A stretch of 64,000 nt of DNA. Origin: Euzebya pacifica. Lineage in GTDB: Bacteria > Actinomycetota > Nitriliruptoria > Euzebyales > Euzebyaceae. Both the position numbers and the translations under genes were made by a program. The DNA lies in the NCBI RefSeq assembly GCF_003344865.1, contig NZ_CP031165.1, positions 186,001-250,000 on the forward strand. The letters are read 5' to 3'. The notes below the pieces were generated by a model. It saw nothing but the letters and a program-made list of their open reading frames with translations. It did no database searches and was not told the origin of the DNA. Positions 1 to 64,000 of the stretch are shown one piece after another; within the stretch, counting starts at the first letter, position 1, and every line of letters begins with the position of its first letter.

Positions 1-1725
<1,725 letters not shown>

Positions 1726-1746
1726 CGGCGGTCGCACCCCACCCAC

Positions 1747-1774
1747 GCCGCCGGGGTCATCCGTCCCCGGCGGC
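1747..1774. terminator. Bidirectional hairpin terminator
   Basis: A perfect 10-bp stem, GCCGCCGGGG / CCCCGGCGGC, encloses an 8-nt loop between the convergent ends of the cell-wall-binding gene and the CGNR gene, overlapping the last codons of the latter. There is no T tract, which is common for actinobacterial hairpin terminators, so termination is inferred from position and stem strength. Confidence 0.6.
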
Positions 1775-2317
1775 CTTCCTGGCCCGATAGGCCGCCACGT
1801 TGGCCCTGTTCCCGCAGTTGCCGACATCGCAGTAGCGCTTCGACCGGTTGCGGGACAGGTCGACCAGCACGGCCTCGCAGTCCTCGGCCGCACAGCGTCG
1901 CAGCCGCGAGAGCTCCTCGGCGCGGACCAGGTCGACGACGGCGAGGGCAGCCTCGACGGCGATTCGCTCGGCGAGGGGATGGTCGGCTCCGACGGCATGG
2001 ATGTGCCAGTCCCAGCCGTCGTGGCGCACCAGCTGCGGCAGGGCCTCGTGCTCCCGGAGCAGCGTGTTGACCCGCTCGACCACGGCCTCGACGTCGTCGG
2101 TCCACAACTCGCGAAGCCTCGGCCTGAGCGCCCGGACCGCATCCAGCTCCACGTCGTCGCGGGTTCGTGAGCCCGAGTACTGGTTGTCGGCGACGAACGC
2201 CTCCAGCTGCGCAGCAGAAGACATCTCGTCCTCGCCGCTGTCGGACGCCGACGGGGCGGTGTTGACCAGCGCGGCCGTTGCGAGCAGGGCCATCTCGGTG
2301 TCATGGGTGAAACGCAC
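1757..2317 (-). CDS. CGNR zinc-finger transcriptional regulator
   Basis: The N-terminal part (FTHDTEMALLATAALVNT) matches the start of the stress-linked ABATE domain. The C-terminal part holds the CGNR zinc finger, with Cys142 and Cys147 spaced CAAEDC, then Cys163 and Cys168 in DVGNCGNRANVAAY. These proteins are DNA-binding regulators, often next to drug or metabolite exporters. An in-frame ATG lies 15 bases upstream at 2332, but the GTG at 2317 has AGGAG five bases before it and gives the usual family N-terminus, so I chose GTG. The gene is divergent from an EamA exporter, and the intergenic region carries a perfect 16-bp palindrome, so it probably controls itself and the exporter. Confidence 0.88.
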   Translation of the reverse strand: MRFTHDTEMALLATAALVNTAPSASDSGEDEMSSAAQLEAFVADNQYSGSRTRDDVELDAVRALRPRLRELWTDDVEAVVERVNTLLREHEALPQLVRHDGWDWHIHAVGADHPLAERIAVEAALAVVDLVRAEELSRLRRCAAEDCEAVLVDLSRNRSKRYCDVGNCGNRANVAAYRARKAAGDG

Positions 2318-2342
2318 GTTGACTCCTGACATACTCTGCCGC

Positions 2343-2358
2343 TACGGTCATGACCGTA
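2343..2358. promoter_or_regulatory. Perfect 16-bp palindrome, probable CGNR operator
   Basis: TACGGTCATGACCGTA is its own reverse complement. It sits between the divergent CGNR regulator (start 2317) and the EamA exporter (start 2415), 25 and 56 bases from the two start codons. A palindrome of this length in the only shared intergenic region is a natural dimer-binding site. Assignment to the CGNR protein is inferred from adjacency. Confidence 0.6.
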
Positions 2359-2414
2359 ATGCTACTTGACTCATGACATGCCGGTCCGGAGGGGCTGGCC
2401 AGAGGAGCCATCCC

Positions 2415-3500
2415 GTGTCCACCGCCGTGCTGAGGTCCATCCCCACCCTGCGTCCCCGTATCCCGACCCGCCTTCGTGCCGGGTCGCTTGCCGGGCTGCG
2501 CCTGCGTCGGGCCGGCGGCCCACCCCGTCAGGGCGGCTCGGCCGGGGCGATCGTCCTGGCCCTGGTGTCGGCCCTTGCGTTCGGCACGTCCGGCCCCTTC
2601 GCCAAGGCGCTGCTGGAGTCCGGCTGGTCGCCGTCGGCGGCGGTGCTCGTCCGCGTCGGTGGCGCCGCACTGGTTCTGCTGCCGGCCCTCGTCGTGGTGT
2701 GGCGCCGCAAGCGGCCGGCCCAGCGCGACAGCCGCATCGTCCTCGCCTACGGGGTGATCGCCGTGGCCGGGGCACAGATCTGCTACTTCTCCGCGGTGCA
2801 GACGCTGTCGGTGGGTGTGGCCCTGCTGCTGGAGTACCTCGCCCCGGTGCTGTTGGTCGGCCTGGCCTGGGCACGGACCCGCACCGCCCCCGGACGCCGG
2901 ACCCTTGTCGGCTCGGTCGTCTCGATGGTCGGCCTCGTGCTGGTGCTCGACATCGGCGGTGCCGTGGACGTCGACCCCATCGGCGTCGTGTGGGGCCTCG
3001 GCGCGGCCGTCTGCCTGTCCGCGTACTTCCTGCTGTCGGCGAAGGTGTCGGACGACCTGCCGCCCGTGCTGCTGGCCGGTGGCGGCCTGGCGGTCGGCAG
3101 CGTGGCCATCGGCCTGCTGGGCGTCCTGGGCGTCCTGCCCCTGCACGCCTCGACCGCGTCCGTCGAGCTGATGGGCCGCACGACGAGCTGGATCGTCCCG
3201 GTCGTCGTGCTGGTGCTGATCTCCTCGGTGCTGGCCTACCTGACCGGCATCGTGGCCGCGGGACGGCTTGGATCGCGCGTGGCGTCCTTCGTGGGCCTGA
3301 CCGAGGTGCTGTTCGCCGTGCTCGCCGCCTGGCTGCTGCTCGGCCAGCTGCCGGTGGCCATCCAGCTGCTCGGTGGCCTGTGCATCATGGCTGGCGTCGC
3401 GCTGGTCCACGGCGACCCGGACTCCGGTGCGGATGCCCTGACTGCCCCGGACGGTGCCCCGACGGCCGAGCCGCACCCGGGCAGCCCGCTGGTCGGGTGA
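2415..3500 (+). CDS. EamA (DMT superfamily) exporter
   Basis: The 361-residue protein has about ten hydrophobic segments arranged as two EamA repeats of five helices. The first repeat carries the typical ALAFGTSGPFAKALL segment and the second ends in LTEVLFAVLAAWLLLGQLP. These are drug/metabolite transporters that export amino acids, nucleotides or toxic metabolites, and the substrate cannot be read from sequence. The GTG at 2415 has AGAGGAG eight bases upstream; an ATG at 2373 would add an unusual Arg-rich extension with no ribosome-binding site. The divergent CGNR gene and intervening palindrome suggest local control. The last ~25 residues are hydrophilic and Pro/Ala-rich. Confidence 0.85.
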   Translation: MSTAVLRSIPTLRPRIPTRLRAGSLAGLRLRRAGGPPRQGGSAGAIVLALVSALAFGTSGPFAKALLESGWSPSAAVLVRVGGAALVLLPALVVVWRRKRPAQRDSRIVLAYGVIAVAGAQICYFSAVQTLSVGVALLLEYLAPVLLVGLAWARTRTAPGRRTLVGSVVSMVGLVLVLDIGGAVDVDPIGVVWGLGAAVCLSAYFLLSAKVSDDLPPVLLAGGGLAVGSVAIGLLGVLGVLPLHASTASVELMGRTTSWIVPVVVLVLISSVLAYLTGIVAAGRLGSRVASFVGLTEVLFAVLAAWLLLGQLPVAIQLLGGLCIMAGVALVHGDPDSGADALTAPDGAPTAEPHPGSPLVG

Positions 3501-3508
3501 TCGGTGGT

Positions 3509-3535
3509 CCCGCTGACCCACCCGGGGTCAGCGGG
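3509..3535. terminator. Bidirectional hairpin terminator
   Basis: An 11-bp perfect stem, CCCGCTGACCC / GGGTCAGCGGG, with a 5-nt loop lies directly after the EamA stop codon and reaches into the last codons of the convergent PPOX gene. It is placed to stop transcription from both sides. No T run follows. Confidence 0.65.
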
Positions 3536-3956
3536 GAAGCTGGCCGTGGACCGCGGTCGGGGTCAACCGCAGGACGAGCCGCTGGTCGTCGACCATGGCC
3601 TGCATGAACTCCGTCGGGTCCGGGTGGGGCTTGCCCCGGACCGCCTCGAAGACCGCCAGCAGCTCCTGTCCGGTGGCGTCACCGGGTTCGGTGGACACCG
3701 GCGAGAGCTCCACGTCGCAGGTTGCGGCGACGTAGGACCAGAAGTCGTCGCTCGACACGTGCATCACCGCAAGCGGTCGGCGTCGCAGGTTGTCGGTCTT
3801 CGCCCGCCCGTCGGTGACCGACACCCGGAACGTGGTGCCGTCGAAGGCGTAGACCACGTTCGTCGCGTGCGGCACCTCGCCCTCCGACAGCGTCACGATC
3901 ACCGCCTGATGGCGAGCTGACAGGAAGCTGGCGGCGTCGCTGATCTCCATGGCCAT
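3528..3956 (-). CDS. PPOX-class flavin/F420-dependent oxidoreductase
   Basis: The 142-residue protein has the split beta-barrel pattern of pyridoxamine 5'-phosphate oxidase-like proteins. The conserved strands are QAVIVTLSEGEVPHATNVVY and TTFRVSVTDGRAKTDNLRRR, followed by AVMHVSSDDFWSYVAATCDV. In actinobacteria this small-protein class usually binds coenzyme F420 or FMN and reduces an unidentified organic substrate. Either of two start ATGs two codons apart (3956 or 3950) is possible, and neither has a strong ribosome-binding site. It is convergent with the EamA gene, and the VOC gene upstream lies 39 bases away on the same strand, so the two may share a transcript. Confidence 0.8.
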   Translation of the reverse strand: MAMEISDAASFLSARHQAVIVTLSEGEVPHATNVVYAFDGTTFRVSVTDGRAKTDNLRRRPLAVMHVSSDDFWSYVAATCDVELSPVSTEPGDATGQELLAVFEAVRGKPHPDPTEFMQAMVDDQRLVLRLTPTAVHGQLPR

Positions 3957-3995
3957 GATGCTATCCAGCCCGGTGCGGGACCAGCGCGCCCGGGA

Positions 3996-4346
3996 TCAGC
4001 GGTGGCCGAGGACGTTCACCACGTTGCCGTTCGCGTCCCGGACGAAGAACCGGCGGACACCCCAGGGTTCGTCGTGCGGCCCGTGGACGACCTCCAGGCC
4101 CTGCTCGACGGCGAGCGCATGGGCGGCATCGACGTCGTCGACCTCGATCGAGGCGTCGGGGTTCACCGGCGCGGTCTCGTCGCGGGTCATCAGGCTGAGC
4201 TGGTGGGTGAGGGTGTCGTCGGCGAGCGTGACGATCCACCCGTGGTCCATGACGACCCGCAGGCCGAGGATGCTGGCCCAGCGCGGGGCGTCGGTGGCGA
4301 TGTCGTCGACGGTGAGGACGGGCACGACCCGTCGTGTGGTGGTCAT
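3996..4346 (-). CDS. VOC (glyoxalase/bleomycin-resistance fold) protein
   Basis: The 116-residue protein has the paired beta-alpha-beta-beta-beta modules of the vicinal oxygen chelate family: VVPVLTVDDIATDAPRWASI at the start and FFVRDANGNVVNVLGH at the end. Family members are metal-dependent isomerases, dioxygenases or drug-binding proteins. This one is a short stand-alone form with no informative partner. GAGAGGAA upstream of the ATG supports the start. It probably forms a two-gene transcript with the downstream PPOX gene. Confidence 0.82.
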   Translation of the reverse strand: MTTTRRVVPVLTVDDIATDAPRWASILGLRVVMDHGWIVTLADDTLTHQLSLMTRDETAPVNPDASIEVDDVDAAHALAVEQGLEVVHGPHDEPWGVRRFFVRDANGNVVNVLGHR

Positions 4347-4420
4347 GTGGGTTCCTCTCGTGTGGGTGAGGCTAGGGTCCGACGAACGTCACCGTCGTCG
4401 AAGCCGGCCCCGAGGGAACC

Positions 4421-5056
4421 ATGTCCACCATCCGTCCGCGCCCTGTCCACCTGCTGCTGGTCGCGGTGTTCCTCCTGCTGGGGGCCTGTGCTGGTGGTGG
4501 CGAGGCCGACGACGCCACCGAGCCCGTCGACCAGGCGGCGAGCGGGACGGACTCCGCCGAGGACGACGGACCCGCAGCGCAGCCCGGCGCCGATGGCGTG
4601 GGCGACACGCCGGAGCCGGTGCCCCCGTCCGCGACGCCGACCCCCGAGGCGTTGGCCACCGCGCCGGCGCCGACCCCCGAGGCGCTGGCCACCGCCGACC
4701 CGCAGCCGACCGATGCCGGCACGACCGGGGGCACCGAGGCGTTCTGTGCGGCGGCCGCGACGTTCGTGGAGCTCTTCGACGGTCCTGACCCATCCACTCC
4801 GGAGGAAACCCAGGCCTACTTCGAGACCGCCATCACGATCCTCGACACCATGGCCGACGTGGCACCCGGCGAGGCAGCGGAGACCGTCACCGGGACGCGG
4901 GACTTCTTCGTCGAGGTCGACCAGCTGGCGGCCGACGTCGGCTATGACGTCGACGCGGCTGACGAGGACGCGCTCGAGGAGCTCGAGCAGCGCTACGGCG
5001 CGACGCTGGACGGGTTCGAGACCGTCGTCGCAGACGGCTGCGGCCTCGACCTGTAG
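4421..5056 (+). CDS. Putative lipoprotein with Pro/Thr/Ala repeat linker
   Basis: The 211-residue protein starts with a lipoprotein signal peptide (HLLLVAVFLLLGAC), lipobox LGAC, predicted to be lipidated and held on the outer face of the membrane. A low-complexity acidic and Pro-rich segment follows, with two copies of PTPEALATA. The C-terminal ~110 residues form a helical, acidic domain with two cysteines (FCAAAATFVELFDG and VADGCGLDL), perhaps a disulfide. I do not recognise the domain. CGAGGGAACC before the ATG supports the start. It is followed 94 bases later by thioredoxin, but a shared transcript is uncertain. Confidence 0.75.
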   Translation: MSTIRPRPVHLLLVAVFLLLGACAGGGEADDATEPVDQAASGTDSAEDDGPAAQPGADGVGDTPEPVPPSATPTPEALATAPAPTPEALATADPQPTDAGTTGGTEAFCAAAATFVELFDGPDPSTPEETQAYFETAITILDTMADVAPGEAAETVTGTRDFFVEVDQLAADVGYDVDAADEDALEELEQRYGATLDGFETVVADGCGLDL

Positions 5057-5150
5057 GACAGGGGGGGCCCCGCTGCCGCCTCGGAACATCGGTTGGGCGA
5101 CTGGCGTTGGGGGGAGGGATTCGACGTACGGCTCGACAAAGGAGACCCCA

Positions 5151-5534
5151 ATGAGCACCGTCACCCTGACCGCAGACAGCTTCCAGGACACCGTCACCGA
5201 CAACGACATCGTGATGGTCGACTTCTGGGCCGAGTGGTGTGGACCCTGCAAGTCCTTCGCTCCGGTCTACGAGGCGACGTCGGAGTCCAACCCCGACATC
5301 GTGTTCGGCAAGGTCGACACCGAGGCCGAGCAGGCCCTCGCCGGCGCTGCCGGCATCCAGTCCATCCCGACCCTCATGGTCTTCCGTGAGGGCGTCATGG
5401 TCTTCCGCCAGTCCGGCGCCCTTCCCCAGCAGGCGATGGACCAGCTGATCTCGCAGGTCCGCGAGCTCGACATGGAGGACGTCCACGCCAAGGTCGCCGA
5501 GGCCGAGGCCGAGGCAGCGCAGGCCAGCCAGTAG
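5151..5534 (+). CDS. Thioredoxin
   Basis: The 127-residue protein has the classical active site WCGPC with Cys30 and Cys33, preceded by VMVDFWAE, and a cis-proline segment SIPTLMVFREG. It is a general cytosolic dithiol-disulfide reductase, reduced by thioredoxin reductase, which is not in this window. AAAGGAG seven bases before the ATG fixes the start. The Ala/Glu-rich tail (about 15 residues beyond the fold) is longer than in the E. coli protein. Confidence 0.92.
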   Translation: MSTVTLTADSFQDTVTDNDIVMVDFWAEWCGPCKSFAPVYEATSESNPDIVFGKVDTEAEQALAGAAGIQSIPTLMVFREGVMVFRQSGALPQQAMDQLISQVRELDMEDVHAKVAEAEAEAAQASQ

Positions 5535-5616
5535 GGCTGAGCCGCGTTTGCCGGTCACGGGACCGGGGATGGGTCGGAACGAATCCGCGTTCGTCCGACC
5601 CTCCGGAGTTCTCCCA

Positions 5617-5889
5617 GTGACCACCACGGACCTCGACCCCGATGACGTCAGCCTGTCCACCCATCCCATCGAGGAGCTGGTGCAGGACTACGAGTGGTTC
5701 CACACCCTGTTCGGGATCATCGGCAACGTCGCGTTCGTCATCGGCTCGATCTTCTTCCTGTTCGAGTCGCTCAAGACCGCAGGGGTGTGGCTGTTCATCA
5801 TCGGCTCCTCCGGGATGCTTCTCGGATCGCTCGGCCAGATCGTGGTGCGTCGGACACGCCGTCGCCGACAGGAACGCGGCAGTGGGTGA
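5617..5889 (+). CDS. YrhK-like small membrane protein
   Basis: The protein has 90 residues with two predicted transmembrane helices, LFGIIGNVAFVIGSIFFLF and GVWLFIIGSSGMLLGSLGQI, joined by a short loop and ended by a basic Arg-rich tail. This resembles the YrhK domain, a two-helix membrane unit of unknown function. An in-frame ATG at 5548 exists, but GTG 5617 has GGAG nine bases upstream and starts just before the acidic segment that usually precedes the first helix. Confidence 0.7.
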   Translation: MTTTDLDPDDVSLSTHPIEELVQDYEWFHTLFGIIGNVAFVIGSIFFLFESLKTAGVWLFIIGSSGMLLGSLGQIVVRRTRRRRQERGSG

Positions 5890-5916
5890 CCCCCTCACGG
5901 GTACCCTGCCGAGATC

Positions 5917-7215
5917 GTGACCGACCGCACCGCTGACCTGCCCGCTGCCATCCTCGACCGTCTCCAGGCGGTGCCGCGCGACGAGCCCATGGTCCTCGAC
6001 CTCGTCGGGACCGTCGACCTCGGGCCAGGGCCGGATGCCGAAGAGGTCCGGCTGCGCATCCTCGCCGCCGACCCGTTGGAGGGTGACCGTGAGGGCGCTG
6101 ACCGGTTCGTGGCGTCTCACCCGGCCGGCGAGGGCCGCGAGGTCATCGGCTACGTCTCCTTCGGTCAGGCCGAGCTCGATGCGGCCGGCTCCGGCTGGGC
6201 CGAGCTGCTCGGGCGGGCAGCCCGCGCCGTCGCCGAGGCCATGGCCGGATCCGACGGCCTGATCGGTGCTGCCCACGGCGAGGACCCGCTTGCCGAGTTG
6301 CCGGCCGACGCCGTGTCCCTGGAGGACTGGACCGTGGGGGACTGGCTGCCGTACTCCGTCGGCGTGCTCATCGACATCGCCGAAGCCGAGGACGGGACCC
6401 TGGGGTTCCCCGTCGAGGCGTTGCTCCCCACCTCGCCGTCCAAGCGCACGGTTGGCTGCGCCGGTTGCGCGGGCACCGTCCTGCACCCGCCCCACATCCC
6501 GCTGGAGGTCGTCCACGGCCTGTGCCCCACCCATCAGCGGCAGCACGAGAGCTGGATCGCCGACAACCTGCCGATGGCCGAGGAGGACCTGCACACCCTC
6601 CACTCCCTGATCATCGACATGGAGGCGGTCTACGTCAGCGGTGTCGGTGCAGGGCTGGTCGCGATCGACAACGGTGACTCGACCCCGACCGAGCTGCTGC
6701 GTCGTGCGCGGACCTGGTTCGACGAGCCGGGTGGCCTGACGCTGGTCTACGCCGACGATGACGACCTTGCCGGCGTGCTGGACCGGGCCACCCAGGACAT
6801 CAAGGAGGCCGAGGGTGCCGAGGCCGGGCTGGCCGCCCTGGACGACCTGCGCTTCCTCGTGCCCGAGGCCTGCTGGATGGTCGACATGGACGCCCTGGTC
6901 TGGCTGGAACGCGACGACCCCCGTCAGCGGGAGCTGCTCGACCACGTGCTGGCCGACCACCAGGACGAACCGGGTGCGATCCTCGGTGCCGCGGAGATGC
7001 ACGAACGCCTCGACGACCACGACTCGGCCACCGAGCTGTACCGCAAGGCGTGGACCCGTGGGCTGGCCTCGGGTCAGCCGATGATCGCGGAGGTCGCCGA
7101 GCAGGGACTCGGGCGCATCGGCGAGGAGCCGCCGCAGCCCACCAGCAAGGTCGGTCGCAACGACCCCTGCCCGTGCGGCAGCGGCAAGAAGTTCAAGAAG
7201 TGCTGCGGCCGCTGA
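5917..7215 (+). CDS. SEC-C metal-binding motif protein
   Basis: The 432-residue protein ends in a SEC-C motif (GRNDPCPCGSGKKFKKCC), which binds zinc and is known from SecA and many stand-alone proteins. A second possible zinc site, VGCAGCAGTV followed by LCPTHQRQH, lies near residues 180-210. The middle and C-terminal parts are acidic and helical with TPR-like character (AEMHERLDDHDSATELYRKA). No enzyme motif is visible. The GTG start lacks a clear ribosome-binding site. It ends 52 bases from the convergent Uma2 gene. Confidence 0.75.
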   Translation: MTDRTADLPAAILDRLQAVPRDEPMVLDLVGTVDLGPGPDAEEVRLRILAADPLEGDREGADRFVASHPAGEGREVIGYVSFGQAELDAAGSGWAELLGRAARAVAEAMAGSDGLIGAAHGEDPLAELPADAVSLEDWTVGDWLPYSVGVLIDIAEAEDGTLGFPVEALLPTSPSKRTVGCAGCAGTVLHPPHIPLEVVHGLCPTHQRQHESWIADNLPMAEEDLHTLHSLIIDMEAVYVSGVGAGLVAIDNGDSTPTELLRRARTWFDEPGGLTLVYADDDDLAGVLDRATQDIKEAEGAEAGLAALDDLRFLVPEACWMVDMDALVWLERDDPRQRELLDHVLADHQDEPGAILGAAEMHERLDDHDSATELYRKAWTRGLASGQPMIAEVAEQGLGRIGEEPPQPTSKVGRNDPCPCGSGKKFKKCCGR

Positions 7216-7267
7216 GCGGTGGCTGGGGCCGGACGAGCGGGCCGGACGGTCGGGTCGGCGAGGCCGC

Positions 7268-7855
7268 TCAGTCGGTGATGCGGGTGCCGTCGGGCCGCCA
7301 GCGGTCCGACAGCAGCAGCGCCAGGTCGATGGGTTCGCCCATGACCTCCAGCGTGTCGTCGGGACCGAGCTCCTCGATCGTCGTGTAGCCCTCGGGGGCG
7401 GGATCGGTGTGCACGACCGCTCGGGCACCGGCCATGTCCAGCACGACGTAGAGGGGGACACCCGCGGCGGCGTAGCGGGGGGCCTTGTGCACGAGGTCCA
7501 GCCGCTGGCTGGTGACCGACACCTCGATGGCGACGTGCGCGACCAGGGGGTGGGCCGACGGGGTCGTGACATCGGTGACCGCAACGTCCGGCTGGGGCAG
7601 GGACACGTCGTCGACAGCCAGCGGCAGCTGGATCCGAACCTCCAGCCCACGGCTCATCAGCGGCGCCAGCATGGCGTTGAGGCGGGTGATGGCCCACCCG
7701 TGTGGTGACCCCTGGGGGCTCATCTCGACGAGTTCCCCGCCGAGCAGCTCGATCGGCTCGCCCTCGAACATGCCCTGGGCGACCATCTGCTCGAACTCGA
7801 CCCGGCGGAGCCCGCGGACACGGACTCCCTCATCGGGACGGATCAGGTCGGTCAT
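7268..7855 (-). CDS. Uma2-family (DUF820) PD-(D/E)XK-like protein
   Basis: The 195-residue protein has the pattern of the Uma2 family: EGEPIELLGGELVEMSPQGS near the start, QPDVAVTD in the middle, then AIEVSVTSQRLDLVHKAPRY and AAGVPLYVVLDM. The conserved Asp, Glu and Lys correspond to a restriction-endonuclease-like active site. The cellular role of the family is unknown; it is best known for many copies in cyanobacteria. The ATG at 7855 is chosen because the longer frame reads Arg/Ser-rich antisense of the next gene. A TACACT box about 18 bases upstream could make it nearly leaderless. Confidence 0.82.
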   Translation of the reverse strand: MTDLIRPDEGVRVRGLRRVEFEQMVAQGMFEGEPIELLGGELVEMSPQGSPHGWAITRLNAMLAPLMSRGLEVRIQLPLAVDDVSLPQPDVAVTDVTTPSAHPLVAHVAIEVSVTSQRLDLVHKAPRYAAAGVPLYVVLDMAGARAVVHTDPAPEGYTTIEELGPDDTLEVMGEPIDLALLLSDRWRPDGTRITD

Positions 7856-7940
7856 CGTCGTGGACCAGTGTAGGGACGGGGCCGGCGGGCATGGGGGCAC
7901 GGTACGGATGCCGGCGCGGCGGATGGGGAAGGATCCGACT

Positions 7941-9581
7941 GTGGCTGTGGACAACGTCGACCGAGTCGTCAACGACGCCGTCGCCGACGATCTCGTGGAG
8001 ATCGCGGCGATCCTGTCGACCCGACGCGGCGAGCGCTTCCGTGCCCGGGCCTTCCGCACCGCCGGGCGGATGGTGGCCGCGCTCCCGGTGGCGGTGGACC
8101 GGCTGGGGGAGGAGGAGCTGCGGGCGCTCGACGGCGTCGGCGACGCGGTGGCACGGGCGATCCGGAGCCACCTGTCCGACGGGGTCAGCGGCTACCTGGC
8201 CCGGCTGCGGGAGGAGGAGCCCGACGGCTTCGGACAGCTGGTGCAGGTGATGGGCGTGTCCACCAAGCTGGCCCGCGAGCTCTCCTCGCGCGGGGTGGTG
8301 GACCGTGCGGGGCTGGCGGCGCTGGTGGCCGACGGGGGCATCCTCGACGTGCCGGGGGTGCGGGAACGGACCGCCGAGGTCATCGCCGACGGCCTCGGCC
8401 GCATCGACCACCGCGGCGCCGGGTTGCCGGTGCTGCGACAGGCCCGGCTGGAGGCCGACCGCTGGGCCGTCGCGCTGGGTGGCCTGCCGGGTGTGGCACG
8501 GGCCGTCGTGGCCGGACAGGTGCGACGGGGTGTGCAGCAACCCAGCGCGCTGGAGCTGCTGGCGGTCTGCACGGCCCCGATCGCCCAGGTCGCCGTGGCG
8601 GTGTGCGAGCACGACGGCTGCATCCGGACGCTGGCCGACACGGGGGACCGGGTGGACCTGCTGACCTCGGCCGGCCGCCACCTGGTCGTCCACCTCACCG
8701 ACGAGCGCAGCGCGGGTTCGGCGCTCGTCGTTGCCACGGGCAGCGAGGCCCACGTGCAAGTCCTGCGGGAGCGGGGGATGGGCGACGTGGCACCGGACGA
8801 GCCGACGGCGTACGCCATGGCGGGGACGATCCCGGTCCCGCCGCCCCTTCGCGAGGTCGATGGTCCGCCCGTGCCCGATCGGCTGGTCACCCTCGCCGAC
8901 CTGGTCGGCGACGGGCACGTGCACACCGAGTGGTCCGGCGACGGCCACGACTCCATCGACGTGCTCGCCACCGCCGCCGTGGCCCGCGGGTACGAGTGGA
9001 TCGCCCTGACTGACCACGCCGAGAACCTGACCATGAACGGCCTGACCCGCGAGGCGCTGCGCCGCCGTGACGCCGCCATCGACGAGGCCCGCGAGCGCCA
9101 CCCCGACGTCCGGCTGCTGAAGGGGCTGGAGCTGAACATCGGGCTCGACGGCGGCCTGGACTACGACGAGGAGACGGTGCTCGGCCAGGACTGGTGTGTG
9201 GCCAGCGTGCACTCGGTCTTCCAGCGGCCCGAACCCGTCCAGACCGACCGGATCCTCGCCGCCATCGCCCACCCGGCCGTCCACGCCATCGGACATCCGG
9301 TCGGGCGCCTGCTCGGCATGCGGCCGGGCTACCGGATCGACATCCACGCCATCGCCCAGGCAGCCGCCGAGACCGGCACGGCGCTGGAGGTCAACGGGTC
9401 ACCCCGCCGGCTGGACCTCGACGCGGAGATGGTCGCGATCGCCGTCGCCGCCGGGGCCACGTTGGTCCTGGACTCCGACGCCCACCGCGCCCGCGAGCTG
9501 GACTACGTCGTCGAGGCCGTCCTCACCGCCCAGCGCGGCGGCGCCCCCCTCCACCTGATCCGCAACGCCCGCCCGGCCTGA
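7941..9581 (+). CDS. PolX-family protein with intact PHP domain and degenerate polymerase site
   Basis: The 546-residue protein has the full bacterial DNA polymerase X layout: an N-terminal 8-kDa-like helix-hairpin-helix region (GERFRARAFRTAGRMV, LDGVGDAVARAI), a thumb/palm region and a C-terminal PHP phosphoesterase domain from about residue 320. The PHP metal ligands are present (DGHVHTEWS, ALTDHAE, LKGLELNIG, VASVHS, AIGHPVGRLLG, DSDAH). The palm motif near residue 190, normally GS-RR followed by GDxD, reads AGQVRRGVQQPSALELL, so the catalytic aspartates are gone. I infer a 3'-5' exonuclease or phosphoesterase acting in repair, not a polymerase. GTG 7941 has AAGGA seven bases upstream; ATG 7923 is the alternative. 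Confidence 0.85.
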   Translation: MAVDNVDRVVNDAVADDLVEIAAILSTRRGERFRARAFRTAGRMVAALPVAVDRLGEEELRALDGVGDAVARAIRSHLSDGVSGYLARLREEEPDGFGQLVQVMGVSTKLARELSSRGVVDRAGLAALVADGGILDVPGVRERTAEVIADGLGRIDHRGAGLPVLRQARLEADRWAVALGGLPGVARAVVAGQVRRGVQQPSALELLAVCTAPIAQVAVAVCEHDGCIRTLADTGDRVDLLTSAGRHLVVHLTDERSAGSALVVATGSEAHVQVLRERGMGDVAPDEPTAYAMAGTIPVPPPLREVDGPPVPDRLVTLADLVGDGHVHTEWSGDGHDSIDVLATAAVARGYEWIALTDHAENLTMNGLTREALRRRDAAIDEARERHPDVRLLKGLELNIGLDGGLDYDEETVLGQDWCVASVHSVFQRPEPVQTDRILAAIAHPAVHAIGHPVGRLLGMRPGYRIDIHAIAQAAAETGTALEVNGSPRRLDLDAEMVAIAVAAGATLVLDSDAHRARELDYVVEAVLTAQRGGAPLHLIRNARPA

Positions 9582-9807
9582 CGCCCCCCGGTCCGGCCCC
9601 GGGGTGGCGCCCAGGCCAAGCCCGGCCCGGACCGCCCCGGCCCCACCCGCCCCGGCCCCGCCACACCGAGTTGTGCAGCTCGGCCGACAGGCCGGCTGAC
9701 GTGCCCAGACGCCGCCGGGAGATGTGCAGCTCGGCCGCGATCTCGGCTCAGGAGCACGAGAGGGAGGAGGGGGGCATGCCAGTCCCAGGACGTCGGCCGG
9801 GGGCGCG
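9582..9807. other. C-rich convergent intergenic region with a 15-bp direct repeat
   Basis: This 226-base gap between convergent genes begins with about 80 bases made almost only of C and G, with several CCCCGG runs. It contains two exact copies of TGTGCAGCTCGGCCG at 9672-9686 and 9723-9737, 51 bases apart. I see no open frame or classical terminator. The C-rich stretch may itself impede transcription. Confidence 0.4.
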
Positions 9808-10179
9808 TCAGTCCGACGGCGCGTCGACGGCGTGGGCCTTCAGGTCCGCCAGCCCGCACCACTCCAGGGTGAGGATGTGGGTGGCCGCCAACACCACCTG
9901 TGGGGCCGCGCCGGCCTCCAGCGCCTCCTGCCAACGGGGGGCGCACAGGCACCACTGGTCGCCGGGGGCCAGGCCGGCGAACCCGTACTCGGGCATCGGC
10001 GTGGCCAGGTCGTTGCCGACCGAGGCGGAGTAGGCCAGGAACTCCGCGGTCATCACCGCACAAACGGTGTGCACACCGGTGTCGCCGGTGCCGGTGTTGC
10101 AGCAGCCGTCGCGGTAGTAGCCGGTCATCGGGTCGCGGGAGCAGTCGGACAGCTCGCCACCCAGCACGTTCTTCGCCAT
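9808..10179 (-). CDS. DUF2237 family protein
   Basis: The 123-residue protein has the conserved Cys-rich layout of DUF2237: VLGGELSDCSRDPMTGYYRD, then GCCNTGTGDTGVHTVCAVMT, GLAPGDQWCLCAPRWQEA and HILTLEWCGLADLKAHA. The fixed cysteines and Asp/His suggest a metal or cofactor site, but no function is known. The start at 10179 is preceded by a GGAGGGGGG run about 12 bases upstream. The longer frame runs into the divergent ATPase gene. Confidence 0.85.
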   Translation of the reverse strand: MAKNVLGGELSDCSRDPMTGYYRDGCCNTGTGDTGVHTVCAVMTAEFLAYSASVGNDLATPMPEYGFAGLAPGDQWCLCAPRWQEALEAGAAPQVVLAATHILTLEWCGLADLKAHAVDAPSD

Positions 10180-10243
10180 GCCCGCAGTATCCCCCCTCCG
10201 GCGGACGGGTTCGACGCACGTGTTGCGTGGGTACGAGACGACC

Positions 10244-12979
10244 ATGTCCGCACCCCCCACCGACCGTCCGCCCGCGACGGCCGACCTTCCTGCCGTCGAC
10301 GGCCTCGCCAACCCCTGGTCAACCCCGGTGGAGGCGGTGGCGCGCGCCCTCGACGTCGACCCCGCCAGGGGCCTGACCGGCGACGAGGCGGAACGCCGCC
10401 TGGCGGCTCACGGCCCCAACGAGGTCGCCCAGGAGGAGGGGACGTCGCTGTGGCGGTTGGTGGTCAACCAGTTCCTCTCCCCGATCGTGGGCGTCCTGGT
10501 CGCCGCCGGGTTGGCGGCGCTGCTGGCCGGCGAGATCGTCGAGGCGGTCGCCGTCCTCATCGCCGTGCTGATCAACGCCGTGATCGGCTTCGTGACGGAG
10601 TACCGGGCGCTGCAGTCCGTGGAGTCGCTGCGCGAGCTGGGCCGGACCACCGCCGTGGTCACCCGGGACGGCACCCCGACGGAGATCGCGGCCGCCGACC
10701 TGGTGCCCGGCGACATCGTGCAGCTGGAGGAGGGGGACGTCGTCCCCGCCGACCTCCGGCTGGTCGAGGGGGCCAACCTGCAGGTCGACGAGGCGCCGCT
10801 GACCGGTGAGTCCGCCCCACAGGCCAAGGCCGTCGAACCTGTCGAGCCCGACACGCCGTTGGCCGAACGCGGGTCGATGGTCTTCAAGGGCACCCGCGTC
10901 ACCGTCGGGTCCGCCAGCGGCGTGGTCGTCGCGACCGGCGCCGACACCCAGATCGGTGAGGTCGCCAGCCTGGTGGAGCAGGCCGACGACGGCAACGAGA
11001 CGCCGCTGGAGCGGCAGCTCGACAAGCTCGGCCGGGCGCTCATCGTGGCCGTGATCGGCGTCGGTGTCGTCGTGGCCGGTGTCGGCATCGCCGTCGGGCA
11101 GGACGTGCAGGAGATGATCGAGACGGCCATCGCGCTGGCCGTCGCCGCCGTGCCCGAGGGCCTGCCCGTCGTTGCCACCCTCGCCCTGGCGCGTGGGGTC
11201 GTGCGCATGTCCCGTCGCAACGCGCTGGTCAAGCGCCTGTCGTCGGTGGAGACGCTGGGCTCGGCTGCGGTGGTGTTCACCGACAAGACCGGCACCCTGA
11301 CCGAGGGCCGCATGACGGTCACGATGCTGCAGACCGGCCCCTCCGCCGTCGAGCTGGCGTCGATAGGTGAGGACGACGAGCAGGCACGGGCCGCGCTGGC
11401 GGTCGCCGCGTTGTGCGGCAACGCCACCCTGGGGGAGGAGGATCCCGCCGACGACGTGGGCGACCCAATGGAGACGGCGCTGCAGCGTGCCGCCATCACC
11501 GCCGGTGTCGGCGGCCGCGAGGACCTGCTGGAGGTCGCCCCGGAGCAACGAGAGGTCGCGTTCGACCGCGACACCAAGATGATGGCCACCTACCACCGTG
11601 TGGCCGAGGCAGGCGGGCCGGGCCTGCCTGCCGGCTCGACGCTGGTCGCCGTCAAGGGCGCGCCCGGTGCCGTGGTCGCCAGCGCCACCCGCGGGTGGGA
11701 CGACGAACCGCTGACCGACGCCGACCGCGACGACTGGCTGCAACGCCAGCGCACCCTCGCCGGCCAGGGGCTTCGTGTGCTCGCGCTGGCCCGACGGGTG
11801 GTCGACGCCGGTGACGATGCCGCGTCGATCGAGCCGTACGAGGACCTGCAGCTGCTCGGCATGGTCGGGCTGCTGGATCCGCCCCGCGAGGCCACCGCCC
11901 AGGCCGTGGCCGACTGCCATCGGGCCGGTGTCGAGGTCGTCATGGTCACCGGCGACCAGCCGGCCACGGCCGCCGCGATCGCCCGTCAGGTCGGGCTGCT
12001 GGACCCCGACGGTGAGGGTGAGGACGAGGTCATCCGTGGCGCGGACCTCGAACCGGCCGAGGAGTGGGACGACGCGCGCCGCGACCAGCTGGCCAACACC
12101 CGCGTGTTCGCCCGCCTCGACCCGCGGCAGAAGCTGGACCTCATCGCGCTGGCTCAGTCACGTGGGCACGTCGTCGGCATGACCGGTGACGGCGTCAACG
12201 ACGCACCGGCCCTGAAGTCCGCCGACATCGGCATCGCCATGGGGGACAAGGGCACACAGGTGGCCCGCGACTCCGCCGACATCGTCCTGCAGGACGACGC
12301 GTTCGAGTCCATCGTGGCGGCGATCCGCGAGGGCCGGACGATTTTCGAGAACATCCGGCGGTTCGTCGTCTACCTGCTGAGCGGCAACCTCGGCGAGATC
12401 CTCGCCGTCACCCTGGCGGCCGTCGGTGGGTTCGCCCTGCCGCTGCTGCCGCTGCAGATCCTCTTCATCAACCTGGTCTCCGATGTCTTCCCCGCTGCCG
12501 CGCTCGGCCTGGTCAAGGGTGACGACCACGTGCTCGACCGTGATCCCCGTGACCCCGAGGAGGCCATCCTCGACCGCGCCCGCTGGACCGAGACGATCGC
12601 CTGGTCGGTCCTCGTCGCCGCGGCGACGCTCGGCACCTTCGCCCTCGCGCTCGGCCCGTTCGGCATGGAGGAGGACGCCGCCGTCACCGTGTCCTTCCTC
12701 GCCTTCGTCGTGGCCCGCCTGGTGCACACCTTCAACATGCGCGCCCCCGACGAGCCGTTGCTGCGCAACCCCATCGTCCGCTCGCCGGTCGTGTGGGCCG
12801 CGCTGGGTGTGTCGGCCGGCCTGACCGCCCTCGGCGTGTTCGTCCCGCCGCTCGCCAACGTCCTCGGCGTGGTCGTGCCGGACGCCACGATGTGGGCCCT
12901 GATCGCCGCCGGCGGTGGCTCCGTCCTCGTCATCGGCCAGATCGCCACGACGATCCGCGGCTGGCTCGCCCGCCGCTGA
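10244..12979 (+). CDS. P2-type cation-transporting ATPase
   Basis: The 911-residue protein has every P-type ATPase landmark: actuator motif TGES (about 187), PEGLP in the fourth membrane helix (about 304), phosphorylation site DKTGT with Asp347, VMVTGDQPATA and the hinge MTGDGVNDAPALKSADIGIA. Ten membrane segments are predicted. PEGLP, together with FALPLLPLQILFINLVSDVF in the fifth to sixth helix region, points to the P2A/P2B group (Ca2+- or CtpF-type), but the ion cannot be fixed from sequence. It starts 64 bases from the divergent DUF2237 gene and has no strong ribosome-binding site. Confidence 0.9.
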   Translation: MSAPPTDRPPATADLPAVDGLANPWSTPVEAVARALDVDPARGLTGDEAERRLAAHGPNEVAQEEGTSLWRLVVNQFLSPIVGVLVAAGLAALLAGEIVEAVAVLIAVLINAVIGFVTEYRALQSVESLRELGRTTAVVTRDGTPTEIAAADLVPGDIVQLEEGDVVPADLRLVEGANLQVDEAPLTGESAPQAKAVEPVEPDTPLAERGSMVFKGTRVTVGSASGVVVATGADTQIGEVASLVEQADDGNETPLERQLDKLGRALIVAVIGVGVVVAGVGIAVGQDVQEMIETAIALAVAAVPEGLPVVATLALARGVVRMSRRNALVKRLSSVETLGSAAVVFTDKTGTLTEGRMTVTMLQTGPSAVELASIGEDDEQARAALAVAALCGNATLGEEDPADDVGDPMETALQRAAITAGVGGREDLLEVAPEQREVAFDRDTKMMATYHRVAEAGGPGLPAGSTLVAVKGAPGAVVASATRGWDDEPLTDADRDDWLQRQRTLAGQGLRVLALARRVVDAGDDAASIEPYEDLQLLGMVGLLDPPREATAQAVADCHRAGVEVVMVTGDQPATAAAIARQVGLLDPDGEGEDEVIRGADLEPAEEWDDARRDQLANTRVFARLDPRQKLDLIALAQSRGHVVGMTGDGVNDAPALKSADIGIAMGDKGTQVARDSADIVLQDDAFESIVAAIREGRTIFENIRRFVVYLLSGNLGEILAVTLAAVGGFALPLLPLQILFINLVSDVFPAAALGLVKGDDHVLDRDPRDPEEAILDRARWTETIAWSVLVAAATLGTFALALGPFGMEEDAAVTVSFLAFVVARLVHTFNMRAPDEPLLRNPIVRSPVVWAALGVSAGLTALGVFVPPLANVLGVVVPDATMWALIAAGGGSVLVIGQIATTIRGWLARR

Positions 12980-13037
12980 CCCCTTCGGGCCCGCCGAGCC
13001 GACGGGCGGGCCCACCGCCCCGGCGGCCCCGCCGGAT

Positions 13038-13161
13038 GGAATCGACTCCACCCACGGATGGTTGGTGCCCAGCCGACGGGCACCAAGGCCGAGAAGACGC
13101 GGTCGGCCGGATGCAATGGACTCCGACGCCGGCCGGCGCCGCTCGAACTGGAGTCGATTCC
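13038..13161. repeat. Intergenic inverted repeat around a hairpin
   Basis: GGAATCGACTCCA at 13038-13050 and its exact reverse complement at 13149-13161 bracket 98 bases. Each arm is itself nearly palindromic around TCGA. Inside is a second hairpin, TTGGTGCCC / GGGCACCAA at 13062-13086 with a 7-nt loop, and a degraded third copy, ATGCAATGGACTCC. No gene fits here. The structure could be a terminator for the ATPase gene, a small non-autonomous repeat, or operator sites for the downstream IclR regulator. Confidence 0.55.
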
Positions 13162-13214
13162 GTTCACGAGGCCCGCGGTGCTGAGGCGGCTGCAACGCGA
13201 TCACGGCGGCGGCC

Positions 13215-13231
13215 GTTCCGCCCTGCGGAAC
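13215..13231. promoter_or_regulatory. Palindrome upstream of IclR gene, probable operator
   Basis: GTTCCGC-CCT-GCGGAAC is a perfect 7-bp inverted repeat with a 3-nt spacer, ending 44 bases before the IclR start codon. The size and symmetry suit an IclR-family dimer site, so autoregulation is likely. This is inferred from position only. Confidence 0.5.
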
Positions 13232-13275
13232 GTTGTAGGGTGCTGCGTCGGCCGTTGGTGGTGACAGGAGACCGG

Positions 13276-14067
13276 GTGTCGGAGGGTGAATCGAAGCAGC
13301 TGATCGCGACCGTCGAACGAGCTGCCGACGTGCTGACGTTGTTCACGACGGTCGAGAGCTCCGATCTCGGCGTGACCGAGATCGCCAAGGAGCTGGAGCT
13401 GTCCAAGGCCGTGGTCCACCGCGTGCTGAACACCCTGGTCTCCAAGGGGTTCATCGAGACGGACGACCGAACACGGCGCTATCGCCTGGGGCCGGCGGTG
13501 CTGGCGCTCGGTGAGGCCTACGTCGAACGGCTCGACCTGCGAGCCCACGCCCTGTGGTTCATGCGGAAGCTCTCGGATACGACCGGCGAGACCGCCACCG
13601 TGTCGTTGCGGTACGAGCACGAACAGTTCTATGTCGACCAGATCACCCCCTCCCGGCAGGTGAAGCTGTCGGTGTCGCTGGGCCGTCGACGGGCGCTCCA
13701 CGACGGTGCGCCGGCGCTGGTGTTCCTCTCACTGCTCGACGAGCAGGAGCGGGAGGCCTACATCGCCGAACACGGACGGACCGGGGAGATTCCCGACCCC
13801 GACGCGCTGCGGCAGGAGCTGGCCCTCATCCGCGAGCAGGGGTATGCAACGGACGAGGGCGACGGTCCGAGTGAACCCTCGTCCATCGCCGCGCCGATCC
13901 TGGACCATCGAGGGGAACCGACGGCCGTGATCGGTCTGTGCGGGCCACGCGAACGGTTCGCCGACGTCCGCGACGAGGCGATCACCCTCCTCCTGGACGC
14001 GACGACCCACCTGAGCTACCACCTCGGCAGGCCACGCAACTGGGCGATCAGCCCTCCCGAGTTCTGA
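13276..14067 (+). CDS. IclR family transcriptional regulator
   Basis: The 263-residue protein has an N-terminal winged helix (ADVLTLFTTVESSDLGVTEI, LSKAVVHRVLNTLVSKGF) and a C-terminal IclR effector domain (RALHDGAPALVFLSLLDEQ, then SIAAPILDHRGEPTAVIGLC). IclR proteins repress or activate catabolic operons in response to small acids or sugars. No catabolic operon is adjacent, so its targets are probably elsewhere or are itself. GGAG six bases before GTG 13276 supports the start. The palindrome at 13215 is a likely operator. Confidence 0.88.
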   Translation: MSEGESKQLIATVERAADVLTLFTTVESSDLGVTEIAKELELSKAVVHRVLNTLVSKGFIETDDRTRRYRLGPAVLALGEAYVERLDLRAHALWFMRKLSDTTGETATVSLRYEHEQFYVDQITPSRQVKLSVSLGRRRALHDGAPALVFLSLLDEQEREAYIAEHGRTGEIPDPDALRQELALIREQGYATDEGDGPSEPSSIAAPILDHRGEPTAVIGLCGPRERFADVRDEAITLLLDATTHLSYHLGRPRNWAISPPEF

Positions 14068-14082
14068 TCCGACCGGCTGGCC

Positions 14083-14514
14083 TCAACCGCCGCCTGCCCG
14101 AACCGTGGCTGCCTTTCGTCGGCGGGCCTCCCTGACCCCCTCCACTGCTTCCAGGACGTCGTGGACGGTGTCGAGGATCAGGTCGAGCTCCTCGGCGGTC
14201 GGGGGCATCTCGTAGGCGTGGTGGTGGCTCGCGGCTGACAGCCGGCCCCACGCGAACGCGGCCCGACGGGCGGGCTCGCGGGGGAACACGTTGGGCAGGA
14301 CGAGGAACATGGCCCGGCCGCTCAGCTGCCGCAGCTCGCCGAACAGGCCGAACAACGCTTCCTCCAGCGCGGCACGGCCGAGCAACGCCGCCCCGCGGCT
14401 GGCGGTCGAGCCGAGGTTGCCGATGCCACGCGAGGCCAGCAGGCGGGCCTGCATCAGCAGCTCGTCGGGTGTCGGTGCGGCCTCATCACCGCCGGGCCCA
14501 CCCGTGCCGATCAC
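14083..14514 (-). CDS. HEPN-like protein paired with zinc-hook ATPase
   Basis: The 143-residue all-helical protein has LLGRAALEEALFGLFGEL in the first half and WGRLSAASHHHAYEM in the second. Its Arg-x5-His fits the HEPN ribonuclease signature (Rx4-6H), and the overall pattern resembles the actinobacterial SAV_6107-like HEPN group. Its GTG start overlaps the TGA of the upstream ATPase gene as GTGA, with GGGAGG just upstream, so the two are translationally coupled. I infer a toxin/effector-type RNase or a substrate-binding helix bundle working with the ATPase. Family assignment is by eye and not certain. Confidence 0.65.
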   Translation of the reverse strand: MIGTGGPGGDEAAPTPDELLMQARLLASRGIGNLGSTASRGAALLGRAALEEALFGLFGELRQLSGRAMFLVLPNVFPREPARRAAFAWGRLSAASHHHAYEMPPTAEELDLILDTVHDVLEAVEGVREARRRKAATVRAGGG

Positions 14515-16948
14515 GATGCCTCCCGGCGGATCCGGTCGATCAGGTTCCGCAGCTGGCGCACGAACTCTCGCTCGTCGGTGATCCGGCGCTCCCCGACATG
14601 CGCGCCCTTCTTGCAGTCGTTGAACACATCGGCGAACGACCGCCCCCATCGGTTGAGGGTCGGGAACAGCTGGTCGCCCTGCTGGTCGTCGTCGAACAGC
14701 GCGAGGGTGAGCAGGTCGTGGGTCGAGGCGTCGGCCAGCAGCCGGTCGACGGCGTGATGGTCCTCTCCCGGCCCAGCCGCCGCCGGCGCACGAGCTCCAC
14801 CGACAGCGCCTCGAGCGCGCCGCGTCCCATCTGGGCGACCAGGCGTGCCCGCACCCCCGGCTTGAGGTCCGCCGTCCGGGCGATCGCGTGGGCGTCGTCG
14901 AGGTGGCGGCCGACCGGGTCGTCGACGACCTTCAGGTCGACCACCGACCGGGCGCGCCGCTGCACCTCCACCACCGTCGCCTCGATCTGCAGCTGCCGGA
15001 CGGCGTCGGGCAGCCGGGTGTCGTGGGTCAGCACGATTACCTGTCGGGTCTCCGCGACCTCCGCCAGCACCCGCGCCAGCCCCTCCACCTTCGAGGGGTC
15101 CATCGCTTGCACCGGGTCGTCGAGCACCAGGAAACGGAAGGGGCTTGCATCCAGCGTCGCCCGCGGCAGGAACACCGCCAGCGCCAGCGCGTGCAGCTCG
15201 CCCTGGCTCATCACGCCCAGCGCCGAGGCGTCCCGGTCGTCGACCGCCACGTCCAGCTCCAGCGAACGCCTCGCCCCGGACCGCTGGAGGTGGAGGTTCT
15301 TCAGGCTGACGTTGGACTGCAGGCGCAGCCGGTCCCAGTATCCCTGTACCGCTTCGCGGATGGGGTCGAACCGGGCCCGCTCGATCTCCGTTGCGCACTC
15401 GGCCAGCCACGTCTCGGCCTGCTTGGCGCGGCCGGCGCGGATGTCTGCGGCGAGGGCGTCGTGGGCGTCGTCGACCCAGCGGGCCACGGCGTTGGCCAGC
15501 GGCCGCCAGTCGTCCTGCTTGGCGTCCAGCGTCGAGGCGGCCAGCGCGTTGAGCGTGGTGACGGCGTCGTGGACGGCCGGCACCGCCACCTCCACGTGCG
15601 CGGCCAGCTCCAACGGGTCCTCGGGGATGCCCTGCCCGTCGGGGCCGCCGTGCAGGGTCGCCCACGCGATGGCGGCGGCCGAGGCGTCCAGACCGACCAA
15701 CGACGCGGTGGCCAGCGCATCCGGCGGGGTGGTCATCAAGGCCGTCGCGGCACGACGCGCGGCGGCCAGCTCGGCGTCGGCCCGGCGGACGGCCTGGGCC
15801 TGTTCGGCCAGCTCGTCGGCGCGGGTCCGAGCCTCCTCCGCCCAGCTGGCGTCGAGGGTCGTGCCGGAGCCACACAGCGGGCAGGGGACCGGGCCGTCGT
15901 GATCGACGTGGCCGATGGCCTGGCGCAGCAGCGCCGCGACGCGGTCGGCCCGTCCCGCGTCTGTGGTCGTGGCCTCGGCGTGTGCCGACTGGGCGTCTCG
16001 CAGCGCGGTCGCCGCGGCGGTTGCATCGACGGGATGGGGGCTGTCGAGGGTCGCCAGCGCTCGAAGTCGGGCCAGGTCCGACGTGGGCTGGGTGCTGTCC
16101 TCGGTCATCGCGTCGGTGGCGGCCTGGAGATCCCAGGTGCGCCCGTCGATGGCCGCGAGGACCTGATCCGCTCGTGGGTCGCGTGACGCCCTGAGCTCCT
16201 CGACGAGGGTCTTGCGGCGGTCCTTGACGGCCTTGATGGGCTTGGCGTCGGCAAGGCGGGCCTGGCGCAACACCTCCACCGCATCACGGAGCGGCTGGAC
16301 ACCGAGGATGTCGGCGATGGCGTCGTAGAGGTCGGCCGGGCGGCCGTCGAACATGCCGCCCAGCTCGTTGAACGACAGCATCGGCCGGTACTGCGCCAAC
16401 GGGGTGGACCAGCCGAGCTCCTGCACCGTCCGACCGTCGTCGAGGACCGAGCGGCCGGTGTCCACGTCACCCTCGTCGGGCCAGCTGTGGGTGAGGGTTC
16501 GGGGGCGATCATCCAGCCCGACCACATCGACGTCGACCCGGGCGACGTCGCCGTCGTGGAGGTTTCGCCACGTCTCCTTCCACGCCTTGCTGCGGCCGGC
16601 CCAGCGGTGCGACTCGCCGGTCAGGCACATCTCCAGGCCCTCGGCGAAGGAGGACTTGCCCGACCCGTTCCGCCCGACGACGAGGGTCAACCCGGGACCC
16701 GACGGCAGGTCCAACCGGCGGGAGGTGCCGATGCCCCGGAAGCCCTGCACGGTGATGCCGTCGAGGAAAACCTGGGTCGTCCCGGAACCGACGGCGTCCC
16801 CACCGGAGACGTTGTCGGGCCACGTGGCGGTGTCCGCCGCCTCCAGCGGGGTGCCGGTGCATGCGGCCACCACCATCGCGGCGACCCCCTGGTCCAGTCC
16901 CGCTCCCTCGAGCCGGTCGCGTACGACCGTGGTCAGCTCCTTGTCCAC
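14511..16948 (-). pseudogene. Zinc-hook AAA ATPase (Rad50/RloC-like), one apparent frameshift
   Basis: Read with one correction the gene encodes about 810 residues. The ABC-type Walker A is GRNGSGKSS (about 90), the middle is coiled-coil-like with a CxxC zinc hook (CPLCGSG), the signature is MSQGELHALALAVFLPRA and Walker B is FLVLDDPVQAMDPSKV followed by the H-loop VIVLTHD. This is the layout of Rad50, SbcC and the phage-exclusion protein RloC. Near 14767-14769 the frame changes: upstream reads ELVRRRRLGR, the next frame continues EDHHAVDRLLADAS to the natural stop at 14511, consistent with one missing G. GTG 16948 has GAGGAG six bases upstream. The HEPN-like gene follows by GTGA overlap. Confidence 0.75.
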
Positions 16949-17030
16949 CCTGTGCTCCTCGCATCGTGCCGAGGCGCAACCGTGCCCCACACCCTCCGTC
17001 AGTGGTGACGGAGGCTACTGGATGCGTGGG
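16949..17030 (-). promoter_or_regulatory. Hairpin leader, copy 1 (ATPase-HEPN operon)
   Basis: Read on the minus strand, the 9-bp stem CCTCCGTCA / TGACGGAGG with a 4-nt loop (16993-17014) is followed by 44 bases and then the GTG start of the ATPase gene. The same hairpin, the same 44-base spacing and about two-thirds of the intervening bases recur before the nuclease lipoprotein gene at 19542. It may be a shared operator, promoter or structured RNA leader. Confidence 0.6.
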
Positions 17031-17136
17031 CGAACGGGACCGCTGGCGCCGTTGTCGTCGGTGGAGTCGAACAGGGTGTACCCGACGGCCGGCCCGGACT
17101 AGGGTCGCCGGTGGAGCCGAGACAAGGGGAGATGTC

Positions 17137-18591
17137 ATGGACAGGGGAATCGACAGGCGAGCAGTGCTTCGCGGGACGGCGCTGGCCGCAGCGGCGATGG
17201 CAGGCGGACCGTTCCAGGGATTTACGGCGTGGGCCCAACCCCAGGAGCGCCGCGGCCGGCCGATCGGGTACGGCGCCCTGGGACCGGTCGCCGACCTGCG
17301 AGACGGCCAGGTCAGGCTGTCGCTGCCCGAGGGGTTCCAGTACCGCTCCTTCGACGTGACGGGCGGCACGCTCGGGGACGGGACGACGATCCCGGGGCGC
17401 CACGACGGCATGGCGGCCTTCCGGGTGCGCGGCGGCCGGACGTTGCTCGTTCGCAACCACGAGGTCAACGGCCCCGTCGGCGCCATCGGCGACCCCGGCA
17501 CCGCCTACGACCCGGCTGCGGGTGGCGGCACCACGACCATCGAGGTGGACCGCTTCGGCAACGTCGCCAGCAGCGCGGTCAGCCTCAACGGCAGCCAGAT
17601 GAACTGTTCGGGCGGGGCGATGCCGTGGGGCAGCTGGCTGTCGTGCGAGGAGACCGTCAACGGCCCGGACGTCGGCAACGACTTCACCGGCCAGGACAAC
17701 AGCCAGCTCCAGCAGAAGCACGGGTACGTCTTCGACGTTCCGGCCCAGCTGCCTGCTGACCCGACCGAGGCCAACGAACCGATCCGCAGCGCGGGACGGT
17801 TCGCCCACGAGTCCGCCGTCTGGGACCCCGGCACCCGGGCGCTGTACATGACCGAGGACAACTTCGCCTTCCCCTCGGGCTTCTATCGCTACCTGCCGCC
17901 GACCAACCCGATGCGAGCCGGCCGGCTCGTCGACGGCGGTCGTCTGCAGATGCTGGCGGTGGTCGGGCAGCCGAACGTCGACCTCGCTGGTGAGGGCGGT
18001 CCCGCGCCGGCGGTCGGCAGCACCTTCGACGTGGAGTGGGTCGACATCCCCGATCCCGACCCGACGTTCGCGCCGGGCACGACGAACGACGAGGCCATCC
18101 AGGCGGTCGGTCAACAGGGCCGTGACGCGGGTGCCGCGATCTTCTCGCGCCTCGAGGGTGCGGCGACCCGGGGCGGCACCGTGTGGTTCACCTCGACGCA
18201 GGGTGGCGCCACGCCACCGGGTGCTGGTGATCCGTCGGGCTTCGGTGGAGGACGGGGACAGGTCTGGGCGTATCACGCGCCGACGGCGACCCTCCGGCTG
18301 GTCTACGAGTCGCCGTCCACGGACGTGCTCGACTTCCCCGACAACATCGCGACCAGCCGGTCCAACACGCTGGTCCTGTGCGAGGACGGCAACGACGGCA
18401 ACTTCCTGCGCGGCCTGACGCGGGACGGCCGGATCTTCGACTTCGCCAGGAACGACATCGCGGGCCGTACCGACGACGAGTTCGCCGGCGCGACGTTCGG
18501 GCCCGACTGGAAGACCCTCTACGTCAACATCCAGGCACGCAGCGGCCTGACGTTCGCGATCTGGGGGCCCTGGCAGCGCGGCGGCTTCTGA
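17137..18591 (+). CDS. PhoX-family (DUF839) exported phosphatase
   Basis: The 484-residue protein starts with a twin-arginine signal (DRRAVLRGTALAAAAM) and has the PhoX beta-propeller motifs in order: VRNHEV, CSGGAMPWGSWLSCEET, HESAVWDPGTRALYMTEDN, EGAATRGGTVWFTSTQGG, PDNIATSRSNTLVLCEDG and EFAGATFGPDWKTLYVNIQ. PhoX enzymes are Ca2+/Fe3+ alkaline phosphatases folded before Tat export, and the conserved Cys/Glu ligands appear present. AGGGGAG before ATG 17137 sets the start. No Pho-box-like repeat is evident upstream. It is convergent with the nuclease lipoprotein. Confidence 0.87.
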   Translation: MDRGIDRRAVLRGTALAAAAMAGGPFQGFTAWAQPQERRGRPIGYGALGPVADLRDGQVRLSLPEGFQYRSFDVTGGTLGDGTTIPGRHDGMAAFRVRGGRTLLVRNHEVNGPVGAIGDPGTAYDPAAGGGTTTIEVDRFGNVASSAVSLNGSQMNCSGGAMPWGSWLSCEETVNGPDVGNDFTGQDNSQLQQKHGYVFDVPAQLPADPTEANEPIRSAGRFAHESAVWDPGTRALYMTEDNFAFPSGFYRYLPPTNPMRAGRLVDGGRLQMLAVVGQPNVDLAGEGGPAPAVGSTFDVEWVDIPDPDPTFAPGTTNDEAIQAVGQQGRDAGAAIFSRLEGAATRGGTVWFTSTQGGATPPGAGDPSGFGGGRGQVWAYHAPTATLRLVYESPSTDVLDFPDNIATSRSNTLVLCEDGNDGNFLRGLTRDGRIFDFARNDIAGRTDDEFAGATFGPDWKTLYVNIQARSGLTFAIWGPWQRGGF

Positions 18592-18615
18592 ACGACCGGG
18601 TCGTCCACCGAGCCG

Positions 18616-19542
18616 TCAGCCGTCGTAGTAGGGGTAGGCGTCGGTGGGCGACCACGCGGGGTAGGTGTCGCAGCCCCACCCGTCGGTGGCGGTCGTTGAG
18701 TTGCCGTCCAGCCGGAACGGGTCGTCGTTGCCGAGGAGCTCGACGGTGTGCCCCACCTCCGCACAGTCCAGGTCCGGCCCGTCGGGCAGGCACTCGCGAT
18801 AAGCCGGGTGGCACGGCCACTGGCCCGTGCGTCCGGCGTGGGCAGTGTTCGCTGCGGGCTCGGCCGCACCGCCACGGTCCTGGGCCGCTGGTGCCCAGCA
18901 GGTCTGCCACAGTCCGACGTCGGTCGCCCGGGCCTCGGCGAAGGCGGTGTCCAGCTCGTTGGCGTAGCCCGGATGCTGGTGACGGAACTGGTCGAGGTAG
19001 CGGTCGTCGACCAGTCCCTCCCGCGCCATGAGGACCCCGAGGTCGCCGGTCGACGTGTGGATCCGGGCGACGCTGCGGCCGTAGTCGTCGGTGGCGTAGG
19101 TCTCGGTCGTGAAGCCCGTCGACATCAGCTCGTAGGCCCGTCGGGACGCCTCGGTCCCGCCACACGCCGATCGTTCGGGCGCGTTGACCATGCCGACCCG
19201 GTACTCGACCCCGTCGCTGGCGACGAACGAGTCGCCGTCCTTCTCCTCGACCACGTGCAGCAGCGCCGACCCCTCCAACGGAACCGCGGTGGGAACCGCT
19301 GTAGGGGTCGCCGCCGGGGCCGAAGGGGGTGGCGTTGGGGTACGGGACGCCGTCGGGGTTGGGGTCGGTGTGGAGTTCGGGGTCGGCGTCGGCTCCGGTG
19401 TCGGCGTCGTGTCCTCGAGGACGGCCGCGTCCTCGGACGGTTCCTTGGCCGGAGTCGACGTACAGCCCACGAGCAGGAAGCCGAGTGAGAGCACGCACGC
19501 CAGAACGGCTGCTGGCCGACCTCCCGACAACGCCACGCCCAC
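18616..19542 (-). CDS. Thermonuclease (SNase)-domain lipoprotein
   Basis: The 308-residue protein has a lipobox (LGFLLVGC), then a long Pro-Thr linker with PTPTPT repeats (about 45-85) and an SNase fold. The SNase ligands are visible: DGDSFVASDGVEYRVGMVNAPE-type start with Arg and Glu, then YGRSVARIHT with the second Arg, and GVLMAREGLV. The C-terminal Cys-rich tail (CHPAYRECLPDGPDLDC, then GWGCDTYPAW) resembles an Excalibur-type calcium-binding unit. I infer a membrane-tethered, Ca2+-dependent extracellular nuclease for DNA/RNA scavenging. GTG 19542 aligns with the ATPase start in the duplicated leader; GTG 19536 is the alternative. Confidence 0.82.
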   Translation of the reverse strand: MGVALSGGRPAAVLACVLSLGFLLVGCTSTPAKEPSEDAAVLEDTTPTPEPTPTPNSTPTPTPTASRTPTPPPSAPAATPTAVPTAVPLEGSALLHVVEEKDGDSFVASDGVEYRVGMVNAPERSACGGTEASRRAYELMSTGFTTETYATDDYGRSVARIHTSTGDLGVLMAREGLVDDRYLDQFRHQHPGYANELDTAFAEARATDVGLWQTCWAPAAQDRGGAAEPAANTAHAGRTGQWPCHPAYRECLPDGPDLDCAEVGHTVELLGNDDPFRLDGNSTTATDGWGCDTYPAWSPTDAYPYYDG

Positions 19543-19625
19543 CCTCCGGTCCTCTGATCACGACGAAGCGTCAGCGTGCCTCGCCCCCTCCGTCAGTGGT
19601 GACGGAGGGTACCGGTTGGGTCGGG
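19543..19625 (-). promoter_or_regulatory. Hairpin leader, copy 2 (nuclease lipoprotein)
   Basis: The 10-bp stem CCCTCCGTCA / TGACGGAGGG with loop GTGG (19586-19609) is identical in its inner 22 bases to copy 1. Counting from the shared 9-bp stem arm, whose innermost base is 19587, 44 bases follow to GTG 19542. I count 29 of 44 identical bases with copy 1, and the block just upstream of the hairpin is also similar. It also lies between the GIY-YIG stop codon and the lipoprotein, so it could serve as a terminator for the former. Confidence 0.6.
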
Positions 19626-19626
19626 A

Positions 19627-20176
19627 CTATTCGTCCACGGGTCGCGAGGCGGCCGCGGGCTCGTCGACCACCGGCCGTCTGAATCCGGGCGCGTTGTAGC
19701 GGGGCCGCCACACCGTGATCAGCACCGCTTCCAGCCGCTTCGCCCGGTCGACGTCGATGCCGAGCTCCTCGAGGGTGACCCACGAGACGACGTAGCGTTC
19801 GCTGATCCAGGCGACCGTCGGTGCGCCGGGGGCCAGCACATGGGCGCGGGCAACGCTCTTCCGGAAGGCCGACTTCTCCACCACCGGCCGGCCCTTGCCG
19901 TCGACGACGCCGTGCAGCAACTGGGCGGCATCACGGGCGGTGGGCCTTCTCGGGGCGGGGTTCGAGGTAGGTGGGGCGGAGGTGCTGGCCCCAGATGCGA
20001 CCTCGAAGCCCCTTCTGACCCAGGGCCCGGCCGACATAGACCGGATGATCCGGTCCGTCCCGTGGCCACCATGCGTACAGGCCCGGCGCGCGGGGAACGG
20101 CGTCGGCGGTGAGGCCGCTGACCGGGTGACGTAGTGCGGCGGCGAGCTCGAGCTCGGGATGTGCCTCGGGGGCCAT
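19627..20176 (-). pseudogene. GIY-YIG-like nuclease domain protein, one apparent frameshift
   Basis: The N-terminal half, in one frame, has the GIY-YIG core (APGLYAWW, PVYVGRALG, GLRGRIWGQHL). It runs to a TGA at 19931-19933. The other half continues in the next frame as DAAQLLHGVVDGKGRPVVEK, SAFRKSV and EAVLITVWRPRYNAPG, typical of the end of the fold. One surplus base in the G/C runs at 19935-19944 explains the break. About 180 residues result after correction. The ATG at 20176 has AAGGA nine bases upstream. Family members range from repair to mobile-element nucleases; no partner gene is obvious here. Confidence 0.65.
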
Positions 20177-20317
20177 CTGCGCCATTCCTTCCATCCCCCC
20201 GCACGGGACGAAGAACGGACGCATCCTTTCACATCGGCGCGGCGGCTTGTCGGGCTATGGTCTCGATGCGTCCCGGACACCGCCGGTCCGGGCTGGAAGC
20301 CGAGGAGAGGGACGTTG

Positions 20318-21394
20318 ATGCGCTGGGTCGGTCGGATCGCGATCGGGTTGCTGGTCGTGGTCGTGCTGCTGGCGGCCACCGTGTGGTTCACCACGTTCCA
20401 TCCCGACGACGTCCAGGCCGAGGACGTCGTCTGCGCCGACGATGCGCCGACCCTCCAGCCCGGGCAGGACGTCACGATCCTGTCGTGGAACGTCCAGTAC
20501 ATGGCCGGCAAGGACTACGTCTTCTTCTACGACCTGCTCGACGAGTCGGGTCCGGACGAGCGGCCGTCGCCCGAGGCGATCACCGCCACCTTCGAGGAGG
20601 TCGCCCGGGTCATCGGCGACGTCGACCCCGACGTCATCCTGCTGCAGGAGGTCGACGACGGGGCCGCCCGCACCGACGGCGAGGACCAGCTGGCCCGCCT
20701 GCTGGACATGGTCTCGCCCGACTACGCCTGCCACACCTCGGCGTTCTACTGGAAGGCCGCCTGGGTGCCACACCCGCGGATCCTCGGGTCGGTCGGCATG
20801 AAGCTGTCCACGGTGTCGCGGTACCGCATCGAGGACGCCACGAGGTACGCCCTGCCCATCATCCCGGCTGACCCGGTGACCGAGCAGTTCGGCCTCAAGC
20901 GGGCGATCCTGGAAGCCAGCCTGCCGGTGGAGGGAGGGGAGTCGCTGCTGACCTACAACACCCACTTCGACGCCTTCGCCCAGGGCACCGACACGATGCA
21001 GCGCCAGGTCGCCCAGGCGTCGGAGCGGCTGGCGTTCGTCACCGCCCAGCAGATCCCATGGGTGTTCGGCGGCGACCTCAACCTGCTCCCGCCCGGACCG
21101 CAGTACGACGACCTCGGCAGCGACGAGCAGGCCTACTACCTGCCCGACAGCGAGCTGGCGGTGCTGACCGACGCCTACCCGGTCGTCCCGTCGCTGGAGG
21201 AGTCCAACGGCCCCGGACGGGCCAGCTGGTACACCCACTTCCCCAACGCCCCGACCATCGACAGGCCGGATCGCACGATCGACTTCGTGTTCCTCAGCCC
21301 CCTGCTCGGGCTGGGCGACCACGAGGTCCGCCAGGCCGACACCCTCGACATCTCCGACCACCTGCCGGTGATCCTGGACGTCACCCTGCCCTGA
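20318..21394 (+). CDS. Endonuclease/exonuclease/phosphatase family protein, membrane-anchored
   Basis: The 358-residue protein has one N-terminal membrane helix (AIGLLVVVVLLAATVWF) and then an EEP domain outside the cell. Catalytic motifs are complete: LSWNVQYM, VILLQEVDD, LTYNTHFDAF, VFGGDLNLLP, TIDFVFLSPL and ISDHLPVILD. EEP enzymes are Mg2+-dependent phosphoesterases of DNA, lipids or inositol phosphates, and an extracellular location suggests lipid or nucleic-acid turnover. AGGAGAGG upstream of ATG 20318 supports the start. A strong hairpin follows the stop. Confidence 0.85.
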   Translation: MRWVGRIAIGLLVVVVLLAATVWFTTFHPDDVQAEDVVCADDAPTLQPGQDVTILSWNVQYMAGKDYVFFYDLLDESGPDERPSPEAITATFEEVARVIGDVDPDVILLQEVDDGAARTDGEDQLARLLDMVSPDYACHTSAFYWKAAWVPHPRILGSVGMKLSTVSRYRIEDATRYALPIIPADPVTEQFGLKRAILEASLPVEGGESLLTYNTHFDAFAQGTDTMQRQVAQASERLAFVTAQQIPWVFGGDLNLLPPGPQYDDLGSDEQAYYLPDSELAVLTDAYPVVPSLEESNGPGRASWYTHFPNAPTIDRPDRTIDFVFLSPLLGLGDHEVRQADTLDISDHLPVILDVTLP

Positions 21395-21400
21395 CCCGGC

Positions 21401-21428
21401 GGCGGCACGCCCGAACGAGCGTGCCGCC
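21401..21428 (+). terminator. Hairpin terminator after EEP gene
   Basis: A perfect 10-bp stem, GGCGGCACGC / GCGTGCCGCC, with an 8-nt loop starts six bases after the EEP stop codon. No T tract follows. Confidence 0.65.
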
Positions 21429-21446
21429 ACCGCCCACCCCTCGTGA

Positions 21447-21574
21447 CGGATCTTGACCCAGCTCACGGGGTCAAGCGTCTGTGGTGGGTCACCATCCACC
21501 AGCCCGGCGGCGCGTTCGCGGCCGTGAGGACGGAAGAGCGGGGCGGATTCCGCCACACGGTGGGTCAAGATCCG
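21447..21574. repeat. 14-bp inverted repeat with a nested hairpin
   Basis: CGGATCTTGACCCA at 21447-21460 has its exact reverse complement at 21561-21574. A third half-copy, GGGTCAAG at 21468-21475, pairs with the first arm as an 8-bp hairpin with an 8-nt loop. The near-palindrome GGCGGATTCCGCC lies just before the right arm. The region separates the convergent EEP gene and hydroxyproline dehydrogenase gene and holds no open gene, so it may act as a bidirectional terminator or be a small repeat element. Confidence 0.5.
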
Positions 21575-21642
21575 CCCGGGGCGGGGGTACATGCCTGCCC
21601 GCGGGGGAGGGGTGGCCGGCCCCCGTGGGGCGGGGCGAGCGG

Positions 21643-24510
21643 TCAGCCGTTGGCGGTCAGCCGGGCCAGCTGGTCGACGAGGACGGGCTGGGCGACGGGG
21701 CGGGACTCGAGGTGGCCGGGGGAGGGGTGGCCGGCCGCGCGGACCATGCTGGAGACCAACGGCCCGCAGACGCCGCCCTGGCAGCGGCCCATCCCACACC
21801 GGGTCAGGCCCTTGACGGCCCGGGCGTTGGTGGCGCCGTCGGCGATGGCCCGGCCAACGGCCTCGGCCGGCACCTCCTCGCACCGGCAGACCGTCACGTC
21901 GTCGGGCAGGCCCACCGTCCACTCGTCGTCCCACGGGTACAGGCGGGCCAGCGCGTCGCGGAACCCGTCCCAGCGACGCACGGCCCTGCGCGCGCCCGAG
22001 GGCACCGCCGGGCCGACCGTCGACGCCAGGATGGCCGCGCCGGCCAGGTGGCCCTCGGCGACCGCCTTGTCGGCTCCGGCCACCCCGGTCAGCTCGCCCG
22101 CCGCCCACACGCCGGGCACCGACGTCGACTGCTCGTCGTCGACCACCACGGCCGGTCCTGCGGTTCCCGGCCGGTTCACCAGCTCACATCCCAGCTGGAC
22201 CGCCAACGTCACGTCGGGCAGCAGCCCGTCGGAGACCGCCAGCGCGTCCACTGCCATCCGCGCCGTGCGGCCGGACGGGGCGCGCATGGCCACCTGCTCG
22301 ACCGCCTCGCCGTCTGCCGACGCGATGGCCTCGACGACCCGCCAGCCGAACCGTGGCGGCCGGCCACCCGTCAGCCGGGCGAGGTCGGCCAGCTTGCCCG
22401 GGTGCCCGAGGCCCACGGGCAGCCCACCGACCGCGAGCCGTCGCAGCGACTGGGCCTCCAGCGTCAGCAGCGGCGGCGTCCCCGCGGCACGCAGCGCCGA
22501 CGCGACCGCCAGCAACAACGGCCCGGTCCCCGCCAGCACAACCCGTTCCCAGGGGCTGTGACCCTCCTGCTTGACCATCGCCTGGGCGGCCCCCGCGGTC
22601 AGCACTCCCGGCAGCGTCCAGCCAGGGAACGGGCGCACGACCTCCCGGGCGCCGGTGGCCAGCACCAGGTGATCGGCCAGGACCAGCCGCAGCTCGTCGT
22701 CCACCGACACCATGACCTGGAACCGCCTGGTCGCCACCCCGGCGACCTGCTGCACGGCCACCACCTGCGCCCCGCCGAGGTGCTGGACGCCCCGGCTGCC
22801 GTCATCGATCAGCTCGGCCCAGGGCCCCGAGGGAGAGGCGGTACCGGCACGCTGTCGTCCGATCTGGCCACCAGCCGACGGATACCGGTCGACGAGCCCG
22901 ACCGACAGCCCGTTGCCACGCACCGTCGCCGCTGCGGCCAGGCCGCCGGGTCCCGCGCCGAGCACGGCCACATCGACATCCATCACCACCGAACCCGCAC
23001 CCGTCGAACCCGCCGCCGAGTCCGGACCGTCGTCAGCCCCCGACGGCTCGCCAGCGGTCGGTTCGCCAGCGGTCGGTTCCCCAGCGGTCGGCTCGGCAGC
23101 GGTCGGCTCGAGGCACGCCCTGACCGTGGTCCCGTCCGCCCGGGGCAGGACGCAGTCGTGGCAGTGGCCGATGCCGCAGAACAGGCCGCGGGGCCGATCC
23201 TCGAACCGGGTGCGCCGCCAGGACTGCTGCCCGTCGGCGAGCAGCGCCGCGGCGACGGTGCTGCCACGGCCTTCCTTTCCGCCCGTCAGCCCCGACCCAC
23301 ACGAACCGGTCGTCGACGCGCACGACGGGGAGAGCACGAACGGCGTCGGACCCGGCACCCGGTCCACGACGCGTTCGTCCGTGTCGTGCAACCGGCGGGG
23401 GTCGAACGCCTCGTCGGTGCGGCCAGCCAGCACGGACTCGGCCAGCACCTCGGCAGAGCCCAACGCCAGGCCGATACCCGCACCTTCGTGACCCGAGCAG
23501 TGGAACAACCCCTCCACCCGGACGTCCGGACCGATCAGCGGCAGGTGGTCCGGCGTGGCCGGCCGGAAGCCCTGGTAGGTCCGGATGATCCGCACCCTGC
23601 CCAGCGACGGGAACAACGACGCGGCGTTCCGGCTGAGCTCGCCGACCAGGTCCCAGCGCTGCTGGGTGTCCCAGCCGACGGCCTCGCGGGTCGAGCCGAT
23701 CAGCACCGTGCCCGAGACGGTCGACTCGATGACCGGTGCCACCTGGGCCGCCCCGTCGTCGCTCGCCACCGCCTCCACGTAGCGGCCGTCGTAGACCTTG
23801 TGGCGAACCGTCCCCGGCGGGAGGGGTTCGGTCACCAGCAGCAGGCCACGACGGGGGAACACCGGCGCCACGCCACCCAGCCGGGCAGCCAGCTCGCCCG
23901 ACCACGGGCCGGCCGCGAGGACGACGGCGTCGGCGTCGATCCGCGACCCGTCGGCCAGCTCGACACCCACCCCGGCGGTCAGGGACGACAGGCCGACCAC
24001 CGACACGCCGACCCGCTCCTCCACCCCCAGGTCGAGCGCCGCACGACGCAACGCCCGGACGGCGTGGATGGGCATGACCTGTGCGTCCTGCGGGAAGCTG
24101 ATGCCACCCACCAACCCGGGGGACAGCTGGGGCTCCATCTCGCGCAGCGCCGCCCGGCCCAGCACCACCGACTGCACGCCGAGCGGACGCTGCCCCTCGG
24201 CCTGCGCGGCCAGCAACCCGAGCTGGCTGTCGCTGCTGGCGGTGATGATGCCGCCCTTCTCCTCGAACTCGAACGGTTCGGCGGACTCCGCGGCGAAGGC
24301 CTTCCACAGCTCGATGGACCGCAGCGCCAGCCGCGCCTCGGCGGGGATCTCCTTGTCGCTGACGAGGATGTTCCCCTCGCCCCGGCTGGACGTGCCGGCG
24401 CCGGCGACGTGCCGTTCGACGACGGTGACCCGTGCACCTCGGCGCGCCAGCTCGCGGGCGGCCGCCAGGCCGATGATCCCGGCGCCAACGACCACGACGT
24501 GGGTGGTCAC
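21643..24510 (-). CDS. Three-subunit fusion D-hydroxyproline dehydrogenase
   Basis: The 955-residue chain joins three proteins that are normally separate. Residues 1-~385 are a DAO-type flavoprotein (VVVVGAGIIGLAAARELARR). Residues ~395-475 are a small [2Fe-2S] subunit (RGLFCGIGHCHDC, then RAC). Residues ~510-955 are the HcnB-like FAD subunit (VAVLGAGPGGLAAA) with a BFD-type [2Fe-2S] site (VCRCEEV; RCGMGRCQGGVC). The order corresponds to LhpB, LhpF and LhpE, which together oxidise cis-4-hydroxy-D-proline to pyrroline-4-hydroxy-2-carboxylate and pass electrons to the respiratory chain. A PTAGE tandem repeat links the last two parts. GTG 24510 lies 4 bases after the aldehyde dehydrogenase stop. 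Substrate is inferred from the operon; proline or sarcosine is possible. Confidence 0.85.
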   Translation of the reverse strand: MTTHVVVVGAGIIGLAAARELARRGARVTVVERHVAGAGTSSRGEGNILVSDKEIPAEARLALRSIELWKAFAAESAEPFEFEEKGGIITASSDSQLGLLAAQAEGQRPLGVQSVVLGRAALREMEPQLSPGLVGGISFPQDAQVMPIHAVRALRRAALDLGVEERVGVSVVGLSSLTAGVGVELADGSRIDADAVVLAAGPWSGELAARLGGVAPVFPRRGLLLVTEPLPPGTVRHKVYDGRYVEAVASDDGAAQVAPVIESTVSGTVLIGSTREAVGWDTQQRWDLVGELSRNAASLFPSLGRVRIIRTYQGFRPATPDHLPLIGPDVRVEGLFHCSGHEGAGIGLALGSAEVLAESVLAGRTDEAFDPRRLHDTDERVVDRVPGPTPFVLSPSCASTTGSCGSGLTGGKEGRGSTVAAALLADGQQSWRRTRFEDRPRGLFCGIGHCHDCVLPRADGTTVRACLEPTAAEPTAGEPTAGEPTAGEPSGADDGPDSAAGSTGAGSVVMDVDVAVLGAGPGGLAAAATVRGNGLSVGLVDRYPSAGGQIGRQRAGTASPSGPWAELIDDGSRGVQHLGGAQVVAVQQVAGVATRRFQVMVSVDDELRLVLADHLVLATGAREVVRPFPGWTLPGVLTAGAAQAMVKQEGHSPWERVVLAGTGPLLLAVASALRAAGTPPLLTLEAQSLRRLAVGGLPVGLGHPGKLADLARLTGGRPPRFGWRVVEAIASADGEAVEQVAMRAPSGRTARMAVDALAVSDGLLPDVTLAVQLGCELVNRPGTAGPAVVVDDEQSTSVPGVWAAGELTGVAGADKAVAEGHLAGAAILASTVGPAVPSGARRAVRRWDGFRDALARLYPWDDEWTVGLPDDVTVCRCEEVPAEAVGRAIADGATNARAVKGLTRCGMGRCQGGVCGPLVSSMVRAAGHPSPGHLESRPVAQPVLVDQLARLTANG

Positions 24511-24514
24511 CGAG

Positions 24515-26029
24515 CTACTGCGCCCAGGTGGGCAGCGCGTCGTCGGAGAAGGACTGGAAGGCCACCGGTCGACGGAACCGGTCGATGGCGGCCAGCCCGA
24601 CGCTGGTGTGCAGCGGCGCGGTGGTCGCCGGGTACGGGCCGCCGTGGTGCTGGCCGGGGCTGACCCGAACACCCGTCGGGTAGCCGTTGGCGATGACCCG
24701 ACCGACCTTGCGGGCCAGCCGGTCGGCCATGCTGCGCGCCCACGACGACTCCTCGGGGGTGAAGTGCAGCGACGCGGTCAGGGCCGGCTCGAACGCGTCG
24801 ACGACCTCGTCCAGCTCGTCGTCACCGGCGAGCACGACCAGGGTTGCCGGACCGAACACCTCCTCGCGAAGGACCGGCTCGTCGACGAACGTGGCGGCGT
24901 CGGTGGACAGCACGGCCGCGGCACACCCACCGTCGGCATCGGGGGCGCGGACGACCTCGACGCCGTCCACGGCCGCCGCACGGTCCAGCCCCTCGACGAA
25001 GCCGCTGACGATCCCGCCGTGCAGGAGCGGGTGGCCCGGCGTCCGATCGCCCAGCGCGTCGCAGAGACCGGTCAGCACGGCACGGCCGTTGTCGTCGTCG
25101 GGCAGCACGATCAGCCCGGGCTTGGTGCAGAACTGGCCCTCGCCCAGCAGGTAGCTGCCGGAGATCCCCTCGACCATGCCAGCCACGTCGGCCGCCGCAC
25201 CGGCGGAGACGACCAGCGGGTTCAACGACCCCATCTCGGCGTACACGGGGATCGGACGGGGCCGTGTGGCGGCCAGGTCGAACAGGGCACGGCCGCCGCG
25301 CAGGCTGCCGGTGAACGCCACGGCGTCGACGTCGGGGTGCGTGACCAGCGCCTGGCCGACCTCGTGGCCCCCTTCGTGCAGCACCGAGATCATCCCCTCG
25401 GCGAGGCCAGCGGACCGCAGGCCCTCGGCGAGCAGCCGACCGCACAGCTCGGCGGTGGCCGGCTGGGCCGGGTGGGCCTTGGCGACGACCGGGCAGCCGG
25501 CGCCGAGGGCGGCAGCGGTGTCGGTACCGGCGACGCCGAACGCCAGCGGGAAGTTGGAGGCGGCGAACACCGCGACCACGCCGAGCGGCACCGTGGTGCG
25601 GTGCAGCGCCGGGGCGGCCGGGCCATCGCCGGCCGGGTCGACCACGACATCACGACGGCTGCCCGTGCGGGCCTCGGTCGCCATCATCCGCAGCTGCCCG
25701 ACGGTGCGGGCCAGCTCGCCACGCAGCCGAATCTCGCCCAGGGCGGTCTCGGCGTCGGCGGTGGCGACCACGACATCGGCGGCGGCCTCGAACGCATCGG
25801 CGGCCGCCTCCAGCCCCTCGGCGATCGCGGCCATGTCGATCGGGTCGGCCAGCGCCTCGACGGCGGCGGTGACGGCGTCGTCCAGCTGGTCGAACCCGAC
25901 GGTGGTGTAGCTGGGTGTCAGCGCCTGACCCGTGCGTGGGTCGGTGGCGGAGAAGGCGTCGCCGTCACCTGCGGTGGGCTGGCCGGCGATGACGGACTGG
26001 CCGGTCGGCTGGATGGAGGAGGTGGTCAT
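24515..26029 (-). CDS. Alpha-ketoglutarate semialdehyde dehydrogenase
   Basis: The 504-residue protein is an NAD(P)-dependent aldehyde dehydrogenase of the ketoglutarate-semialdehyde type, recognisable from the start TDPRTGQALTPSY and the absence of the usual N-terminal arm. Catalytic Cys is in GEGQFCTKPG (about 300) and the general-base Glu in YAEMGSLNP (about 262). Nucleotide-binding segments are VFAASNFPLAFGVAGTDT and AFTGSLRGGRALF. It would complete hydroxyproline breakdown by oxidising the semialdehyde to 2-oxoglutarate. It lies between the epimerase (45-base gap) and the dehydrogenase fusion (4-base gap) in the minus-strand operon. Confidence 0.88.
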   Translation of the reverse strand: MTTSSIQPTGQSVIAGQPTAGDGDAFSATDPRTGQALTPSYTTVGFDQLDDAVTAAVEALADPIDMAAIAEGLEAAADAFEAAADVVVATADAETALGEIRLRGELARTVGQLRMMATEARTGSRRDVVVDPAGDGPAAPALHRTTVPLGVVAVFAASNFPLAFGVAGTDTAAALGAGCPVVAKAHPAQPATAELCGRLLAEGLRSAGLAEGMISVLHEGGHEVGQALVTHPDVDAVAFTGSLRGGRALFDLAATRPRPIPVYAEMGSLNPLVVSAGAAADVAGMVEGISGSYLLGEGQFCTKPGLIVLPDDDNGRAVLTGLCDALGDRTPGHPLLHGGIVSGFVEGLDRAAAVDGVEVVRAPDADGGCAAAVLSTDAATFVDEPVLREEVFGPATLVVLAGDDELDEVVDAFEPALTASLHFTPEESSWARSMADRLARKVGRVIANGYPTGVRVSPGQHHGGPYPATTAPLHTSVGLAAIDRFRRPVAFQSFSDDALPTWAQ

Positions 26030-26074
26030 GACAGGTCTCCAGAGGGAGGGACTCGCGGATGTTGGGCGGGGCGG

Positions 26075-27079
26075 TCAGCCGAGCAGGAAGCCCTCTGACC
26101 AGGGGTCGGTGGGGTCCAGTACGAGCTGGTTCAGGCCGGTCACCCACGCGCGACCGGTGATGGAGGGCACGACCGCCGGTAGCTCCCCGACCGTAGTGGT
26201 CCCCAGCAGCTGGCCGGTGAACCGCGAGTCGATGATGGAGGTGTGGACGAACGGCGTGTCCAGCGCCAGGTCGCCTCGGGCGTGCATGGATGCCATGCGG
26301 GCCGAGGTGCCGGTGCCGCAGGGCGAGCGGTCGAGGTACCCGGGGTCGATGACGACGGCCCCCCGACCGTCCACCTCGTCGTCACCGGGCGCGGTCACGA
26401 GGACGTGGTGGGTGCCGGCGATGTCGGGCCGTTCCGGATGGACGATGTCGAGCTGGTCGTTGGCGGCCGCCATCACGCGCATGCCGGCGTATAGGACGGT
26501 GCCGGCGTGCTCGGGCCGGAGGGTGACGTCGAGGTCGTCAGCGGAGACGAGCACGTAGAAGTTGCCGCCGTAGGCCACGTCGACGGTGACCTCACCGATG
26601 CCCTCGACCTTCACGACGGCGTCGCGCAGCAGCAGGAAGGAGGGGACGTTGCGAAGGGTGACGGACGTGCAGGCGCCGTCGACGACGCTTGCCTCGGCGA
26701 CGACCAGGCCGGCCGGGGTGTCCAGCCGCACGGTCGTGACCGGTTCGATGACCTGGACCAGCCCGGTCTCCACGGCGGCCGTGACCGCGCCGATGGTCCC
26801 GTGGCCGCACATGGGCAGGCAGCCGGTGACCTCGATGTAGACCACGCCGAGGTCGGCATCCGGACGGGTCGGCGGGCACAGGATCGCCCCCGACATCGCC
26901 TGGTGGCCACGCGGCTCGAACATCAGCAGCTTGCGCCAGCCGTCCAGCGTCGTGGCGACGTGGTGGCTGCGCTCGGCCATCGTCTCGCCGGGCAGCACGC
27001 CGAACCCGGAGGTGACCACCCGGGTCGGCATGCCCTCGGTGTGGGTGTCGACGGCGGTGAAGACCTTCCTCGCTCGCAT
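26075..27079 (-). CDS. lhpA: 4-hydroxyproline 2-epimerase (proline racemase family)
   Basis: The 334-residue protein has both catalytic cysteines of the racemase/epimerase branch: Cys91 in LPMCGHGTIG and Cys254 in RSPCGTGTSA. The dehydratase branch has Thr at the second position, so this one should invert C2, converting trans-4-hydroxy-L-proline to cis-4-hydroxy-D-proline. Sequence alone does not separate proline racemase from hydroxyproline epimerase, but the next three enzymes of the hydroxyproline pathway flank it. ATG 27079 is 11 bases after the deaminase stop, with GAGGT upstream. Confidence 0.87.
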   Translation of the reverse strand: MRARKVFTAVDTHTEGMPTRVVTSGFGVLPGETMAERSHHVATTLDGWRKLLMFEPRGHQAMSGAILCPPTRPDADLGVVYIEVTGCLPMCGHGTIGAVTAAVETGLVQVIEPVTTVRLDTPAGLVVAEASVVDGACTSVTLRNVPSFLLLRDAVVKVEGIGEVTVDVAYGGNFYVLVSADDLDVTLRPEHAGTVLYAGMRVMAAANDQLDIVHPERPDIAGTHHVLVTAPGDDEVDGRGAVVIDPGYLDRSPCGTGTSARMASMHARGDLALDTPFVHTSIIDSRFTGQLLGTTTVGELPAVVPSITGRAWVTGLNQLVLDPTDPWSEGFLLG

Positions 27080-27090
27080 CGCGGTCGACC

Positions 27091-27978
27091 TCAGCCCTTG
27101 CCGGCGGCGAGGGCGCGACGGGCGTCGGCGCGGACCTGCTGCTCGACATCGGCCGGCAGGGGCAGGCGGGGCAGCCTGGACGGGCCGCCGTACCGGCCGG
27201 CCTCCTCCTGACCCAGCTTGATGGCCTGCACGAAGCGTGGTTCGGCGTCCCAGCGGAGGATGGGGAGCATCTCGTCGTACAGCGCGAGGGCGTCGGCGAT
27301 CTTGCCGGACTCCGACAGCTCCAGCAGGCGGACCGACTGCTCGGGGAAGGCGTTGACGAACCCGCTGATCCAGCCGCGGGTGCCGACCAGCGCCGACTCG
27401 ACCAGGACGTCGTCGCAGCCGCAGATGACCTGCAGCTGGGGGACCAGGTCGGCGAGGTGGCGGACCCGGCGGACGTCCATGGAGAACTCCTTGAGCCCGA
27501 CGACCTGCGGAACGGCCTCCACGGTCTTGGCCATCAGCGCCGGCACCAGGTCCACCCGGGTCGACCACGGGTTGTTGTAGGCGATGATCGGCACACCGAC
27601 CTCGGCCACGTGGGCGTAGTGGGCGACGACCTCGTCGTCGGTGGGGGCGTGCGACGTCGGGGGCAGCAGCATGACGGCAGGGCAGCCGTGGGCGGCGGCC
27701 TGCTCGGTCCAGCGCCGGGCCTCACCGGCGGACTTGCCGGCCACGCCGGGGATGACCCGGTCGGCACCGACGGCAGCGACGGCGGCGTCGACGACCGCAG
27801 CCCGTTCCTCGTCGGTCAGCGCCTCGTACTCGCCGAGCGAGCCGTTGACGACGACGCCCTCGCAACCGGACTCCACCAGCCACGCGCAGTGCTCGGCGAA
27901 GCGGTCGAGGTCCAGGGTGAGGTCGTCACGGAAGGGAAGGGTGGTGGCGGGCCAGACCCCGCGGAGCACGTCAGTCAT
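27091..27978 (-). CDS. lhpC: Delta1-pyrroline-4-hydroxy-2-carboxylate deaminase (DapA family)
   Basis: The 295-residue protein is a class I aldolase-type barrel of the dihydrodipicolinate synthase family. It has GSLGEYEALT, Tyr134 in IIAYNNPWSTRVD and the Schiff-base Lys163 in VVGLKEFSMD. In hydroxyproline operons this family member deaminates pyrroline-4-hydroxy-2-carboxylate to alpha-ketoglutarate semialdehyde. It is the first gene of the minus-strand operon, with its start 35 bases from the shared operator. Other DapA-family lyases are possible on sequence alone; the neighbours decide. Confidence 0.86.
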   Translation of the reverse strand: MTDVLRGVWPATTLPFRDDLTLDLDRFAEHCAWLVESGCEGVVVNGSLGEYEALTDEERAAVVDAAVAAVGADRVIPGVAGKSAGEARRWTEQAAAHGCPAVMLLPPTSHAPTDDEVVAHYAHVAEVGVPIIAYNNPWSTRVDLVPALMAKTVEAVPQVVGLKEFSMDVRRVRHLADLVPQLQVICGCDDVLVESALVGTRGWISGFVNAFPEQSVRLLELSESGKIADALALYDEMLPILRWDAEPRFVQAIKLGQEEAGRYGGPSRLPRLPLPADVEQQVRADARRALAAGKG

Positions 27979-28013
27979 GGTGTGGACCGTACGGCACGGG
28001 CCGACACGGGTAT

Positions 28014-28029
28014 ATCGACGATCGTCGAA
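28014..28029. promoter_or_regulatory. Operator in divergent hydroxyproline promoter
   Basis: ATCGAC-GATC-GTCGAA contains the perfect 14-bp palindrome TCGACGATCGTCGA. It sits between the divergent deaminase (start 27978) and PucR-type regulator (start 28078). The same TTCGAC-N4-GTCGAA layout recurs before hyuA. A second palindrome, CGATGATCATCG, lies at 28048-28059. Confidence 0.65.
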
Positions 28030-28077
28030 CGTTTGCGCTGAGCTGGCCGATGATCATCGAGGCCGACTTGTGGCACT

Positions 28078-29280
28078 GTGGACGACATGGACGTCACGCT
28101 GCTGCAGGAGGTCGTGAACGCGCTCAGTCGGGACGTCGAGCGGCCGGTGGTGCTCGAGGACGAGGACCAGCAGCCGATCGTGCACAGCCCTCATTACGGG
28201 CAGACCGACCGGATGCGTCGGGACACCATCATGCACAAGTCCACCAGCAAGGAGACGGTGGAGTACTTCAGGCGTTATGACCTGGCCTCGCGGACCGAGC
28301 CGTTCGTCGTCCCGGGCAACGAACGTGGCGTCCTGCCCCGGCTGTGTGTGCCCCTGCGCTACGACGAGAAGCTGCTGGGCTACGTATGGGTCCTCCTCCC
28401 GGATGAGGAGATGTCCGACGACCACCGACGAGCGGTCGAACGCGTCAGGGAACCGCTCGCCGAAACGCTGTGGTTGGACCGCCTCTCCCGCCTTCGCGAG
28501 GGACGAATCGTCGAGGACCTCCTCAATGACGACCACGACCGGCGGCTGCGTGGCCTCGTCGCCGTCGAAGCGAAGCACGCCTTCGATGCGCCGGCGAGGA
28601 CCATGGTCCTCGTGGCCGTCGGCCCCGGCTGGGCGGTTCGTGCGGCCAGGCGGGCCTTCGTGATGCAGCGATGGGTAGCCGACCCGGCTTCACAGCTGCG
28701 GCTGGTCGACGTCGACGAGGGCGTGGCTGTCGTTGCCCACATCGCCTCGGGCAGGGATGCCGCGGATGGGGTGCTGGCGGGGGGACTCGATCTCGATGCG
28801 CTGGAACGGTCCATGGGACAGATCAACCGAGTCACCGACGGTTTGCCAGTCATGCTGGGCGTCGGTCCGTCCGTCGCCTCCCCTGGCGCGCTGCCCCGCT
28901 CCCACCGAAGGGCCCGGCAGGCGGCAACTGTCGCCCTGCGGATCGGTCCTTCCAAGGGCTTCGTTTCGACGTGGGAGGGGCTGGGCGTTTACCGGCTGCT
29001 GGTCCAGCTGCCACGCGACGCGCTTGCCGACGGCGTCGACCCGCGGTTGGTCGGCCTCATCCAGGACGTACCGGAGGTGGCCGCCACATTGGAGGTCTAC
29101 CTGGACGGCGGTGGAGCGGTAGCGGCCGCAGCCGACACCCTGCACATCCATCGCACCACCCTCTACTACCGACTGGAGAAGGTGACCGAGGCGGGTTTCG
29201 ACCTGCACTCGGGAACCGATCGCATGACAATCCAGGTCGGGTTCGCCGCGCTGCGCCTGCTTGGACGCTGGCCGGCTTGA
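28078..29280 (+). CDS. PucR/CdaR-type transcriptional regulator
   Basis: The 400-residue protein has an N-terminal sensory part (1-~140, GAF-like), a middle CdaR/GGDEF-like region without a cyclase motif and a C-terminal HTH_30 domain (VAAAADTLHIHRTTLYYRLE, followed by a conserved LRLL end). PucR-type proteins are usually ligand-responsive activators of nitrogen- or carbon-compound catabolism. Its position between the hydroxyproline operon and the hyu/ABC/peptidase operon, with matching palindromes at both promoters, makes it the probable regulator of both. The start is GTG 28078 or ATG 28087; neither has a clear ribosome-binding site. Confidence 0.85.
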   Translation: MDDMDVTLLQEVVNALSRDVERPVVLEDEDQQPIVHSPHYGQTDRMRRDTIMHKSTSKETVEYFRRYDLASRTEPFVVPGNERGVLPRLCVPLRYDEKLLGYVWVLLPDEEMSDDHRRAVERVREPLAETLWLDRLSRLREGRIVEDLLNDDHDRRLRGLVAVEAKHAFDAPARTMVLVAVGPGWAVRAARRAFVMQRWVADPASQLRLVDVDEGVAVVAHIASGRDAADGVLAGGLDLDALERSMGQINRVTDGLPVMLGVGPSVASPGALPRSHRRARQAATVALRIGPSKGFVSTWEGLGVYRLLVQLPRDALADGVDPRLVGLIQDVPEVAATLEVYLDGGGAVAAAADTLHIHRTTLYYRLEKVTEAGFDLHSGTDRMTIQVGFAALRLLGRWPA

Positions 29281-29340
29281 ACCGACAGTCGCAGGGTCCG
29301 TAGGCCGAATCCTCCAAGAGGAATCGAACGTCTTCCACGC

Positions 29341-29389
29341 TTCGACAATAGTCGAAACGAGGGCCCGGAAATGTTCGACCGATGTCGCT
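29341..29389. promoter_or_regulatory. Two operator copies upstream of hyuA
   Basis: TTCGAC-AATA-GTCGAA (29341-29356) is a perfect 6-bp inverted repeat with 4-nt spacer. TTCGAC-CGAT-GTCGCT (29374-29389) is an imperfect copy. Their centres are 33 bases apart, about three helical turns. A lone half-site GTCGAA is at 29467. The rest of this 202-base gap between the regulator and hyuA shows no gene. Confidence 0.65.
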
Positions 29390-29482
29390 GGAGCACCGCT
29401 CCTCGCCGCGAATAGCGTCCGTCATCCAACCCACAGAGCCCCGCGGCCATCACGGTCCGGGCAACTGTCGAAGGGATGACAG

Positions 29483-31555
29483 ATGGCAGACAGGACACGG
29501 CTTGCGATCGACGTCGGCGGCACCTTCACCGACGTCGTCCGCCTGACACCGGACACCGGCGAGCTCCGTTTCGAGAAGGTGCCCACCACCCCCGACGCAC
29601 CGACCGATGGGGTCATGGCTGCCTTCGAACGGGCCGATGTGGCACCCAGCGACGTCGTGATGTTCAACCACGGCACCACGCTTGGACTGAACGCCCTGCT
29701 CACCCGTACTGGGGCACGGATCGCGGTCGTCGGCACGAAGGGGTTCCGCGACGTGTACTTGCTCGGCCGCACTGACCGCCGAACCAACTACGACATCACC
29801 CATCGCAAGCCCCAGCCACTGCTCGAGCGGTACGACACCTTCGAGGTGGCGGAACGGAGCACCTTCGACGGCGGAGTCCACCAGCCGTTGGACACCGACG
29901 ATGCTCGACACGTCGCCGAAACCCTCGCCGAGCGAGGGTACGACGCCGTCGCGGTGGCCTTCCTCCATGCCTACGCCAACCCGGCCCACGAACTGGCGAT
30001 GCGCGAGATCCTCAACGAGGTCGCCCCGGGTCTGGAGGTGACGCTCTCCCACGAACTCTCACGTGAGTATCGGGAGTACGAGCGCACCAGCACGGCCGTC
30101 CTCGACGCCTACATCAAGCCCATCGTCAGGCGCTACCTCCAGCAGCTCGACGCGGAGCTGACCGACCGGGGGTTCACCGGTCGCTTCCTGATGACCCGGT
30201 CCGGTGGGGGCGCGATGACAGCCACCGCAGCCCGTGACCAACCGGTCAATCTGATCCTCTCCGGTCCTGCCGGAGGGGTCATTGGTGCAGCCGCGCTGGC
30301 ACCCAGTCTCGGCCAGCCGAACCTCATCACCATCGACATGGGTGGCACGTCCCTCGACGCGTCGCTGGTCATCGACGGGGAGCCGGTCAGCCACCAGGGT
30401 GCCGAGTTCGAGCACATGCCGATCAACACGCCATCGCTGTACATCCACACCATCGGCGCCGGTGGTGGCTCGATCGGCTGGCTCGACGAGGCCGGTGCCC
30501 TGCAGGTCGGTCCGCAGAGCGCCGGAGCGATGCCCGGACCCGCCTCGTACGGTCGTGGTGGAACCGAGCCCACGTTCACCGACGCAGCGCTGGTCCTCGG
30601 CTACTTGGGCGGCGACACCCCGTTGGGTGGCACGCTCCAGCTCGACCGTGACCTGGCCGAGAAGTCCCTCGAACCTGTCGCCGCGGCGCTGTCGTTGACG
30701 GTGCAGGCCCTCGCGAAGGGCATGGTTCAGATCTCCGCGACGAAGATCATGGGAGCCGTTCGCGCCATCACCGTCGAGCTGGGTCGTGATCCCAAGGACT
30801 TCGCCCTCCTGGCGTTCGGCGGTGGCGGCGGTCTGGTGGCCGTGGACGTCGCCAGGGAACTGCAGATTCCCACGGTCGTCGTCCCACCGGGGCAGGGCGC
30901 GTTCTCTGCGCTGGGCATGCTCGTCGCCGACGTCCAACACGACTTCGCCCGCACCGCCGTCACACCCTTGGAGGGTGTCGAGCTCCGCGTCCTCGAGGAA
31001 TCGTTCGTCGAGATGGAGACCGAGGCTGCCGAGGTGCTCCGCGAGGAGGGCTTCACGCCGGACCGCACCCAGCTGCTGCGCAGCGTTGACGTGCGGTACG
31101 CAGGTCAAGAGCACAGCGTCACCGTCTCCTACCCCTCCACTGGACTGGATCCGGTCAGCGCGATCGAGCAGCAGTTCTCCGAACTCCACGAGCGGCAGTA
31201 CGGCCACACGATGCAGGACCCGGTCGAGCTGACGACACTCAGGGTTCGGGCGGTCGGGATCGTGGACAAGCCCGAGCTGCCGCAGATGGCCAGCCGCACC
31301 GACGACGGACCCCCGTCCCTGGGGACCCGGCCCGTCTACGTCGACATCGACAACCCCGCCGTCCCCTACGGCTTGTACGAGCGCGAATCGCTGCTTGCCG
31401 GTGACACCGTCGAAGGGCCGGCGGTGGTCACCGAACACACCGCCACGACCGTCCTGCACATCGGCGACAGCCTGCGCGTGGGTGACCACGGCGAGCTGGT
31501 CATCGACGTGTCGCCGACCCCCTCCGCCAGGACCGCCAAGGAGCACGTCGCATGA
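29483..31555 (+). CDS. hyuA: Hydantoinase/oxoprolinase family protein, ATP-binding subunit
   Basis: The 690-residue protein is a HyuA-type subunit: N-terminal IDVGGTFTDVVRL (from residue 9) is the phosphate-binding loop of the acetate/sugar kinase/actin fold, followed by FNHGTTLGLNALL and the hydantoinase core ending GGGGGLVAVDVARELQIP. With HyuB these enzymes hydrolyse cyclic amides such as N-methylhydantoin, 5-oxoproline or caprolactam at the cost of ATP. AAGGGATGACAG precedes the ATG. The start of hyuB overlaps by ATGA. It heads the operon with two upstream palindromes. Confidence 0.87.
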   Translation: MADRTRLAIDVGGTFTDVVRLTPDTGELRFEKVPTTPDAPTDGVMAAFERADVAPSDVVMFNHGTTLGLNALLTRTGARIAVVGTKGFRDVYLLGRTDRRTNYDITHRKPQPLLERYDTFEVAERSTFDGGVHQPLDTDDARHVAETLAERGYDAVAVAFLHAYANPAHELAMREILNEVAPGLEVTLSHELSREYREYERTSTAVLDAYIKPIVRRYLQQLDAELTDRGFTGRFLMTRSGGGAMTATAARDQPVNLILSGPAGGVIGAAALAPSLGQPNLITIDMGGTSLDASLVIDGEPVSHQGAEFEHMPINTPSLYIHTIGAGGGSIGWLDEAGALQVGPQSAGAMPGPASYGRGGTEPTFTDAALVLGYLGGDTPLGGTLQLDRDLAEKSLEPVAAALSLTVQALAKGMVQISATKIMGAVRAITVELGRDPKDFALLAFGGGGGLVAVDVARELQIPTVVVPPGQGAFSALGMLVADVQHDFARTAVTPLEGVELRVLEESFVEMETEAAEVLREEGFTPDRTQLLRSVDVRYAGQEHSVTVSYPSTGLDPVSAIEQQFSELHERQYGHTMQDPVELTTLRVRAVGIVDKPELPQMASRTDDGPPSLGTRPVYVDIDNPAVPYGLYERESLLAGDTVEGPAVVTEHTATTVLHIGDSLRVGDHGELVIDVSPTPSARTAKEHVA

Positions 31556-33264
31556 CCGACGCAATCACCACCGAGATCATCCGCCACGGCCTACTGGCCA
31601 ACGCTCAGGAGATGGCACGCAACCTGTGCCGAACCTCTTACAACACCGTGGTCTACGAGATCCACGACTACGGGATCGGAATCCACGATGCAAACGGGGA
31701 CGTGGTGGCTGATGCCCCGGGCATCGCCATCTTCACCCGAGGCAACGACCACGGCATCAAGAAGGCAGTGGAGTTCCTGGGCCGGGAGAACCTCCACCCC
31801 GGCGACGTCGTGATGCTGAACTACCCCTACTGGTCGTCGGCCCACACGCTGGACCCGTTGGTCTTCGCACCGATCCACGACGACGGCGAGATCATCGGGT
31901 TCGCGTCGTGCCGGATCCACGTCCTGGACCTCAAGCAGAAGGACGCCGGGTACGTCCTTGACTCCACCGACATGTACCAGGAAGGGATCTTCTTCCCGGC
32001 CAGCAAGCTGTACAACCGCGGTGTCCAGAACGACGACATCTTCAACCTCATCCGGTTCAACAGTCGGATGCCGGAACGAACGATCGGGGACATCCAAGCG
32101 CAGGTGTCGGCCTGTGTGACGGGCGTCCGTCGGACCCAGGACCTCGTGGTCAAGTACGGTCGGGAGACGATCGCCGAGGCCATGGTTGCCATCAACGACC
32201 ACGGCGAACGGCTGGCGCGGCTCGCACTGGCCAAGCTGCCCAAGGGAACGTGGCGGGCGCACGACTTCGTCGACACCGACGGCATCGACCTGGACCGCAT
32301 GGTCAAGCTGGATGTCGAGGTCACGATCACCGACGACGAGATGATCCTCGACTGGACCGGCAGCGACACCGACGTCAAGGGCCCGATCAACCTGCCCATC
32401 GGTGGCACGGAAGCGTTCTGCAGCCTGATCTTCAAGTCGTTGACGACCCCTGACACATCGGTCGTCGCCGGCAACTTCCGGCCCATGCGGATCATCACCA
32501 CACCGGGTTCCGTCGTGCACGCTGTGCCACCCATGCCCACCTTCACACTGTGGACCGGGCTGCTGGGGGGCGAGGTCATCCTCAAGGCCCTCGCGCAGGG
32601 CATGCCCGACCTCGTGCCGGCCTGCTCCGGCGGGGACGTCTGCTCGATGATGGGCCTCGGGGTCAATCCCCGGAACGGCGAGGCCTGGCTGGAGGCGACC
32701 AACGAAGCCGTTGGCTTCGGCGGGCACGCTGGTGGCGACGGTGAGGACGGGATCATGCACCTCACCGAACCGGGCTGTCGGAACAACCCGGTGGAGGTGC
32801 TGGAGACCAAGTCTCCGATGTTCATCGAGTCCTACGGATACCGGCCGGACAGCGGTGGCGCCGGCGAACATCGCGGGGGCGTCGGCGTGGGGCGGGCCTA
32901 CCGCTTCCTGGCCCCGTCGACCGGCATCGCCATCGTCTACAAGACCCTGACCAAGCCGTGGTCGATCGGGGACGGCCAGCCCGGTGACAACAACCACATC
33001 GTCCTGAACCCCGGAACTGATCGCGAGGTCGTCAAGGGCGGCAGCTACAACGCCCTCGACACCGGTGACGTGCTGGTCAACAACACCGGCGGAGGCGGCG
33101 GCTGGGGCGACCCGTTGCGACGCGATCCCGCGGCGGTGGCCGCCGACGTCCGCAATGGCTTCGTGTCCGCCGAGGCAGCCCGACGCGACTACGGCGTCGT
33201 CGTTGACCCACGGACCCACGAGATCGACGACGAGGCCACACGACGACTGCGGTCCGCCGCGTGA
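31552..33264 (+). CDS. hyuB: Hydantoinase/oxoprolinase family protein, hydrolase subunit
   Basis: The 570-residue protein matches HyuB throughout: EIIRHGLLANAQEMARNLCR at the start, NDHGIKKAVEFLG, the metal-site region GDVVMLNYPYWSSAHTLD, and the Gly-rich end GGGGGWGDPLRRDP. It partners with HyuA for ATP-dependent opening of a lactam or imide ring. The ring could be 5-oxoproline at a peptide N-terminus or a cyclic dipeptide, given the peptidases downstream; this is inference. ATGA overlap with hyuA implies coupled translation. Confidence 0.87.
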   Translation: MTDAITTEIIRHGLLANAQEMARNLCRTSYNTVVYEIHDYGIGIHDANGDVVADAPGIAIFTRGNDHGIKKAVEFLGRENLHPGDVVMLNYPYWSSAHTLDPLVFAPIHDDGEIIGFASCRIHVLDLKQKDAGYVLDSTDMYQEGIFFPASKLYNRGVQNDDIFNLIRFNSRMPERTIGDIQAQVSACVTGVRRTQDLVVKYGRETIAEAMVAINDHGERLARLALAKLPKGTWRAHDFVDTDGIDLDRMVKLDVEVTITDDEMILDWTGSDTDVKGPINLPIGGTEAFCSLIFKSLTTPDTSVVAGNFRPMRIITTPGSVVHAVPPMPTFTLWTGLLGGEVILKALAQGMPDLVPACSGGDVCSMMGLGVNPRNGEAWLEATNEAVGFGGHAGGDGEDGIMHLTEPGCRNNPVEVLETKSPMFIESYGYRPDSGGAGEHRGGVGVGRAYRFLAPSTGIAIVYKTLTKPWSIGDGQPGDNNHIVLNPGTDREVVKGGSYNALDTGDVLVNNTGGGGGWGDPLRRDPAAVAADVRNGFVSAEAARRDYGVVVDPRTHEIDDEATRRLRSAA

Positions 33265-33305
33265 ACCACCAAGCACCCAATAGGTCCACGAGAGAAGGAA
33301 CAGAC

Positions 33306-34442
33306 ATGCGAACACCCACCCACCCTGCACGACTCCTGCTGGCCTCCTTCCTGCTGATGGCCGTGATCGCCGCCGCCTGCTCGACGGATCCGTTGGAGAA
33401 CGACACCGGCGCCGAGGACGTCGGGACGGCGGACACCGTCGCCGGCGACGCCACCGACGCAGCCGAAGAGACCGGTGATGACACCGCCGCCGACACCGAC
33501 GCGGACAGCGCCTCGGACGACGGCATCGCGATCGCGTTCTTCGCCTCATCCAGCCAGAACGGCTACAACCAGGCCACCTACGAGGGCATACAGGAGGCCG
33601 CCGAGGCCGCCGGCGGGGTGACCACGGAGATCTTCGACGGCGAGTTCAGCGCCGACGTCCAGTTCAACCAGATCGAAGACGTCATCGCGTCGGGACGATT
33701 CGACGGCTTCGTGGTGGTGCCCAACGACACCGTCGGCATCGCCTCGGCGGTTGAGGAGGCCATCGCCAGCGACATCGGCGTCGCCACGGCGCTGTTCCCC
33801 ATCGGCCCTGACCTCGGGACGATCGAGCCCCAGGTCGAGGGCATCATCACCGCTGCTGCCCCTGTCGAGCCCCAGTCGGCGGAACTGGCAGAGGGCGTCG
33901 TGGATTACTGCGCAGACATCGATCCGTGCCGCGTCATCATCCTCATTGGGCAGCTGCAGTTCCCCTTCGACAACGTCCGGTACGAGGCCATGACGAGCGT
34001 CCTCGCCGAGCACGACAACATCGAGCTCGTCGCCACCGGCGAGGGCAACTACGACCGTGACCAGTCCCTGACGGTCATGCAGGACCTGATCCAGGCCAAC
34101 CCTGAGTTCGAGGTCTTGCTGTCCAACGCCGACCAGCACGTCGCCGGCGCCCTCATCGCTCTCGACGAAGCCGGGTTCGACATTCCAAGCATGTACATCG
34201 CCGGGGGTGGCGCCACCGAGACCGCCATCGAGGGCATCCGCGCCGGACGCTGGGACGCCACCGCCACCAGCTTCCCCGCCAGCGAAGGGCGCCTTGCCGC
34301 GGAGAACCTGATCGCCTCCCTCCGGGGCGAAGAGTTCGACCAGGTCATCAACATGAACGAGGCCGGCGCGATCCCCTCGGCGGTCATCACGGCAGAGACG
34401 CTGGAGGAACACCCCGATTTCGAGGCCGAATGGGACGGCTGA
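33306..34442 (+). CDS. Ribose-type ABC transporter substrate-binding lipoprotein
   Basis: The 378-residue protein has a lipobox (LLMAVIAAAC), a very acidic Thr/Asp/Ala linker (~25-72) and a periplasmic-binding fold of the RbsB type (IAIAFFASSSQNGYNQATYEG, FDGFVVVPNDTVGIASAVEE, EVLLSNADQHVAGALIALDE). Such proteins capture sugars, nucleosides or related small polar compounds. The neighbourhood suggests a peptide-derived or cyclic substrate, which would be unusual for the type. GAAGGAA precedes the ATG. The ATPase and permease follow directly. Confidence 0.87.
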   Translation: MRTPTHPARLLLASFLLMAVIAAACSTDPLENDTGAEDVGTADTVAGDATDAAEETGDDTAADTDADSASDDGIAIAFFASSSQNGYNQATYEGIQEAAEAAGGVTTEIFDGEFSADVQFNQIEDVIASGRFDGFVVVPNDTVGIASAVEEAIASDIGVATALFPIGPDLGTIEPQVEGIITAAAPVEPQSAELAEGVVDYCADIDPCRVIILIGQLQFPFDNVRYEAMTSVLAEHDNIELVATGEGNYDRDQSLTVMQDLIQANPEFEVLLSNADQHVAGALIALDEAGFDIPSMYIAGGGATETAIEGIRAGRWDATATSFPASEGRLAAENLIASLRGEEFDQVINMNEAGAIPSAVITAETLEEHPDFEAEWDG

Positions 34443-34444
34443 TC

Positions 34445-36049
34445 GTGGCCCCCTCCACCGTGCACCCCATGTCCAACTCTTCCGCCTCGCCTTCGGGCGA
34501 GGCGGGCCGTGGGGCACGGATCGGCCTCCGTTCCGTCAGCAAGCGATTCGGTGCGACGCAGGCCCTTGACGACATCGACGTGGACATCGACGCGGGAACG
34601 ATCCATGCCCTGGTCGGCGAGAACGGCGCGGGCAAGTCCACCCTCGGCAAGGTCGTCGGCGGCATCCACCACGCTGATTCCGGCCAGCTGCTGCTCGATG
34701 GCCAGCCGGTCGGACGATGGGACGCCCCGTCCGCACTCGACCACCGCATCGCCACCATCCAGCAGGAGCTCTCCCTGGTGCCGGCGATGTCGGTGGAGCG
34801 CAACGTATTCCTCGGCATGGAACCGTCCCGAGCGGGCGCCCTCGTCGGCGGAATGCGGGAACGCTACGAGGCGCTCGATGCCGCCGTCGGCTTCGGCCTC
34901 GACCCGAGAACCCCAGTCCGTGACCTGCGGCTGGCCGACCAGCAGAAGGTCGAGATACTCCGTGCTATTGCGAGGGACGCACGGCTCGTCGTCATGGATG
35001 AGCCGACATCCTCGCTGACCCAGGACGAGGCCGACCGGCTGCACGAGATCATGGCCCGGCTCAGGGCCGAGGGTCGGACGATCATCTACGTGAGTCACTT
35101 CCTCGACGAAGTGCTTCGCTGGGCCGATCGCGTCACCATCATGCGCGACGGACGCGTCGTTCGGACTGCGGACACCGCAGAGGAGACCAAGGACTCCTTG
35201 GTGGAGGGAATGCTCGGCCAGCCGGTCGAGCTGAGCTTCCCGCCGCGGATCTCCCCCGCCCCTGAGGCCCCGGTCGTGCTCGAGGTCGAAGGGCTGTCGG
35301 GCGGGATCGTCGAGGACGTTGACCTGACCATACGGAGCGGCGAGGTCGTCGGTCTCGCCGGCCTCGTGGGGAGCGGTCGGACCGAGATCGCCCGTCTCCT
35401 CTTCGGCGCCGATCCGGCTACCAGCGGCGTGGTCCGGGTCGACGGGACGGCTGTGGACCTGCACGGGCCGTGGTCGGCCATCGACGCAGGACTGGTCATG
35501 CTGCCCGAGGACCGACGCGGGCAGGGCCTGGTGATGACCCAGAACGTGCGCGAGAACATCACCCTGCCGCGGCTCCGACACTTTGCCCGCCGCGGACGGG
35601 TCCGGCGCAGCGACGAACGCAAGGCGACCAGGTCGGCGATCGAGCGCCTCGACATCACCCCGGCCCGCGTCAACGGTGAGCTGCAGCACTACTCCGGCGG
35701 CAACCAGCAGAAGGCACTGTTCGCCAAGTGGACGCTGCGTCCCCCGCGGGTGCTGATCCTCGACGAGCCCACGCGCGGCGTCGACGTCGGCGCCAAGCGC
35801 CGGATCTACGAGGCCTTGCTCGAGGAGGCCAGTAACGGGGCGGCCGTGCTGCTGATCTCCTCGGAGCTGGAGGAGGTCGTGGAGCTGTCCACGCGGGTCC
35901 ACCTCGTCGTGGACGGACGCATCACCGGTGAGGTGGATCCCACGACCACCGACGCCGACGAGATCCTGAAGCAGCTCTTCGGCACCACGCCCGTGGCCCC
36001 CGACCCGCACACCGGCCCGACCCTTCCCACGAAAGCGAGCTCGGCATGA
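34445..36049 (+). CDS. Ribose-type ABC transporter ATPase (two domains)
   Basis: The 534-residue protein has two ABC domains. The first has GENGAGKST, LADQQKVEILRAI and VVMDEPTSSLT. The second has the usual degenerate Walker A of this family (GLVGSGRTEIARLLFG), the signature YSGGNQQKALFAKW and ILDEPTRGVDVG. This is the RbsA/XylG layout. Start is uncertain: GTG 34445 lies just after the upstream stop; ATG 34430 would overlap it and ATG 34469 is also possible. The 3' end overlaps the permease by ATGA. Confidence 0.87.
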   Translation: MAPSTVHPMSNSSASPSGEAGRGARIGLRSVSKRFGATQALDDIDVDIDAGTIHALVGENGAGKSTLGKVVGGIHHADSGQLLLDGQPVGRWDAPSALDHRIATIQQELSLVPAMSVERNVFLGMEPSRAGALVGGMRERYEALDAAVGFGLDPRTPVRDLRLADQQKVEILRAIARDARLVVMDEPTSSLTQDEADRLHEIMARLRAEGRTIIYVSHFLDEVLRWADRVTIMRDGRVVRTADTAEETKDSLVEGMLGQPVELSFPPRISPAPEAPVVLEVEGLSGGIVEDVDLTIRSGEVVGLAGLVGSGRTEIARLLFGADPATSGVVRVDGTAVDLHGPWSAIDAGLVMLPEDRRGQGLVMTQNVRENITLPRLRHFARRGRVRRSDERKATRSAIERLDITPARVNGELQHYSGGNQQKALFAKWTLRPPRVLILDEPTRGVDVGAKRRIYEALLEEASNGAAVLLISSELEEVVELSTRVHLVVDGRITGEVDPTTTDADEILKQLFGTTPVAPDPHTGPTLPTKASSA

Positions 36050-37023
36050 CCACCAGTGACCCCACCCTCGCGATTGGCTCCGGCGGACTGTCGTTGGAGC
36101 GGATCGGCAGATGGCTACGGCAGTACGGCGTGCTGGTGTTGCTCGTCGCCCTGTTCGTTGCCCTGTCGATCGGCAGCGATGCGTTCCTGTCCAGTCGCAA
36201 CCTGCTGAACATCCTCAACCAGAACACTCCGTTGGCGATCATCGCCATGGCCGGGACGCTCGTCATCATCGCGGGCGGCTTCGACCTCTCCACGGGGGCC
36301 ATGTTCGGTGTGGCGTCAGTCACCGCCGCATGGGTCGCCGTCAACATCGACCCTGTCCTCGGCTTGGCAATCGCCCCGCTCGTCGGACTCGCGCTCGGCA
36401 CCGTCAACGGTTTGGTCATCACAGGGCTGAAGGTGCACTCCTTCCTCGCGACCATCGCGTCGTCGCTGGTGTACGGCGGACTCGCGATCCTCATCACCGG
36501 TGGGTTCCTCATCTCGGTGCCCGACGAGGCCTTCGCCGCGCTCGGCCGTGGCCGAGTCGGTCCGATCAACGTCGCGGTGATCGTGCTCGTCATTGCCATG
36601 GCGGTGTTCACCTACATCCTCAACGGTACGACGGTCGGCCGGTACGTCTACGCCGTCGGTGGCAACGAGGAGGCCGCCAGTCTCTCGGGTATCAGGGTCG
36701 GTCGAATCAAGGTCATGACGTTCGCCCTCTCGGGGTTGGCGTCCGGCGTCGCCGGTGCGATTGCGGTGTCCCGTATCGCCAGCGGACAGCCGCAGGCCGG
36801 GGCGGGACTCGAGCTGGAAGCGGTCGCGGCCGTCATCCTCGGCGGCACCAGCATCTACGGCGGCGAAGGGGCCGTGTGGCGGTCCGTGGCCGGCGTCATG
36901 CTCCTCGCGCTCATCCAGAACGGCTTCAACATCCTCAACGCCAACCCCTTCTACAAGGACCTGACCACCGGCTTGGTCATCGTGCTTGCGGTGGCGCTGT
37001 CCGCCGGTCGGAAGGGGAAGTGA
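36046..37023 (+). CDS. Ribose-type ABC transporter permease
   Basis: The 325-residue protein has 8-10 hydrophobic segments and family landmarks GGFDLSTGAMFGVASVTAAW, NGLVITGLKVHSFLATI and VILGGTSIYGGEGAVWRSV. It forms the membrane channel of an RbsABC-type importer with the two preceding genes. The C-terminus ends in a short basic tail. An RbsC-type dimer is expected, because only one permease gene is present. Confidence 0.88.
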   Translation: MTTSDPTLAIGSGGLSLERIGRWLRQYGVLVLLVALFVALSIGSDAFLSSRNLLNILNQNTPLAIIAMAGTLVIIAGGFDLSTGAMFGVASVTAAWVAVNIDPVLGLAIAPLVGLALGTVNGLVITGLKVHSFLATIASSLVYGGLAILITGGFLISVPDEAFAALGRGRVGPINVAVIVLVIAMAVFTYILNGTTVGRYVYAVGGNEEAASLSGIRVGRIKVMTFALSGLASGVAGAIAVSRIASGQPQAGAGLELEAVAAVILGGTSIYGGEGAVWRSVAGVMLLALIQNGFNILNANPFYKDLTTGLVIVLAVALSAGRKGK

Positions 37024-37025
37024 AC

Positions 37026-38270
37026 GTGGCGGTCGCCGGGACGCTGTCGATCATCGGCGCACGGGTCCTCGACGTCGACCGGGGGGAGTTGCATCAGCAG
37101 GACGTGCACGTCACCAATGGATGCGTGTCTGCACTCGGCGACCACGACGGGCCCCCTTCGGACGTGGTCATCGAGGGCCACGGTCACGTCATCGTCCCCG
37201 GGTTCATCGACGCCCACTTCCATGCCTACGGCATCGGCCTGGACATGCTGGTGATGGAAGCCACGCCCATGAGCTATGTCACTGCCAAAGCCGCCGAACG
37301 GTTGGGAGGAGCACTCCGTCGCGGCTTCACGACCGTCCGGGACGTGGCCGGCGGCGACATCGGCCTGCGTCGGGCGCTGGACGAAGGTCTGATCGTGGGT
37401 CCTCGGTACCTGTTCACCGGCCCAGCGCTGTCCCAGACGGGCGGCCACGGTGACCCCCGCCTCGGAGACCTGGCAATCGATACGTGCTGTCACCGACTTA
37501 CCGAGGTCGTCGACGGAGTGGACAACTTGCGGGTCGCGGTGCGAGAGCGCTTCCGTACCGGCGCCCATGCCATCAAGGTCATGACCTCCGGTGGGGTCGT
37601 GTCGTTGACCGACCCACTGCGGATCCCGCAGTACTCCGCTGAGGAGGTCCGGGTCGTCTGTGACGAGGCGACCCGTCGGGGCAGCTACGTGGCTGCGCAT
37701 GCCTACTCGCCGGAGGCGATCGCACACTCTGTGGTCAACGGCGTCCGTTCGATCGAGCACGGCAACCTGCTCGACGTCGCGACTGCACAGCTCATGGTTC
37801 GAAACGACGCATTCCTCGTCCCGACACTGGCTGCCTACGACGCCATGGACCGGCGCGGCGACAGCCTCGGACTGACAGCCGTCCAGAGGGCCAAGAACCT
37901 CGAGGTCCTCGACCACGGCAAGCAGGCCATCGAGATCGCCGCAGCTGAAGGGGTACGCATCGGGTTCGGTAGCGATCTCATGGGAGATCTCGAGGACGAC
38001 CAACTCGTCGGCCTTCGGCTGCAAGTAGAAGTCCAGGGACCGATCGCGGCCATCCAGTCGGCCACAGCGGTGAACGCGGCGCTGATCGGGCGTCATGACC
38101 TCGGGAGGGTCGCGGTCGGTGCCGTTGCCGACCTGCTCGTCCTTGACGCCGACCCGACCCAGGACCCCTCGGTGCTGTGGGACGAGTCCCGTCGCACCGT
38201 CATCAGCGGTGGTCGTCCGCTGGGGACCTCTCGACCGGCACTCACCCCCTTCAGGGGGAGGACATCATGA
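37026..38270 (+). CDS. Prolidase-like metal-dependent amidohydrolase
   Basis: The 414-residue protein is an amidohydrolase with HxH in DAHFHAYG (His64, His66), a probable carboxylated Lys in HAIKVMTSGGVVS (about 184), the two later His in AAHAYSPEA and SIEHGNLLD, and Asp in GFGSDLMGD. The SGGVVS segment and overall pattern match the group that includes Xaa-Pro dipeptidases and aryl-dipeptide hydrolases. This would release proline or hydroxyproline from dipeptides. GTG 37026 follows the permease stop by two bases, with GGAAGGGGAAG upstream. The 3' end overlaps the next gene by ATGA. Confidence 0.82.
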   Translation: MAVAGTLSIIGARVLDVDRGELHQQDVHVTNGCVSALGDHDGPPSDVVIEGHGHVIVPGFIDAHFHAYGIGLDMLVMEATPMSYVTAKAAERLGGALRRGFTTVRDVAGGDIGLRRALDEGLIVGPRYLFTGPALSQTGGHGDPRLGDLAIDTCCHRLTEVVDGVDNLRVAVRERFRTGAHAIKVMTSGGVVSLTDPLRIPQYSAEEVRVVCDEATRRGSYVAAHAYSPEAIAHSVVNGVRSIEHGNLLDVATAQLMVRNDAFLVPTLAAYDAMDRRGDSLGLTAVQRAKNLEVLDHGKQAIEIAAAEGVRIGFGSDLMGDLEDDQLVGLRLQVEVQGPIAAIQSATAVNAALIGRHDLGRVAVGAVADLLVLDADPTQDPSVLWDESRRTVISGGRPLGTSRPALTPFRGRTS

Positions 38271-38581
38271 TCAGGACAGTCCTGCGGCTCGACATCCTTC
38301 CCGGGCACGCCGACCATCTGGTTGAGGCGTTCCGTGGTGCAGAGATCCTCGAGACATCCTTTGCACAGGACGGCTGCCTGTCGACCGAGATCGCCATCGC
38401 CGAAGACGGGCTGGAGGCGATCGTCACGGCCACATGGGACGACGTGGATGCATACGCGCGCTGGACGTCACGCACCGACCGGGGTTCCAGCGCCGAGTTG
38501 CTCAACCCCCACTTGCGCGAGCCGCTCGACGCATCCAGGGTCGGGCTGGTCTACGACGTTGCGCACCGGCCCAGCGCATGA
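38267..38581 (+). CDS. Abm-fold (antibiotic biosynthesis monooxygenase-like) small protein
   Basis: The 104-residue protein has the dimeric ferredoxin-like Abm pattern: LRLDILPGHADHLVEAFRGA, GCLSTEIAIAEDGLEAIVTA and TWDDVDAYARWTSR. Such proteins range from quinol monooxygenases to non-catalytic accessory dimers. Its role in a peptide-use operon is unclear. It overlaps both neighbours by ATGA, so it is firmly part of the operon. AGGGGGAGG precedes the ATG. Confidence 0.72.
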   Translation: MIRTVLRLDILPGHADHLVEAFRGAEILETSFAQDGCLSTEIAIAEDGLEAIVTATWDDVDAYARWTSRTDRGSSAELLNPHLREPLDASRVGLVYDVAHRPSA

Positions 38582-40005
38582 TCGACCTCCCCCGTCCAGA
38601 CGATCGAGATGCGTGCACAGTGGTCCTGGGCTCGCTTGGAACCCCCGACTTCGTCGTGCACGGGATCACGTTGGAGCAGCGGCCGGCGCTGACGGGTTGG
38701 CAGGCTCGGCTGGCAGCCGTTGATGGGTTCGACGCACAGCTCGGGAGTTACAGCAGCACGCTGTCGTCCGATGGGTCCCACGTCGACGCGCTCGTCGGAC
38801 TTGGGTCGCTCGATCTGCTGGATGTCGAACGGGTTCGCATCGTCGCCTCCTCGATTGCGGGCCGAGGTGCTGCGGGTATCACCATCGACACCGATCTCGC
38901 TGCGGTGGCTGGGCCCGCCATTGGTCGTGCCCACGCGCTCGGTGCGGTGGCTGAGGGACTGCGAGATCGCCTGGGGCGTGGGCGTGCCTACGGGCTCGTC
39001 GGGTCCGGCGGCGACGAGGACGTCAAGGTCCTCGATCGGGCGGCGTTGGTGGCTGAGGCCGCCGAACTCGGCCGCCGGCTGGTGGACGCACCGCCGAACG
39101 TCATCAACCCACTGACCCTGGCCGAGGTTGCCTCCACCATTGCGGCACGCGAAGGGCTGGACATCGAGATCATCGGGCCGGATCAGCTGGAGGCCGAGTC
39201 CATGGGCGGGCTGCTCGCGATCGGCAAGGGCTCGGATGTCGGCCCGCGCCTGGTGGGGCTGCACCACCGTCCCCGGGGGGCACGGGGCCACGTCGCCCTC
39301 GTCGGCAAAGGGATCACGTTCGATTCCGGCGGCCTGTCCCTGAAGGACCCGGAGGGCATCGTCGACATGAAGCTCGACATGGCCGGTGCGGCCGCGGTTC
39401 TGGCAGCCATGTCGGTGCTGCCCCGCTTGGGTGTGGGCGTTGCCGTGTCCGCGTGGCTGCCGCTGGCCGAGAACATGCCCGGTGCCTCGGCGGCCCGTGT
39501 CGGAGACGTCGTGACCACCCGCAACGGGACCACGATCGAGATCCGCAACACCGACTTCGAGGGCCGTGTCGTCATGGCCGACGCCCTCGCCCGAGCGAGT
39601 GAGGACCGGCCGGACCTGCTGGTCGACCTCGCCACGCTCACCCATGCCTGCACTATCGCGCTGGGGGACGACATCGCGGGTGTGCTGGGCAACGACGCAG
39701 CTGCGGTCGGGACGGTTGTGGCGGCGGCAGACCTCGCCGGTGAAGCAGTTTGGGAGCTGCCCCTCGCACGCCGGTACAGCGGTCGACTGTCGTCCACGGT
39801 GGCCGACGTCTCGAACCATCCCGGAAACGCCACCGGCCGGGCCATCACCGCCGCCTTGTTCCTCGAGCGGTTCGTGGGAGAGGGTGTGCCATGGGCGCAC
39901 CTCGACCTCGTGGGCCCCGCATGGCGACCGGGACCCGACGGCGGTGCGACCGGATTCGGCGTGCGCACGCTGCTCCGTCTTCTGGAAGACGTGGCGTTGG
40001 GCTGA
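38578..40005 (+). CDS. M17 leucyl aminopeptidase
   Basis: The 475-residue protein has the M17 metal and catalytic motifs: VGKGITFDSGGLSLK with the first Lys (about 246), KLDMAGAAAVLAAM, and the signature NTDFEGRVVMADAL (about 324), where most relatives have NTDAEGR. It is a two-zinc cytosolic exopeptidase that removes N-terminal residues. As the last gene of the hyu/ABC operon it should trim imported peptides. ATGA overlap with the Abm gene; no terminator hairpin is evident in the 132 bases after it. Confidence 0.87.
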   Translation: MIDLPRPDDRDACTVVLGSLGTPDFVVHGITLEQRPALTGWQARLAAVDGFDAQLGSYSSTLSSDGSHVDALVGLGSLDLLDVERVRIVASSIAGRGAAGITIDTDLAAVAGPAIGRAHALGAVAEGLRDRLGRGRAYGLVGSGGDEDVKVLDRAALVAEAAELGRRLVDAPPNVINPLTLAEVASTIAAREGLDIEIIGPDQLEAESMGGLLAIGKGSDVGPRLVGLHHRPRGARGHVALVGKGITFDSGGLSLKDPEGIVDMKLDMAGAAAVLAAMSVLPRLGVGVAVSAWLPLAENMPGASAARVGDVVTTRNGTTIEIRNTDFEGRVVMADALARASEDRPDLLVDLATLTHACTIALGDDIAGVLGNDAAAVGTVVAAADLAGEAVWELPLARRYSGRLSSTVADVSNHPGNATGRAITAALFLERFVGEGVPWAHLDLVGPAWRPGPDGGATGFGVRTLLRLLEDVALG

Positions 40006-40137
40006 CCACGTGGGCCTGCGAGGTGACGGGGAATCCACTGTTGTTCGGATTCCAACGGAATTCGTTGTCGGTCGTTCCGGTTGGCACGCACTCCGTCCGG
40101 ACACGACTGGGTGGAACCCCATCAGAAGGATCACCCC

Positions 40138-41070
40138 ATGAAGGCAATGGCACAGACCGAGTACGGCGACCCCGAGGTCCTCACCCTCACCGACGTCGAC
40201 GACCCCACACCCGGGCCCGACACCGTCGTCATCGACGTGAAGGCCGCTGGCGTCAACCCCGTCGACTGGAAGCTCGTCGCCGGCTATCTGCAGGGCGCGT
40301 TCCCGCACTTCCTCCCGCTCGTCCCCGGCTGGGACGTCGCCGGGGTCGTCTCCGCCGTCGGCCCCGCCGTGCAGGAGTACGTCGTCGGTGACGAGGTCAT
40401 CGGCTATGTCCGTCACGACCACATGGCCGCCAACGGCGCCTACGCCGAGAAGGTCTCCGCCCATCCGCGGCACCTCGCCCCCAAGCCCACCAGCGTCGAC
40501 ATGGCCGCGGCGTCCGCGCTGCCGCTGGCCGGCCTGACCGCGCTGCAGTCCCTGCGCCTGGCGGGCGTCGGCGAGGGCGACACCGTCCTGGTCCACGCCG
40601 CCGCCGGCGGGGTCGGGTCGTTCGCGGTGCAGATCGCCGTCGACCTCGGCGCCACCGTCATCGGCACCGCCTCGGAGTCCAACCACGAGTACCTCCGCTC
40701 GCTGGGCGCCACCCCGGTGACCTACGGCGACGGCCTGGTCGAGCGGGTCCGCGAGATCGCACCCGACGGCATCACCGCCTCCGTCGACTACGTCGGCACC
40801 AGCGAGGCCATCGAAGCGTCCGCCGAGCTGATCGCCGACCGGTCGCGCAGCACCTCCAACGTCGACCCGACCGCCATCACCGAGGCCGGCGGGCGGTACT
40901 GCTTCGTGCGACCGCAGGCCGACGACCTGGCGCACCTGGCGATGCTGGTCGACAAGGGCGTGCTGGCCATCGAGGTCCAGCAGACCTTCCCGCTGGCCGA
41001 CGCCGTCAAGGCGCTCCGCACCAACATGGAGGGCCACGTCCGCGGCAAGCTCGCCCTCACCGTCGACTAG
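40138..41070 (+). CDS. NADP-dependent medium-chain oxidoreductase (quinone oxidoreductase-like)
   Basis: The 310-residue protein has the zinc-free MDR pattern: AAGVNPVDWKLVAGY, LVPGWDVAGVVSAVG, and nucleotide-binding VLVHAAAGGVGSFAVQIA. These enzymes reduce quinones or alpha,beta-unsaturated carbonyls with NADPH. AGAAGGATCACCCC precedes the ATG. The stop codon TAG shares the palindrome CTAG with the stop of the convergent EamA gene, so the genes overlap by three bases. Confidence 0.87.
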   Translation: MKAMAQTEYGDPEVLTLTDVDDPTPGPDTVVIDVKAAGVNPVDWKLVAGYLQGAFPHFLPLVPGWDVAGVVSAVGPAVQEYVVGDEVIGYVRHDHMAANGAYAEKVSAHPRHLAPKPTSVDMAAASALPLAGLTALQSLRLAGVGEGDTVLVHAAAGGVGSFAVQIAVDLGATVIGTASESNHEYLRSLGATPVTYGDGLVERVREIAPDGITASVDYVGTSEAIEASAELIADRSRSTSNVDPTAITEAGGRYCFVRPQADDLAHLAMLVDKGVLAIEVQQTFPLADAVKALRTNMEGHVRGKLALTVD

Positions 41071-42089
41071 CCCGGAACCGGCCGCCCGCCGTCCCGACTC
41101 CGGACGCGTGTCGGGTTCCTGCGACGGGCGGCCCGATTTCCGACACGCGTGAGCCTGACGGCGTGCCGGCGTCGGGCGCTTGTCGGGTTCCTGCGACGGG
41201 CGGCCGTTTTCCCGACACGCGTGGGGTCGGTTGCGCCGCCGGCCCGCTGGGGGTAGACGACCGCGAAGACGACCAGCGCCGCACCCAGCAGCTGGGCCGG
41301 GGTCAACGTCTGGCCCAGCACGACCCAGCCGAGCAGCGTCGCGACGACCGGGCTGAGCAGCCCCAGGAACGTCAACGAGCTGACCGGCAGCCGCTCGATG
41401 CCCCGGAACCACAGGGCGTACGCCACCCCCGTCCCCACCAGCGTCAACCACGCCGTGGCAGCCAGGTTCACGGCCGAGTACGCCGGCGGCGCCCCCTCGA
41501 CGAGGAGTGCGAGTGGCAGCAGCAGGGCCCCACCCGCGGTCAGCTGCCAGCCGGTCATCGTCAGCAGTCCGACCGGACGGCCCCACCGCTTGGTGAGGAC
41601 CACACCGACCGCCATTGACAGCGTCCCCGCCAGCGCAGCGACCACCCCGATCGGGTCCAGCGCGGCGTCGGGGCCGAGGACCAGCAGGGCGACGCCGGCC
41701 ACACCGGCGGCACCGGCGACGGCGGTCCGACGACGGAACGTCTCGCCGAGCAGCACCGCGGCGAGGCCGGCCACGACCACCGGCTGGATCGCACCGGCCG
41801 TCGCGGCCACCCCGCCGGGCAGGCGGTAGGCGGCCACGAAGAGAAGGGCGAAGAACGCCCCGATGTTGAGGGTGCCGAGGACGAGGGCCCGCCACCACCA
41901 CTCGCCGCGGGCCAGCGTGCGGGACCACGCCAGGAGGAGCAAGCCAGCGGGGAGGGCCCTGAGCGCGGCCACGAGGAGCGGTCGGCCCGGGGGCAGCAGC
42001 TCGGTCGTGACGACGTACGTGCTGCCCCAGACCATCGGGGCGAGCGCCGCAGTCAGCAGCGTTCCACGCCTCGACCCGGGGCCCGTCAC
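41067..42089 (-). CDS. EamA exporter with repeat-encoded C-terminal tail
   Basis: The 340-residue protein has ten membrane segments in two EamA repeats (ALAPMVWGSTYVVTTELLPP; LVGTGVAYALWFRGIERLPV; SPVVATLLGWVVLGQTL). The normal domain ends near residue 287 at VVYPQRAGG. The last ~50 residues are Arg-rich, with two similar units (TRVGKTAARRRNPTSARRR and TRVGNRAARRRNPTRVR), and are produced by reading through two copies of the 39-bp palindromic repeat. GTG 42089 overlaps the quinone oxidoreductase stop as GTGA. The tail was probably acquired by repeat insertion or loss of an earlier stop. Confidence 0.8.
   Translation of the reverse strand: MTGPGSRRGTLLTAALAPMVWGSTYVVTTELLPPGRPLLVAALRALPAGLLLLAWSRTLARGEWWWRALVLGTLNIGAFFALLFVAAYRLPGGVAATAGAIQPVVVAGLAAVLLGETFRRRTAVAGAAGVAGVALLVLGPDAALDPIGVVAALAGTLSMAVGVVLTKRWGRPVGLLTMTGWQLTAGGALLLPLALLVEGAPPAYSAVNLAATAWLTLVGTGVAYALWFRGIERLPVSSLTFLGLLSPVVATLLGWVVLGQTLTPAQLLGAALVVFAVVYPQRAGGATDPTRVGKTAARRRNPTSARRRHAVRLTRVGNRAARRRNPTRVRSRDGGRPVPG
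41104..41150. repeat. 39-bp palindromic repeat, copy D
   Basis: An 11-bp perfect stem, ACGCGTGTCGG / CCGACACGCGT, surrounds the core 41108-41146, which runs GTGTCG...CGACAC over exactly 39 bases with the middle GCGACGGGCGGCC. It lies inside the 3' end of the EamA frame, just past the convergent stop codons. Confidence 0.75.
41180..41218. repeat. 39-bp palindromic repeat, copy E
   Basis: Copy E differs from copy D at few positions; its stem is TGTCGGG / CCCGACA and the middle is again GCGACGGGCGGCC. Its first base is T instead of G. It is 33 bases from copy D and in the same orientation, within the EamA frame. Confidence 0.7.
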
Positions 42090-42725
42090 GCGCTCACCAG
42101 CTCGTGGGTGACCGCCGGCTGGCGGAGCTGGCGGAGGACGGCGGCCACGCGGGCGAGTCTCGCCCCCTGGTGTCGCGCTGCCGCCAGCACCGCGTCGAGG
42201 TCCGCCGCGCCGCCGCCGGAGACGTGGGTCGTGCCGTAGGGGTTGCCGCCGGCGACCGCGACGCTGTCGTCGGTGTACCCCGGCGGCACCAGCACGGCTC
42301 CCCAGTGATAGAAGACGTTGGACAGGCCAAGCAGGGTGGACTCGACGCCGCCGTGGGCGTTGTCCGCCGACCCGAAGACGGTCGCCGCCTTGTCGGCCAG
42401 CGCCCCCTCGGCCCACAACCCGCCGGTGGTGTCGATGAACTGCTTGAGCTGCGCGGCGGGGGTCCCGAAGCGCGAGGGCGTCCCGAAGGCGAAGCCGTCC
42501 GCCCAGCGCAGGTCGTCCAGCGTCGCGATGGGCACGTCCGCCGTCGCGTCGGCATGGGCTCGCCAAGCGGGGGTTGGCGTCCAGCACAGCGGCAGGGGCC
42601 AGCTCGGCGACACGGCGCAGGCGGACGTCCGCGCCAGCCCACCTCGCCCCCTCGGTGATGGCCTCTGCGATCCGGTGCACGTGACCGGTGGAGCTGTAGT
42701 CCACGACTACCAGACGGGTGGACAC
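42086..42725 (-). pseudogene. NAD(P)H:quinone oxidoreductase (WrbA/NQO type IV), one apparent frameshift
   Basis: The protein would be about 212 residues after correction. The flavodoxin start is LVVVDYSSTGHVHRIAEAI; the second part, in another frame, is WRAHADATADVPIATLDDLR, FGTPSRFGTPAAQLKQFID, GGLWAEGALADK and FYHWGAVLVPPGYTD. All are diagnostic for WrbA-type FMN quinone reductases. Removing one base from the run of five Gs (plus strand 42569-42573) restores one frame reading NPAWRAH, the usual family sequence. GTG 42725 has AAAGGA seven bases upstream. It is divergent from a MarR gene and overlaps the EamA start by GTGA. Confidence 0.75.
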
Positions 42726-42748
42726 GGGTGTTCCTTTCTGAGAAGTAG

Positions 42749-42797
42749 CTTCCAAGTAAGGAACAGGTGTCGGCAGGGCGCTATTCCTTCCAAGGAA
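42749..42797. promoter_or_regulatory. Repeated operator-like sites between quinone oxidoreductase and MarR genes
   Basis: CTTCCAAG occurs at 42749-42756 and 42787-42794, each followed or preceded by AAGGAA or AAGTAA. The second lies in the inverted repeat TTCCTT-CC-AAGGAA (42784-42797). The spacing of 38 bases suits two MarR dimers. Control of both divergent genes by the MarR protein is inferred. Confidence 0.55.
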
Positions 42798-42811
42798 GTA
42801 ACTTTCTCACT

Positions 42812-43345
42812 GTGAAGAATGACGACGCCCCGGACGCGCGGGACACGTTGGACGCGCTGGACGTGATCCGCGGTCACCTGGCCGAGACACACCCCGACCT
42901 GGACACCACCGGCCTTGCGGTCACGGGCAGGCTGCTGCGTGCCGCCAGCCGGCTCGACGCCCTGCGGGCGGAGCGGTTGCAGGCCCACGCCCTGACCGTC
43001 GCCGACTTCGACGTCCTCGCGACCATCAGACGTCGTCAGGGTCGGACGGGGATCAACCCGTCGGCCCTGCAGGACGCCGTCATGATCAGCTCGGGCGGGA
43101 TGACGAAACGCCTGGACCGACTCGAGTCAGCAGGGCTGCTGCGCCGCAAGCCCGACCCGGACGACCGGAGGGGGGTCATCGTCCAGCTCACCCGGTCGGG
43201 ACGTCGGCGCATCGATGCGGCGCTCGTCAGCCTCCTCGAACGTGAACGCGAGGACATCGAAACGGCGCTGCCGAACGCCGCGGACCGCGACACGCTGGTC
43301 GGGCTGCTCCGTCCGGTGCTGCGCTGTCTGGAAGGGGAGGAGTGA
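42812..43345 (+). CDS. MarR family transcriptional regulator
   Basis: The 177-residue protein has the MarR winged helix: LTVADFDVLATIRRR, SALQDAVMISSGGMTKRLDR and the wing PDPDDRRGVIVQLTRSGR. These dimeric repressors usually respond to phenolic or quinone compounds. The divergent quinone oxidoreductase and the operator-like repeats between them fit that role. GTG 42812 is chosen because the longer ATG frame (42767) starts inside the operator region. The next gene starts two bases after its stop. Confidence 0.87.
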   Translation: MKNDDAPDARDTLDALDVIRGHLAETHPDLDTTGLAVTGRLLRAASRLDALRAERLQAHALTVADFDVLATIRRRQGRTGINPSALQDAVMISSGGMTKRLDRLESAGLLRRKPDPDDRRGVIVQLTRSGRRRIDAALVSLLEREREDIETALPNAADRDTLVGLLRPVLRCLEGEE

Positions 43346-43346
43346 C

Positions 43347-43892
43347 GTGCCGTACACCGAACGCGTCGACCTGGACGCCGCCGGGTCCATCGGGATCACC
43401 ATCGACGTCGACGGGGTCCTCGTCGACGACGTGTCCGCGGCCCCCGGCTGGCAGATCGTGGCCCAGCACCCGAAGGCGGGCCTGCTGCGCCGTCGGGTCA
43501 AGCCCGCACCGAGCGCCGTCGTCGTCCTCACCCGCACCGGGCCCGATGGCCACGAGGAACGCGAGCTGGAGGTGGGTCAGCTTGACGACGGCAGCTGGGA
43601 GCTGGCCGTCCGCCGGCAGGGCCCGTGCCCCTCGAGCGGGCCGATCACGACGCCCGGCGGCAGCGTCACCGTGTCGTCGGCCACGACGTCCGCCCGAGCT
43701 TCCTCAGCTCCTGTGGTGCAGGTCGCACCCGCCGATGGTTGGGGCGTCCGCAGCCGGGAGGAGGGGCCCGACGACATCGTCGTGGTCTTCGCCCGGGACG
43801 AGGAGGAGTGGGAGGTCGTCGTCCTGCTCGACGACGACGCCCCACCGGTCGCCGACATCGACCACCGCCGTCAGCTCGGCCACCTCACCTGA
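43347..43892 (+). CDS. Hypothetical protein co-transcribed with MarR gene
   Basis: The 181-residue soluble acidic protein starts two bases after the MarR stop with GGGGAGGAG upstream, so it is in the same transcript. It has beta-rich segments (GITIDVDGVLVDDVSAAPGW, DDIVVVFARDEEEWEVVVLL) and a Ser/Thr-rich middle. I do not recognise a family or active site. It ends just before the palindromic repeat copy A. Confidence 0.7.
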   Translation: MPYTERVDLDAAGSIGITIDVDGVLVDDVSAAPGWQIVAQHPKAGLLRRRVKPAPSAVVVLTRTGPDGHEERELEVGQLDDGSWELAVRRQGPCPSSGPITTPGGSVTVSSATTSARASSAPVVQVAPADGWGVRSREEGPDDIVVVFARDEEEWEVVVLLDDDAPPVADIDHRRQLGHLT

Positions 43893-43909
43893 CTCCCCTC
43901 CCTCAACAG

Positions 43910-43956
43910 AGGTGTGTCGTCCAACCACGGCATGTGGCCGGTTCGACGACACACCT
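43910..43956. repeat. 39-bp palindromic repeat, copy A
   Basis: The stem AGGTGTGTCGTC / GACGACACACCT is perfect over 12 bp. The 39-base core is 43914-43952, with GTGGCCGGTTCG as the right inner part. It lies between the convergent stops at 43892 and 43982, so it may also act as a bidirectional terminator. Confidence 0.8.
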
Positions 43957-43981
43957 GAAGGGGTGAGGGGCGGGCAGCCGA

Positions 43982-44638
43982 TCAGCTGATGTGGCTGGAG
44001 ATGGCGTCGGCGACAGGGGTCTCCCCGCCGACGACCTCGACGACGCGGCCGGCCATCGCGGGGGTGGCAAGGACGGCTGCCAGCACGGCGGCGACGTCGG
44101 CACGGGGGATCTCGCCGCGGTCGACGTGGCGGTCCAGGGCGATCGTCCCGGCCGGCTCGTCGTCGGTCAGCCCGCCCGGACGCACGACGGTCCAGGCCAG
44201 GTCGCTGTCCATCAGCGCCTGGTCGGCCTCGGCCTTCGCCCGCAGGTACTGGGCGAACACCTCGTCGCCCTCGGGCGGGTCGTCGGTGCCCATGGAGGAG
44301 ACCATCACGTAGCGGTTGACGTCGGCGATGCGGCAGGCCTCGACGAGCTTGACGGCACCGTCGCGGTCGACCGTCCACTTCCGTTCGGCTCCGCTGCCCG
44401 GCCCGGACCCGGCGGCGAAGACCACGGCGTCGGAGCCGGCGATCGCGCCGGCCAGCGTCTCGGCGGTGTCGTTCTCGAGGTCGACGACGGCCATCTTCGC
44501 GCCGGCCTTGGCGAGGTCCTCCTGGTGGTCGGGGTTGCGGACCACCCCGGTGACCTCGTTGTCGTCGTGGGCAGTCAGGATGCGGGTGAGGTGCAGGGCC
44601 ACGGTGCCGTGGCCGCCGATGATGGAGATGTGGGACAT
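43982..44638 (-). CDS. NAD(P)H-binding atypical SDR protein
   Basis: The 218-residue protein starts with the Rossmann segment ISIIGGHGTVALHLTRILTA and contains VVFAAGSGPGSG, YVMVSSMGTDDPP and WTVVRPGGLTDD, the pattern of NmrA-like/atypical SDR proteins. These act as NAD(P)H-dependent reductases or redox sensors. The catalytic Tyr-Lys pair is present as YLRAKAEAD. ATG 44638 is chosen over the upstream in-frame ATG. The 189 bases to the next minus-strand gene hold nothing I recognise. Confidence 0.82.
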   Translation of the reverse strand: MSHISIIGGHGTVALHLTRILTAHDDNEVTGVVRNPDHQEDLAKAGAKMAVVDLENDTAETLAGAIAGSDAVVFAAGSGPGSGAERKWTVDRDGAVKLVEACRIADVNRYVMVSSMGTDDPPEGDEVFAQYLRAKAEADQALMDSDLAWTVVRPGGLTDDEPAGTIALDRHVDRGEIPRADVAAVLAAVLATPAMAGRVVEVVGGETPVADAISSHIS

Positions 44639-44827
44639 GCCATCGGGCTTACCCACGGGGAGGGGCGGACAACCGGTGAGGTTCCTCGGTGCACCGTCCT
44701 CCGGGCATCGATGAACGATGTTCGGTTGTCCTCGCCCTCCGATGGCGTGGGTGGATACGATGCAGCCCCCGCGCCTCCCCGAAACGCCCGGCTGGCCGGT
44801 CCGGCGGGACCGGCCAGTGAGCGGCGA

Positions 44828-45322
44828 TCAGCCGCAGTCGGCCGGGGACTCGCGTTCGGCCTCGGGCACCCGGGGGAGGGGTTCGGGCTCGGGGGCCTCG
44901 TCGGCGGTGGAGAACCCGATCCGCCGATGGCTTGCGTCGCAGTACGGCTTGTTCTCGCTGGCCCCGCAGCGACAGAGCGTCACCCGGCTGGATCGGCGCA
45001 CGACCGTGCCGTCGGGCTGGACGATCTCGACCTGCCCACGGATCATCAACGGGCCGTTGGGGACGAGCAACACGTTGGGCTGCTCCGGCAGCGCCTCGGC
45101 CGGATCCACGTTGCCGATCCGGCGAACGGTCAGGGCCCCCGTCGGGCACTTCGCGACCGCGCCGATGACCTCCTCGGCCGATCCAGCATCCGGCACGATC
45201 CATGGTCGTCGGTGGACGTCGAACACCTCCGGCGCGGCCTTCAGGCAGCGGGCCGTGTGGATGCAGAGCGAGGCGTCCCAACCCACCTCGATCTCGTCGG
45301 TGGCGTAGGTCCGTCGCGTCAT
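44828..45322 (-). CDS. Mono-cluster ferredoxin fused to CDGSH iron-sulfur domain
   Basis: The 164-residue protein combines a divergent 4Fe-4S ferredoxin (Fer4_19-like: DASLCIHTARCLKAAPEVFD, AVAKCPTGAL) with a C-terminal CDGSH site (LCRCGASENKPYCDASHRRI), giving a 2Fe-2S cluster with three Cys and one His. This combination is known as a small iron-sulfur electron carrier or sensor. The C-terminal tail is Pro/Glu-rich. The start lacks a clear ribosome-binding site. Confidence 0.83.
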   Translation of the reverse strand: MTRRTYATDEIEVGWDASLCIHTARCLKAAPEVFDVHRRPWIVPDAGSAEEVIGAVAKCPTGALTVRRIGNVDPAEALPEQPNVLLVPNGPLMIRGQVEIVQPDGTVVRRSSRVTLCRCGASENKPYCDASHRRIGFSTADEAPEPEPLPRVPEAERESPADCG

Positions 45323-45368
45323 GGCTCGACGATACGCCCGCCTGCGGGTCCGATGTCGTCCGCAGGGA

Positions 45369-45389
45369 GCGCTCGTCGTCCACGAGCGC
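45369..45389. other. Hairpin upstream of ferredoxin-CDGSH gene
   Basis: GCGCTCGT / ACGAGCGC is a perfect 8-bp stem with a 5-nt loop, 46 bases before the start codon of the minus-strand ferredoxin-CDGSH gene and 60 bases from the IS30 end. It may be an operator, or a remnant terminator of a gene displaced by the insertion. Confidence 0.4.
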
Positions 45390-45448
45390 AACGGCGCCGG
45401 ATGCGCTGACCAGGTGGCGGACCGGGTGGCCGACCCCCTCTCTTGATG

Positions 45449-46627
45449 TCAACCGGTGGGTGCAACAAGTTGGGCGAGTTGGGCGGCTGGTGTCTTCCAG
45501 CCGAGGGTTTGTCGGGGGCGGGTGTTGAGGCTCTCGGCGAAGTCGTTGAGGTTCGCTTGGGTGTGGACTGACAGGTCGGTGCCCTTGGGCATGTACTGGC
45601 GCAGCAACCCGTTGGTGTTCTCGTTGGAACCGCGTTGCCAGGGCGAGTGGGGGTCGCAGAAGTAGACGGGCACGTCGGTGTCGATGGTGAACTGGACGTG
45701 CTCGGCCATCTCGATGCCCTGGTCCCAGGTGATGGACCGCCGCAGGTGCTCGGGCAGCCCGGTGATCGCGGTGGTCATGGCATCGCGCACCGTCGCGGCG
45801 GTCCGGTCGCCATCGAGGTGCATCAGCATCACGTAACGGGTGGAGCGCTCCACCAGGGTGCCCACCGCGGACTTGCCGTCCTTGCCGATGATCAGGTCGC
45901 CCTCCCAGTGACCGGGCACGGCACGGTCCTCCACCTCCGCGGGCCGCTCGCTGATCATCACCATGTCGTGCATGCGTGGCCGGGGAGATCGACCGGAGGG
46001 GACCCGCTTGGCCCGACCGGTCCGCAGGCACGACGTCAGCTCGCGTCGCAGCTCGCCCCGCCCCTGGACGTACAGCGACTTGTAGATCGTCTCGTGTGAC
46101 ACCGTCATCGACTCATCGTCGCCGAACCGCTCCTTGAGATCTGCAGCGATCTGCTGGGGCGACCACAGTCTGCGCAGGCCGTGCTCGACGAGGCCGGCCA
46201 GCTCCGCGCAGCTGGCGAGCTTGGTCGGCTTGGCCCGCCGTGCCTGCTCGTGGGCACGCTTGTGGGCAAGCATCGGCCGGTAGGCCTCACGGCCACCGTT
46301 GCGGTCCACCTCGCGCCACACCGAGGACTTGTGCCGGCCGACCCGATCGGCGATGGCCTGATAGGTCTCGCCCCGACCGATCCCCAACCGGATCTCCACC
46401 CGATCATCAAGCGACAACCGGTGCGGTGAGGGATCAGTCGCAAGCTCTGCCCGCAACACCCCACCAAACGGCTTGAGCACGTTGAGGAAGCTGCCCACGG
46501 AGATGTCGACCTCCTCAAGGATCTGCCGGCGGCCCTGACCGGCTCGTGCCCGACGGATCACCTCCGCCCGCACCTCATCAGGCAACCGCAACCACCGCTT
46601 CTCACCCTTGGCCCTCGACCTCACCAT
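45449..46627 (-). CDS. IS30 family transposase
   Basis: The 392-residue protein has the IS30 layout: N-terminal helix-turn-helix domains (ETYQAIADRVGRHKSSVWRE), then SPQQIAADLKERFGDDE and SHETIYKSLYVQGRG, and the DDE catalytic core with Asp in GHWEGDLIIG, Asp in SITWDQGIEMAEH and Glu in SPWQRGSNENTNGLLRQYMP. Length and motifs are complete, so it should be active. Base composition is close to that of its neighbours, so it may have been resident for some time. Confidence 0.92.
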   Translation of the reverse strand: MVRSRAKGEKRWLRLPDEVRAEVIRRARAGQGRRQILEEVDISVGSFLNVLKPFGGVLRAELATDPSPHRLSLDDRVEIRLGIGRGETYQAIADRVGRHKSSVWREVDRNGGREAYRPMLAHKRAHEQARRAKPTKLASCAELAGLVEHGLRRLWSPQQIAADLKERFGDDESMTVSHETIYKSLYVQGRGELRRELTSCLRTGRAKRVPSGRSPRPRMHDMVMISERPAEVEDRAVPGHWEGDLIIGKDGKSAVGTLVERSTRYVMLMHLDGDRTAATVRDAMTTAITGLPEHLRRSITWDQGIEMAEHVQFTIDTDVPVYFCDPHSPWQRGSNENTNGLLRQYMPKGTDLSVHTQANLNDFAESLNTRPRQTLGWKTPAAQLAQLVAPTG

Positions 46628-46674
46628 GACCTACCGCCTCCACCTCGAAGTGTCGTGTTGCAACGAAGTCTTGA
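45449..46674 (-). mobile_element. IS30 family insertion sequence
   Basis: The element is about 1.23 kb. The outer ends 45449-45468 and 46655-46674 form an imperfect 20-bp inverted repeat (13 of 20 matching, sharing TGTTGCA and the outermost TTGA). The left repeat overlaps the transposase stop codon. I could not identify a convincing target duplication. The right end lies 12 bases from palindromic repeat copy B. Exact boundaries are tentative. Confidence 0.75.
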
Positions 46675-46686
46675 GGCTGCCTCTGG

Positions 46687-46727
46687 TGTGTCGGCCAACC
46701 GCGACATGTGGCCGGTTCGCCGACACA
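46687..46727. repeat. 39-bp palindromic repeat, copy B
   Basis: A 9-bp perfect stem, TGTGTCGGC / GCCGACACA, surrounds the 39-base core 46688-46726. Inner AACCG / CGGTT extends the stem after one mismatch. It sits 12 bases from the IS30 end. Confidence 0.75.
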
Positions 46728-46760
46728 GTGGGGGCAAGGTGGTGGTCGGGCCGGTCTGGT

Positions 46761-46799
46761 GTGTCGCCCAACGGCGACGGGTGGCCGGTTCGACGACAC
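46761..46799. repeat. 39-bp palindromic repeat, copy C
   Basis: The core is again exactly 39 bases, GTGTCG...CGACAC. Its middle CGACGGG matches copies D and E, while its flanks CCAAC and GTGGCCGGTTCG match copies A and B, so it links the two subtypes. It lies 73 bases from copy B, in the same orientation. Confidence 0.75.
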
Positions 46800-46891
46800 G
46801 GTGGGGCGGCTGTCGCTGACGATTGCATTGCGGCGACCGGCCGCCGGATGGGTGCGGGCTAGGCTCGTCCACGAGAGGGATCGGAGCGGCG

Positions 46892-48535
46892 ATGAACTGC
46901 GACGGGTGCCAGCGGCCGATGGCCGAGGGGGCCTCCACGTGCGCCTCGTGCGGCCACGAACACCGGACGCCCTCCCGAGCACGCGAGACGATCGTGTTCC
47001 GTCCCGACCAGCTCGGGCTTCCCGGCCAGCTGCCGCCCGGACTGCCGGAGGCAAGGCCTGCGCCGCAGACTCCTGTCCCCGGCGACACGACACGCTGGGC
47101 GTGGGGGCTGCTGGCGGTCGGACTGATCGCTGCCCTCGGGGTCGGCGGGGCGCTGTTCCTCCTGCGCGCCGACTCCAACCCGGACGTGGTGGCCGGCGCG
47201 GTACCTGCCACATCGACGATCCCCGCAGCCGCGCCCGCCACCCCCGTTGCGCCGACCGCAACGCCCGGCCCCGACGCGACCGCCACACCCGCCGCCGCGA
47301 CGGCAGCCACGCCGGCGGAACCACCGACCCCCGGGGCCACGCCGTCGCCACCAGCGGGGGTACCGGCCGCCAGCGGCGTTCCGACGTCCGACCAACCACC
47401 GTTCGTGCCGGAGGAGGAGGGGTACCTGCTGTCCGACAGCGGTGGCCAGGAACGCCTTCCCGCCCCCGTCGCCAGCGCACCGTCACCGGCGTGGACGACC
47501 GCACTCCCCGGCGACGTCGTCGGCGTCACGGGTGACGAGGACCTGGTGGTGGTCGCGGTCGACACCGATACCGGTGGCCGGCTGGACGCCGTCGAGCTCG
47601 ACACGGGCGAGTCCAGGTGGTCGGCCCCGTTCGCGGGCGGCCTGTCCGCCCCGGTCGTGACGGGCGAGACGGTTGTCGTCGTGCAGCGGACGGAGGGTGC
47701 GGACGCGCGGGTCGTGGGGCTGGACCGCCAGGCCGGCAAGGAGGTCTGGTCGACCACGACGCCCGACAACGGCGGCCTGTTCGCCGTCCTGCTGGACGAC
47801 GGCGGGGTCCTGCTGGGCGACGTCGACAGGGTCGACCGCCTCGACCCGCTCACCGGCGAGCTGAGCGCCCTCCTCAGCGGCGAGCTCGTGCGCAGGGGGT
47901 CCGATGCGGTGGCCGCGTACACCGACGGGACGGTCCGGGTGGCCGAGCTGGCCGACGGCACGCCGCGCGACGAGCGGTTCGTCGGACCCATCGGTGAGGA
48001 CGGCGACTTCGTCTTCACCGACGAGCGGGTCGTGGTCTTCGACGGCGAGACCATCTGGTCCATCAACACCGTCGGGCAGCGCGAATGGGACTTCACCCCC
48101 ACCGAAGACGCAGCGCAGGTCCGGCACATGGTCCTGATCCCCGGAGGCACGCTGCTGGCCAGCTTCGCGGGCGGCGACGGCACCGTGGCCCTGGACGTCG
48201 AGACCGGCGCGGTGCGCTGGCGCAGCCCCGTTCCCGTCGACCTGACCGGAGCCTTCGACGGCGTGCTGCGTGGCGTCGGGGCGCCCTCGCCGGTCCAGCT
48301 GCTCGACCTGCTCGACGGCAGCGGCGTCGGCTCGTTCCTCGACCTCGGCGCGTCGGGCACCCCGTTCGCCAACGGGCTGTACTACGCCGTCACCGACGAG
48401 GGACTCACCGCGTACGGGATGGCCGACGGTCAGCCCGTCTGGGCGGTCGCGGCCGACGGCCTGCTCGACCGCCACGCCATCCCCGGCGGGATCGTCCTCA
48501 CCAACGCCGACGGCACCCTCACGCTGTTGCGCTGA
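46892..48535 (+). CDS. Zinc-ribbon, membrane-anchored PQQ-type beta-propeller protein
   Basis: The 547-residue protein starts with a zinc ribbon (MNCDGCQRPMAEGASTCASC), has one membrane helix (GLLAVGLIAALGVGGALFLL, about 75-95), a Pro/Ala/Thr linker (~100-180) and an external C-terminal part with repeated PQQ-like blades (VAVDTDTGGRLDAVELDTGE; VGLDRQAGKEVWSTTTPD; VALDVETGAVRWRSPVPV). The blades lack residues for PQQ catalysis, so a scaffold or sensor role is likelier. GGAG before ATG 46892 supports the start. The 264-base upstream gap holds the IS30 end and repeats B and C. Confidence 0.78.
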   Translation: MNCDGCQRPMAEGASTCASCGHEHRTPSRARETIVFRPDQLGLPGQLPPGLPEARPAPQTPVPGDTTRWAWGLLAVGLIAALGVGGALFLLRADSNPDVVAGAVPATSTIPAAAPATPVAPTATPGPDATATPAAATAATPAEPPTPGATPSPPAGVPAASGVPTSDQPPFVPEEEGYLLSDSGGQERLPAPVASAPSPAWTTALPGDVVGVTGDEDLVVVAVDTDTGGRLDAVELDTGESRWSAPFAGGLSAPVVTGETVVVVQRTEGADARVVGLDRQAGKEVWSTTTPDNGGLFAVLLDDGGVLLGDVDRVDRLDPLTGELSALLSGELVRRGSDAVAAYTDGTVRVAELADGTPRDERFVGPIGEDGDFVFTDERVVVFDGETIWSINTVGQREWDFTPTEDAAQVRHMVLIPGGTLLASFAGGDGTVALDVETGAVRWRSPVPVDLTGAFDGVLRGVGAPSPVQLLDLLDGSGVGSFLDLGASGTPFANGLYYAVTDEGLTAYGMADGQPVWAVAADGLLDRHAIPGGIVLTNADGTLTLLR

Positions 48536-48559
48536 GCGAGCGGACGCCCGATTCGTGCG

Positions 48560-49024
48560 TCAGGAGGCCAGGCGGTCGGTGGTCTGCATCCACGCGTCGG
48601 TGCCCGTGATCGGTCGCACGGCGGTGTCGGAGGCGAGGAACGTCGTGCGGAGCTGGACGGAACGGGTCGCAGCCTCCTCCGCCAGCATCCGCGCCCACGA
48701 GCGGTCCGACCGGGTGACGATCGTCGCGCCGGGACGGGTCAGGAGGATGCCGGCCGACCAGCCGGACCGGTCGTCCTCCAGCGTCCAGGCGAGGGTGTCC
48801 AGCATCGTGGCGGCAAGGGGCCGGTTCGGGACCACGGGGACGTCCTCGATCACGGGGAGGGTCGGCAGCACCCGGTCCCGGCTGTCCAGGATCGTGATCC
48901 ACAGCCGTCGGCTGCCGAACCCGAGCTCGCCCATCAGGCGCTGCCAGTGCCGCTGGAGGTCATCGGTCGAGCGGATCGGCGGTGTGTCGTGCGCGGACAG
49001 GAGTGGTGGTGGTGAGATCGTCAT
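48560..49024 (-). CDS. Hypothetical actinobacterial protein
   Basis: The 154-residue soluble protein is compact, with STDDLQRHWQRLMGELGFGS, a strand LWITILDSRDRVLP, and the segments WSAGILLTRPGATIVTRSDR and SWARMLAEEAATR. I have no family name, but the Arg-Pro-Gly...Asp-Arg-x-Trp pattern suggests a conserved small-protein family. Start ATG 49024 is chosen over 49051. Function unknown. Confidence 0.65.
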   Translation of the reverse strand: MTISPPPLLSAHDTPPIRSTDDLQRHWQRLMGELGFGSRRLWITILDSRDRVLPTLPVIEDVPVVPNRPLAATMLDTLAWTLEDDRSGWSAGILLTRPGATIVTRSDRSWARMLAEEAATRSVQLRTTFLASDTAVRPITGTDAWMQTTDRLAS

Positions 49025-49095
49025 GGGACACATCATCCCACGACAAAACACGTCAGATCAGGTTGTCCACAGGGGGAAGAGTCGAACGCGGCGGG

Positions 49096-49440
49096 TCAGG
49101 ATCCCAGCAGCTCGGTGATCCGCTCGGGTGGGCGACCGACGACCGCCCGGCCGTCGTCGCTGATCACGACCGGCCGTTCGATGATGCGGGGGTTGGCGGC
49201 CATCAGCGCGATGACGGCGTCGTCGTCCAGGCCATCCATCTGCAGGCCGAGCGTCTTCGCATCGGCCGTCCGGACCAGCTCCCGCGGGGCAAGGCCGAGC
49301 ATCCCGACGACCTCGGCGAGCCGCTCGGCGCTCGGCACGTCCTCCAGGTAGCGGCGTTCGGTGAACGTGACGCCGGCGTCCTCCAGCAGGCCCTTGGCCT
49401 GCCGGCTCTTGCTGCACCTCGGGTTGTGCCAGATCTCCAT
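49096..49440 (-). CDS. ArsC-family thioredoxin-fold protein
   Basis: The 114-residue protein is a glutaredoxin-coupled arsenate reductase type: catalytic Cys in HNPRCSKSRQA, then VTFTERRYLEDVPS and RPVVISDDGRAVVGRPPE with the conserved Arg. It could reduce arsenate or act like the related YfgD/Spx-type proteins. No ars operon is next to it, so arsenate as substrate is uncertain. ATG 49440 is the only start leaving the family N-terminus intact. Confidence 0.85.
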   Translation of the reverse strand: MEIWHNPRCSKSRQAKGLLEDAGVTFTERRYLEDVPSAERLAEVVGMLGLAPRELVRTADAKTLGLQMDGLDDDAVIALMAANPRIIERPVVISDDGRAVVGRPPERITELLGS

Positions 49441-49503
49441 GCCCGTAGTGCACCACCCGACAACGGTGTACCGCGAACCGACCCGGCCATAGGATCCGCG
49501 ACG

Positions 49504-50538
49504 ATGCCGATGATCCCGCCCACCGCCGGCGCGCCCTGGTCCACCGAGCTGGCCGGCCGCCTGGACACCCACCTGGTCGACAGCGCAGCCCTCCGGGGCA
49601 ACGCCCTCGGCGACCCGCACGTCAGGCCGCTGCTCGTGTACGTGCCGCCCGGCGCCGACGGGCCACTACCGGTCGTCTACCAGCTGCAGGGGTTCACCGG
49701 GCAGGTCGACATGTGGGCCAACCGTGCCCCGTTCCGACCGACCTACCTCGAACGGCTCGACGCGTTGTTCGCCGACCCCGATGTGCCCCGCGCGCTGGTC
49801 GTGCACGTCGACGCGTGGACCTCCGTCGGGGGCAGCCAGTTCCTCGACTCACCGGGAACGGGGCGCTACTCCACCTACCTGGCAGAGGACATCGTCGGGT
49901 TCGTCGACGCCCACTACGACACCCTCGCCGACCGCGACCACCGGGCGCTGACCGGCAAGTCCTCCGGCGGGTACGGCGCGATGGTCAACTGCATGCTGCA
50001 CCCCGACGTGTTCGGCGCGTTCGCCACCCACGCGGGCGACGCCGGGTTCGAGCTGGCCTACCTGCACGACGAGGCCGCGGGCGCCCGGGCACTCCGTGAC
50101 AGCTACGACGGGTCGTGGCAGGCGTTCCTCGAGGACTTCCGCAGCCGGCCGGCCCTGTCGAAGGCCTCCGATGCCTCCCTCCTGGAGTCCTACGCGATGG
50201 CGTGCTGCTACAGCGCCGACCCCGACGGCACCGTCAACCACCCGGTCGATCCGTCCACGGGCCTCCTCGACGAGGACGTGTGGGCACGCTGGCAGGCGTG
50301 GGACCCGGTCAGGATGGCACCCGGCCACGCCGACGCGCTGCGATCCATGCGCGCGATCTGGATCGACGCCGGTCGACGCGACGAATGGTTCCTCGACCTC
50401 GGCGCCCAGGCGTTCGCGACGGCCTGCGAAACCGCGGGGGCGACGGTCAGCCACTTCGAGCTGTTCGATGCCTCCCACATGGGCATCGAGTACCGCTACC
50501 CCCTGTCGATCCGTCACCTCGCCGAGGCGATGGCGTAG
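49504..50538 (+). CDS. Alpha/beta-hydrolase esterase (esterase D/antigen 85-like)
   Basis: The 344-residue protein has the putative-esterase fold: PLPVVYQLQGFTGQVDMW (oxyanion region), DIVGFVDAHYDTLADRDHRA and the nucleophile elbow TGKSSGGYGAMV with Ser. A late Asp (WIDAGRRDEWF) and His (FDASHMGIEYRYP) complete the triad. No signal peptide is seen, so it is probably cytosolic. Start ATG 49504 or 49510. The substrate is unknown; related proteins act on S-formylglutathione, acyl esters or ferulate esters. Confidence 0.83.
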   Translation: MPMIPPTAGAPWSTELAGRLDTHLVDSAALRGNALGDPHVRPLLVYVPPGADGPLPVVYQLQGFTGQVDMWANRAPFRPTYLERLDALFADPDVPRALVVHVDAWTSVGGSQFLDSPGTGRYSTYLAEDIVGFVDAHYDTLADRDHRALTGKSSGGYGAMVNCMLHPDVFGAFATHAGDAGFELAYLHDEAAGARALRDSYDGSWQAFLEDFRSRPALSKASDASLLESYAMACCYSADPDGTVNHPVDPSTGLLDEDVWARWQAWDPVRMAPGHADALRSMRAIWIDAGRRDEWFLDLGAQAFATACETAGATVSHFELFDASHMGIEYRYPLSIRHLAEAMA

Positions 50539-50604
50539 TCCTCGATGTTCTTGCCCGTTCCTCGTCGACGGGCAGGAGTGCGGTCGCCTTCCAGTGGCGG
50601 GACG

Positions 50605-50928
50605 TCAGGCGTCGTGGCCGACCATCCGGGCCTGCAGGTCGGTCTGCTGCCGCAGCTCCCGGGCGACCGCAGCCCCCAGCCGCAGCGCCACGCTCGTGGC
50701 CCACAGGCCGAACGCCGAGGCGGCCCCCCCGACCAGCGGCGCCGCGAGGACGCCGCCGTTTCCCTGCGATACGGAACCCAGCAGGGTGAGGAAGGACGCG
50801 AGGGCGGCGACACCCACGGCGAGGGCAAGCCAGGACAGGACGGTCGCGGCCCGATCCGCCAGCGTCGCCGCGCGCAACGTCGGATGTGGCGGCGTCCTGC
50901 GCAGGGTTGGATGGTCTGGAGACTTCAC
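50605..50928 (-). CDS. Small two-helix membrane protein
   Basis: The 107-residue protein has two predicted membrane helices, VLSWLALAVGVAALASFLTLL and AAPLVGGAASAFGLWATSVA, followed by a short cytosolic tail. No family is recognised. GTG 50928 has GGGGGG five bases upstream; a longer GTG frame from 50982 exists. It is convergent with the esterase and divergent from the methyltransferase. Confidence 0.55.
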   Translation of the reverse strand: MKSPDHPTLRRTPPHPTLRAATLADRAATVLSWLALAVGVAALASFLTLLGSVSQGNGGVLAAPLVGGAASAFGLWATSVALRLGAAVARELRQQTDLQARMVGHDA

Positions 50929-51007
50929 GGCTGCCCCCCGGGTGGCGTGACGGACGATCGTGGCGAGGATAACGACACTCACGGATCTGTCAGCGGCGCC
51001 CCGGTGA

Positions 51008-51727
51008 ATGACGTTCGCCTCATTTGGGTACCCCCGGCATGTGCCTCATCGTCCCGACTCTCGCTTCAGGACCGGCCCCCAGGTCGCTGGCCTGTACGAC
51101 CGGCTCGCACCGCTGTACGACCGGCTGGCCGCTCCGTACGACTGGATCGGCGGGCGGCGGCTGCAGCGCGACCTGATCGACGCGCTCGACCTGCGTGCAG
51201 GCGACACCGTGGTGGACCTCGGGACGGGCAGCGGCTGGAACCTCGTCTCGCTCGCCCGCGCCGTGGGACCGACTGGGCGCGTCGTGGGGTACGACATCTC
51301 CGCGGGCATGCTCGAGCGAGCCCACGAGCGGGTACGGGAGGAGGGGCTGGCCAACGTCGAGCTGCGCCGGTCGGACTCCCGCGAGGTGGACGTGCCGTCG
51401 GACACCGCAGCCGTCATCTCTGCCTTCTCCATGGAGATGGTCCCCGACCACGACGACGTCATCGCCCGGCTCGTCGACCAGCTCCACCCGGGGACCCGCA
51501 TCGGCCTCGTGGGGCTGCGCGAACCCTCCGGCTGGCCGGAGTGGTTGATCCGCCTCGTCACCTCGATCAACGCCCCGTTCGGCGTGGGACCGGAGTACCG
51601 CGAGGTCCAGCCCTGGACCTCCATCCAGGGACACCTCGTCGGGGTCGACTACCGCGAGGCCATGGCCGGCACCGTCTACTCCGCGATCGGACGCGTGCCC
51701 GGACCGACCACACCCGACAGGCCGTGA
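51008..51727 (+). CDS. Class I SAM-dependent methyltransferase
   Basis: The 239-residue protein starts with a repeated YDRLAPLYDRLAAPYDW segment and has motif I VVDLGTGSGWNLVSLARAVG, acidic loop VVGYDISAGML and ISAFSMEMVPDHDDV. It resembles the UbiE/Methyltransf_11 group acting on small molecules, quinones or lipids. The end of its Rossmann part is followed by a short C-terminal addition (YREVQPWTSIQGHLVGVDY). The start could also be GTG 51041. Confidence 0.8.
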   Translation: MTFASFGYPRHVPHRPDSRFRTGPQVAGLYDRLAPLYDRLAAPYDWIGGRRLQRDLIDALDLRAGDTVVDLGTGSGWNLVSLARAVGPTGRVVGYDISAGMLERAHERVREEGLANVELRRSDSREVDVPSDTAAVISAFSMEMVPDHDDVIARLVDQLHPGTRIGLVGLREPSGWPEWLIRLVTSINAPFGVGPEYREVQPWTSIQGHLVGVDYREAMAGTVYSAIGRVPGPTTPDRP

Positions 51728-51924
51728 CAACGGCGGACAACGGATCACGCCAGCCCGAAGAAGGCCTCCATTCAGTCGGGGCACGGGCAAGCGGGGCAGG
51801 TCGGTCACCGCAAGCCTCCGTCTCGAGGGCTGTGCCCGCTCCCCATCAGCGTTGCGCCCAGTCGACCTCGGCCGGGAGTACGCTCGCATCCGCCGTCCTA
51901 CCCCGGCGAGGAACGAGGCCCACC

Positions 51925-52047
51925 GTGGCCGCCAAGGACAAGGGCAGCAGAAGCACCAAGACCGCCGCCGCGAAGTCGCCGAAGGAGAAGAAGCAGGCGA
52001 AGCGGGACAAGAAGGCCGAGAAGGTCCGCCCAGGGAAAACCGTCTGA
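51925..52047 (+). CDS. Lysine-rich 40-residue protein
   Basis: The frame starts at GTG with GAGGaacGAGGC upstream and encodes KDKGSRSTKTAAAKSPKEKK followed by a second basic stretch ending KAEKVRPGKTV. Thirteen of 40 residues are Lys, mostly in one helix, suggesting nucleic-acid or membrane contact. Similar small Lys-rich proteins exist in other actinobacteria. The 197 bases upstream hold no other recognisable gene. Function unknown. Confidence 0.6.
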   Translation: MAAKDKGSRSTKTAAAKSPKEKKQAKRDKKAEKVRPGKTV

Positions 52048-52113
52048 CACACGGGGATCACTCGCGACGTCGTCCGGTGCGTCATTCCCCAGCGGGTGGG
52101 GTACCAAGCTTGC

Positions 52114-52932
52114 ATGGCCCTGGATCCCCCGAGCGGGCAGCTCGGCGACACCAGCGTGATCATCGACCTGGCGTCGCCAACGGATCTGCCCAGCATCGAC
52201 CCGTTGATGAACGTCGACGAGGCAACCCATCTGGTCGTGGATTTCCTCACCGACCACGTCGGGCCGTACGGCTGGACGGTCTCTCGATCCGCTGACGACG
52301 GACGCGTCCACCTCCGGGCACGCGACGACGCCGTTGCGACGGACGCCGAGTCCCGAGCCACGGTCCTGCGCCCGCACGGCCCGCTGCTGGACCTCCTCGG
52401 CAGCATGCTGTCGACCGTCCTCTCCTGCGACTTGGCGAGGCTCGAGGAGGCACGCCTGCGAGGACGTGCCGAGATGGCCGCCGACACCGACGTGCTGACC
52501 GGACTGCTCAACCGACGGGGATGGGCACGGGCACTGGAGGCAGAGGAGGGACGCTACCGACGGCTCGGCGATCCGGCCGTGGTGATCCTCGTCGACCTCG
52601 ACCACCTCAAGGAGGTCAACGACGGGCTCGGCCACGTCGCCGGCGACGTCGTCATCCAGAGCGCAGCACAGATCATCGAGGACTGCACCCGGCCCTACGA
52701 CTACGTGGCCCGCCTGGGTGGCGACGAGTTCGCCGTCCTCGCCGTCGACGTCACCGAGTCGCAGGCACAGGACATGGTCGACCGGATGCGGGTGGCCCTC
52801 GCCCAGGTCGACGTTGCCGCGTCGGTCGGCCATGCCCCCTACACCCCCGAGGGCGGGTTCACCGCGGCGGTCACTGCCGCTGACCGGTCGATGTACGCGG
52901 AGAAGCGGCGCCGCAGGGCCACCCACGGCTGA
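52114..52932 (+). CDS. Diguanylate cyclase (GGDEF), GAF domain reduced
   Basis: The 272-residue protein has a GGDEF domain with intact active site (ARLGGDEFAVLAVD), the Mg2+-binding region ILVDLDHLKEVND and an RxxD inhibitory site (RPYDYVARLGGDEF). It should make cyclic di-GMP with product inhibition. The N-terminal ~100 residues align with the start (DEATHLVVDFLTDHVGPYGW) and end of the GAF domain in the next gene but miss its middle, so sensing is probably lost or altered. Start ATG 52114; no strong ribosome-binding site. Confidence 0.87.
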   Translation: MALDPPSGQLGDTSVIIDLASPTDLPSIDPLMNVDEATHLVVDFLTDHVGPYGWTVSRSADDGRVHLRARDDAVATDAESRATVLRPHGPLLDLLGSMLSTVLSCDLARLEEARLRGRAEMAADTDVLTGLLNRRGWARALEAEEGRYRRLGDPAVVILVDLDHLKEVNDGLGHVAGDVVIQSAAQIIEDCTRPYDYVARLGGDEFAVLAVDVTESQAQDMVDRMRVALAQVDVAASVGHAPYTPEGGFTAAVTAADRSMYAEKRRRRATHG

Positions 52933-53081
52933 GGCGCCCGCCCGACGGGGCGTCGCCGCCTACCATCGTCAGGCGGTGGCCGCCGGCCCCGTGCGCCGCC
53001 TCCGGCTCGCTCAGGTCGGCGTCTAGATCGCCGATCAAGGCCTGTGGGGGGTCCGTACCCATCGTCAGGAGCGTTCCACCC

Positions 53082-54050
53082 GTGCCGGCCCCCGAGCTCC
53101 CGAGCATCAGCACGTTGATGAACTTCGACGAGGCGTCGCGCATCGTCGTGGACTTCCTCAAGGAGCACGTGCCGCTGGGCTACTGGGCGGTCACGCGCTT
53201 CGACGGGGAACGGCAGCTGTACCTCGAGGTGCGCGACGACGTCTACGGGGCCGGCCCCGGAGGGTCCCATCCATGGAGCGGCTCGTTCTGCGTGCGGATG
53301 GTGGCAGGAGAAGGGCCGCGGGTCGCCCCTGACGTGTCGGCCGTGTCGGCCTACGCCGACGTCCCCGTCGGCGACCAGCTCGACATCGGCGCGTACGTCG
53401 GCATCCCCATCACCTACGGCGACGGCACGCTGTTCGGGACCCTCTGCGGGCTGGACCCCCAGTCGCAGGCCGACGACTTCGCCGCGCACGAGCCGCTCCT
53501 GCAGCTGCTCACCAACCTCCTGTCGATGATCCTCGCCAGCGACCTGGACCGCACCGAGCAGGCGCGCCTCCGCGAACGGGCCGAGCTGGCCGCCGACACC
53601 GACGTGCTGACCGGGTTGCTCAACCGCCGTGGGTGGGAGCGGGCGCTGGAGGCAGAGGAGGGGCGCTACCGACGCTTCGGCGACCCGGCGGTGGTCCTGC
53701 TGGTCGACCTCGACGAGCTGAAGGAGATCAACGACACGATCGGCCATGCCGCCGGCGACGTCATCATCCAGAGCGCCGCGTTGGTGGTCAGTTCCTGCAT
53801 GCGTCCGTATGACTACGTTGCCCGGGTCGGCGGCGACGAGTTCGCGGTGCTGGCCACCGACACCACCGTGGCCGACGCCCAGGTCATCATCGCGCGCATC
53901 CGCGAGGCGTTCGACGCGGCCGACCTCGCGGCCTCGATCGGGTTCGCCCCGTTCTCGATCGAGACCGGGTTCGCCGGTGCCGTCGCGGCCGCCGATCGGG
54001 CGATGTACGAGGAGAAGCGCCGCCGCCGGGCCGGCAACCAGGGCGCCTGA
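53082..54050 (+). CDS. GAF-GGDEF diguanylate cyclase
   Basis: The 322-residue protein has an N-terminal GAF domain (VTRFDGERQLYLEVRDDV, then GIPITYGDGTLFGTLCGLDP) and a C-terminal GGDEF domain with ARVGGDEFAVLATD and inhibitory-site RPYD. Long stretches such as ADTDVLTGLLNRRGW and ALEAEEGRYRR are identical to the upstream gene, showing tandem duplication. GTG 53082 has AGGAG 11 bases upstream. The 149 bases between the two genes hold no gene. Confidence 0.88.
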   Translation: MPAPELPSISTLMNFDEASRIVVDFLKEHVPLGYWAVTRFDGERQLYLEVRDDVYGAGPGGSHPWSGSFCVRMVAGEGPRVAPDVSAVSAYADVPVGDQLDIGAYVGIPITYGDGTLFGTLCGLDPQSQADDFAAHEPLLQLLTNLLSMILASDLDRTEQARLRERAELAADTDVLTGLLNRRGWERALEAEEGRYRRFGDPAVVLLVDLDELKEINDTIGHAAGDVIIQSAALVVSSCMRPYDYVARVGGDEFAVLATDTTVADAQVIIARIREAFDAADLAASIGFAPFSIETGFAGAVAAADRAMYEEKRRRRAGNQGA

Positions 54051-54109
54051 ACCCGAACTGCCCACGGGACCGGCCGGGGAGCGAGCGCCGGCGGTACGCT
54101 GCCCCGACC

Positions 54110-56998
54110 ATGCCGATGTTCGTCGGGCGGGCACACGAGCTCGAGCTGGCGCAGGACGGGCTGCGCCACGCCGGCCGCGTCGTGCTGATCCACGGGCCGG
54201 GCGGCATCGGCAAGACGAGGCTGCTCCGCGAGGCGCTCGACGGCCTCGAGGGCGGCCTGACCCTGCACGGGCGGGCGAACCAGCTCGACGCCGAGCTGGC
54301 GTTCGCCCCGTTGATCGACGCGATCACCCACCACCTGGACGGCTGCACGCCGGCAGGACAGCTCGAGCTGCTGGAGGGACTCGACGACCTCGGTGAGTTG
54401 CTGCCCGGATACGGCCTCCCGGCCCCACCGGTCGACGCGCAGGCGGACCGGGACCGGATCCGACGGACCCGCCGCCTCGACGCCCTGCGACGGCTCGTCA
54501 GCCGGCTCGACGGCACCCCGGTCCGGCTGGTCATCGACGACGCGCACTGGGCCGACGACAGCACGCTCGGCGCGCTGGCCCACCTGTCGAGATCGCTCGG
54601 CGACGGTCCCCTGACGATCGCCCTCACCTTCCGGGATGCCGATGCCGGGCCCCTGCTGCGGACCACCCTGACGACGCTGCGACGAGCCGCGAGGGTCGTC
54701 GACCTCGGCCTGGGCCCGGTCGACGAGGACGCCGTCGCCGCGATCCTCTCCACCCATCTCGACGCCCCACCCGCGCCGTCCCTCACCCAGCTCGTACGGG
54801 ACCGCGCCGCCGGCAACACCCTGGCCGTCACCTCCCTCGCCCGGCACCTGCGCGACGAGGGGCTGGTCCGCCCCGGGGTCGACGGCCGGCTCGGCCTGGT
54901 CCCCGGGACCGAACCGGGCGTGCCGGCGGAGATCACCGACATGCTGGCCGCCCGCCGCGACCGCGTGTCCGACCCTGCCGGTGACGTCCTGGGCGCGCTC
55001 GGGGCTGCAGACGCGCCGACCACGCTCGACGTGCTCGCCGAGGTCACCGGCCACCCGCTGGAGGTGGTCGAGGACGCGGTGGACGAGCTCGTCGCCGCAG
55101 CCCTGGCGGAGGAGGACGGCCGCAACGGCACCGTCGCGGCGGCGCATCCCCTGATCGGCGAGGCCGCCTACGAGGCCCTGGGCGAACGTCGTCGTGCCCG
55201 GTTGCATGCCGCCTTCGTCGCGGTCCTCGAACGCGCCGGCGAGGTCACGGACGTGCCCACCGGCGGGAAGGAGCTCGGACGGCTGGCCCGCCACCATCGC
55301 CTCGCCGGCCGACGCACCGACCCCGGACGCGCGATCGACGTGCTCGGCGCCGCCGCAGTCGTCGCCCTCCGCCGGTACGCACCCCGAGAGGCGCTGCTGC
55401 ACGCCCAGGCCGCCGTCGACATCGCCCGCCGCTCGGCCGCGCGACCGCTGCCACCCCTCCTCGGCCAGCTCGGGGTGGTGTGGCGTCGCCTCAACGAGGA
55501 CGAGACCGCCGATGCGGTGATCCGCAGCGCCATCGACATGGTCGACGAGGACGAGCAGCCCGAGCTGGCCGTCGAGCTGCTCGCCCAGCGCGCGACGGTG
55601 CTGTACTACATGGCACGCCCGGAGGAGTCGATGGCGTGCCTGGAGCGGGCCACTGCCATCGATCCCGCGGGAGCAGTTGAGGCCGGGGTTCCGTGGCGCA
55701 AGGCCCACCTCGCCTTCAGCTTCGGCATCAGCGATGCCCTCCAGGCGGTGGCAGCGGAGGTCCTCGACGGGACCGATCCGCTCGTGACGGACCTGATCCG
55801 GGCGATGGCAGCCCAGGACCGCGGCGACTTCGACACGGCCGTCGAGCTGGCGACGCCCCTTGCCGACAGCGGCGAGGACACGCTGCTGCAGGGGATGTTG
55901 TTGCTGCCGCTGCGCGCGTCGATGGTGCTGATCCAGGTCTCGGCGTTCCGCGGTTCGTCGGACACGATCAGGGCTCGTATCGCGAGCGTGGATGCCTACG
56001 CCGAGGCAGTGCAGACACCGGCGGTGCGGTGGCGAGTCGTGCTCTCGCAGCTGCTGCTCGCCCACCTCACCGGGCACGACGAGACGGTCGAGGAGCACCT
56101 TCGCGTCCTCGGCTCCTACGGTCGAGCCCGTGCCGAGACCATGCGTGGGTACCGGGCGATCACCGCGCTGCCGCTCGCGTGGAGGGGGGACAGCGCTGCC
56201 CTGGTGTCGCGTTCCGATGACCCGAGCCTGCCGCCGGCAGATGCGGACACGTGCCTCAACGACCTGAAGGCCATCGCCGCAGCGCGTCGCGGCGAGGACG
56301 ACCCGTCGGTCGACCTGCGCATGGCGGCACACGGGCACTCGGTCATGCCACCCCTCAACCGAGCCGCCCGCGCGCTGCTCGCCGTCCACAGGGGTGACAC
56401 GGGACGAGCCACCGAGGAGATCGCCCGGCTGCGCGCCATGGGTGGGCCCGACACGGTCCCCGGCGTCCTGGCGGACCTCGCGACCATCCACCTCGACGCC
56501 GTGCACCCCGACGTCGACCCGGCGGCGCTCGCCGCCAGGGGCGCCGACGCCGCGGACCGGGTGGCAGCCCTCGACCTGAAGCGGCTCGAGGCATGGGTCG
56601 CCCGCGCCGTGGCGCAGCTACTGGTCGACCGGGACGCGTCGGCCGCCGTTCCGCTCGCCCACCGGGCCGTCGACATCGCCACCGACCTCGGTGATCGGCT
56701 CGACGTCGACGCCGCCCAGGCGGTGCTGCGCGCGGCGGGTGTGCGGCGGTCGCATCACCGTCGCTCCGCCGGTCCGTTGACGGCCCGCCAGCAGGAGATC
56801 GCCCAGCTCGTCGCCGAGGGGCTGACCAACGCCGACATCGCCGAGCGGCTGTTCGTCAGCGTGCGCACCGTGACCACCCACCTCGACCACGTCTACCAGC
56901 GGCTGGGGATCTCCTCGCGCCACGCCCTGGCAGTCCGCGTGCGCGACCACGACCTCGAGGTCGACCGGATCGGCACGACCGCCGACGAGGTTACGTAG
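54110..56998 (+). CDS. Large LuxR-family ATPase regulator (LAL)
   Basis: The 962-residue protein begins with an AAA-type ATPase (FVGRAHELELAQDGL; Walker A IHGPGGIGKTRLLREA; Walker B VRLVIDDAHWADDSTL), has a long helical TPR-like middle and ends with a LuxR helix-turn-helix (LTARQQEIAQLVAEGLTNAD, IAERLFVSVRTVTTHLDHVY). LAL proteins activate secondary-metabolite or sugar-use genes. It lies just before the phosphotransferase-like/methyltransferase pair, and its last codons overlap a TTACGTAG box. Start ATG 54110 or 54116. Confidence 0.88.
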   Translation: MPMFVGRAHELELAQDGLRHAGRVVLIHGPGGIGKTRLLREALDGLEGGLTLHGRANQLDAELAFAPLIDAITHHLDGCTPAGQLELLEGLDDLGELLPGYGLPAPPVDAQADRDRIRRTRRLDALRRLVSRLDGTPVRLVIDDAHWADDSTLGALAHLSRSLGDGPLTIALTFRDADAGPLLRTTLTTLRRAARVVDLGLGPVDEDAVAAILSTHLDAPPAPSLTQLVRDRAAGNTLAVTSLARHLRDEGLVRPGVDGRLGLVPGTEPGVPAEITDMLAARRDRVSDPAGDVLGALGAADAPTTLDVLAEVTGHPLEVVEDAVDELVAAALAEEDGRNGTVAAAHPLIGEAAYEALGERRRARLHAAFVAVLERAGEVTDVPTGGKELGRLARHHRLAGRRTDPGRAIDVLGAAAVVALRRYAPREALLHAQAAVDIARRSAARPLPPLLGQLGVVWRRLNEDETADAVIRSAIDMVDEDEQPELAVELLAQRATVLYYMARPEESMACLERATAIDPAGAVEAGVPWRKAHLAFSFGISDALQAVAAEVLDGTDPLVTDLIRAMAAQDRGDFDTAVELATPLADSGEDTLLQGMLLLPLRASMVLIQVSAFRGSSDTIRARIASVDAYAEAVQTPAVRWRVVLSQLLLAHLTGHDETVEEHLRVLGSYGRARAETMRGYRAITALPLAWRGDSAALVSRSDDPSLPPADADTCLNDLKAIAAARRGEDDPSVDLRMAAHGHSVMPPLNRAARALLAVHRGDTGRATEEIARLRAMGGPDTVPGVLADLATIHLDAVHPDVDPAALAARGADAADRVAALDLKRLEAWVARAVAQLLVDRDASAAVPLAHRAVDIATDLGDRLDVDAAQAVLRAAGVRRSHHRRSAGPLTARQQEIAQLVAEGLTNADIAERLFVSVRTVTTHLDHVYQRLGISSRHALAVRVRDHDLEVDRIGTTADEVT
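56991..56998 (+). promoter_or_regulatory. TTACGTAG box before phosphotransferase-like gene
   Basis: TTACGTAG ends exactly 43 bases before ATG 57042 and includes the LuxR gene stop codon. The same 8-mer ends exactly 43 bases before ATG 60481. It may be a -10 type element or part of an operator; GCGTACGC follows at 57003. Confidence 0.5.
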
Positions 56999-57041
56999 GA
57001 CTGCGTACGCGCCGATGACCTCCCCTCCGCACGATCGAGAC

Positions 57042-59447
57042 ATGGCTGACGTCATCGACCTGACCGATCACACTCCCGCCCCCGGGGACCGCGACCTGCT
57101 CGGCGGCAAGGCGCTGCACCTGGCCGAGCTCCATGCCGCCGAGCTGCCCGTCCCCCGCGCCGTCACCGTGCCCGCCGACCATCCCGAACCCGACGCCGCT
57201 GCCGCACAGGCCCATGCGACGCTGGACGCCGCCCGGTACGCGGTGCGATCCTCCTCACCCGCCGAGGACGGGGGTGCCACCTCCGGGGCCGGCCGGTACG
57301 AGAGCCTGCTGCGGATCGCCCCCGACGCCCTAGGGAGGGCCATCGCCACGGTCCGCGACGCCGAGGGCGACGGCCCGATCCCGGTGATCGTCATGCCCTT
57401 CGTCGAGCTCGCCGCCGGGGGCGTGGCGTTCTCCACCGACCCGCTGCACGGCGGACCGGACCGCGTTATCCACGCCGTCATCGGCCATCACGCCGCGGTC
57501 ACCGACGGGCTCGACCCGGGCGTCGCCCACCGCGTGGGTCCCGACGGTGGGGTCACCGTGGACGGCGACCGGGTGCTGACCGACGGCCAGGCGGAACGCA
57601 TCGCGTCGCTGACCGACCAGTGCGCCGCGCTGCTCGGCACCGGGGTCGACGTGGAGTTCGGCGTGCGCGACGGGGGTGGTGACGTCGTGGTGCTGCAGGC
57701 CCGCCCCCTCACCTCGTTCCCGGTGTGGGCGGCCCCACCCGGCGTGTGGGTCCACGACGGGGCGTACTCCTCCAGCCCGGTCCCCCCGCTGCTGGCGCCG
57801 AGGCTGCACGCGCTGCGGACCCGGGTGTTCGGCGAGGGCCTGGCTGAAGCCGGGGCGCTGATGACGCGGTTGGAGCACCGGTGCATCGGGGGGCACGCCT
57901 ACAGCCAGATGTCCTTCGCGGGCGCCCCGGAGGATGCTCGCGGCGGCCCGCCCCCCGCGATCGTGATGGGCATCCTCGCGCGCGTGCACCCCGAGCTGCG
58001 CCGCCGTGCCCGGGCCGCCCACGCGTTCCTCCGTGACGACGCGGTCACCCGTCACGAACGCGAGCTCGTGGCGTACGACTGGGAGGAGGCAGCGGCCGAG
58101 CTGGCCGACCTCGCGAGCCCCAGCCGGCTGGCCGCCGACGCCGCGGCCAGCCTCACGCGGATCGTCGCGCTGCTCGACGAGCTCTTCGAGCTGCACTACC
58201 GGTGGGTCCTCCGGGTCAGCACGCAGCGGGTCGGCGCGGCCGGCCGGGCGCTGGAGCGCTCCGGGATGAGCAGGACCCGATCCCAGCGCATCGTCTCCGG
58301 CCCGTTGCGGGCCGGCACCGACACCGGGCGCCAGGCCCGCCTGATGCGCGACCTCGCACGGACCATGGCGACCGACCCCGCTGCTGTCGACGCGGTACGG
58401 ACCGTCGGTGCGGGCCCGGACGTCGACACCCGCGCCGCCGAGGTCCTCGCCCACCTTGCCGACCGTCCGGGCGAGCTCGGCCGGGCGGTCACCCAGCTGC
58501 TGCAGGCTGCCCGGGTGCAGTCGATGGGCATCGACGTGGACGCGCGCACCCTGGGGGAACGGCCCGCCGCGCTGGTGGAGGTGCTCGTCGGCCTCCTCGA
58601 CGGCGGTGACGATCCGCAGGAATCCGAAGCTGACCGGCAGGGTGCGGCCGACAGGCTGCTCGCCGATGCCCCCGCGTGGACCCACGACGGCATCCGTGCC
58701 GCGTGGGAACAGCACCACCAACGAGATCGTCAGGGGATGGCCCTCTGTGCGGCCATCGGGGCCATGCGGATGGCGGCCCTGCACGTCGGCGAATCGCTCG
58801 TGTCGTCCGGTCAGCTGGAGACGTCCGAGCAGGCGCTGTGCCTGACCACTGAGGAGCTCGTCGCGGCCGTTGTGCCCGCAGGCGGCACCCCAACGATCCC
58901 GGAAGCGGTCGCCGAGGCCGCCCGTGAACGGGACGCGACCCTGCGGCGCCTCACCCGGTTGACCCCGCCCGCGGTCATCGGCGCGACGACACCTCCCGAG
59001 GGCGGTCCTCCCGACCTGCGGTTCGCCCCGCGTGCGCTGCGGGTGGTCAACGAACGGATCGCCTGGACCGTCGAGGCGATGTTCGGGGGCAGGACCCCAC
59101 CCGCGGACCGGACGCCCGAAGGCCACGTGCATCACGGCGTGCCGGCCTCGGTCGGCGTCGTCGAGGGCACGGCTCGCATCGTCGCCGATCACCGGGACGT
59201 GGTGGTCCTGGAGGACGGCGAGATCCTCGTCTGTCCCTACACCAGACCGGTGTGGACCGCCGTCCTCCAACGGTGCGGTGGCGTGGTCACCACCCACGGC
59301 GGACCCCTCTCCCATGCGGCGATCGTCGCCCGCGAGCTGGGCATCCCCGCCGTCTGTGGCGTCGGCGATGCCCTGACCGCGATCCACGATGGCGACCGGC
59401 TGCGCGTCGACGGTGAAGCCGGCACCGTCACCGTCCTCGATGGCTGA
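57042..59447 (+). CDS. PEP-synthase-like phosphotransferase (rifampicin phosphotransferase architecture)
   Basis: The 801-residue protein has an N-terminal ATP-grasp domain (LLGGKALHLAEL; YAVRSSSPAEDGG; GGVAFSTDPLHGG; VVVLQARPLT), a helical middle domain of about 450 residues and a C-terminal swivelling domain with catalytic His in THGGPLSHAAIVARELGIP (about 755). Order and size match rifampicin phosphotransferase and phenol-phosphorylating relatives, not PEP synthase, because the pyruvate/PEP barrel is absent. It probably phosphorylates a hydroxyl of an aromatic or polyketide, releasing AMP and phosphate. The acceptor is unknown. ATG 57042 is preferred by the matching TTACGTAG spacing; ATG 57015 is possible. 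Confidence 0.83.
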   Translation: MADVIDLTDHTPAPGDRDLLGGKALHLAELHAAELPVPRAVTVPADHPEPDAAAAQAHATLDAARYAVRSSSPAEDGGATSGAGRYESLLRIAPDALGRAIATVRDAEGDGPIPVIVMPFVELAAGGVAFSTDPLHGGPDRVIHAVIGHHAAVTDGLDPGVAHRVGPDGGVTVDGDRVLTDGQAERIASLTDQCAALLGTGVDVEFGVRDGGGDVVVLQARPLTSFPVWAAPPGVWVHDGAYSSSPVPPLLAPRLHALRTRVFGEGLAEAGALMTRLEHRCIGGHAYSQMSFAGAPEDARGGPPPAIVMGILARVHPELRRRARAAHAFLRDDAVTRHERELVAYDWEEAAAELADLASPSRLAADAAASLTRIVALLDELFELHYRWVLRVSTQRVGAAGRALERSGMSRTRSQRIVSGPLRAGTDTGRQARLMRDLARTMATDPAAVDAVRTVGAGPDVDTRAAEVLAHLADRPGELGRAVTQLLQAARVQSMGIDVDARTLGERPAALVEVLVGLLDGGDDPQESEADRQGAADRLLADAPAWTHDGIRAAWEQHHQRDRQGMALCAAIGAMRMAALHVGESLVSSGQLETSEQALCLTTEELVAAVVPAGGTPTIPEAVAEAARERDATLRRLTRLTPPAVIGATTPPEGGPPDLRFAPRALRVVNERIAWTVEAMFGGRTPPADRTPEGHVHHGVPASVGVVEGTARIVADHRDVVVLEDGEILVCPYTRPVWTAVLQRCGGVVTTHGGPLSHAAIVARELGIPAVCGVGDALTAIHDGDRLRVDGEAGTVTVLDG

Positions 59448-60414
59448 GCACGCCGTCCCGCTCGCCGAGCCCACCATCCCCGAGGGCACGGCCATGCTGG
59501 CCCTGCAACGGCTCAACGACGCTGCCGGCCTGGTCGCCGCAGCGGACCTGGCGCTGGAACGCGGTCTGCTCGGGCTGCTGGCCCCGGGCCCGATGGACGT
59601 GGGTGCCCTGGCGGTGGCAGCGGGCCTCGACCCCAAGCCGTGCGAGGTGCTGGTCCGCCAGCTGCAGCTCGCCGGCGCCGTGGCCCGCACCCCCGACGGT
59701 CGCGTGGCCGCACGGGTCGACGAACCGGGACTGCGCTACACCCTGCGCCGCTGGCGCACGTTGCCTCGCGTGGTCGACGGTGGACCGCCCGAACCGACCG
59801 CCCACCTGTACCCGACGCTGACGCCCGTCCTCGCGGACTGGATGCTGCCGTCGCACCGGGTCGTGGCACGCACCGTGGGACGCGCCGGGATGCATCTCCT
59901 CGACCTCGGTGGCGGCATGTCGCCCGTCGGACAGCTGGTCGTCGAGGCACATCCCGACGCCCGCGTCACGGTGGTCGACCGCCCGGAGGTCCTGCGCGTC
60001 CTTGCCGACCGCCTCGATTCCCGTGCGGACCGGTTCTCACTCCTGGCTGGCGACCTGCTCGTCGATCCCCTGCCGGCCGACGCCGATGTGGTGCTGCTCA
60101 GCGGGGTGCTGCACCTGTTCGACGACGACGACGTGCTGCGGATCCTCCGCCGGGCGGTCCGGGCAACCGTCGACGGTGGCACCGTGGCGGTGGCCGAGCC
60201 GCTGCTCCGGGAGGACGGCGAGATCGACGAGACGATCACCGCCTACGAGATCGGCCTGCACCTGCGCCATCCGCAGGGCGGGATCTGGCCGTACTCACGG
60301 CTGGCCGGCTGGTTCGCCCGGGCCGGCCTGAGCGACATCCACCGCCTCGCCCTGCCAGGTGCGGGGTCCCTCGTCCTGGGGACCGTGGGCCGACCGGCGA
60401 CGGACCGTACGTAG
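59440..60414 (+). CDS. O-methyltransferase (plant COMT/hydroxyneurosporene type)
   Basis: The 324-residue protein has an N-terminal winged-helix dimerisation region (ALERGLLGLLAPGPMDVGAL) and a SAM domain with HLLDLGGGMSPVGQLVVEAH, VTVVDRPEVL and DVVLLSGVLHLFDDDDVLRI. It belongs to the Methyltransf_2-type group, which methylates hydroxyls of phenols and polyketides. Its ATG overlaps the end of the phosphotransferase-like gene by eight bases, so the two are translationally coupled and probably act on the same metabolite. Confidence 0.83.
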   Translation: MAEHAVPLAEPTIPEGTAMLALQRLNDAAGLVAAADLALERGLLGLLAPGPMDVGALAVAAGLDPKPCEVLVRQLQLAGAVARTPDGRVAARVDEPGLRYTLRRWRTLPRVVDGGPPEPTAHLYPTLTPVLADWMLPSHRVVARTVGRAGMHLLDLGGGMSPVGQLVVEAHPDARVTVVDRPEVLRVLADRLDSRADRFSLLAGDLLVDPLPADADVVLLSGVLHLFDDDDVLRILRRAVRATVDGGTVAVAEPLLREDGEIDETITAYEIGLHLRHPQGGIWPYSRLAGWFARAGLSDIHRLALPGAGSLVLGTVGRPATDRT

Positions 60415-60437
60415 CCGCGTCGCCCCGGATTACGTAG
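60408..60437 (+). promoter_or_regulatory. Two TACGTAG boxes before cupredoxin lipoprotein gene
   Basis: TACGTAG at 60408-60414 (including the methyltransferase stop codon) and TTACGTAG at 60430-60437 are 23 bases apart between their TACGTAG cores. The second ends 43 bases before ATG 60481, as before the phosphotransferase-like gene. Confidence 0.5.
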
Positions 60438-60480
60438 TGGTGCGGATGGCCGCCGTCGGGACGAGGACGACGGTGGCGAC

Positions 60481-61146
60481 ATGGCACTCACCACCCGACA
60501 CCCGTTCCCCACGACCGCTGCTGCCGTCCTCGCCCTGCTGCTGCTCCTCGCCGGATGCGGCAGCGACGACGCGGCATCCGACACCGCCGACGCGGCATCC
60601 GACACCGCCGACGCGGCATCCGACACCGCCGACCCCACCGAGGAGGTGGCACCCACGGCCGCCGAGGCGGCGGCACCCACGGCCACCGAGGAGGCGGCGG
60701 CCGAGGCCGGCGACACCCTCGAGCTGACCGCCGTGGACTACGCCTACGACGGCGTGCCCGGCGAGGTCAGCGCCGGCACCCAGCTCGCGCTCGTCGGCGC
60801 ACCCGACGCCGAACCGCACGAGGCCGTCGTCTTCCGCCTGGCCGAGGACGAGACCCGTTCGGCCCAGGAGATCCTGGCCGAGGGCGGCCCCGACGCCCCA
60901 CCGCCGGGTGAGTTCGCCGGCGTCCTCATCGCCCCACCCGGCGGTGCGCCCGGCTTCGCCCCGGAGGGCCCGGTCGTGCTCGACCAGCCCGGCCGCTACC
61001 TGCTCGTCTGCTTCATCCCCGTCGGCACCACACCGGACGCCTTCGCCGCACTTGCCGAGGGCGGTGGCACCGCTGCCGACCTGCCCGCCACCGGGCCCCC
61101 GCACTTCACCCAGGGCATGGCCGCCGAGCTGACCGTCGCCGCCTGA
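60481..61146 (+). CDS. Cupredoxin-type lipoprotein
   Basis: The 221-residue protein has a lipobox (LLLLLAGC), three tandem copies of a 7-residue unit (DTADAAS-type, encoded by a 21-bp repeat near 60577-60639), an Ala/Glu linker and a beta-sandwich with the type-1 copper ligands His (EPHEAVVF), Cys (YLLVCFIPVG), His and Met (PPHFTQGMAAE). I infer an extracytoplasmic copper electron carrier or copper-binding lipoprotein. A second cupredoxin-domain gene follows 31 bases downstream. Confidence 0.78.
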   Translation: MALTTRHPFPTTAAAVLALLLLLAGCGSDDAASDTADAASDTADAASDTADPTEEVAPTAAEAAAPTATEEAAAEAGDTLELTAVDYAYDGVPGEVSAGTQLALVGAPDAEPHEAVVFRLAEDETRSAQEILAEGGPDAPPPGEFAGVLIAPPGGAPGFAPEGPVVLDQPGRYLLVCFIPVGTTPDAFAALAEGGGTAADLPATGPPHFTQGMAAELTVAA

Positions 61147-61177
61147 CCCGCCACCACCCCCACTGAGAGGACCTGCC

Positions 61178-61945
61178 ATGACTGCTGACCTGACCGCCCC
61201 GACCACCGACCGAACGAACCTCGACCCACCCGGGGGCAGCACCCCCGACGGTAGCTGGGACCGCACCCTCGCGATCCTGGCCGCGGTCGTGGCGGTCGCC
61301 GACCTCGCCATCCAGCCCCTCGCCGGGCTGATCCCCCCGTTGCTCGCCTTCGGCGTGCTCGGCCTCGCCGGTGTGGCCGTCCTGCCACGACGCCCGAAGG
61401 TCGGCCGCATCGGCCTGCTGGTCGTCAGCCTGCTGGGGACCGCTGGTGGTGCCCCGTTCGCGCTGGCCGGCCTGGCCCACCCCGAGTCGCCCATCGACTT
61501 CGTGCACGGCGTCACCTCGCTGCCGTTGCGAGTCGTCGTCATGGTCGCCGCCGTGGCCGCCCTGCGCGGTGCCTCGACCGGCGCCCGACGGACCAGGGTC
61601 GTGGCGCTCGGCAGCCTCGCCGGCCTGGTCGTCGTCGCCGTCGTGTCGTCGTTCGTGGTCGGGTCGTCGGTCGCTGCCGACCCGGGCGATGTGGTCCTGC
61701 GGACGGAGGGTGCCGTCTTCGTCGACGGCGACCAGCTGGCCGTCGCGACGGGAGAGCGCCTCGTCGTCGACAACGCCGATCCGTTCCGCCACACGTTCAC
61801 GATCGAGGACGCCGGAGTGGACGTCGAGATCCCGGCCGGGCGCACGGTCGAGGTCCCGCTCGACCTGCAGCCCGGCACCTACGACTACATCTGCGCCGTG
61901 CCCGGCCACGAAGCCATGACCGGCACGCTCGAGGTCGGGGCCTGA
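61178..61945 (+). CDS. Membrane protein with C-terminal cupredoxin domain
   Basis: The 255-residue protein has four predicted membrane helices in residues ~28-170 and a C-terminal plastocyanin-like domain with copper ligands His (PFRHTFTIED), Cys (YDYICAVPGHEAM), His and Met. The copper domain probably faces outside. GAGAGGACCTGCC precedes the ATG. It shares a transcript with the upstream cupredoxin lipoprotein and is followed by a strong hairpin. No oxidase is nearby. Confidence 0.8.
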   Translation: MTADLTAPTTDRTNLDPPGGSTPDGSWDRTLAILAAVVAVADLAIQPLAGLIPPLLAFGVLGLAGVAVLPRRPKVGRIGLLVVSLLGTAGGAPFALAGLAHPESPIDFVHGVTSLPLRVVVMVAAVAALRGASTGARRTRVVALGSLAGLVVVAVVSSFVVGSSVAADPGDVVLRTEGAVFVDGDQLAVATGERLVVDNADPFRHTFTIEDAGVDVEIPAGRTVEVPLDLQPGTYDYICAVPGHEAMTGTLEVGA

Positions 61946-61970
61946 CCCGACCGAACCAGCCAGTGAGGGG

Positions 61971-62005
61971 GATCGCGGCGGTGTCCGATGGACGCCGCCG
62001 CGATC
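61971..62005 (+). terminator. Strong hairpin terminator
   Basis: GATCGCGGCGGTGTCC pairs with GGACGCCGCCGCGATC over 16 positions (15 Watson-Crick, one G-U) around a 3-nt loop, 25 bases after the cupredoxin membrane protein stop. No T tract follows. Confidence 0.75.
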
Positions 62006-62017
62006 GTGCGTGGACCT

Positions 62018-62043
62018 GAATGACCGTCACTTCCGTGTCATTC
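62018..62043. promoter_or_regulatory. Inverted repeat upstream of LVIVD-repeat gene
   Basis: GAATGAC / GTCATTC are perfect 7-bp arms separated by 12 bases, ending 90 bases before ATG 62134. It is AT-richer than its surroundings and may be an operator; no regulator is adjacent. Confidence 0.35.
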
Positions 62044-62133
62044 GTGGGGGCGAAAAGCAGGAATGTGGCAGTCGATCGCGAACCCCCGGCAGGAGCCCCG
62101 ACACCGAGGTCGGACCCCGCACGAGGAGCCGTC

Positions 62134-63606
62134 ATGAAGCGAACGTCGAACCTGCTGCTGATCGTCGCCCTCCTGGGTACCGTCGCCTGGTCTGCTGCCG
62201 TGCCCGACTGGTCCGCCGGATCGGCCCACGACATCAAGGCCATCGGCGCGTACCTGATGGCCGACGACGTCTCCGCCGCGGGGTTGGCGGCGCTGGACAC
62301 CGCCCTGCCGGGCCAGGCCGTGGCGTGCACCGCTGGGGTGGCCGGCCCGTACGGCTGTGACGACGTCGACCTGCTCGGGCTGGTCCCCCTGGCGGGGCTC
62401 GGCGGCGCGCTCGGCAACGACTCGTGGGGCTGGACGTCCGCGGACGGCCAGGAGATCGCGATCATGGGTACCGGACGCAACACCGCGTTCGTCGACGTGA
62501 CCGACCCGACCAGCCCGACGGTCATCGCGCAGCTGCCCAACGCCGGCGGCGACCGCGACGAACCCGACGGGGCCCTGTGGCGCGACGTCAAGGTCAACAA
62601 CGACCATGCCTACATCGTCAGCGAGCGCGGTGGTGGCCTGCAGATCGTCGACCTGAACGCCCTGGTCGAGCTGCCGGCCGACCCGACCCGCGTCATCGCC
62701 GCCGACGCCACCTGGACCGGTGGCACGGGCGCCTTCGCCCTCGACGGGTTCCACAACCTCGTGATCAACGAGGAGACCGACACCGCCTTCCTGGTCGGCG
62801 TGGACGCCTTCAACGGCCGGGGCATGTTCATCGTCGACATCGCCGACCCGCTGGCCCCGGCGTTCTCCGGCCGGTTCGACCACGGCCTGACCGTCCACGA
62901 TGCCCAGTGCACGATCTACCGCGGCCCCGACACCGACTACAACGGCAGCTACGCCCACGGCGACGCCGACGGTGACCCGTCCAACGGCACCCAGGCCGAG
63001 CTGTGCTTCACCTTCGACGAGGACGAGATCAACATCGTCGACGTCACCGACAACGCCCAGCCGACGATCATCAACACCCTCGACTACGTCAACCGCAACG
63101 GCGCCGGCACCGTCGGCACCGACAACGGGGTCACCGGGTTCTACGCCCACCAGGGATGGCTCAGCCGCAACCACGACTTCCTCATCTGGGGCGACGAGCT
63201 GGACGAGCTGAACACCCGGGTCGGCGCCCTCACCGGCGGCACGACCACCTACTGGGTCGAGCTGGCCGACCTCGACGCCAAGGACGCCGACGGGTCCTTC
63301 GACGGCGCGGCCGTGACGGCCTTCGCGCACGACACGCTGGCCACCGACCACAACCTCTACGTCGTCGACGACCTGATCTTCCAGGCCAACTACACCGCGG
63401 GACTGCGGGTGCTGCGCTACACCGAGGACGGGCTGCGCAACGGCGAGCTGGAGGAGGTCGGCTACTTCGACGTCGACCCGGGCGTCGACGCACCCGGCTT
63501 CAGCGGCGCATGGAACGTCTACCCGTTCTTCGACTCCGGGACCATCGTGGTCTCGACCCTCGACGAGGGCCTGTTCGTCCTCGACTTCACCGGCGACGAC
63601 GGCTGA
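62134..63606 (+). CDS. Secreted LVIVD-repeat (choice-of-anchor B type) protein
   Basis: The 490-residue protein has a signal peptide (LLLIVALLGTVAWSAAV) and a series of LVIVD-like blades: FVDVTDPTSPTVIAQLPN, LQIVDLNALVELPADP, FIVDIADPLAPAFSGRF, INIVDVTDNAQPTIINTL. A segment HGDADGDPSNGTQAELCFTF and conserved His (VHDAQCTIY; FAHDTLATDHNLYVVD) match the choice-of-anchor B family. It is an extracellular beta-propeller of unknown ligand. ACGAGGAGCCGTC precedes the ATG. Confidence 0.83.
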   Translation: MKRTSNLLLIVALLGTVAWSAAVPDWSAGSAHDIKAIGAYLMADDVSAAGLAALDTALPGQAVACTAGVAGPYGCDDVDLLGLVPLAGLGGALGNDSWGWTSADGQEIAIMGTGRNTAFVDVTDPTSPTVIAQLPNAGGDRDEPDGALWRDVKVNNDHAYIVSERGGGLQIVDLNALVELPADPTRVIAADATWTGGTGAFALDGFHNLVINEETDTAFLVGVDAFNGRGMFIVDIADPLAPAFSGRFDHGLTVHDAQCTIYRGPDTDYNGSYAHGDADGDPSNGTQAELCFTFDEDEINIVDVTDNAQPTIINTLDYVNRNGAGTVGTDNGVTGFYAHQGWLSRNHDFLIWGDELDELNTRVGALTGGTTTYWVELADLDAKDADGSFDGAAVTAFAHDTLATDHNLYVVDDLIFQANYTAGLRVLRYTEDGLRNGELEEVGYFDVDPGVDAPGFSGAWNVYPFFDSGTIVVSTLDEGLFVLDFTGDDG

Positions 63607-63704
63607 CCGGCCACGCTCGGTTTCTGCCTCCTGCGTGACGGTGCGTGACTGATCGGTCACTCGGTTCTTGAGGTTCTGGTTTCCCGGGCGGCACCCTGCC
63701 CGAC

Positions 63705-64000
63705 ATGAGCCGCGCTCCCGTCCTCCTCCTGACCCTCGTCCTGGCCGTCCCGTTGCTCGGGGGCGCGCCACCTGCCGACGCGCAGGCCGGGCCGCGCGAC
63801 TGCGTCACCGTCGAGGCGCCGGACGGCAACGAACCGCCCTGCAACCCCCACCTGGCCCAGCCCATCTGGTCGGCCTCGCACCGGGGTCCCTACGCGCAGG
63901 CGTCCTCGCCGCTGCCCGGCCCGGCCGGACCGGCCGAGGAGGTCGACGTCTTCCACGACTTCCTCTTCGACGCGCCGATCCAGATCCAGTTCTCCACGCC
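63705..64000 (+). CDS. Secreted protein, 3' end outside window
   Basis: An open frame from ATG 63705 runs to the end of the window (98 codons visible). It starts with a clear signal peptide (RAPVLLLTLVLAVPLLGG, cleavage likely near ADAQA) and continues as a Cys-containing mature part (DCVTVEAPDGNEPPCNPHLA, HRGPYAQASSPLPG). The gene fits the secreted-protein context of the preceding gene. The family is not recognisable from this part. Upstream, GTGAC...GTCAC (63646-63661) is a weak palindrome. Confidence 0.7.
   Translation, partial: MSRAPVLLLTLVLAVPLLGGAPPADAQAGPRDCVTVEAPDGNEPPCNPHLAQPIWSASHRGPYAQASSPLPGPAGPAEEVDVFHDFLFDAPIQIQFST

Follow-up and report, generated by a model that had tools for sequence, protein, structure and literature searches.

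A fused beta-gamma-alpha gene of Euzebya probably encoding a single-chain D-hydroxyproline dehydrogenase

The fused gene and its operon

The window, i.e. the whole stretch of 64,000 nucleotides that was analysed, contains one stop-free frame of 955 codons plus a stop, with a GTG start, which is the last gene of a four-gene operon encoding a DHDPS family protein, a 4-hydroxyproline epimerase-like protein, an aldehyde dehydrogenase (ALDH), and the fused protein (Table 1). The order DHDPS-epimerase-ALDH-fusion is kept in the congeners G002 and G003 and in G022, a MAG from another family; in the third congener, G001, no ALDH gene is present between the epimerase and fusion genes. In unfused relatives, the DHDPS and epimerase genes adjoin the beta, gamma, and alpha genes. 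A PucR-type regulator adjoins the operon in the window's genome (G000) and also in G002 and G022, and it is encoded on the same strand in G003 and G001. In the window, a hydantoinase/oxoprolinase gene (29483-31555) lies directly after the regulator gene and opens a run of long plus-strand frames. The three pathway neighbours were assigned at the family level (4Hyp epimerase, Pyr4H2C deaminase, and KGSA dehydrogenase), with scores below the equivalog cut-offs (366.6 vs. 376 bits for the epimerase).

The initial annotation had placed all three subunits of the enzyme in a single frame, and this was confirmed by translation and by Pfam matches to DAO (residues 4-358; E = 1.5e-72), Fer2_4 (residues 415-470; E = 4e-11; only positions 17-71 of the 82 in the profile), Pyr_redox_2 (residues 513-678; E = 1e-26), and Fer2_BFD (residues 873-922; E = 1.5e-7). 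GxGxxG motifs are present in the beta (GAGIIG, residue 9) and alpha (GAGPGG, residue 518) domains, the gamma motif C-X4-C-X2-C-X12-C begins at residue 445, and the BFD-type cysteines of the alpha domain (C-X-C at residue 875 plus C-X4-C) are spaced like those of the Azospirillum and Streptomyces subunits. The R-X-W FMN motif was not found in the beta domain, where R-T-Y at residue 310 stands as its equivalent. Because R-X-Y is also present in the beta subunits of unfused actinobacterial relatives, among them a Streptomyces homologue, R-T-Y may be a lineage variant; the presence of FMN in the fused beta domain is uncertain, given R-T-Y instead of R-X-W. An AlphaFold model of the fused protein, based on an alignment of four rows, had a mean pLDDT of 39.6 and a pTM of 0.23, values too low for the model to be used.

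Table 1. Features of the fused gene and its operon in the window, with the permuted single-chain loci of other bacteria
Feature	Position	Strand	Basis or remark
Single 955-residue frame, beta (DAO)-gamma ([2Fe-2S])-alpha (FAD/BFD) fusion	21643..24510	-	Orthologous single frames in G002, G003, and G022
Beta-like DAO FAD domain, residues 1-372	23395..24510	-	Pfam DAO, motif scan, best PDB match 1y56_B
Linker 1, residues 373-414, fast evolving	23269..23394	-	Occupies the site of the gamma beta1-beta2 hairpin in unfused relatives
Truncated Fer2_4 gamma-like domain, residues 415-472	23095..23268	-	Pfam profile, gamma profile, motif
Linker 2, residues 473-508, containing most of the PTAGE repeat	22987..23094	-	
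15-bp tandem repeat, 4.5 copies, encoding PTAGE units	23044..23110	-	90% matches
ATG (residue 510) ahead of the third domain	22981..22983	-	Missing in three of five fused genes
Alpha-like FAD domain, HcnB/OoxA/NoxA type, residues 509-955	21646..22986	-	Pfam Pyr_redox_2, motif
BFD-like [2Fe-2S] segment, residues 873-922, C-X-C ... C-X4-C	21745..21894	-	Pfam, motif
Aldehyde dehydrogenase, likely alpha-ketoglutaric semialdehyde dehydrogenase	24515..26029	-	Stop 4 nt ahead of the fusion start
Proline racemase family, 4-hydroxyproline epimerase-like	26075..27067	-	Both catalytic Cys motifs present
DHDPS family protein, likely Pyr4H2C deaminase	27091..27978	-	
PucR-type regulator, divergent	28078..29280	+	
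Gamma-alpha-beta single-chain loci	L087 2929-5829; L095 2986-5940; L098 3992-6895; L096; L097		Plasmids of Alpha- and Betaproteobacteria

Distribution of the fusion

Besides the window's genome, three independently sequenced genomes, G002 (79% identity), G022 (62%), and G003 (49%), encode proteins that span the three domains in beta-gamma-alpha order with an identical one-frame architecture. The gene of G001 is cut within linker 1 by two contig ends, which is compatible with a fusion but no proof of it. Relatives were found at E <= 1e-40 in 16 of 66 genomes of the class, and a phylum sample of 396 genomes yielded matches at this threshold in 40, many of them to the DAO part only. Frame-by-frame re-reading, which covered plasmids and class-level genomes, those of Streptomyces type among them, identified separate beta, gamma, and alpha frames in all other three-part actinobacterial relatives inspected in this way, with the exception of one copy in the MAG G038. 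Apparent single frames in the search table for G364, G227, and G418 (Streptomyces-type and others) were resolved into separate genes by this reading. G038 itself contains two near-identical operon copies on different contigs (L040 and L041): gamma and alpha occupy separate frames in one copy, and the other has a single 564-codon gamma-alpha frame and a split epimerase gene. The join and the split are probably indel errors, and the two copies illustrate that a single indel is able to fuse gamma and alpha. In a contig search with the full protein, the sole match was to Streptomyces sp. AV19, which is unfused, and a search of viral contigs gave no match.

In the beta tree as well as in the alpha tree, the five fused sequences group together in a single clade (SH-aLRT 100), and one fusion event therefore suffices to account for them. 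The beta-gamma-alpha order was found only in the clade comprising the genus Euzebya and G022, with other phyla being sampled through plasmids alone. The G022 gene, although derived from another family, is closer to that of the window than is the gene of the congener G003, which suggests transfer or binning contamination. In the G022 gene (L036, 5858-8707), the FAD motif of the alpha domain is VVAGLGG, with valine in place of the first glycine of GxGxxG.

Predicted single-chain triple fusions are not unique to this clade. The 966-residue protein WP_174089364.1, encoded on plasmid pAt of Agrobacterium vitis, combines Fer2_4, Pyr_redox_2, and DAO in one chain, and one-piece homologues are present on plasmids of Rhizobium, Aureimonas, Azospirillum, and Variovorax, single frames having been confirmed for four. 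These gamma-alpha-beta proteins (including Azospirillum WP_137143392.1 and Aureimonas WP_244493230.1; about 970-985 residues) are known from sequence alone and carry only the annotation 'FAD-dependent oxidoreductase'. They resemble the window protein in uniting all three subunits in one chain and in having, where annotated, a DHDPS-family gene as a neighbour, but they differ in their permuted domain order, in their near-complete Fer2_4 domain, in their position in a separate clade of the trees, and in their other neighbours, which encode an amino acid ABC transporter and, at several of the loci, a hydantoinase. The initial statement that enzymes of this class use separate polypeptides thus holds for characterized enzymes but not for public sequences, which include these proteobacterial plasmid proteins. 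No paper describing a single-chain fusion of either order was found in the open-licence literature searched.

The gamma segment and the junctions

A complete Fer2_4 gamma fold was not found in the fused proteins. The Fer2_4 match of unfused gamma proteins begins at profile position 2-5 and scores 82-107 bits, whereas that of the fused gammas begins at position 17-19 and scores 40-48 bits, and G003 gave no match at E 0.001. With a gamma profile of 85 positions made from 22 unfused actinobacterial gammas, homology begins at position 22-24 in G000, G002, G022, and G001 and at position 50 in G003; the window segment spans positions 22-79. The N-terminal hairpin is accordingly missing in all five fused gammas and kept in all 22 unfused ones, and, judged by what is established about the ferredoxin fold, the part that is absent is its beta1-beta2 hairpin. 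The pattern C-X4-C-X2-C-X11-12-C is retained in the gamma segment of all five fused proteins, and their BFD cysteines are likewise intact. Little beyond the cysteine segment is left in the gamma part of G003, where a 21-bp repeat (L037, 8194-8328; 6.4 copies, EGRSPG units) lies at the expected place of the hairpin and first helix.

A pair of mutually compensating frameshifts in the N-terminal part of gamma was also considered. In its +2 frame, G000 encodes the hairpin-like sequence VVRVDDRFVWVGADG, but this candidate was rejected on its profile score of 0.3, compared with 29-45 for five unfused gammas; 86 of 500 synonymous recodings scored as high. A profile search of the +2 frame in G002, G022, and G001 yielded no gamma signal, and the score of 3.5 in G003 (equalled by 10 of 500 synonymous recodings) is far under that of any unfused gamma.

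Because the gamma N-terminal hairpin has been lost, the first junction is not the product of mere stop-codon loss. The proposed fusion of three subunits stands with regard to order and frame, but not as a simple join at this junction. The A. vitis fusion retains a near-complete Fer2_4 domain (profile positions 5-81), indicating that hairpin loss is not forced by fusion as such. Once tethered, the gamma domain was apparently free to erode. One tentative explanation is that the fused ferredoxin domain, freed from its stand-alone role, is eroding into a cluster-binding linker between the flavoprotein domains that would still carry electrons; the hairpin might then have been shed, together with the first helix in the case of G003, until little more than the cluster loop was left.

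The junctions also differ among the fused genes. The PTAGE array noted at the last junction is a real tandem repeat, but among the fused genes it is restricted to the window species, and a DPRRLTEP repeat is present in the linker region of G002. Linker 2 of G001 holds a 171-bp unit in 1.8 copies (L039, 9362-9676). Within this unit lies a DNA repeat for which 23 matches were found in the G001 genome, so that an interspersed repeat seems to have inserted into the coding linker without disturbing the frame; a search of the window's own genome for this repeat gave one weak match only.

The possibility that the long frame is an artefact of assembly or of missed stop codons in one genome is practically negligible. 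Nothing in its favour was found for the window gene itself, and indels can yield joins, as in one of the two G038 copies; however, the one-frame architecture recurs in independent genomes at 49-79% identity with differing linkers, the gamma hairpin is absent from all fused proteins, and purifying selection acts on the domains. The dN/dS values between the window gene and G002 are 0.18 (DAO), 0.35 (Fer2), and 0.13 (alpha), with 0.40 and 0.89 in the linkers. An assembly-induced fusion, the concern raised at the outset, is thereby ruled out. It is a different matter whether the continuous frame also gives rise to separate chains, either by internal initiation at the alpha ATG or by proteolysis of the linkers, which are long, unconserved, and repeat-rich and would be protease-sensitive. 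An ATG with upstream GTG codons does occur where alpha starts in the G000 and G002 genes, but it is missing in G022, G003, and G001, a distribution that also does not bear out its interpretation as the old start of the third gene. Moreover, the frame is held open in every fused species although the linkers diverge and take up repeats, and a complete gamma domain could not be restored from any start, so the production of separate chains appears unlikely.

Predicted function and significance

The D-hydroxyproline dehydrogenases of P. aeruginosa and Azospirillum brasilense and the opine dehydrogenase of P. putida use three chains, the characterized heteromeric enzymes are alpha4beta4gamma4, and 2 FAD, 1 FMN, and [2Fe-2S] were measured per alpha-beta-gamma unit of the homologous opine dehydrogenase (PMC4575208). 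In S. coelicolor, the counterpart belonging to this pathway is encoded by three genes, SCO6289-91 (PMC6608401). These three-subunit D-hydroxyproline dehydrogenases (LhpB/F/E in P. aeruginosa) share the domain types, beta-gamma-alpha gene order, pathway neighbours, and cysteine motifs of the window protein, which differs from them in being one chain, in its gamma domain without the N-terminal hairpin, and in having R-X-Y rather than R-X-W in the beta domain. As it is encoded in one frame instead of as three polypeptides, it was classed as a fused variant and not as an ordinary member. The opine dehydrogenases (OdhB-C-A; NoxA-NoxB, OoxA-OoxB) are homologous three-part enzymes with the same motifs (PMC4575208) but, unlike the window fusion, have separate chains and opine substrates. 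The archaeal dye-linked L-proline dehydrogenase PDH1 (1y56), which gave the best PDB match to the beta domain, is also related to alpha; its alpha chain carries the gamma part, and a gamma-alpha fusion was thus already known (PMC4575208), whereas its beta subunit is a separate chain and its substrate is L-proline.

Given the epimerase, DHDPS-family deaminase, and ALDH genes in the operon, the fused gene is best read as encoding a single-chain D-hydroxyproline dehydrogenase. Hydroxyproline is an amino acid of collagen. In the established route, trans-4-hydroxy-L-proline is converted via cis-4-hydroxy-D-proline, pyrroline-4-hydroxy-2-carboxylate, and alpha-ketoglutaric semialdehyde to alpha-ketoglutarate (PMC6608401, PMC4113996). 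The epimerase would catalyse the first step, yielding cis-4-hydroxy-D-proline, which the DAO (beta) domain would oxidize to pyrroline-4-hydroxy-2-carboxylate; the electrons would reach the alpha domain by way of flavin(s) and the [2Fe-2S] cluster that the gamma cysteines would bind, and an acceptor would take them up from there, and the deaminase and ALDH would complete the route to alpha-ketoglutarate. Substrate, cofactor content, electron path, and translation as one chain are what we infer for this protein.

The main substrate might instead be D-proline, an opine, or another secondary amine, as members of the beta subunit family have repeatedly switched substrate and subunits have been exchanged in opine dehydrogenases (PMC4575208), and NCBIfam assigns the fusion to no specific family above the cut-off. 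This is nevertheless very unlikely, because the operon with the epimerase-like, DHDPS, and ALDH genes is kept across fused and unfused relatives and the epimerase retains both cysteine motifs. We therefore consider it quite probable that the window protein is a single-chain FAD/[2Fe-2S] D-hydroxyproline dehydrogenase of the beta-gamma-alpha class that was fused once in the ancestor of the genus. The fusion, which also includes one MAG gene, would have arisen when three genes that overlapped were joined; the gamma hairpin would have been lost where beta meets gamma, and the linkers at both junctions evolve fast and are prone to repeats.

In the sequences compared, the beta-gamma-alpha fusion is real, clade-specific, and conserved in the genus, and its host is a deep-branching marine-type actinobacterium. 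Hydroxyproline breakdown itself is ordinary physiology. A natural one-chain dye-linked amino acid dehydrogenase of this kind would lend itself to structural studies of how electrons move from part to part and might also serve in biosensors. The two separate triple fusions, with their differing domain order, represent a natural experiment on the inter-subunit contacts that constrain the complex, and the ferredoxin scaffold, lost step by step while its cysteines were kept, raises the question of how little ferredoxin suffices when it is tethered.

Follow-up and report, generated by a model that had tools for sequence, protein, structure and literature searches.

Results and Discussion

A PucR-type regulator gene between two operons

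The window, by which we mean the whole 64,000-nucleotide stretch of the Euzebya pacifica genome that was analyzed, carries two operons on either side of a PucR-type regulator gene (Table 1). The left operon begins with a dapA-like gene divergent from pucR and brings together, as adjacent genes, four families of the trans-4-hydroxy-L-proline pathway (epimerase-, D-Hyp-dehydrogenase-, DHDPS-, and aldehyde-dehydrogenase-family). Judging the enzyme substrates from family and neighborhood, we predict that this operon breaks down trans-4-hydroxyproline: the DHDPS-family gene probably encodes the Hyp-pathway deaminase, the fused DAO oxidoreductase is probably the D-hydroxyproline dehydrogenase, and the proline-racemase-family product is probably 4-hydroxyproline epimerase. 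For the latter, the best model was 4-hydroxyproline epimerase at 368.6 bits, below its cut-off of 376, and the translation shows a cysteine in both MCGHG and SPCGTG. Two catalytic cysteines mark a 4-Hyp epimerase, as opposed to a 3-Hyp dehydratase.

The right operon probably serves the uptake and hydrolysis of Pro/Hyp-containing peptides or lactams, as far as gene families can tell. Its ABC importer is of the sugar type, with binding protein, ATPase, and permease, and the amidohydrolase has Xaa-Pro dipeptidase as its best named match, below that model's cut-off. Among named families, HyuA and HyuB best match the caprolactamase subunits (507 and 219 bits, where the cut-off is 1000), a hint of an ATP-dependent lactam hydrolase within a hydroxyproline regulon.

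Table 1. Genes, predicted −10 elements, and putative operators in the window (positions within the window).
Feature	Coordinates	Strand	Remarks
Fused DAO / 2Fe-2S / pyridine-nucleotide oxidoreductase gene	21643..24516	-	left operon
Aldehyde dehydrogenase gene	24515..26029	-	left operon
Proline-racemase-family gene	26075..27130	-	true start probably near 27079
DHDPS-family gene (dapA-like)	27091..27978	-	first gene of left operon
Predicted −10, dapA-like gene	27986..27991	-	TACGGT; 7 nt before ATG
Putative proximal operator, dapA-like promoter	28014..28029	-	ATCGACGATCGTCGAA; 22 bp upstream of −10
Putative distal operator, dapA-like promoter	28046..28061	-	palindrome GCCGATGATCATCGAG; 32 bp from proximal
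PucR-type regulator gene	28078..29280	+	GTG at 28078 or ATG at 28090; HTH_30 E 2.1e-15
Putative distal operator, hyuA promoter	29341..29356	+	TTCGACAATAGTCGAA, exact TTCGAC-N4-GTCGAA; the full site of the first-pass annotation
Putative proximal operator, hyuA promoter	29374..29389	+	TTCGACCGATGTCGCT, two mismatches; 23 bp upstream of −10
Predicted −10, hyuA	29413..29418	+	TAGCGT
hyuA and hyuB	29483..33264	+	first genes of right operon
Rest of right operon	33261..40005	+	ABC importer, amidohydrolase, small monooxygenase-like gene, M17 aminopeptidase

We call the regulator PucR-type because of its C-terminal HTH_30 domain only (56.7 bits, cut-off 27). A domain profile search found no match in it to the N-terminal PucR domain, PF07905 (accession as given in PMC7652997). 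The central region scored 23.1 bits for GGDEF_2, just below the cut-off of 24.5, and gave a profile match to the C-terminal part of Rv2242 (E 4.6e-14). The N-terminal part is GAF-like, with a match to SpoVT (E 0.0033) and structural similarity to the GAF domains of CodY (TMt 0.63-0.66). In the predicted model (mean pLDDT 90.7, 18 sequences in the alignment), two alpha/beta domains, one N-terminal and the other at about residues 170-300, are separated by a long helix, and the C-terminal part is helical. Among solved structures, Rv2242/MabR and 3onq come closest to the C-terminal part, and the CodY GAF domains to the N-terminal part; whole-chain TM-scores were low (about 0.3), so these are matches of the domains alone.

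Palindromic sites in the two intergenic regions

A first-pass annotation had reported the palindrome TTCGAC-N4-GTCGAA at three places and a half-site in the two intergenic regions around pucR. On re-reading, the three palindromes lie where it had placed them, including the single arm mismatch at 28014, the perfect 14-bp palindrome TCGACGATCGTCGA within that site, and the 33 bp between the centers of the 29341 and 29374 sites. Its account of the motif was too loose about the center: the unit conserved between the window and seven related genomes with the PucR-type gene is approximately YCGAYGATNRTCGR, which specifies part of the N4. Its set of sites was also incomplete, having overlooked the distal dapA-like palindrome at 28046. 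The half-site, a GTCGAA word at 29467-29472, proved to be noise and was rejected as an operator: the best matrix score there was 2.3, versus 16-20 at the three strong sites, and such words are common in the window (GTCGAA 26 times, TTCGAC 42 times).

We ranked all window positions with a held-out matrix built from seven proximal sites in six genomes, with the window and its near twin G002 excluded. The sites at 28014 (20.4), 29341 (19.5), and 28046 (16.0) came first, second, and third, followed by a match of 15.3 at 32814, inside hyuB. The 29374 site ranked 110th; it is a poor sequence match at a constant position, and the site, its spacer, and its −10 are identical in G002. Based on this ranking and the spacing, the full site at 29341 is the distal hyuA operator and the variant at 29374 the proximal one.

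Rarity of the motif depends strongly on the stringency of the search. With up to two mismatches, the palindrome occurs at five places in the window against 3.23 expected, and 20 of 100 shuffles reach five, so this loose pattern is at background and by itself proves nothing; genome-wide it has 182 places per strand versus 66 for a backward-read control, and we rejected it as evidence. The exact pattern TTCGAC-N4-GTCGAA occurs at one place in the entire 6.37-Mb genome. Allowing one mismatch yields six places (one in the backward-read control), two of which fall in the intergenic regions flanking pucR. Three of the other four lie inside coding genes (Schlafen/AlbA type, GDP-mannose dehydratase, and WhiA), and the last lies where a GH92 reading frame has its 5' end and may be directly upstream of the start codon. 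The genome-wide search that the first-pass annotation had proposed thus shows a rare site, rather than one equally frequent in unrelated intergenic regions.

Two simpler motif searches were discarded. The core-only pattern YCGACGATNGTCGR with one mismatch was useless genome-wide, being too frequent in coding DNA, and CGACGATNGTCG-like words with one mismatch gave 119 and 104 strand matches in the window's genome. Palindrome score alone left true sites in several relatives undetected.

Conserved promoter architecture in related genomes

We searched 101 related genomes, taking at least 40% identity to the PucR-type protein as the definition of an orthologue. Eight genomes, including the window's own, have one: identity is 85% in G002, 56% in G022, and 41-44% in the rest. 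The dapA-like gene adjoins pucR in seven of the eight; in the eighth, G053, the contig stops beyond the promoter. By comparison, only the window and G002, a near relative, have hyuA and hyuB after pucR. The G022 contig stops directly after pucR, and the stretches read for G001, G051, and G003 gave no hyuA or hyuB match.

Eleven promoters in the eight orthologue genomes share one layout, in which a site of 16 bp is separated from TANNNT by 22 bp (23 bp at hyuA). Among the dapA-like promoters, the −10 reads TACGGT, with an unchanged spacing, in five (the window, G002, G051, G052, and G053), TAGCAT in G022, and TACAGT in G001. Both hyuA promoters, those of the window and of G002, have TAGCGT; the amidohydrolase gene of G003 has TAGGGT and the divergent gene of G001 TAGGCT. 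The short distance between the window's dapA-like −10 and the ATG suggests a leaderless transcript.

Each promoter was scored with a matrix built from the proximal sites of other lineages only; the training sites had been chosen by eye, and this leave-lineage-out scheme and the training without the window and G002 are the safeguards. The proximal site ranked first in 9 of the 11 promoters. Its score was matched by none of 300 shuffles in seven promoters, by 4 of 300 in G052, and by 6 of 300 in G002; the 28014 site ranked first of 133, with 0 of 300 shuffles as high. The hyuA proximal sites are weak, with their scores reached by 103 of 300 shuffles in the window and 93 of 300 in G002, and they rank second behind the distal site.

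The strongest non-proximal match lies exactly 32 bp upstream in eight of the 11 promoters and 33 bp upstream in one, although the matrix was trained on proximal sites only. Pairs of inverted repeats 32/33 bp apart, directly upstream of the promoter, are thereby present in 9 of the 11 promoters examined, both window promoters included. The distal match is weak in G022 (3.9), and with the same matrices it is absent at the G003 amidohydrolase and G001 divergent promoters. No site was found in the G003 dapA-like promoter. When dapA-like promoters from four lineages were compared in pairs, mean identity was 0.78 for the proximal site, 0.58 for the distal site, 0.27 for the linker, 0.46 for the spacer, and 0.69 for the −10.

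A separate element was seen in the leaders of two of these promoters, downstream of the PucR-type site and −10. It is 35 bp long, identical and single-copy in G001 (G001:C19:4502-4536) and G003 (G003:C1:557333-557367), and absent, at up to three mismatches, from the window's genome and G002. It precedes the amidohydrolase gene in G003 and, in G001, a gene that we take to be msrA-like. Its arms may form a hairpin with an invariant loop. A search of Rfam yielded nothing relevant, this element included.

Specificity and link to the regulator gene

We combined the site and the −10 into composite patterns. The strict composite requires YCGAYNATNRTCG plus a −10 at an unchanged distance; it is present in 12 of the 101 related genomes. 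Among the 66 of the same class it occurs in five, all within the eight that carry the orthologue (hypergeometric P = 6 × 10−6), at six places that are all in the pucR-flanking intergenic region, with none elsewhere; it is absent from the 58 same-class genomes without an orthologue. Seven genomes of other classes have it at 12 places. The composites were defined after the sites had been viewed, so the positives are partly circular and the absence elsewhere is the informative part. A looser composite matches the locus in all eight orthologue genomes (12 places) and has 15 places off the locus, 13 of them in long reading frames.

In the window's genome, the looser composite has six places. Two are the two promoters and one results from reading back across the hyuA pair of operators; the other three sit in open reading frames (914374, polysaccharide-export type; 2842373, BNR-repeat type; 2694113, unclear) and were rejected as extra regulon members. 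The tandem-site pattern occurs at two places in this genome, both these promoters, and its backward control likewise at two. In relatives it has 0-8 places per genome, mostly unrelated, and is therefore not specific there.

The proposal of the first-pass annotation, that the palindrome marks two co-regulated operons, is strengthened by these results: the site is rare in the genome, and in the other seven orthologue genomes its position with respect to the −10 is unchanged. The comparison with related genomes that it had called for points the same way, in that every same-class genome with the strict composite has the orthologue.

More distant loci gave a less uniform picture. Weaker related sites lie at −83 of dapA-like genes in G047 (TGCATCGATCGTCGGA, score 11.1) and G048 (TCGGTCGATCGTCGCA, score 11.2), the latter, by eye, 23 bp before TAGGGT. 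The G048 regulator homologue is only 37% identical, and no close homologue was found in G047. These sites are possibly a half-conserved version of the operator. At sister PucR-Hyp loci with 33-38% identity (G037, G044, G048, G061, G064, and G252), no common motif could be fixed from reading the promoters, and in the L216 promoter no site was seen by eye. Upstream of the 37%-identical PucR homologue of G037, TCCGTCGGACA and an inverted copy stand 9 bp apart; this pair may be the operator of a sister group that uses another motif.

Proposed mechanism and alternatives

The genomes directly show the sites, how they are spaced and conserved, and that they co-occur with the regulator gene. Based on this evidence, we consider it probable, with good confidence, that the palindromes are paired operators from which the PucR-type protein activates both operons; we infer the binding, its cooperativity, activation in preference to repression, the inducer, and the substrates. 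The regulator, encoded between the operons, would use the palindromes as its operators, two per operon promoter. If the dapA-like transcript starts at the ATG, the proximal operator would be centered at about −43 and so take the place of a −35 element. With 32/33 bp between them, the two operators are three helical turns apart and so lie on the same side of the helix. Two dimers of the regulator, or one tetramer, may occupy both operators cooperatively and recruit RNA polymerase to two otherwise poor promoters. The lower dimer at the −35 position and a same-face pair three turns apart make this an activator layout. The inducer would be hydroxyproline or a breakdown intermediate, probably sensed by the GAF-like N-terminal domain, and the outcome would be joint induction of hydroxyproline catabolism on the left and the uptake-and-hydrolysis operon on the right.

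The operators could be real and the regulator a repressor, or both repressor and activator, with induction by release. The dapA-like operators sit between the divergent dapA-like gene and pucR, so that binding there could shut off pucR, and precedents exist: PucR of B. subtilis is reported as activator and repressor alike in PMC7652997, and HypR, which regulates hydroxyproline genes in S. coelicolor, acts as a repressor according to PMC6608401. However, the sites occupy the −35 place, upstream of the −10, at a constant 22-23 bp in 11 promoters, and the remaining PucR-type regulators cited in PMC7652997 are activators. We regard repression, alone or combined with activation, as unlikely.

That the palindromes belong to some other factor in control of both operons, such as a LexA-like protein or a global regulator of nitrogen or stress responses, strikes us as very unlikely. 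The binding partner is assigned from sequence, and the composition of the sites, with arms rich in T/C/G/A around an N4 center, recalls the actinobacterial SOS box bound by LexA, TCGAAC-N4-GTTCGA. Yet, by reading, the arms of the conserved site differ from that consensus. The site of a global regulator should recur, whereas only one exact and six near matches exist genome-wide, and at most one of the four near matches away from pucR is possibly outside a coding region. The restriction of the strict composite to the locus in five same-class genomes, and its lack in those without an orthologue, also argues against an unrelated factor. It is more improbable still that the palindromes are chance or structural features (a hairpin or terminator) devoid of any regulatory role. 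The background level of the two-mismatch pattern and the abundance of CGACGATNGTCG-like words in high-GC coding DNA would fit such a reading, but the held-out ranks of one to three in the window, the 22/23-bp and 32/33-bp spacings kept in several lineages, and the better conservation of sites than linkers do not. As for a terminator, no T-run follows 29341-29356, and the copy upstream of the dapA-like gene is located where no gene ends.

Activation of both operons from paired operators would matter in several ways. It provides a testable operator model (motif, two spacings, and −10) for one regulator of the PucR-type family, few of whose binding sites have been mapped. Shared operators tie the uncharacterized HyuAB/ABC/peptidase operon to the hydroxyproline pathway, which narrows the search for its substrate. 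Hydroxyproline is a building block of collagen. We offer a bolder extension as speculation, and think it rather doubtful: a PucR-type regulator with a GAF-like sensor may be the activator that responds to hydroxyproline or Hyp intermediates in this actinobacterial class. Via the operator pair it would couple breakdown to the ATP-dependent, lactamase-like HyuAB, to an ABC importer of the sugar type, and to Xaa-Pro peptidases, forming an undescribed route for scavenging collagen-derived Pro/Hyp peptides or cyclic dipeptides.

Comparison with known systems

A search of the open PMC literature, in which subscription papers are mostly not covered, returned none that describes hydroxyproline genes under a PucR-type regulator. 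The system is of a known kind, and its hydroxyproline target and operator appear to be new in the open literature searched. The hydroxyproline operon under HypR in the actinobacterium Streptomyces coelicolor is of the same type, but HypR is a GntR repressor with the motif CTNTGC(A/C)ATGTCAC, unlike the site here (PMC6608401). Hydroxyproline use would thus be tied to a PucR-type regulator in the window; in S. coelicolor it is tied to an unrelated GntR repressor.

MabR/Rv2242 of Mycobacterium tuberculosis belongs to the PucR family and is the nearest solved structure for the C-terminal part. It forms dimers and tetramers (PMC11617747). It differs in having a globin-like N-terminal domain, GAF-like here, and in regulating mycolic-acid genes. 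PutR and AdeR of Bacillus subtilis, cited in PMC7652997, are PucR-type activators of amino-acid catabolism (proline and alanine, respectively) whose palindromic sites measure 17 and 24 bp; they act on other substrates in another phylum, and the comparison drawn here is of function and site length.

The closest precedent, by analogy, is GabR of Corynebacterium glutamicum, the activator of gabTDP, as described in PMC7652997. It too is PucR-type and encoded beside its targets, with two inverted repeats upstream. GabR binds between −87 and −23, just upstream of the target's −35, and strong binding requires both sites. It differs in its 21-bp motif, in lacking the GGDEF-like domain that the regulator here may have, and in its substrate, GABA. 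GabR also has one target promoter in that account, whereas the regulator described here would serve two operons, each with its own 32/33-bp pair.
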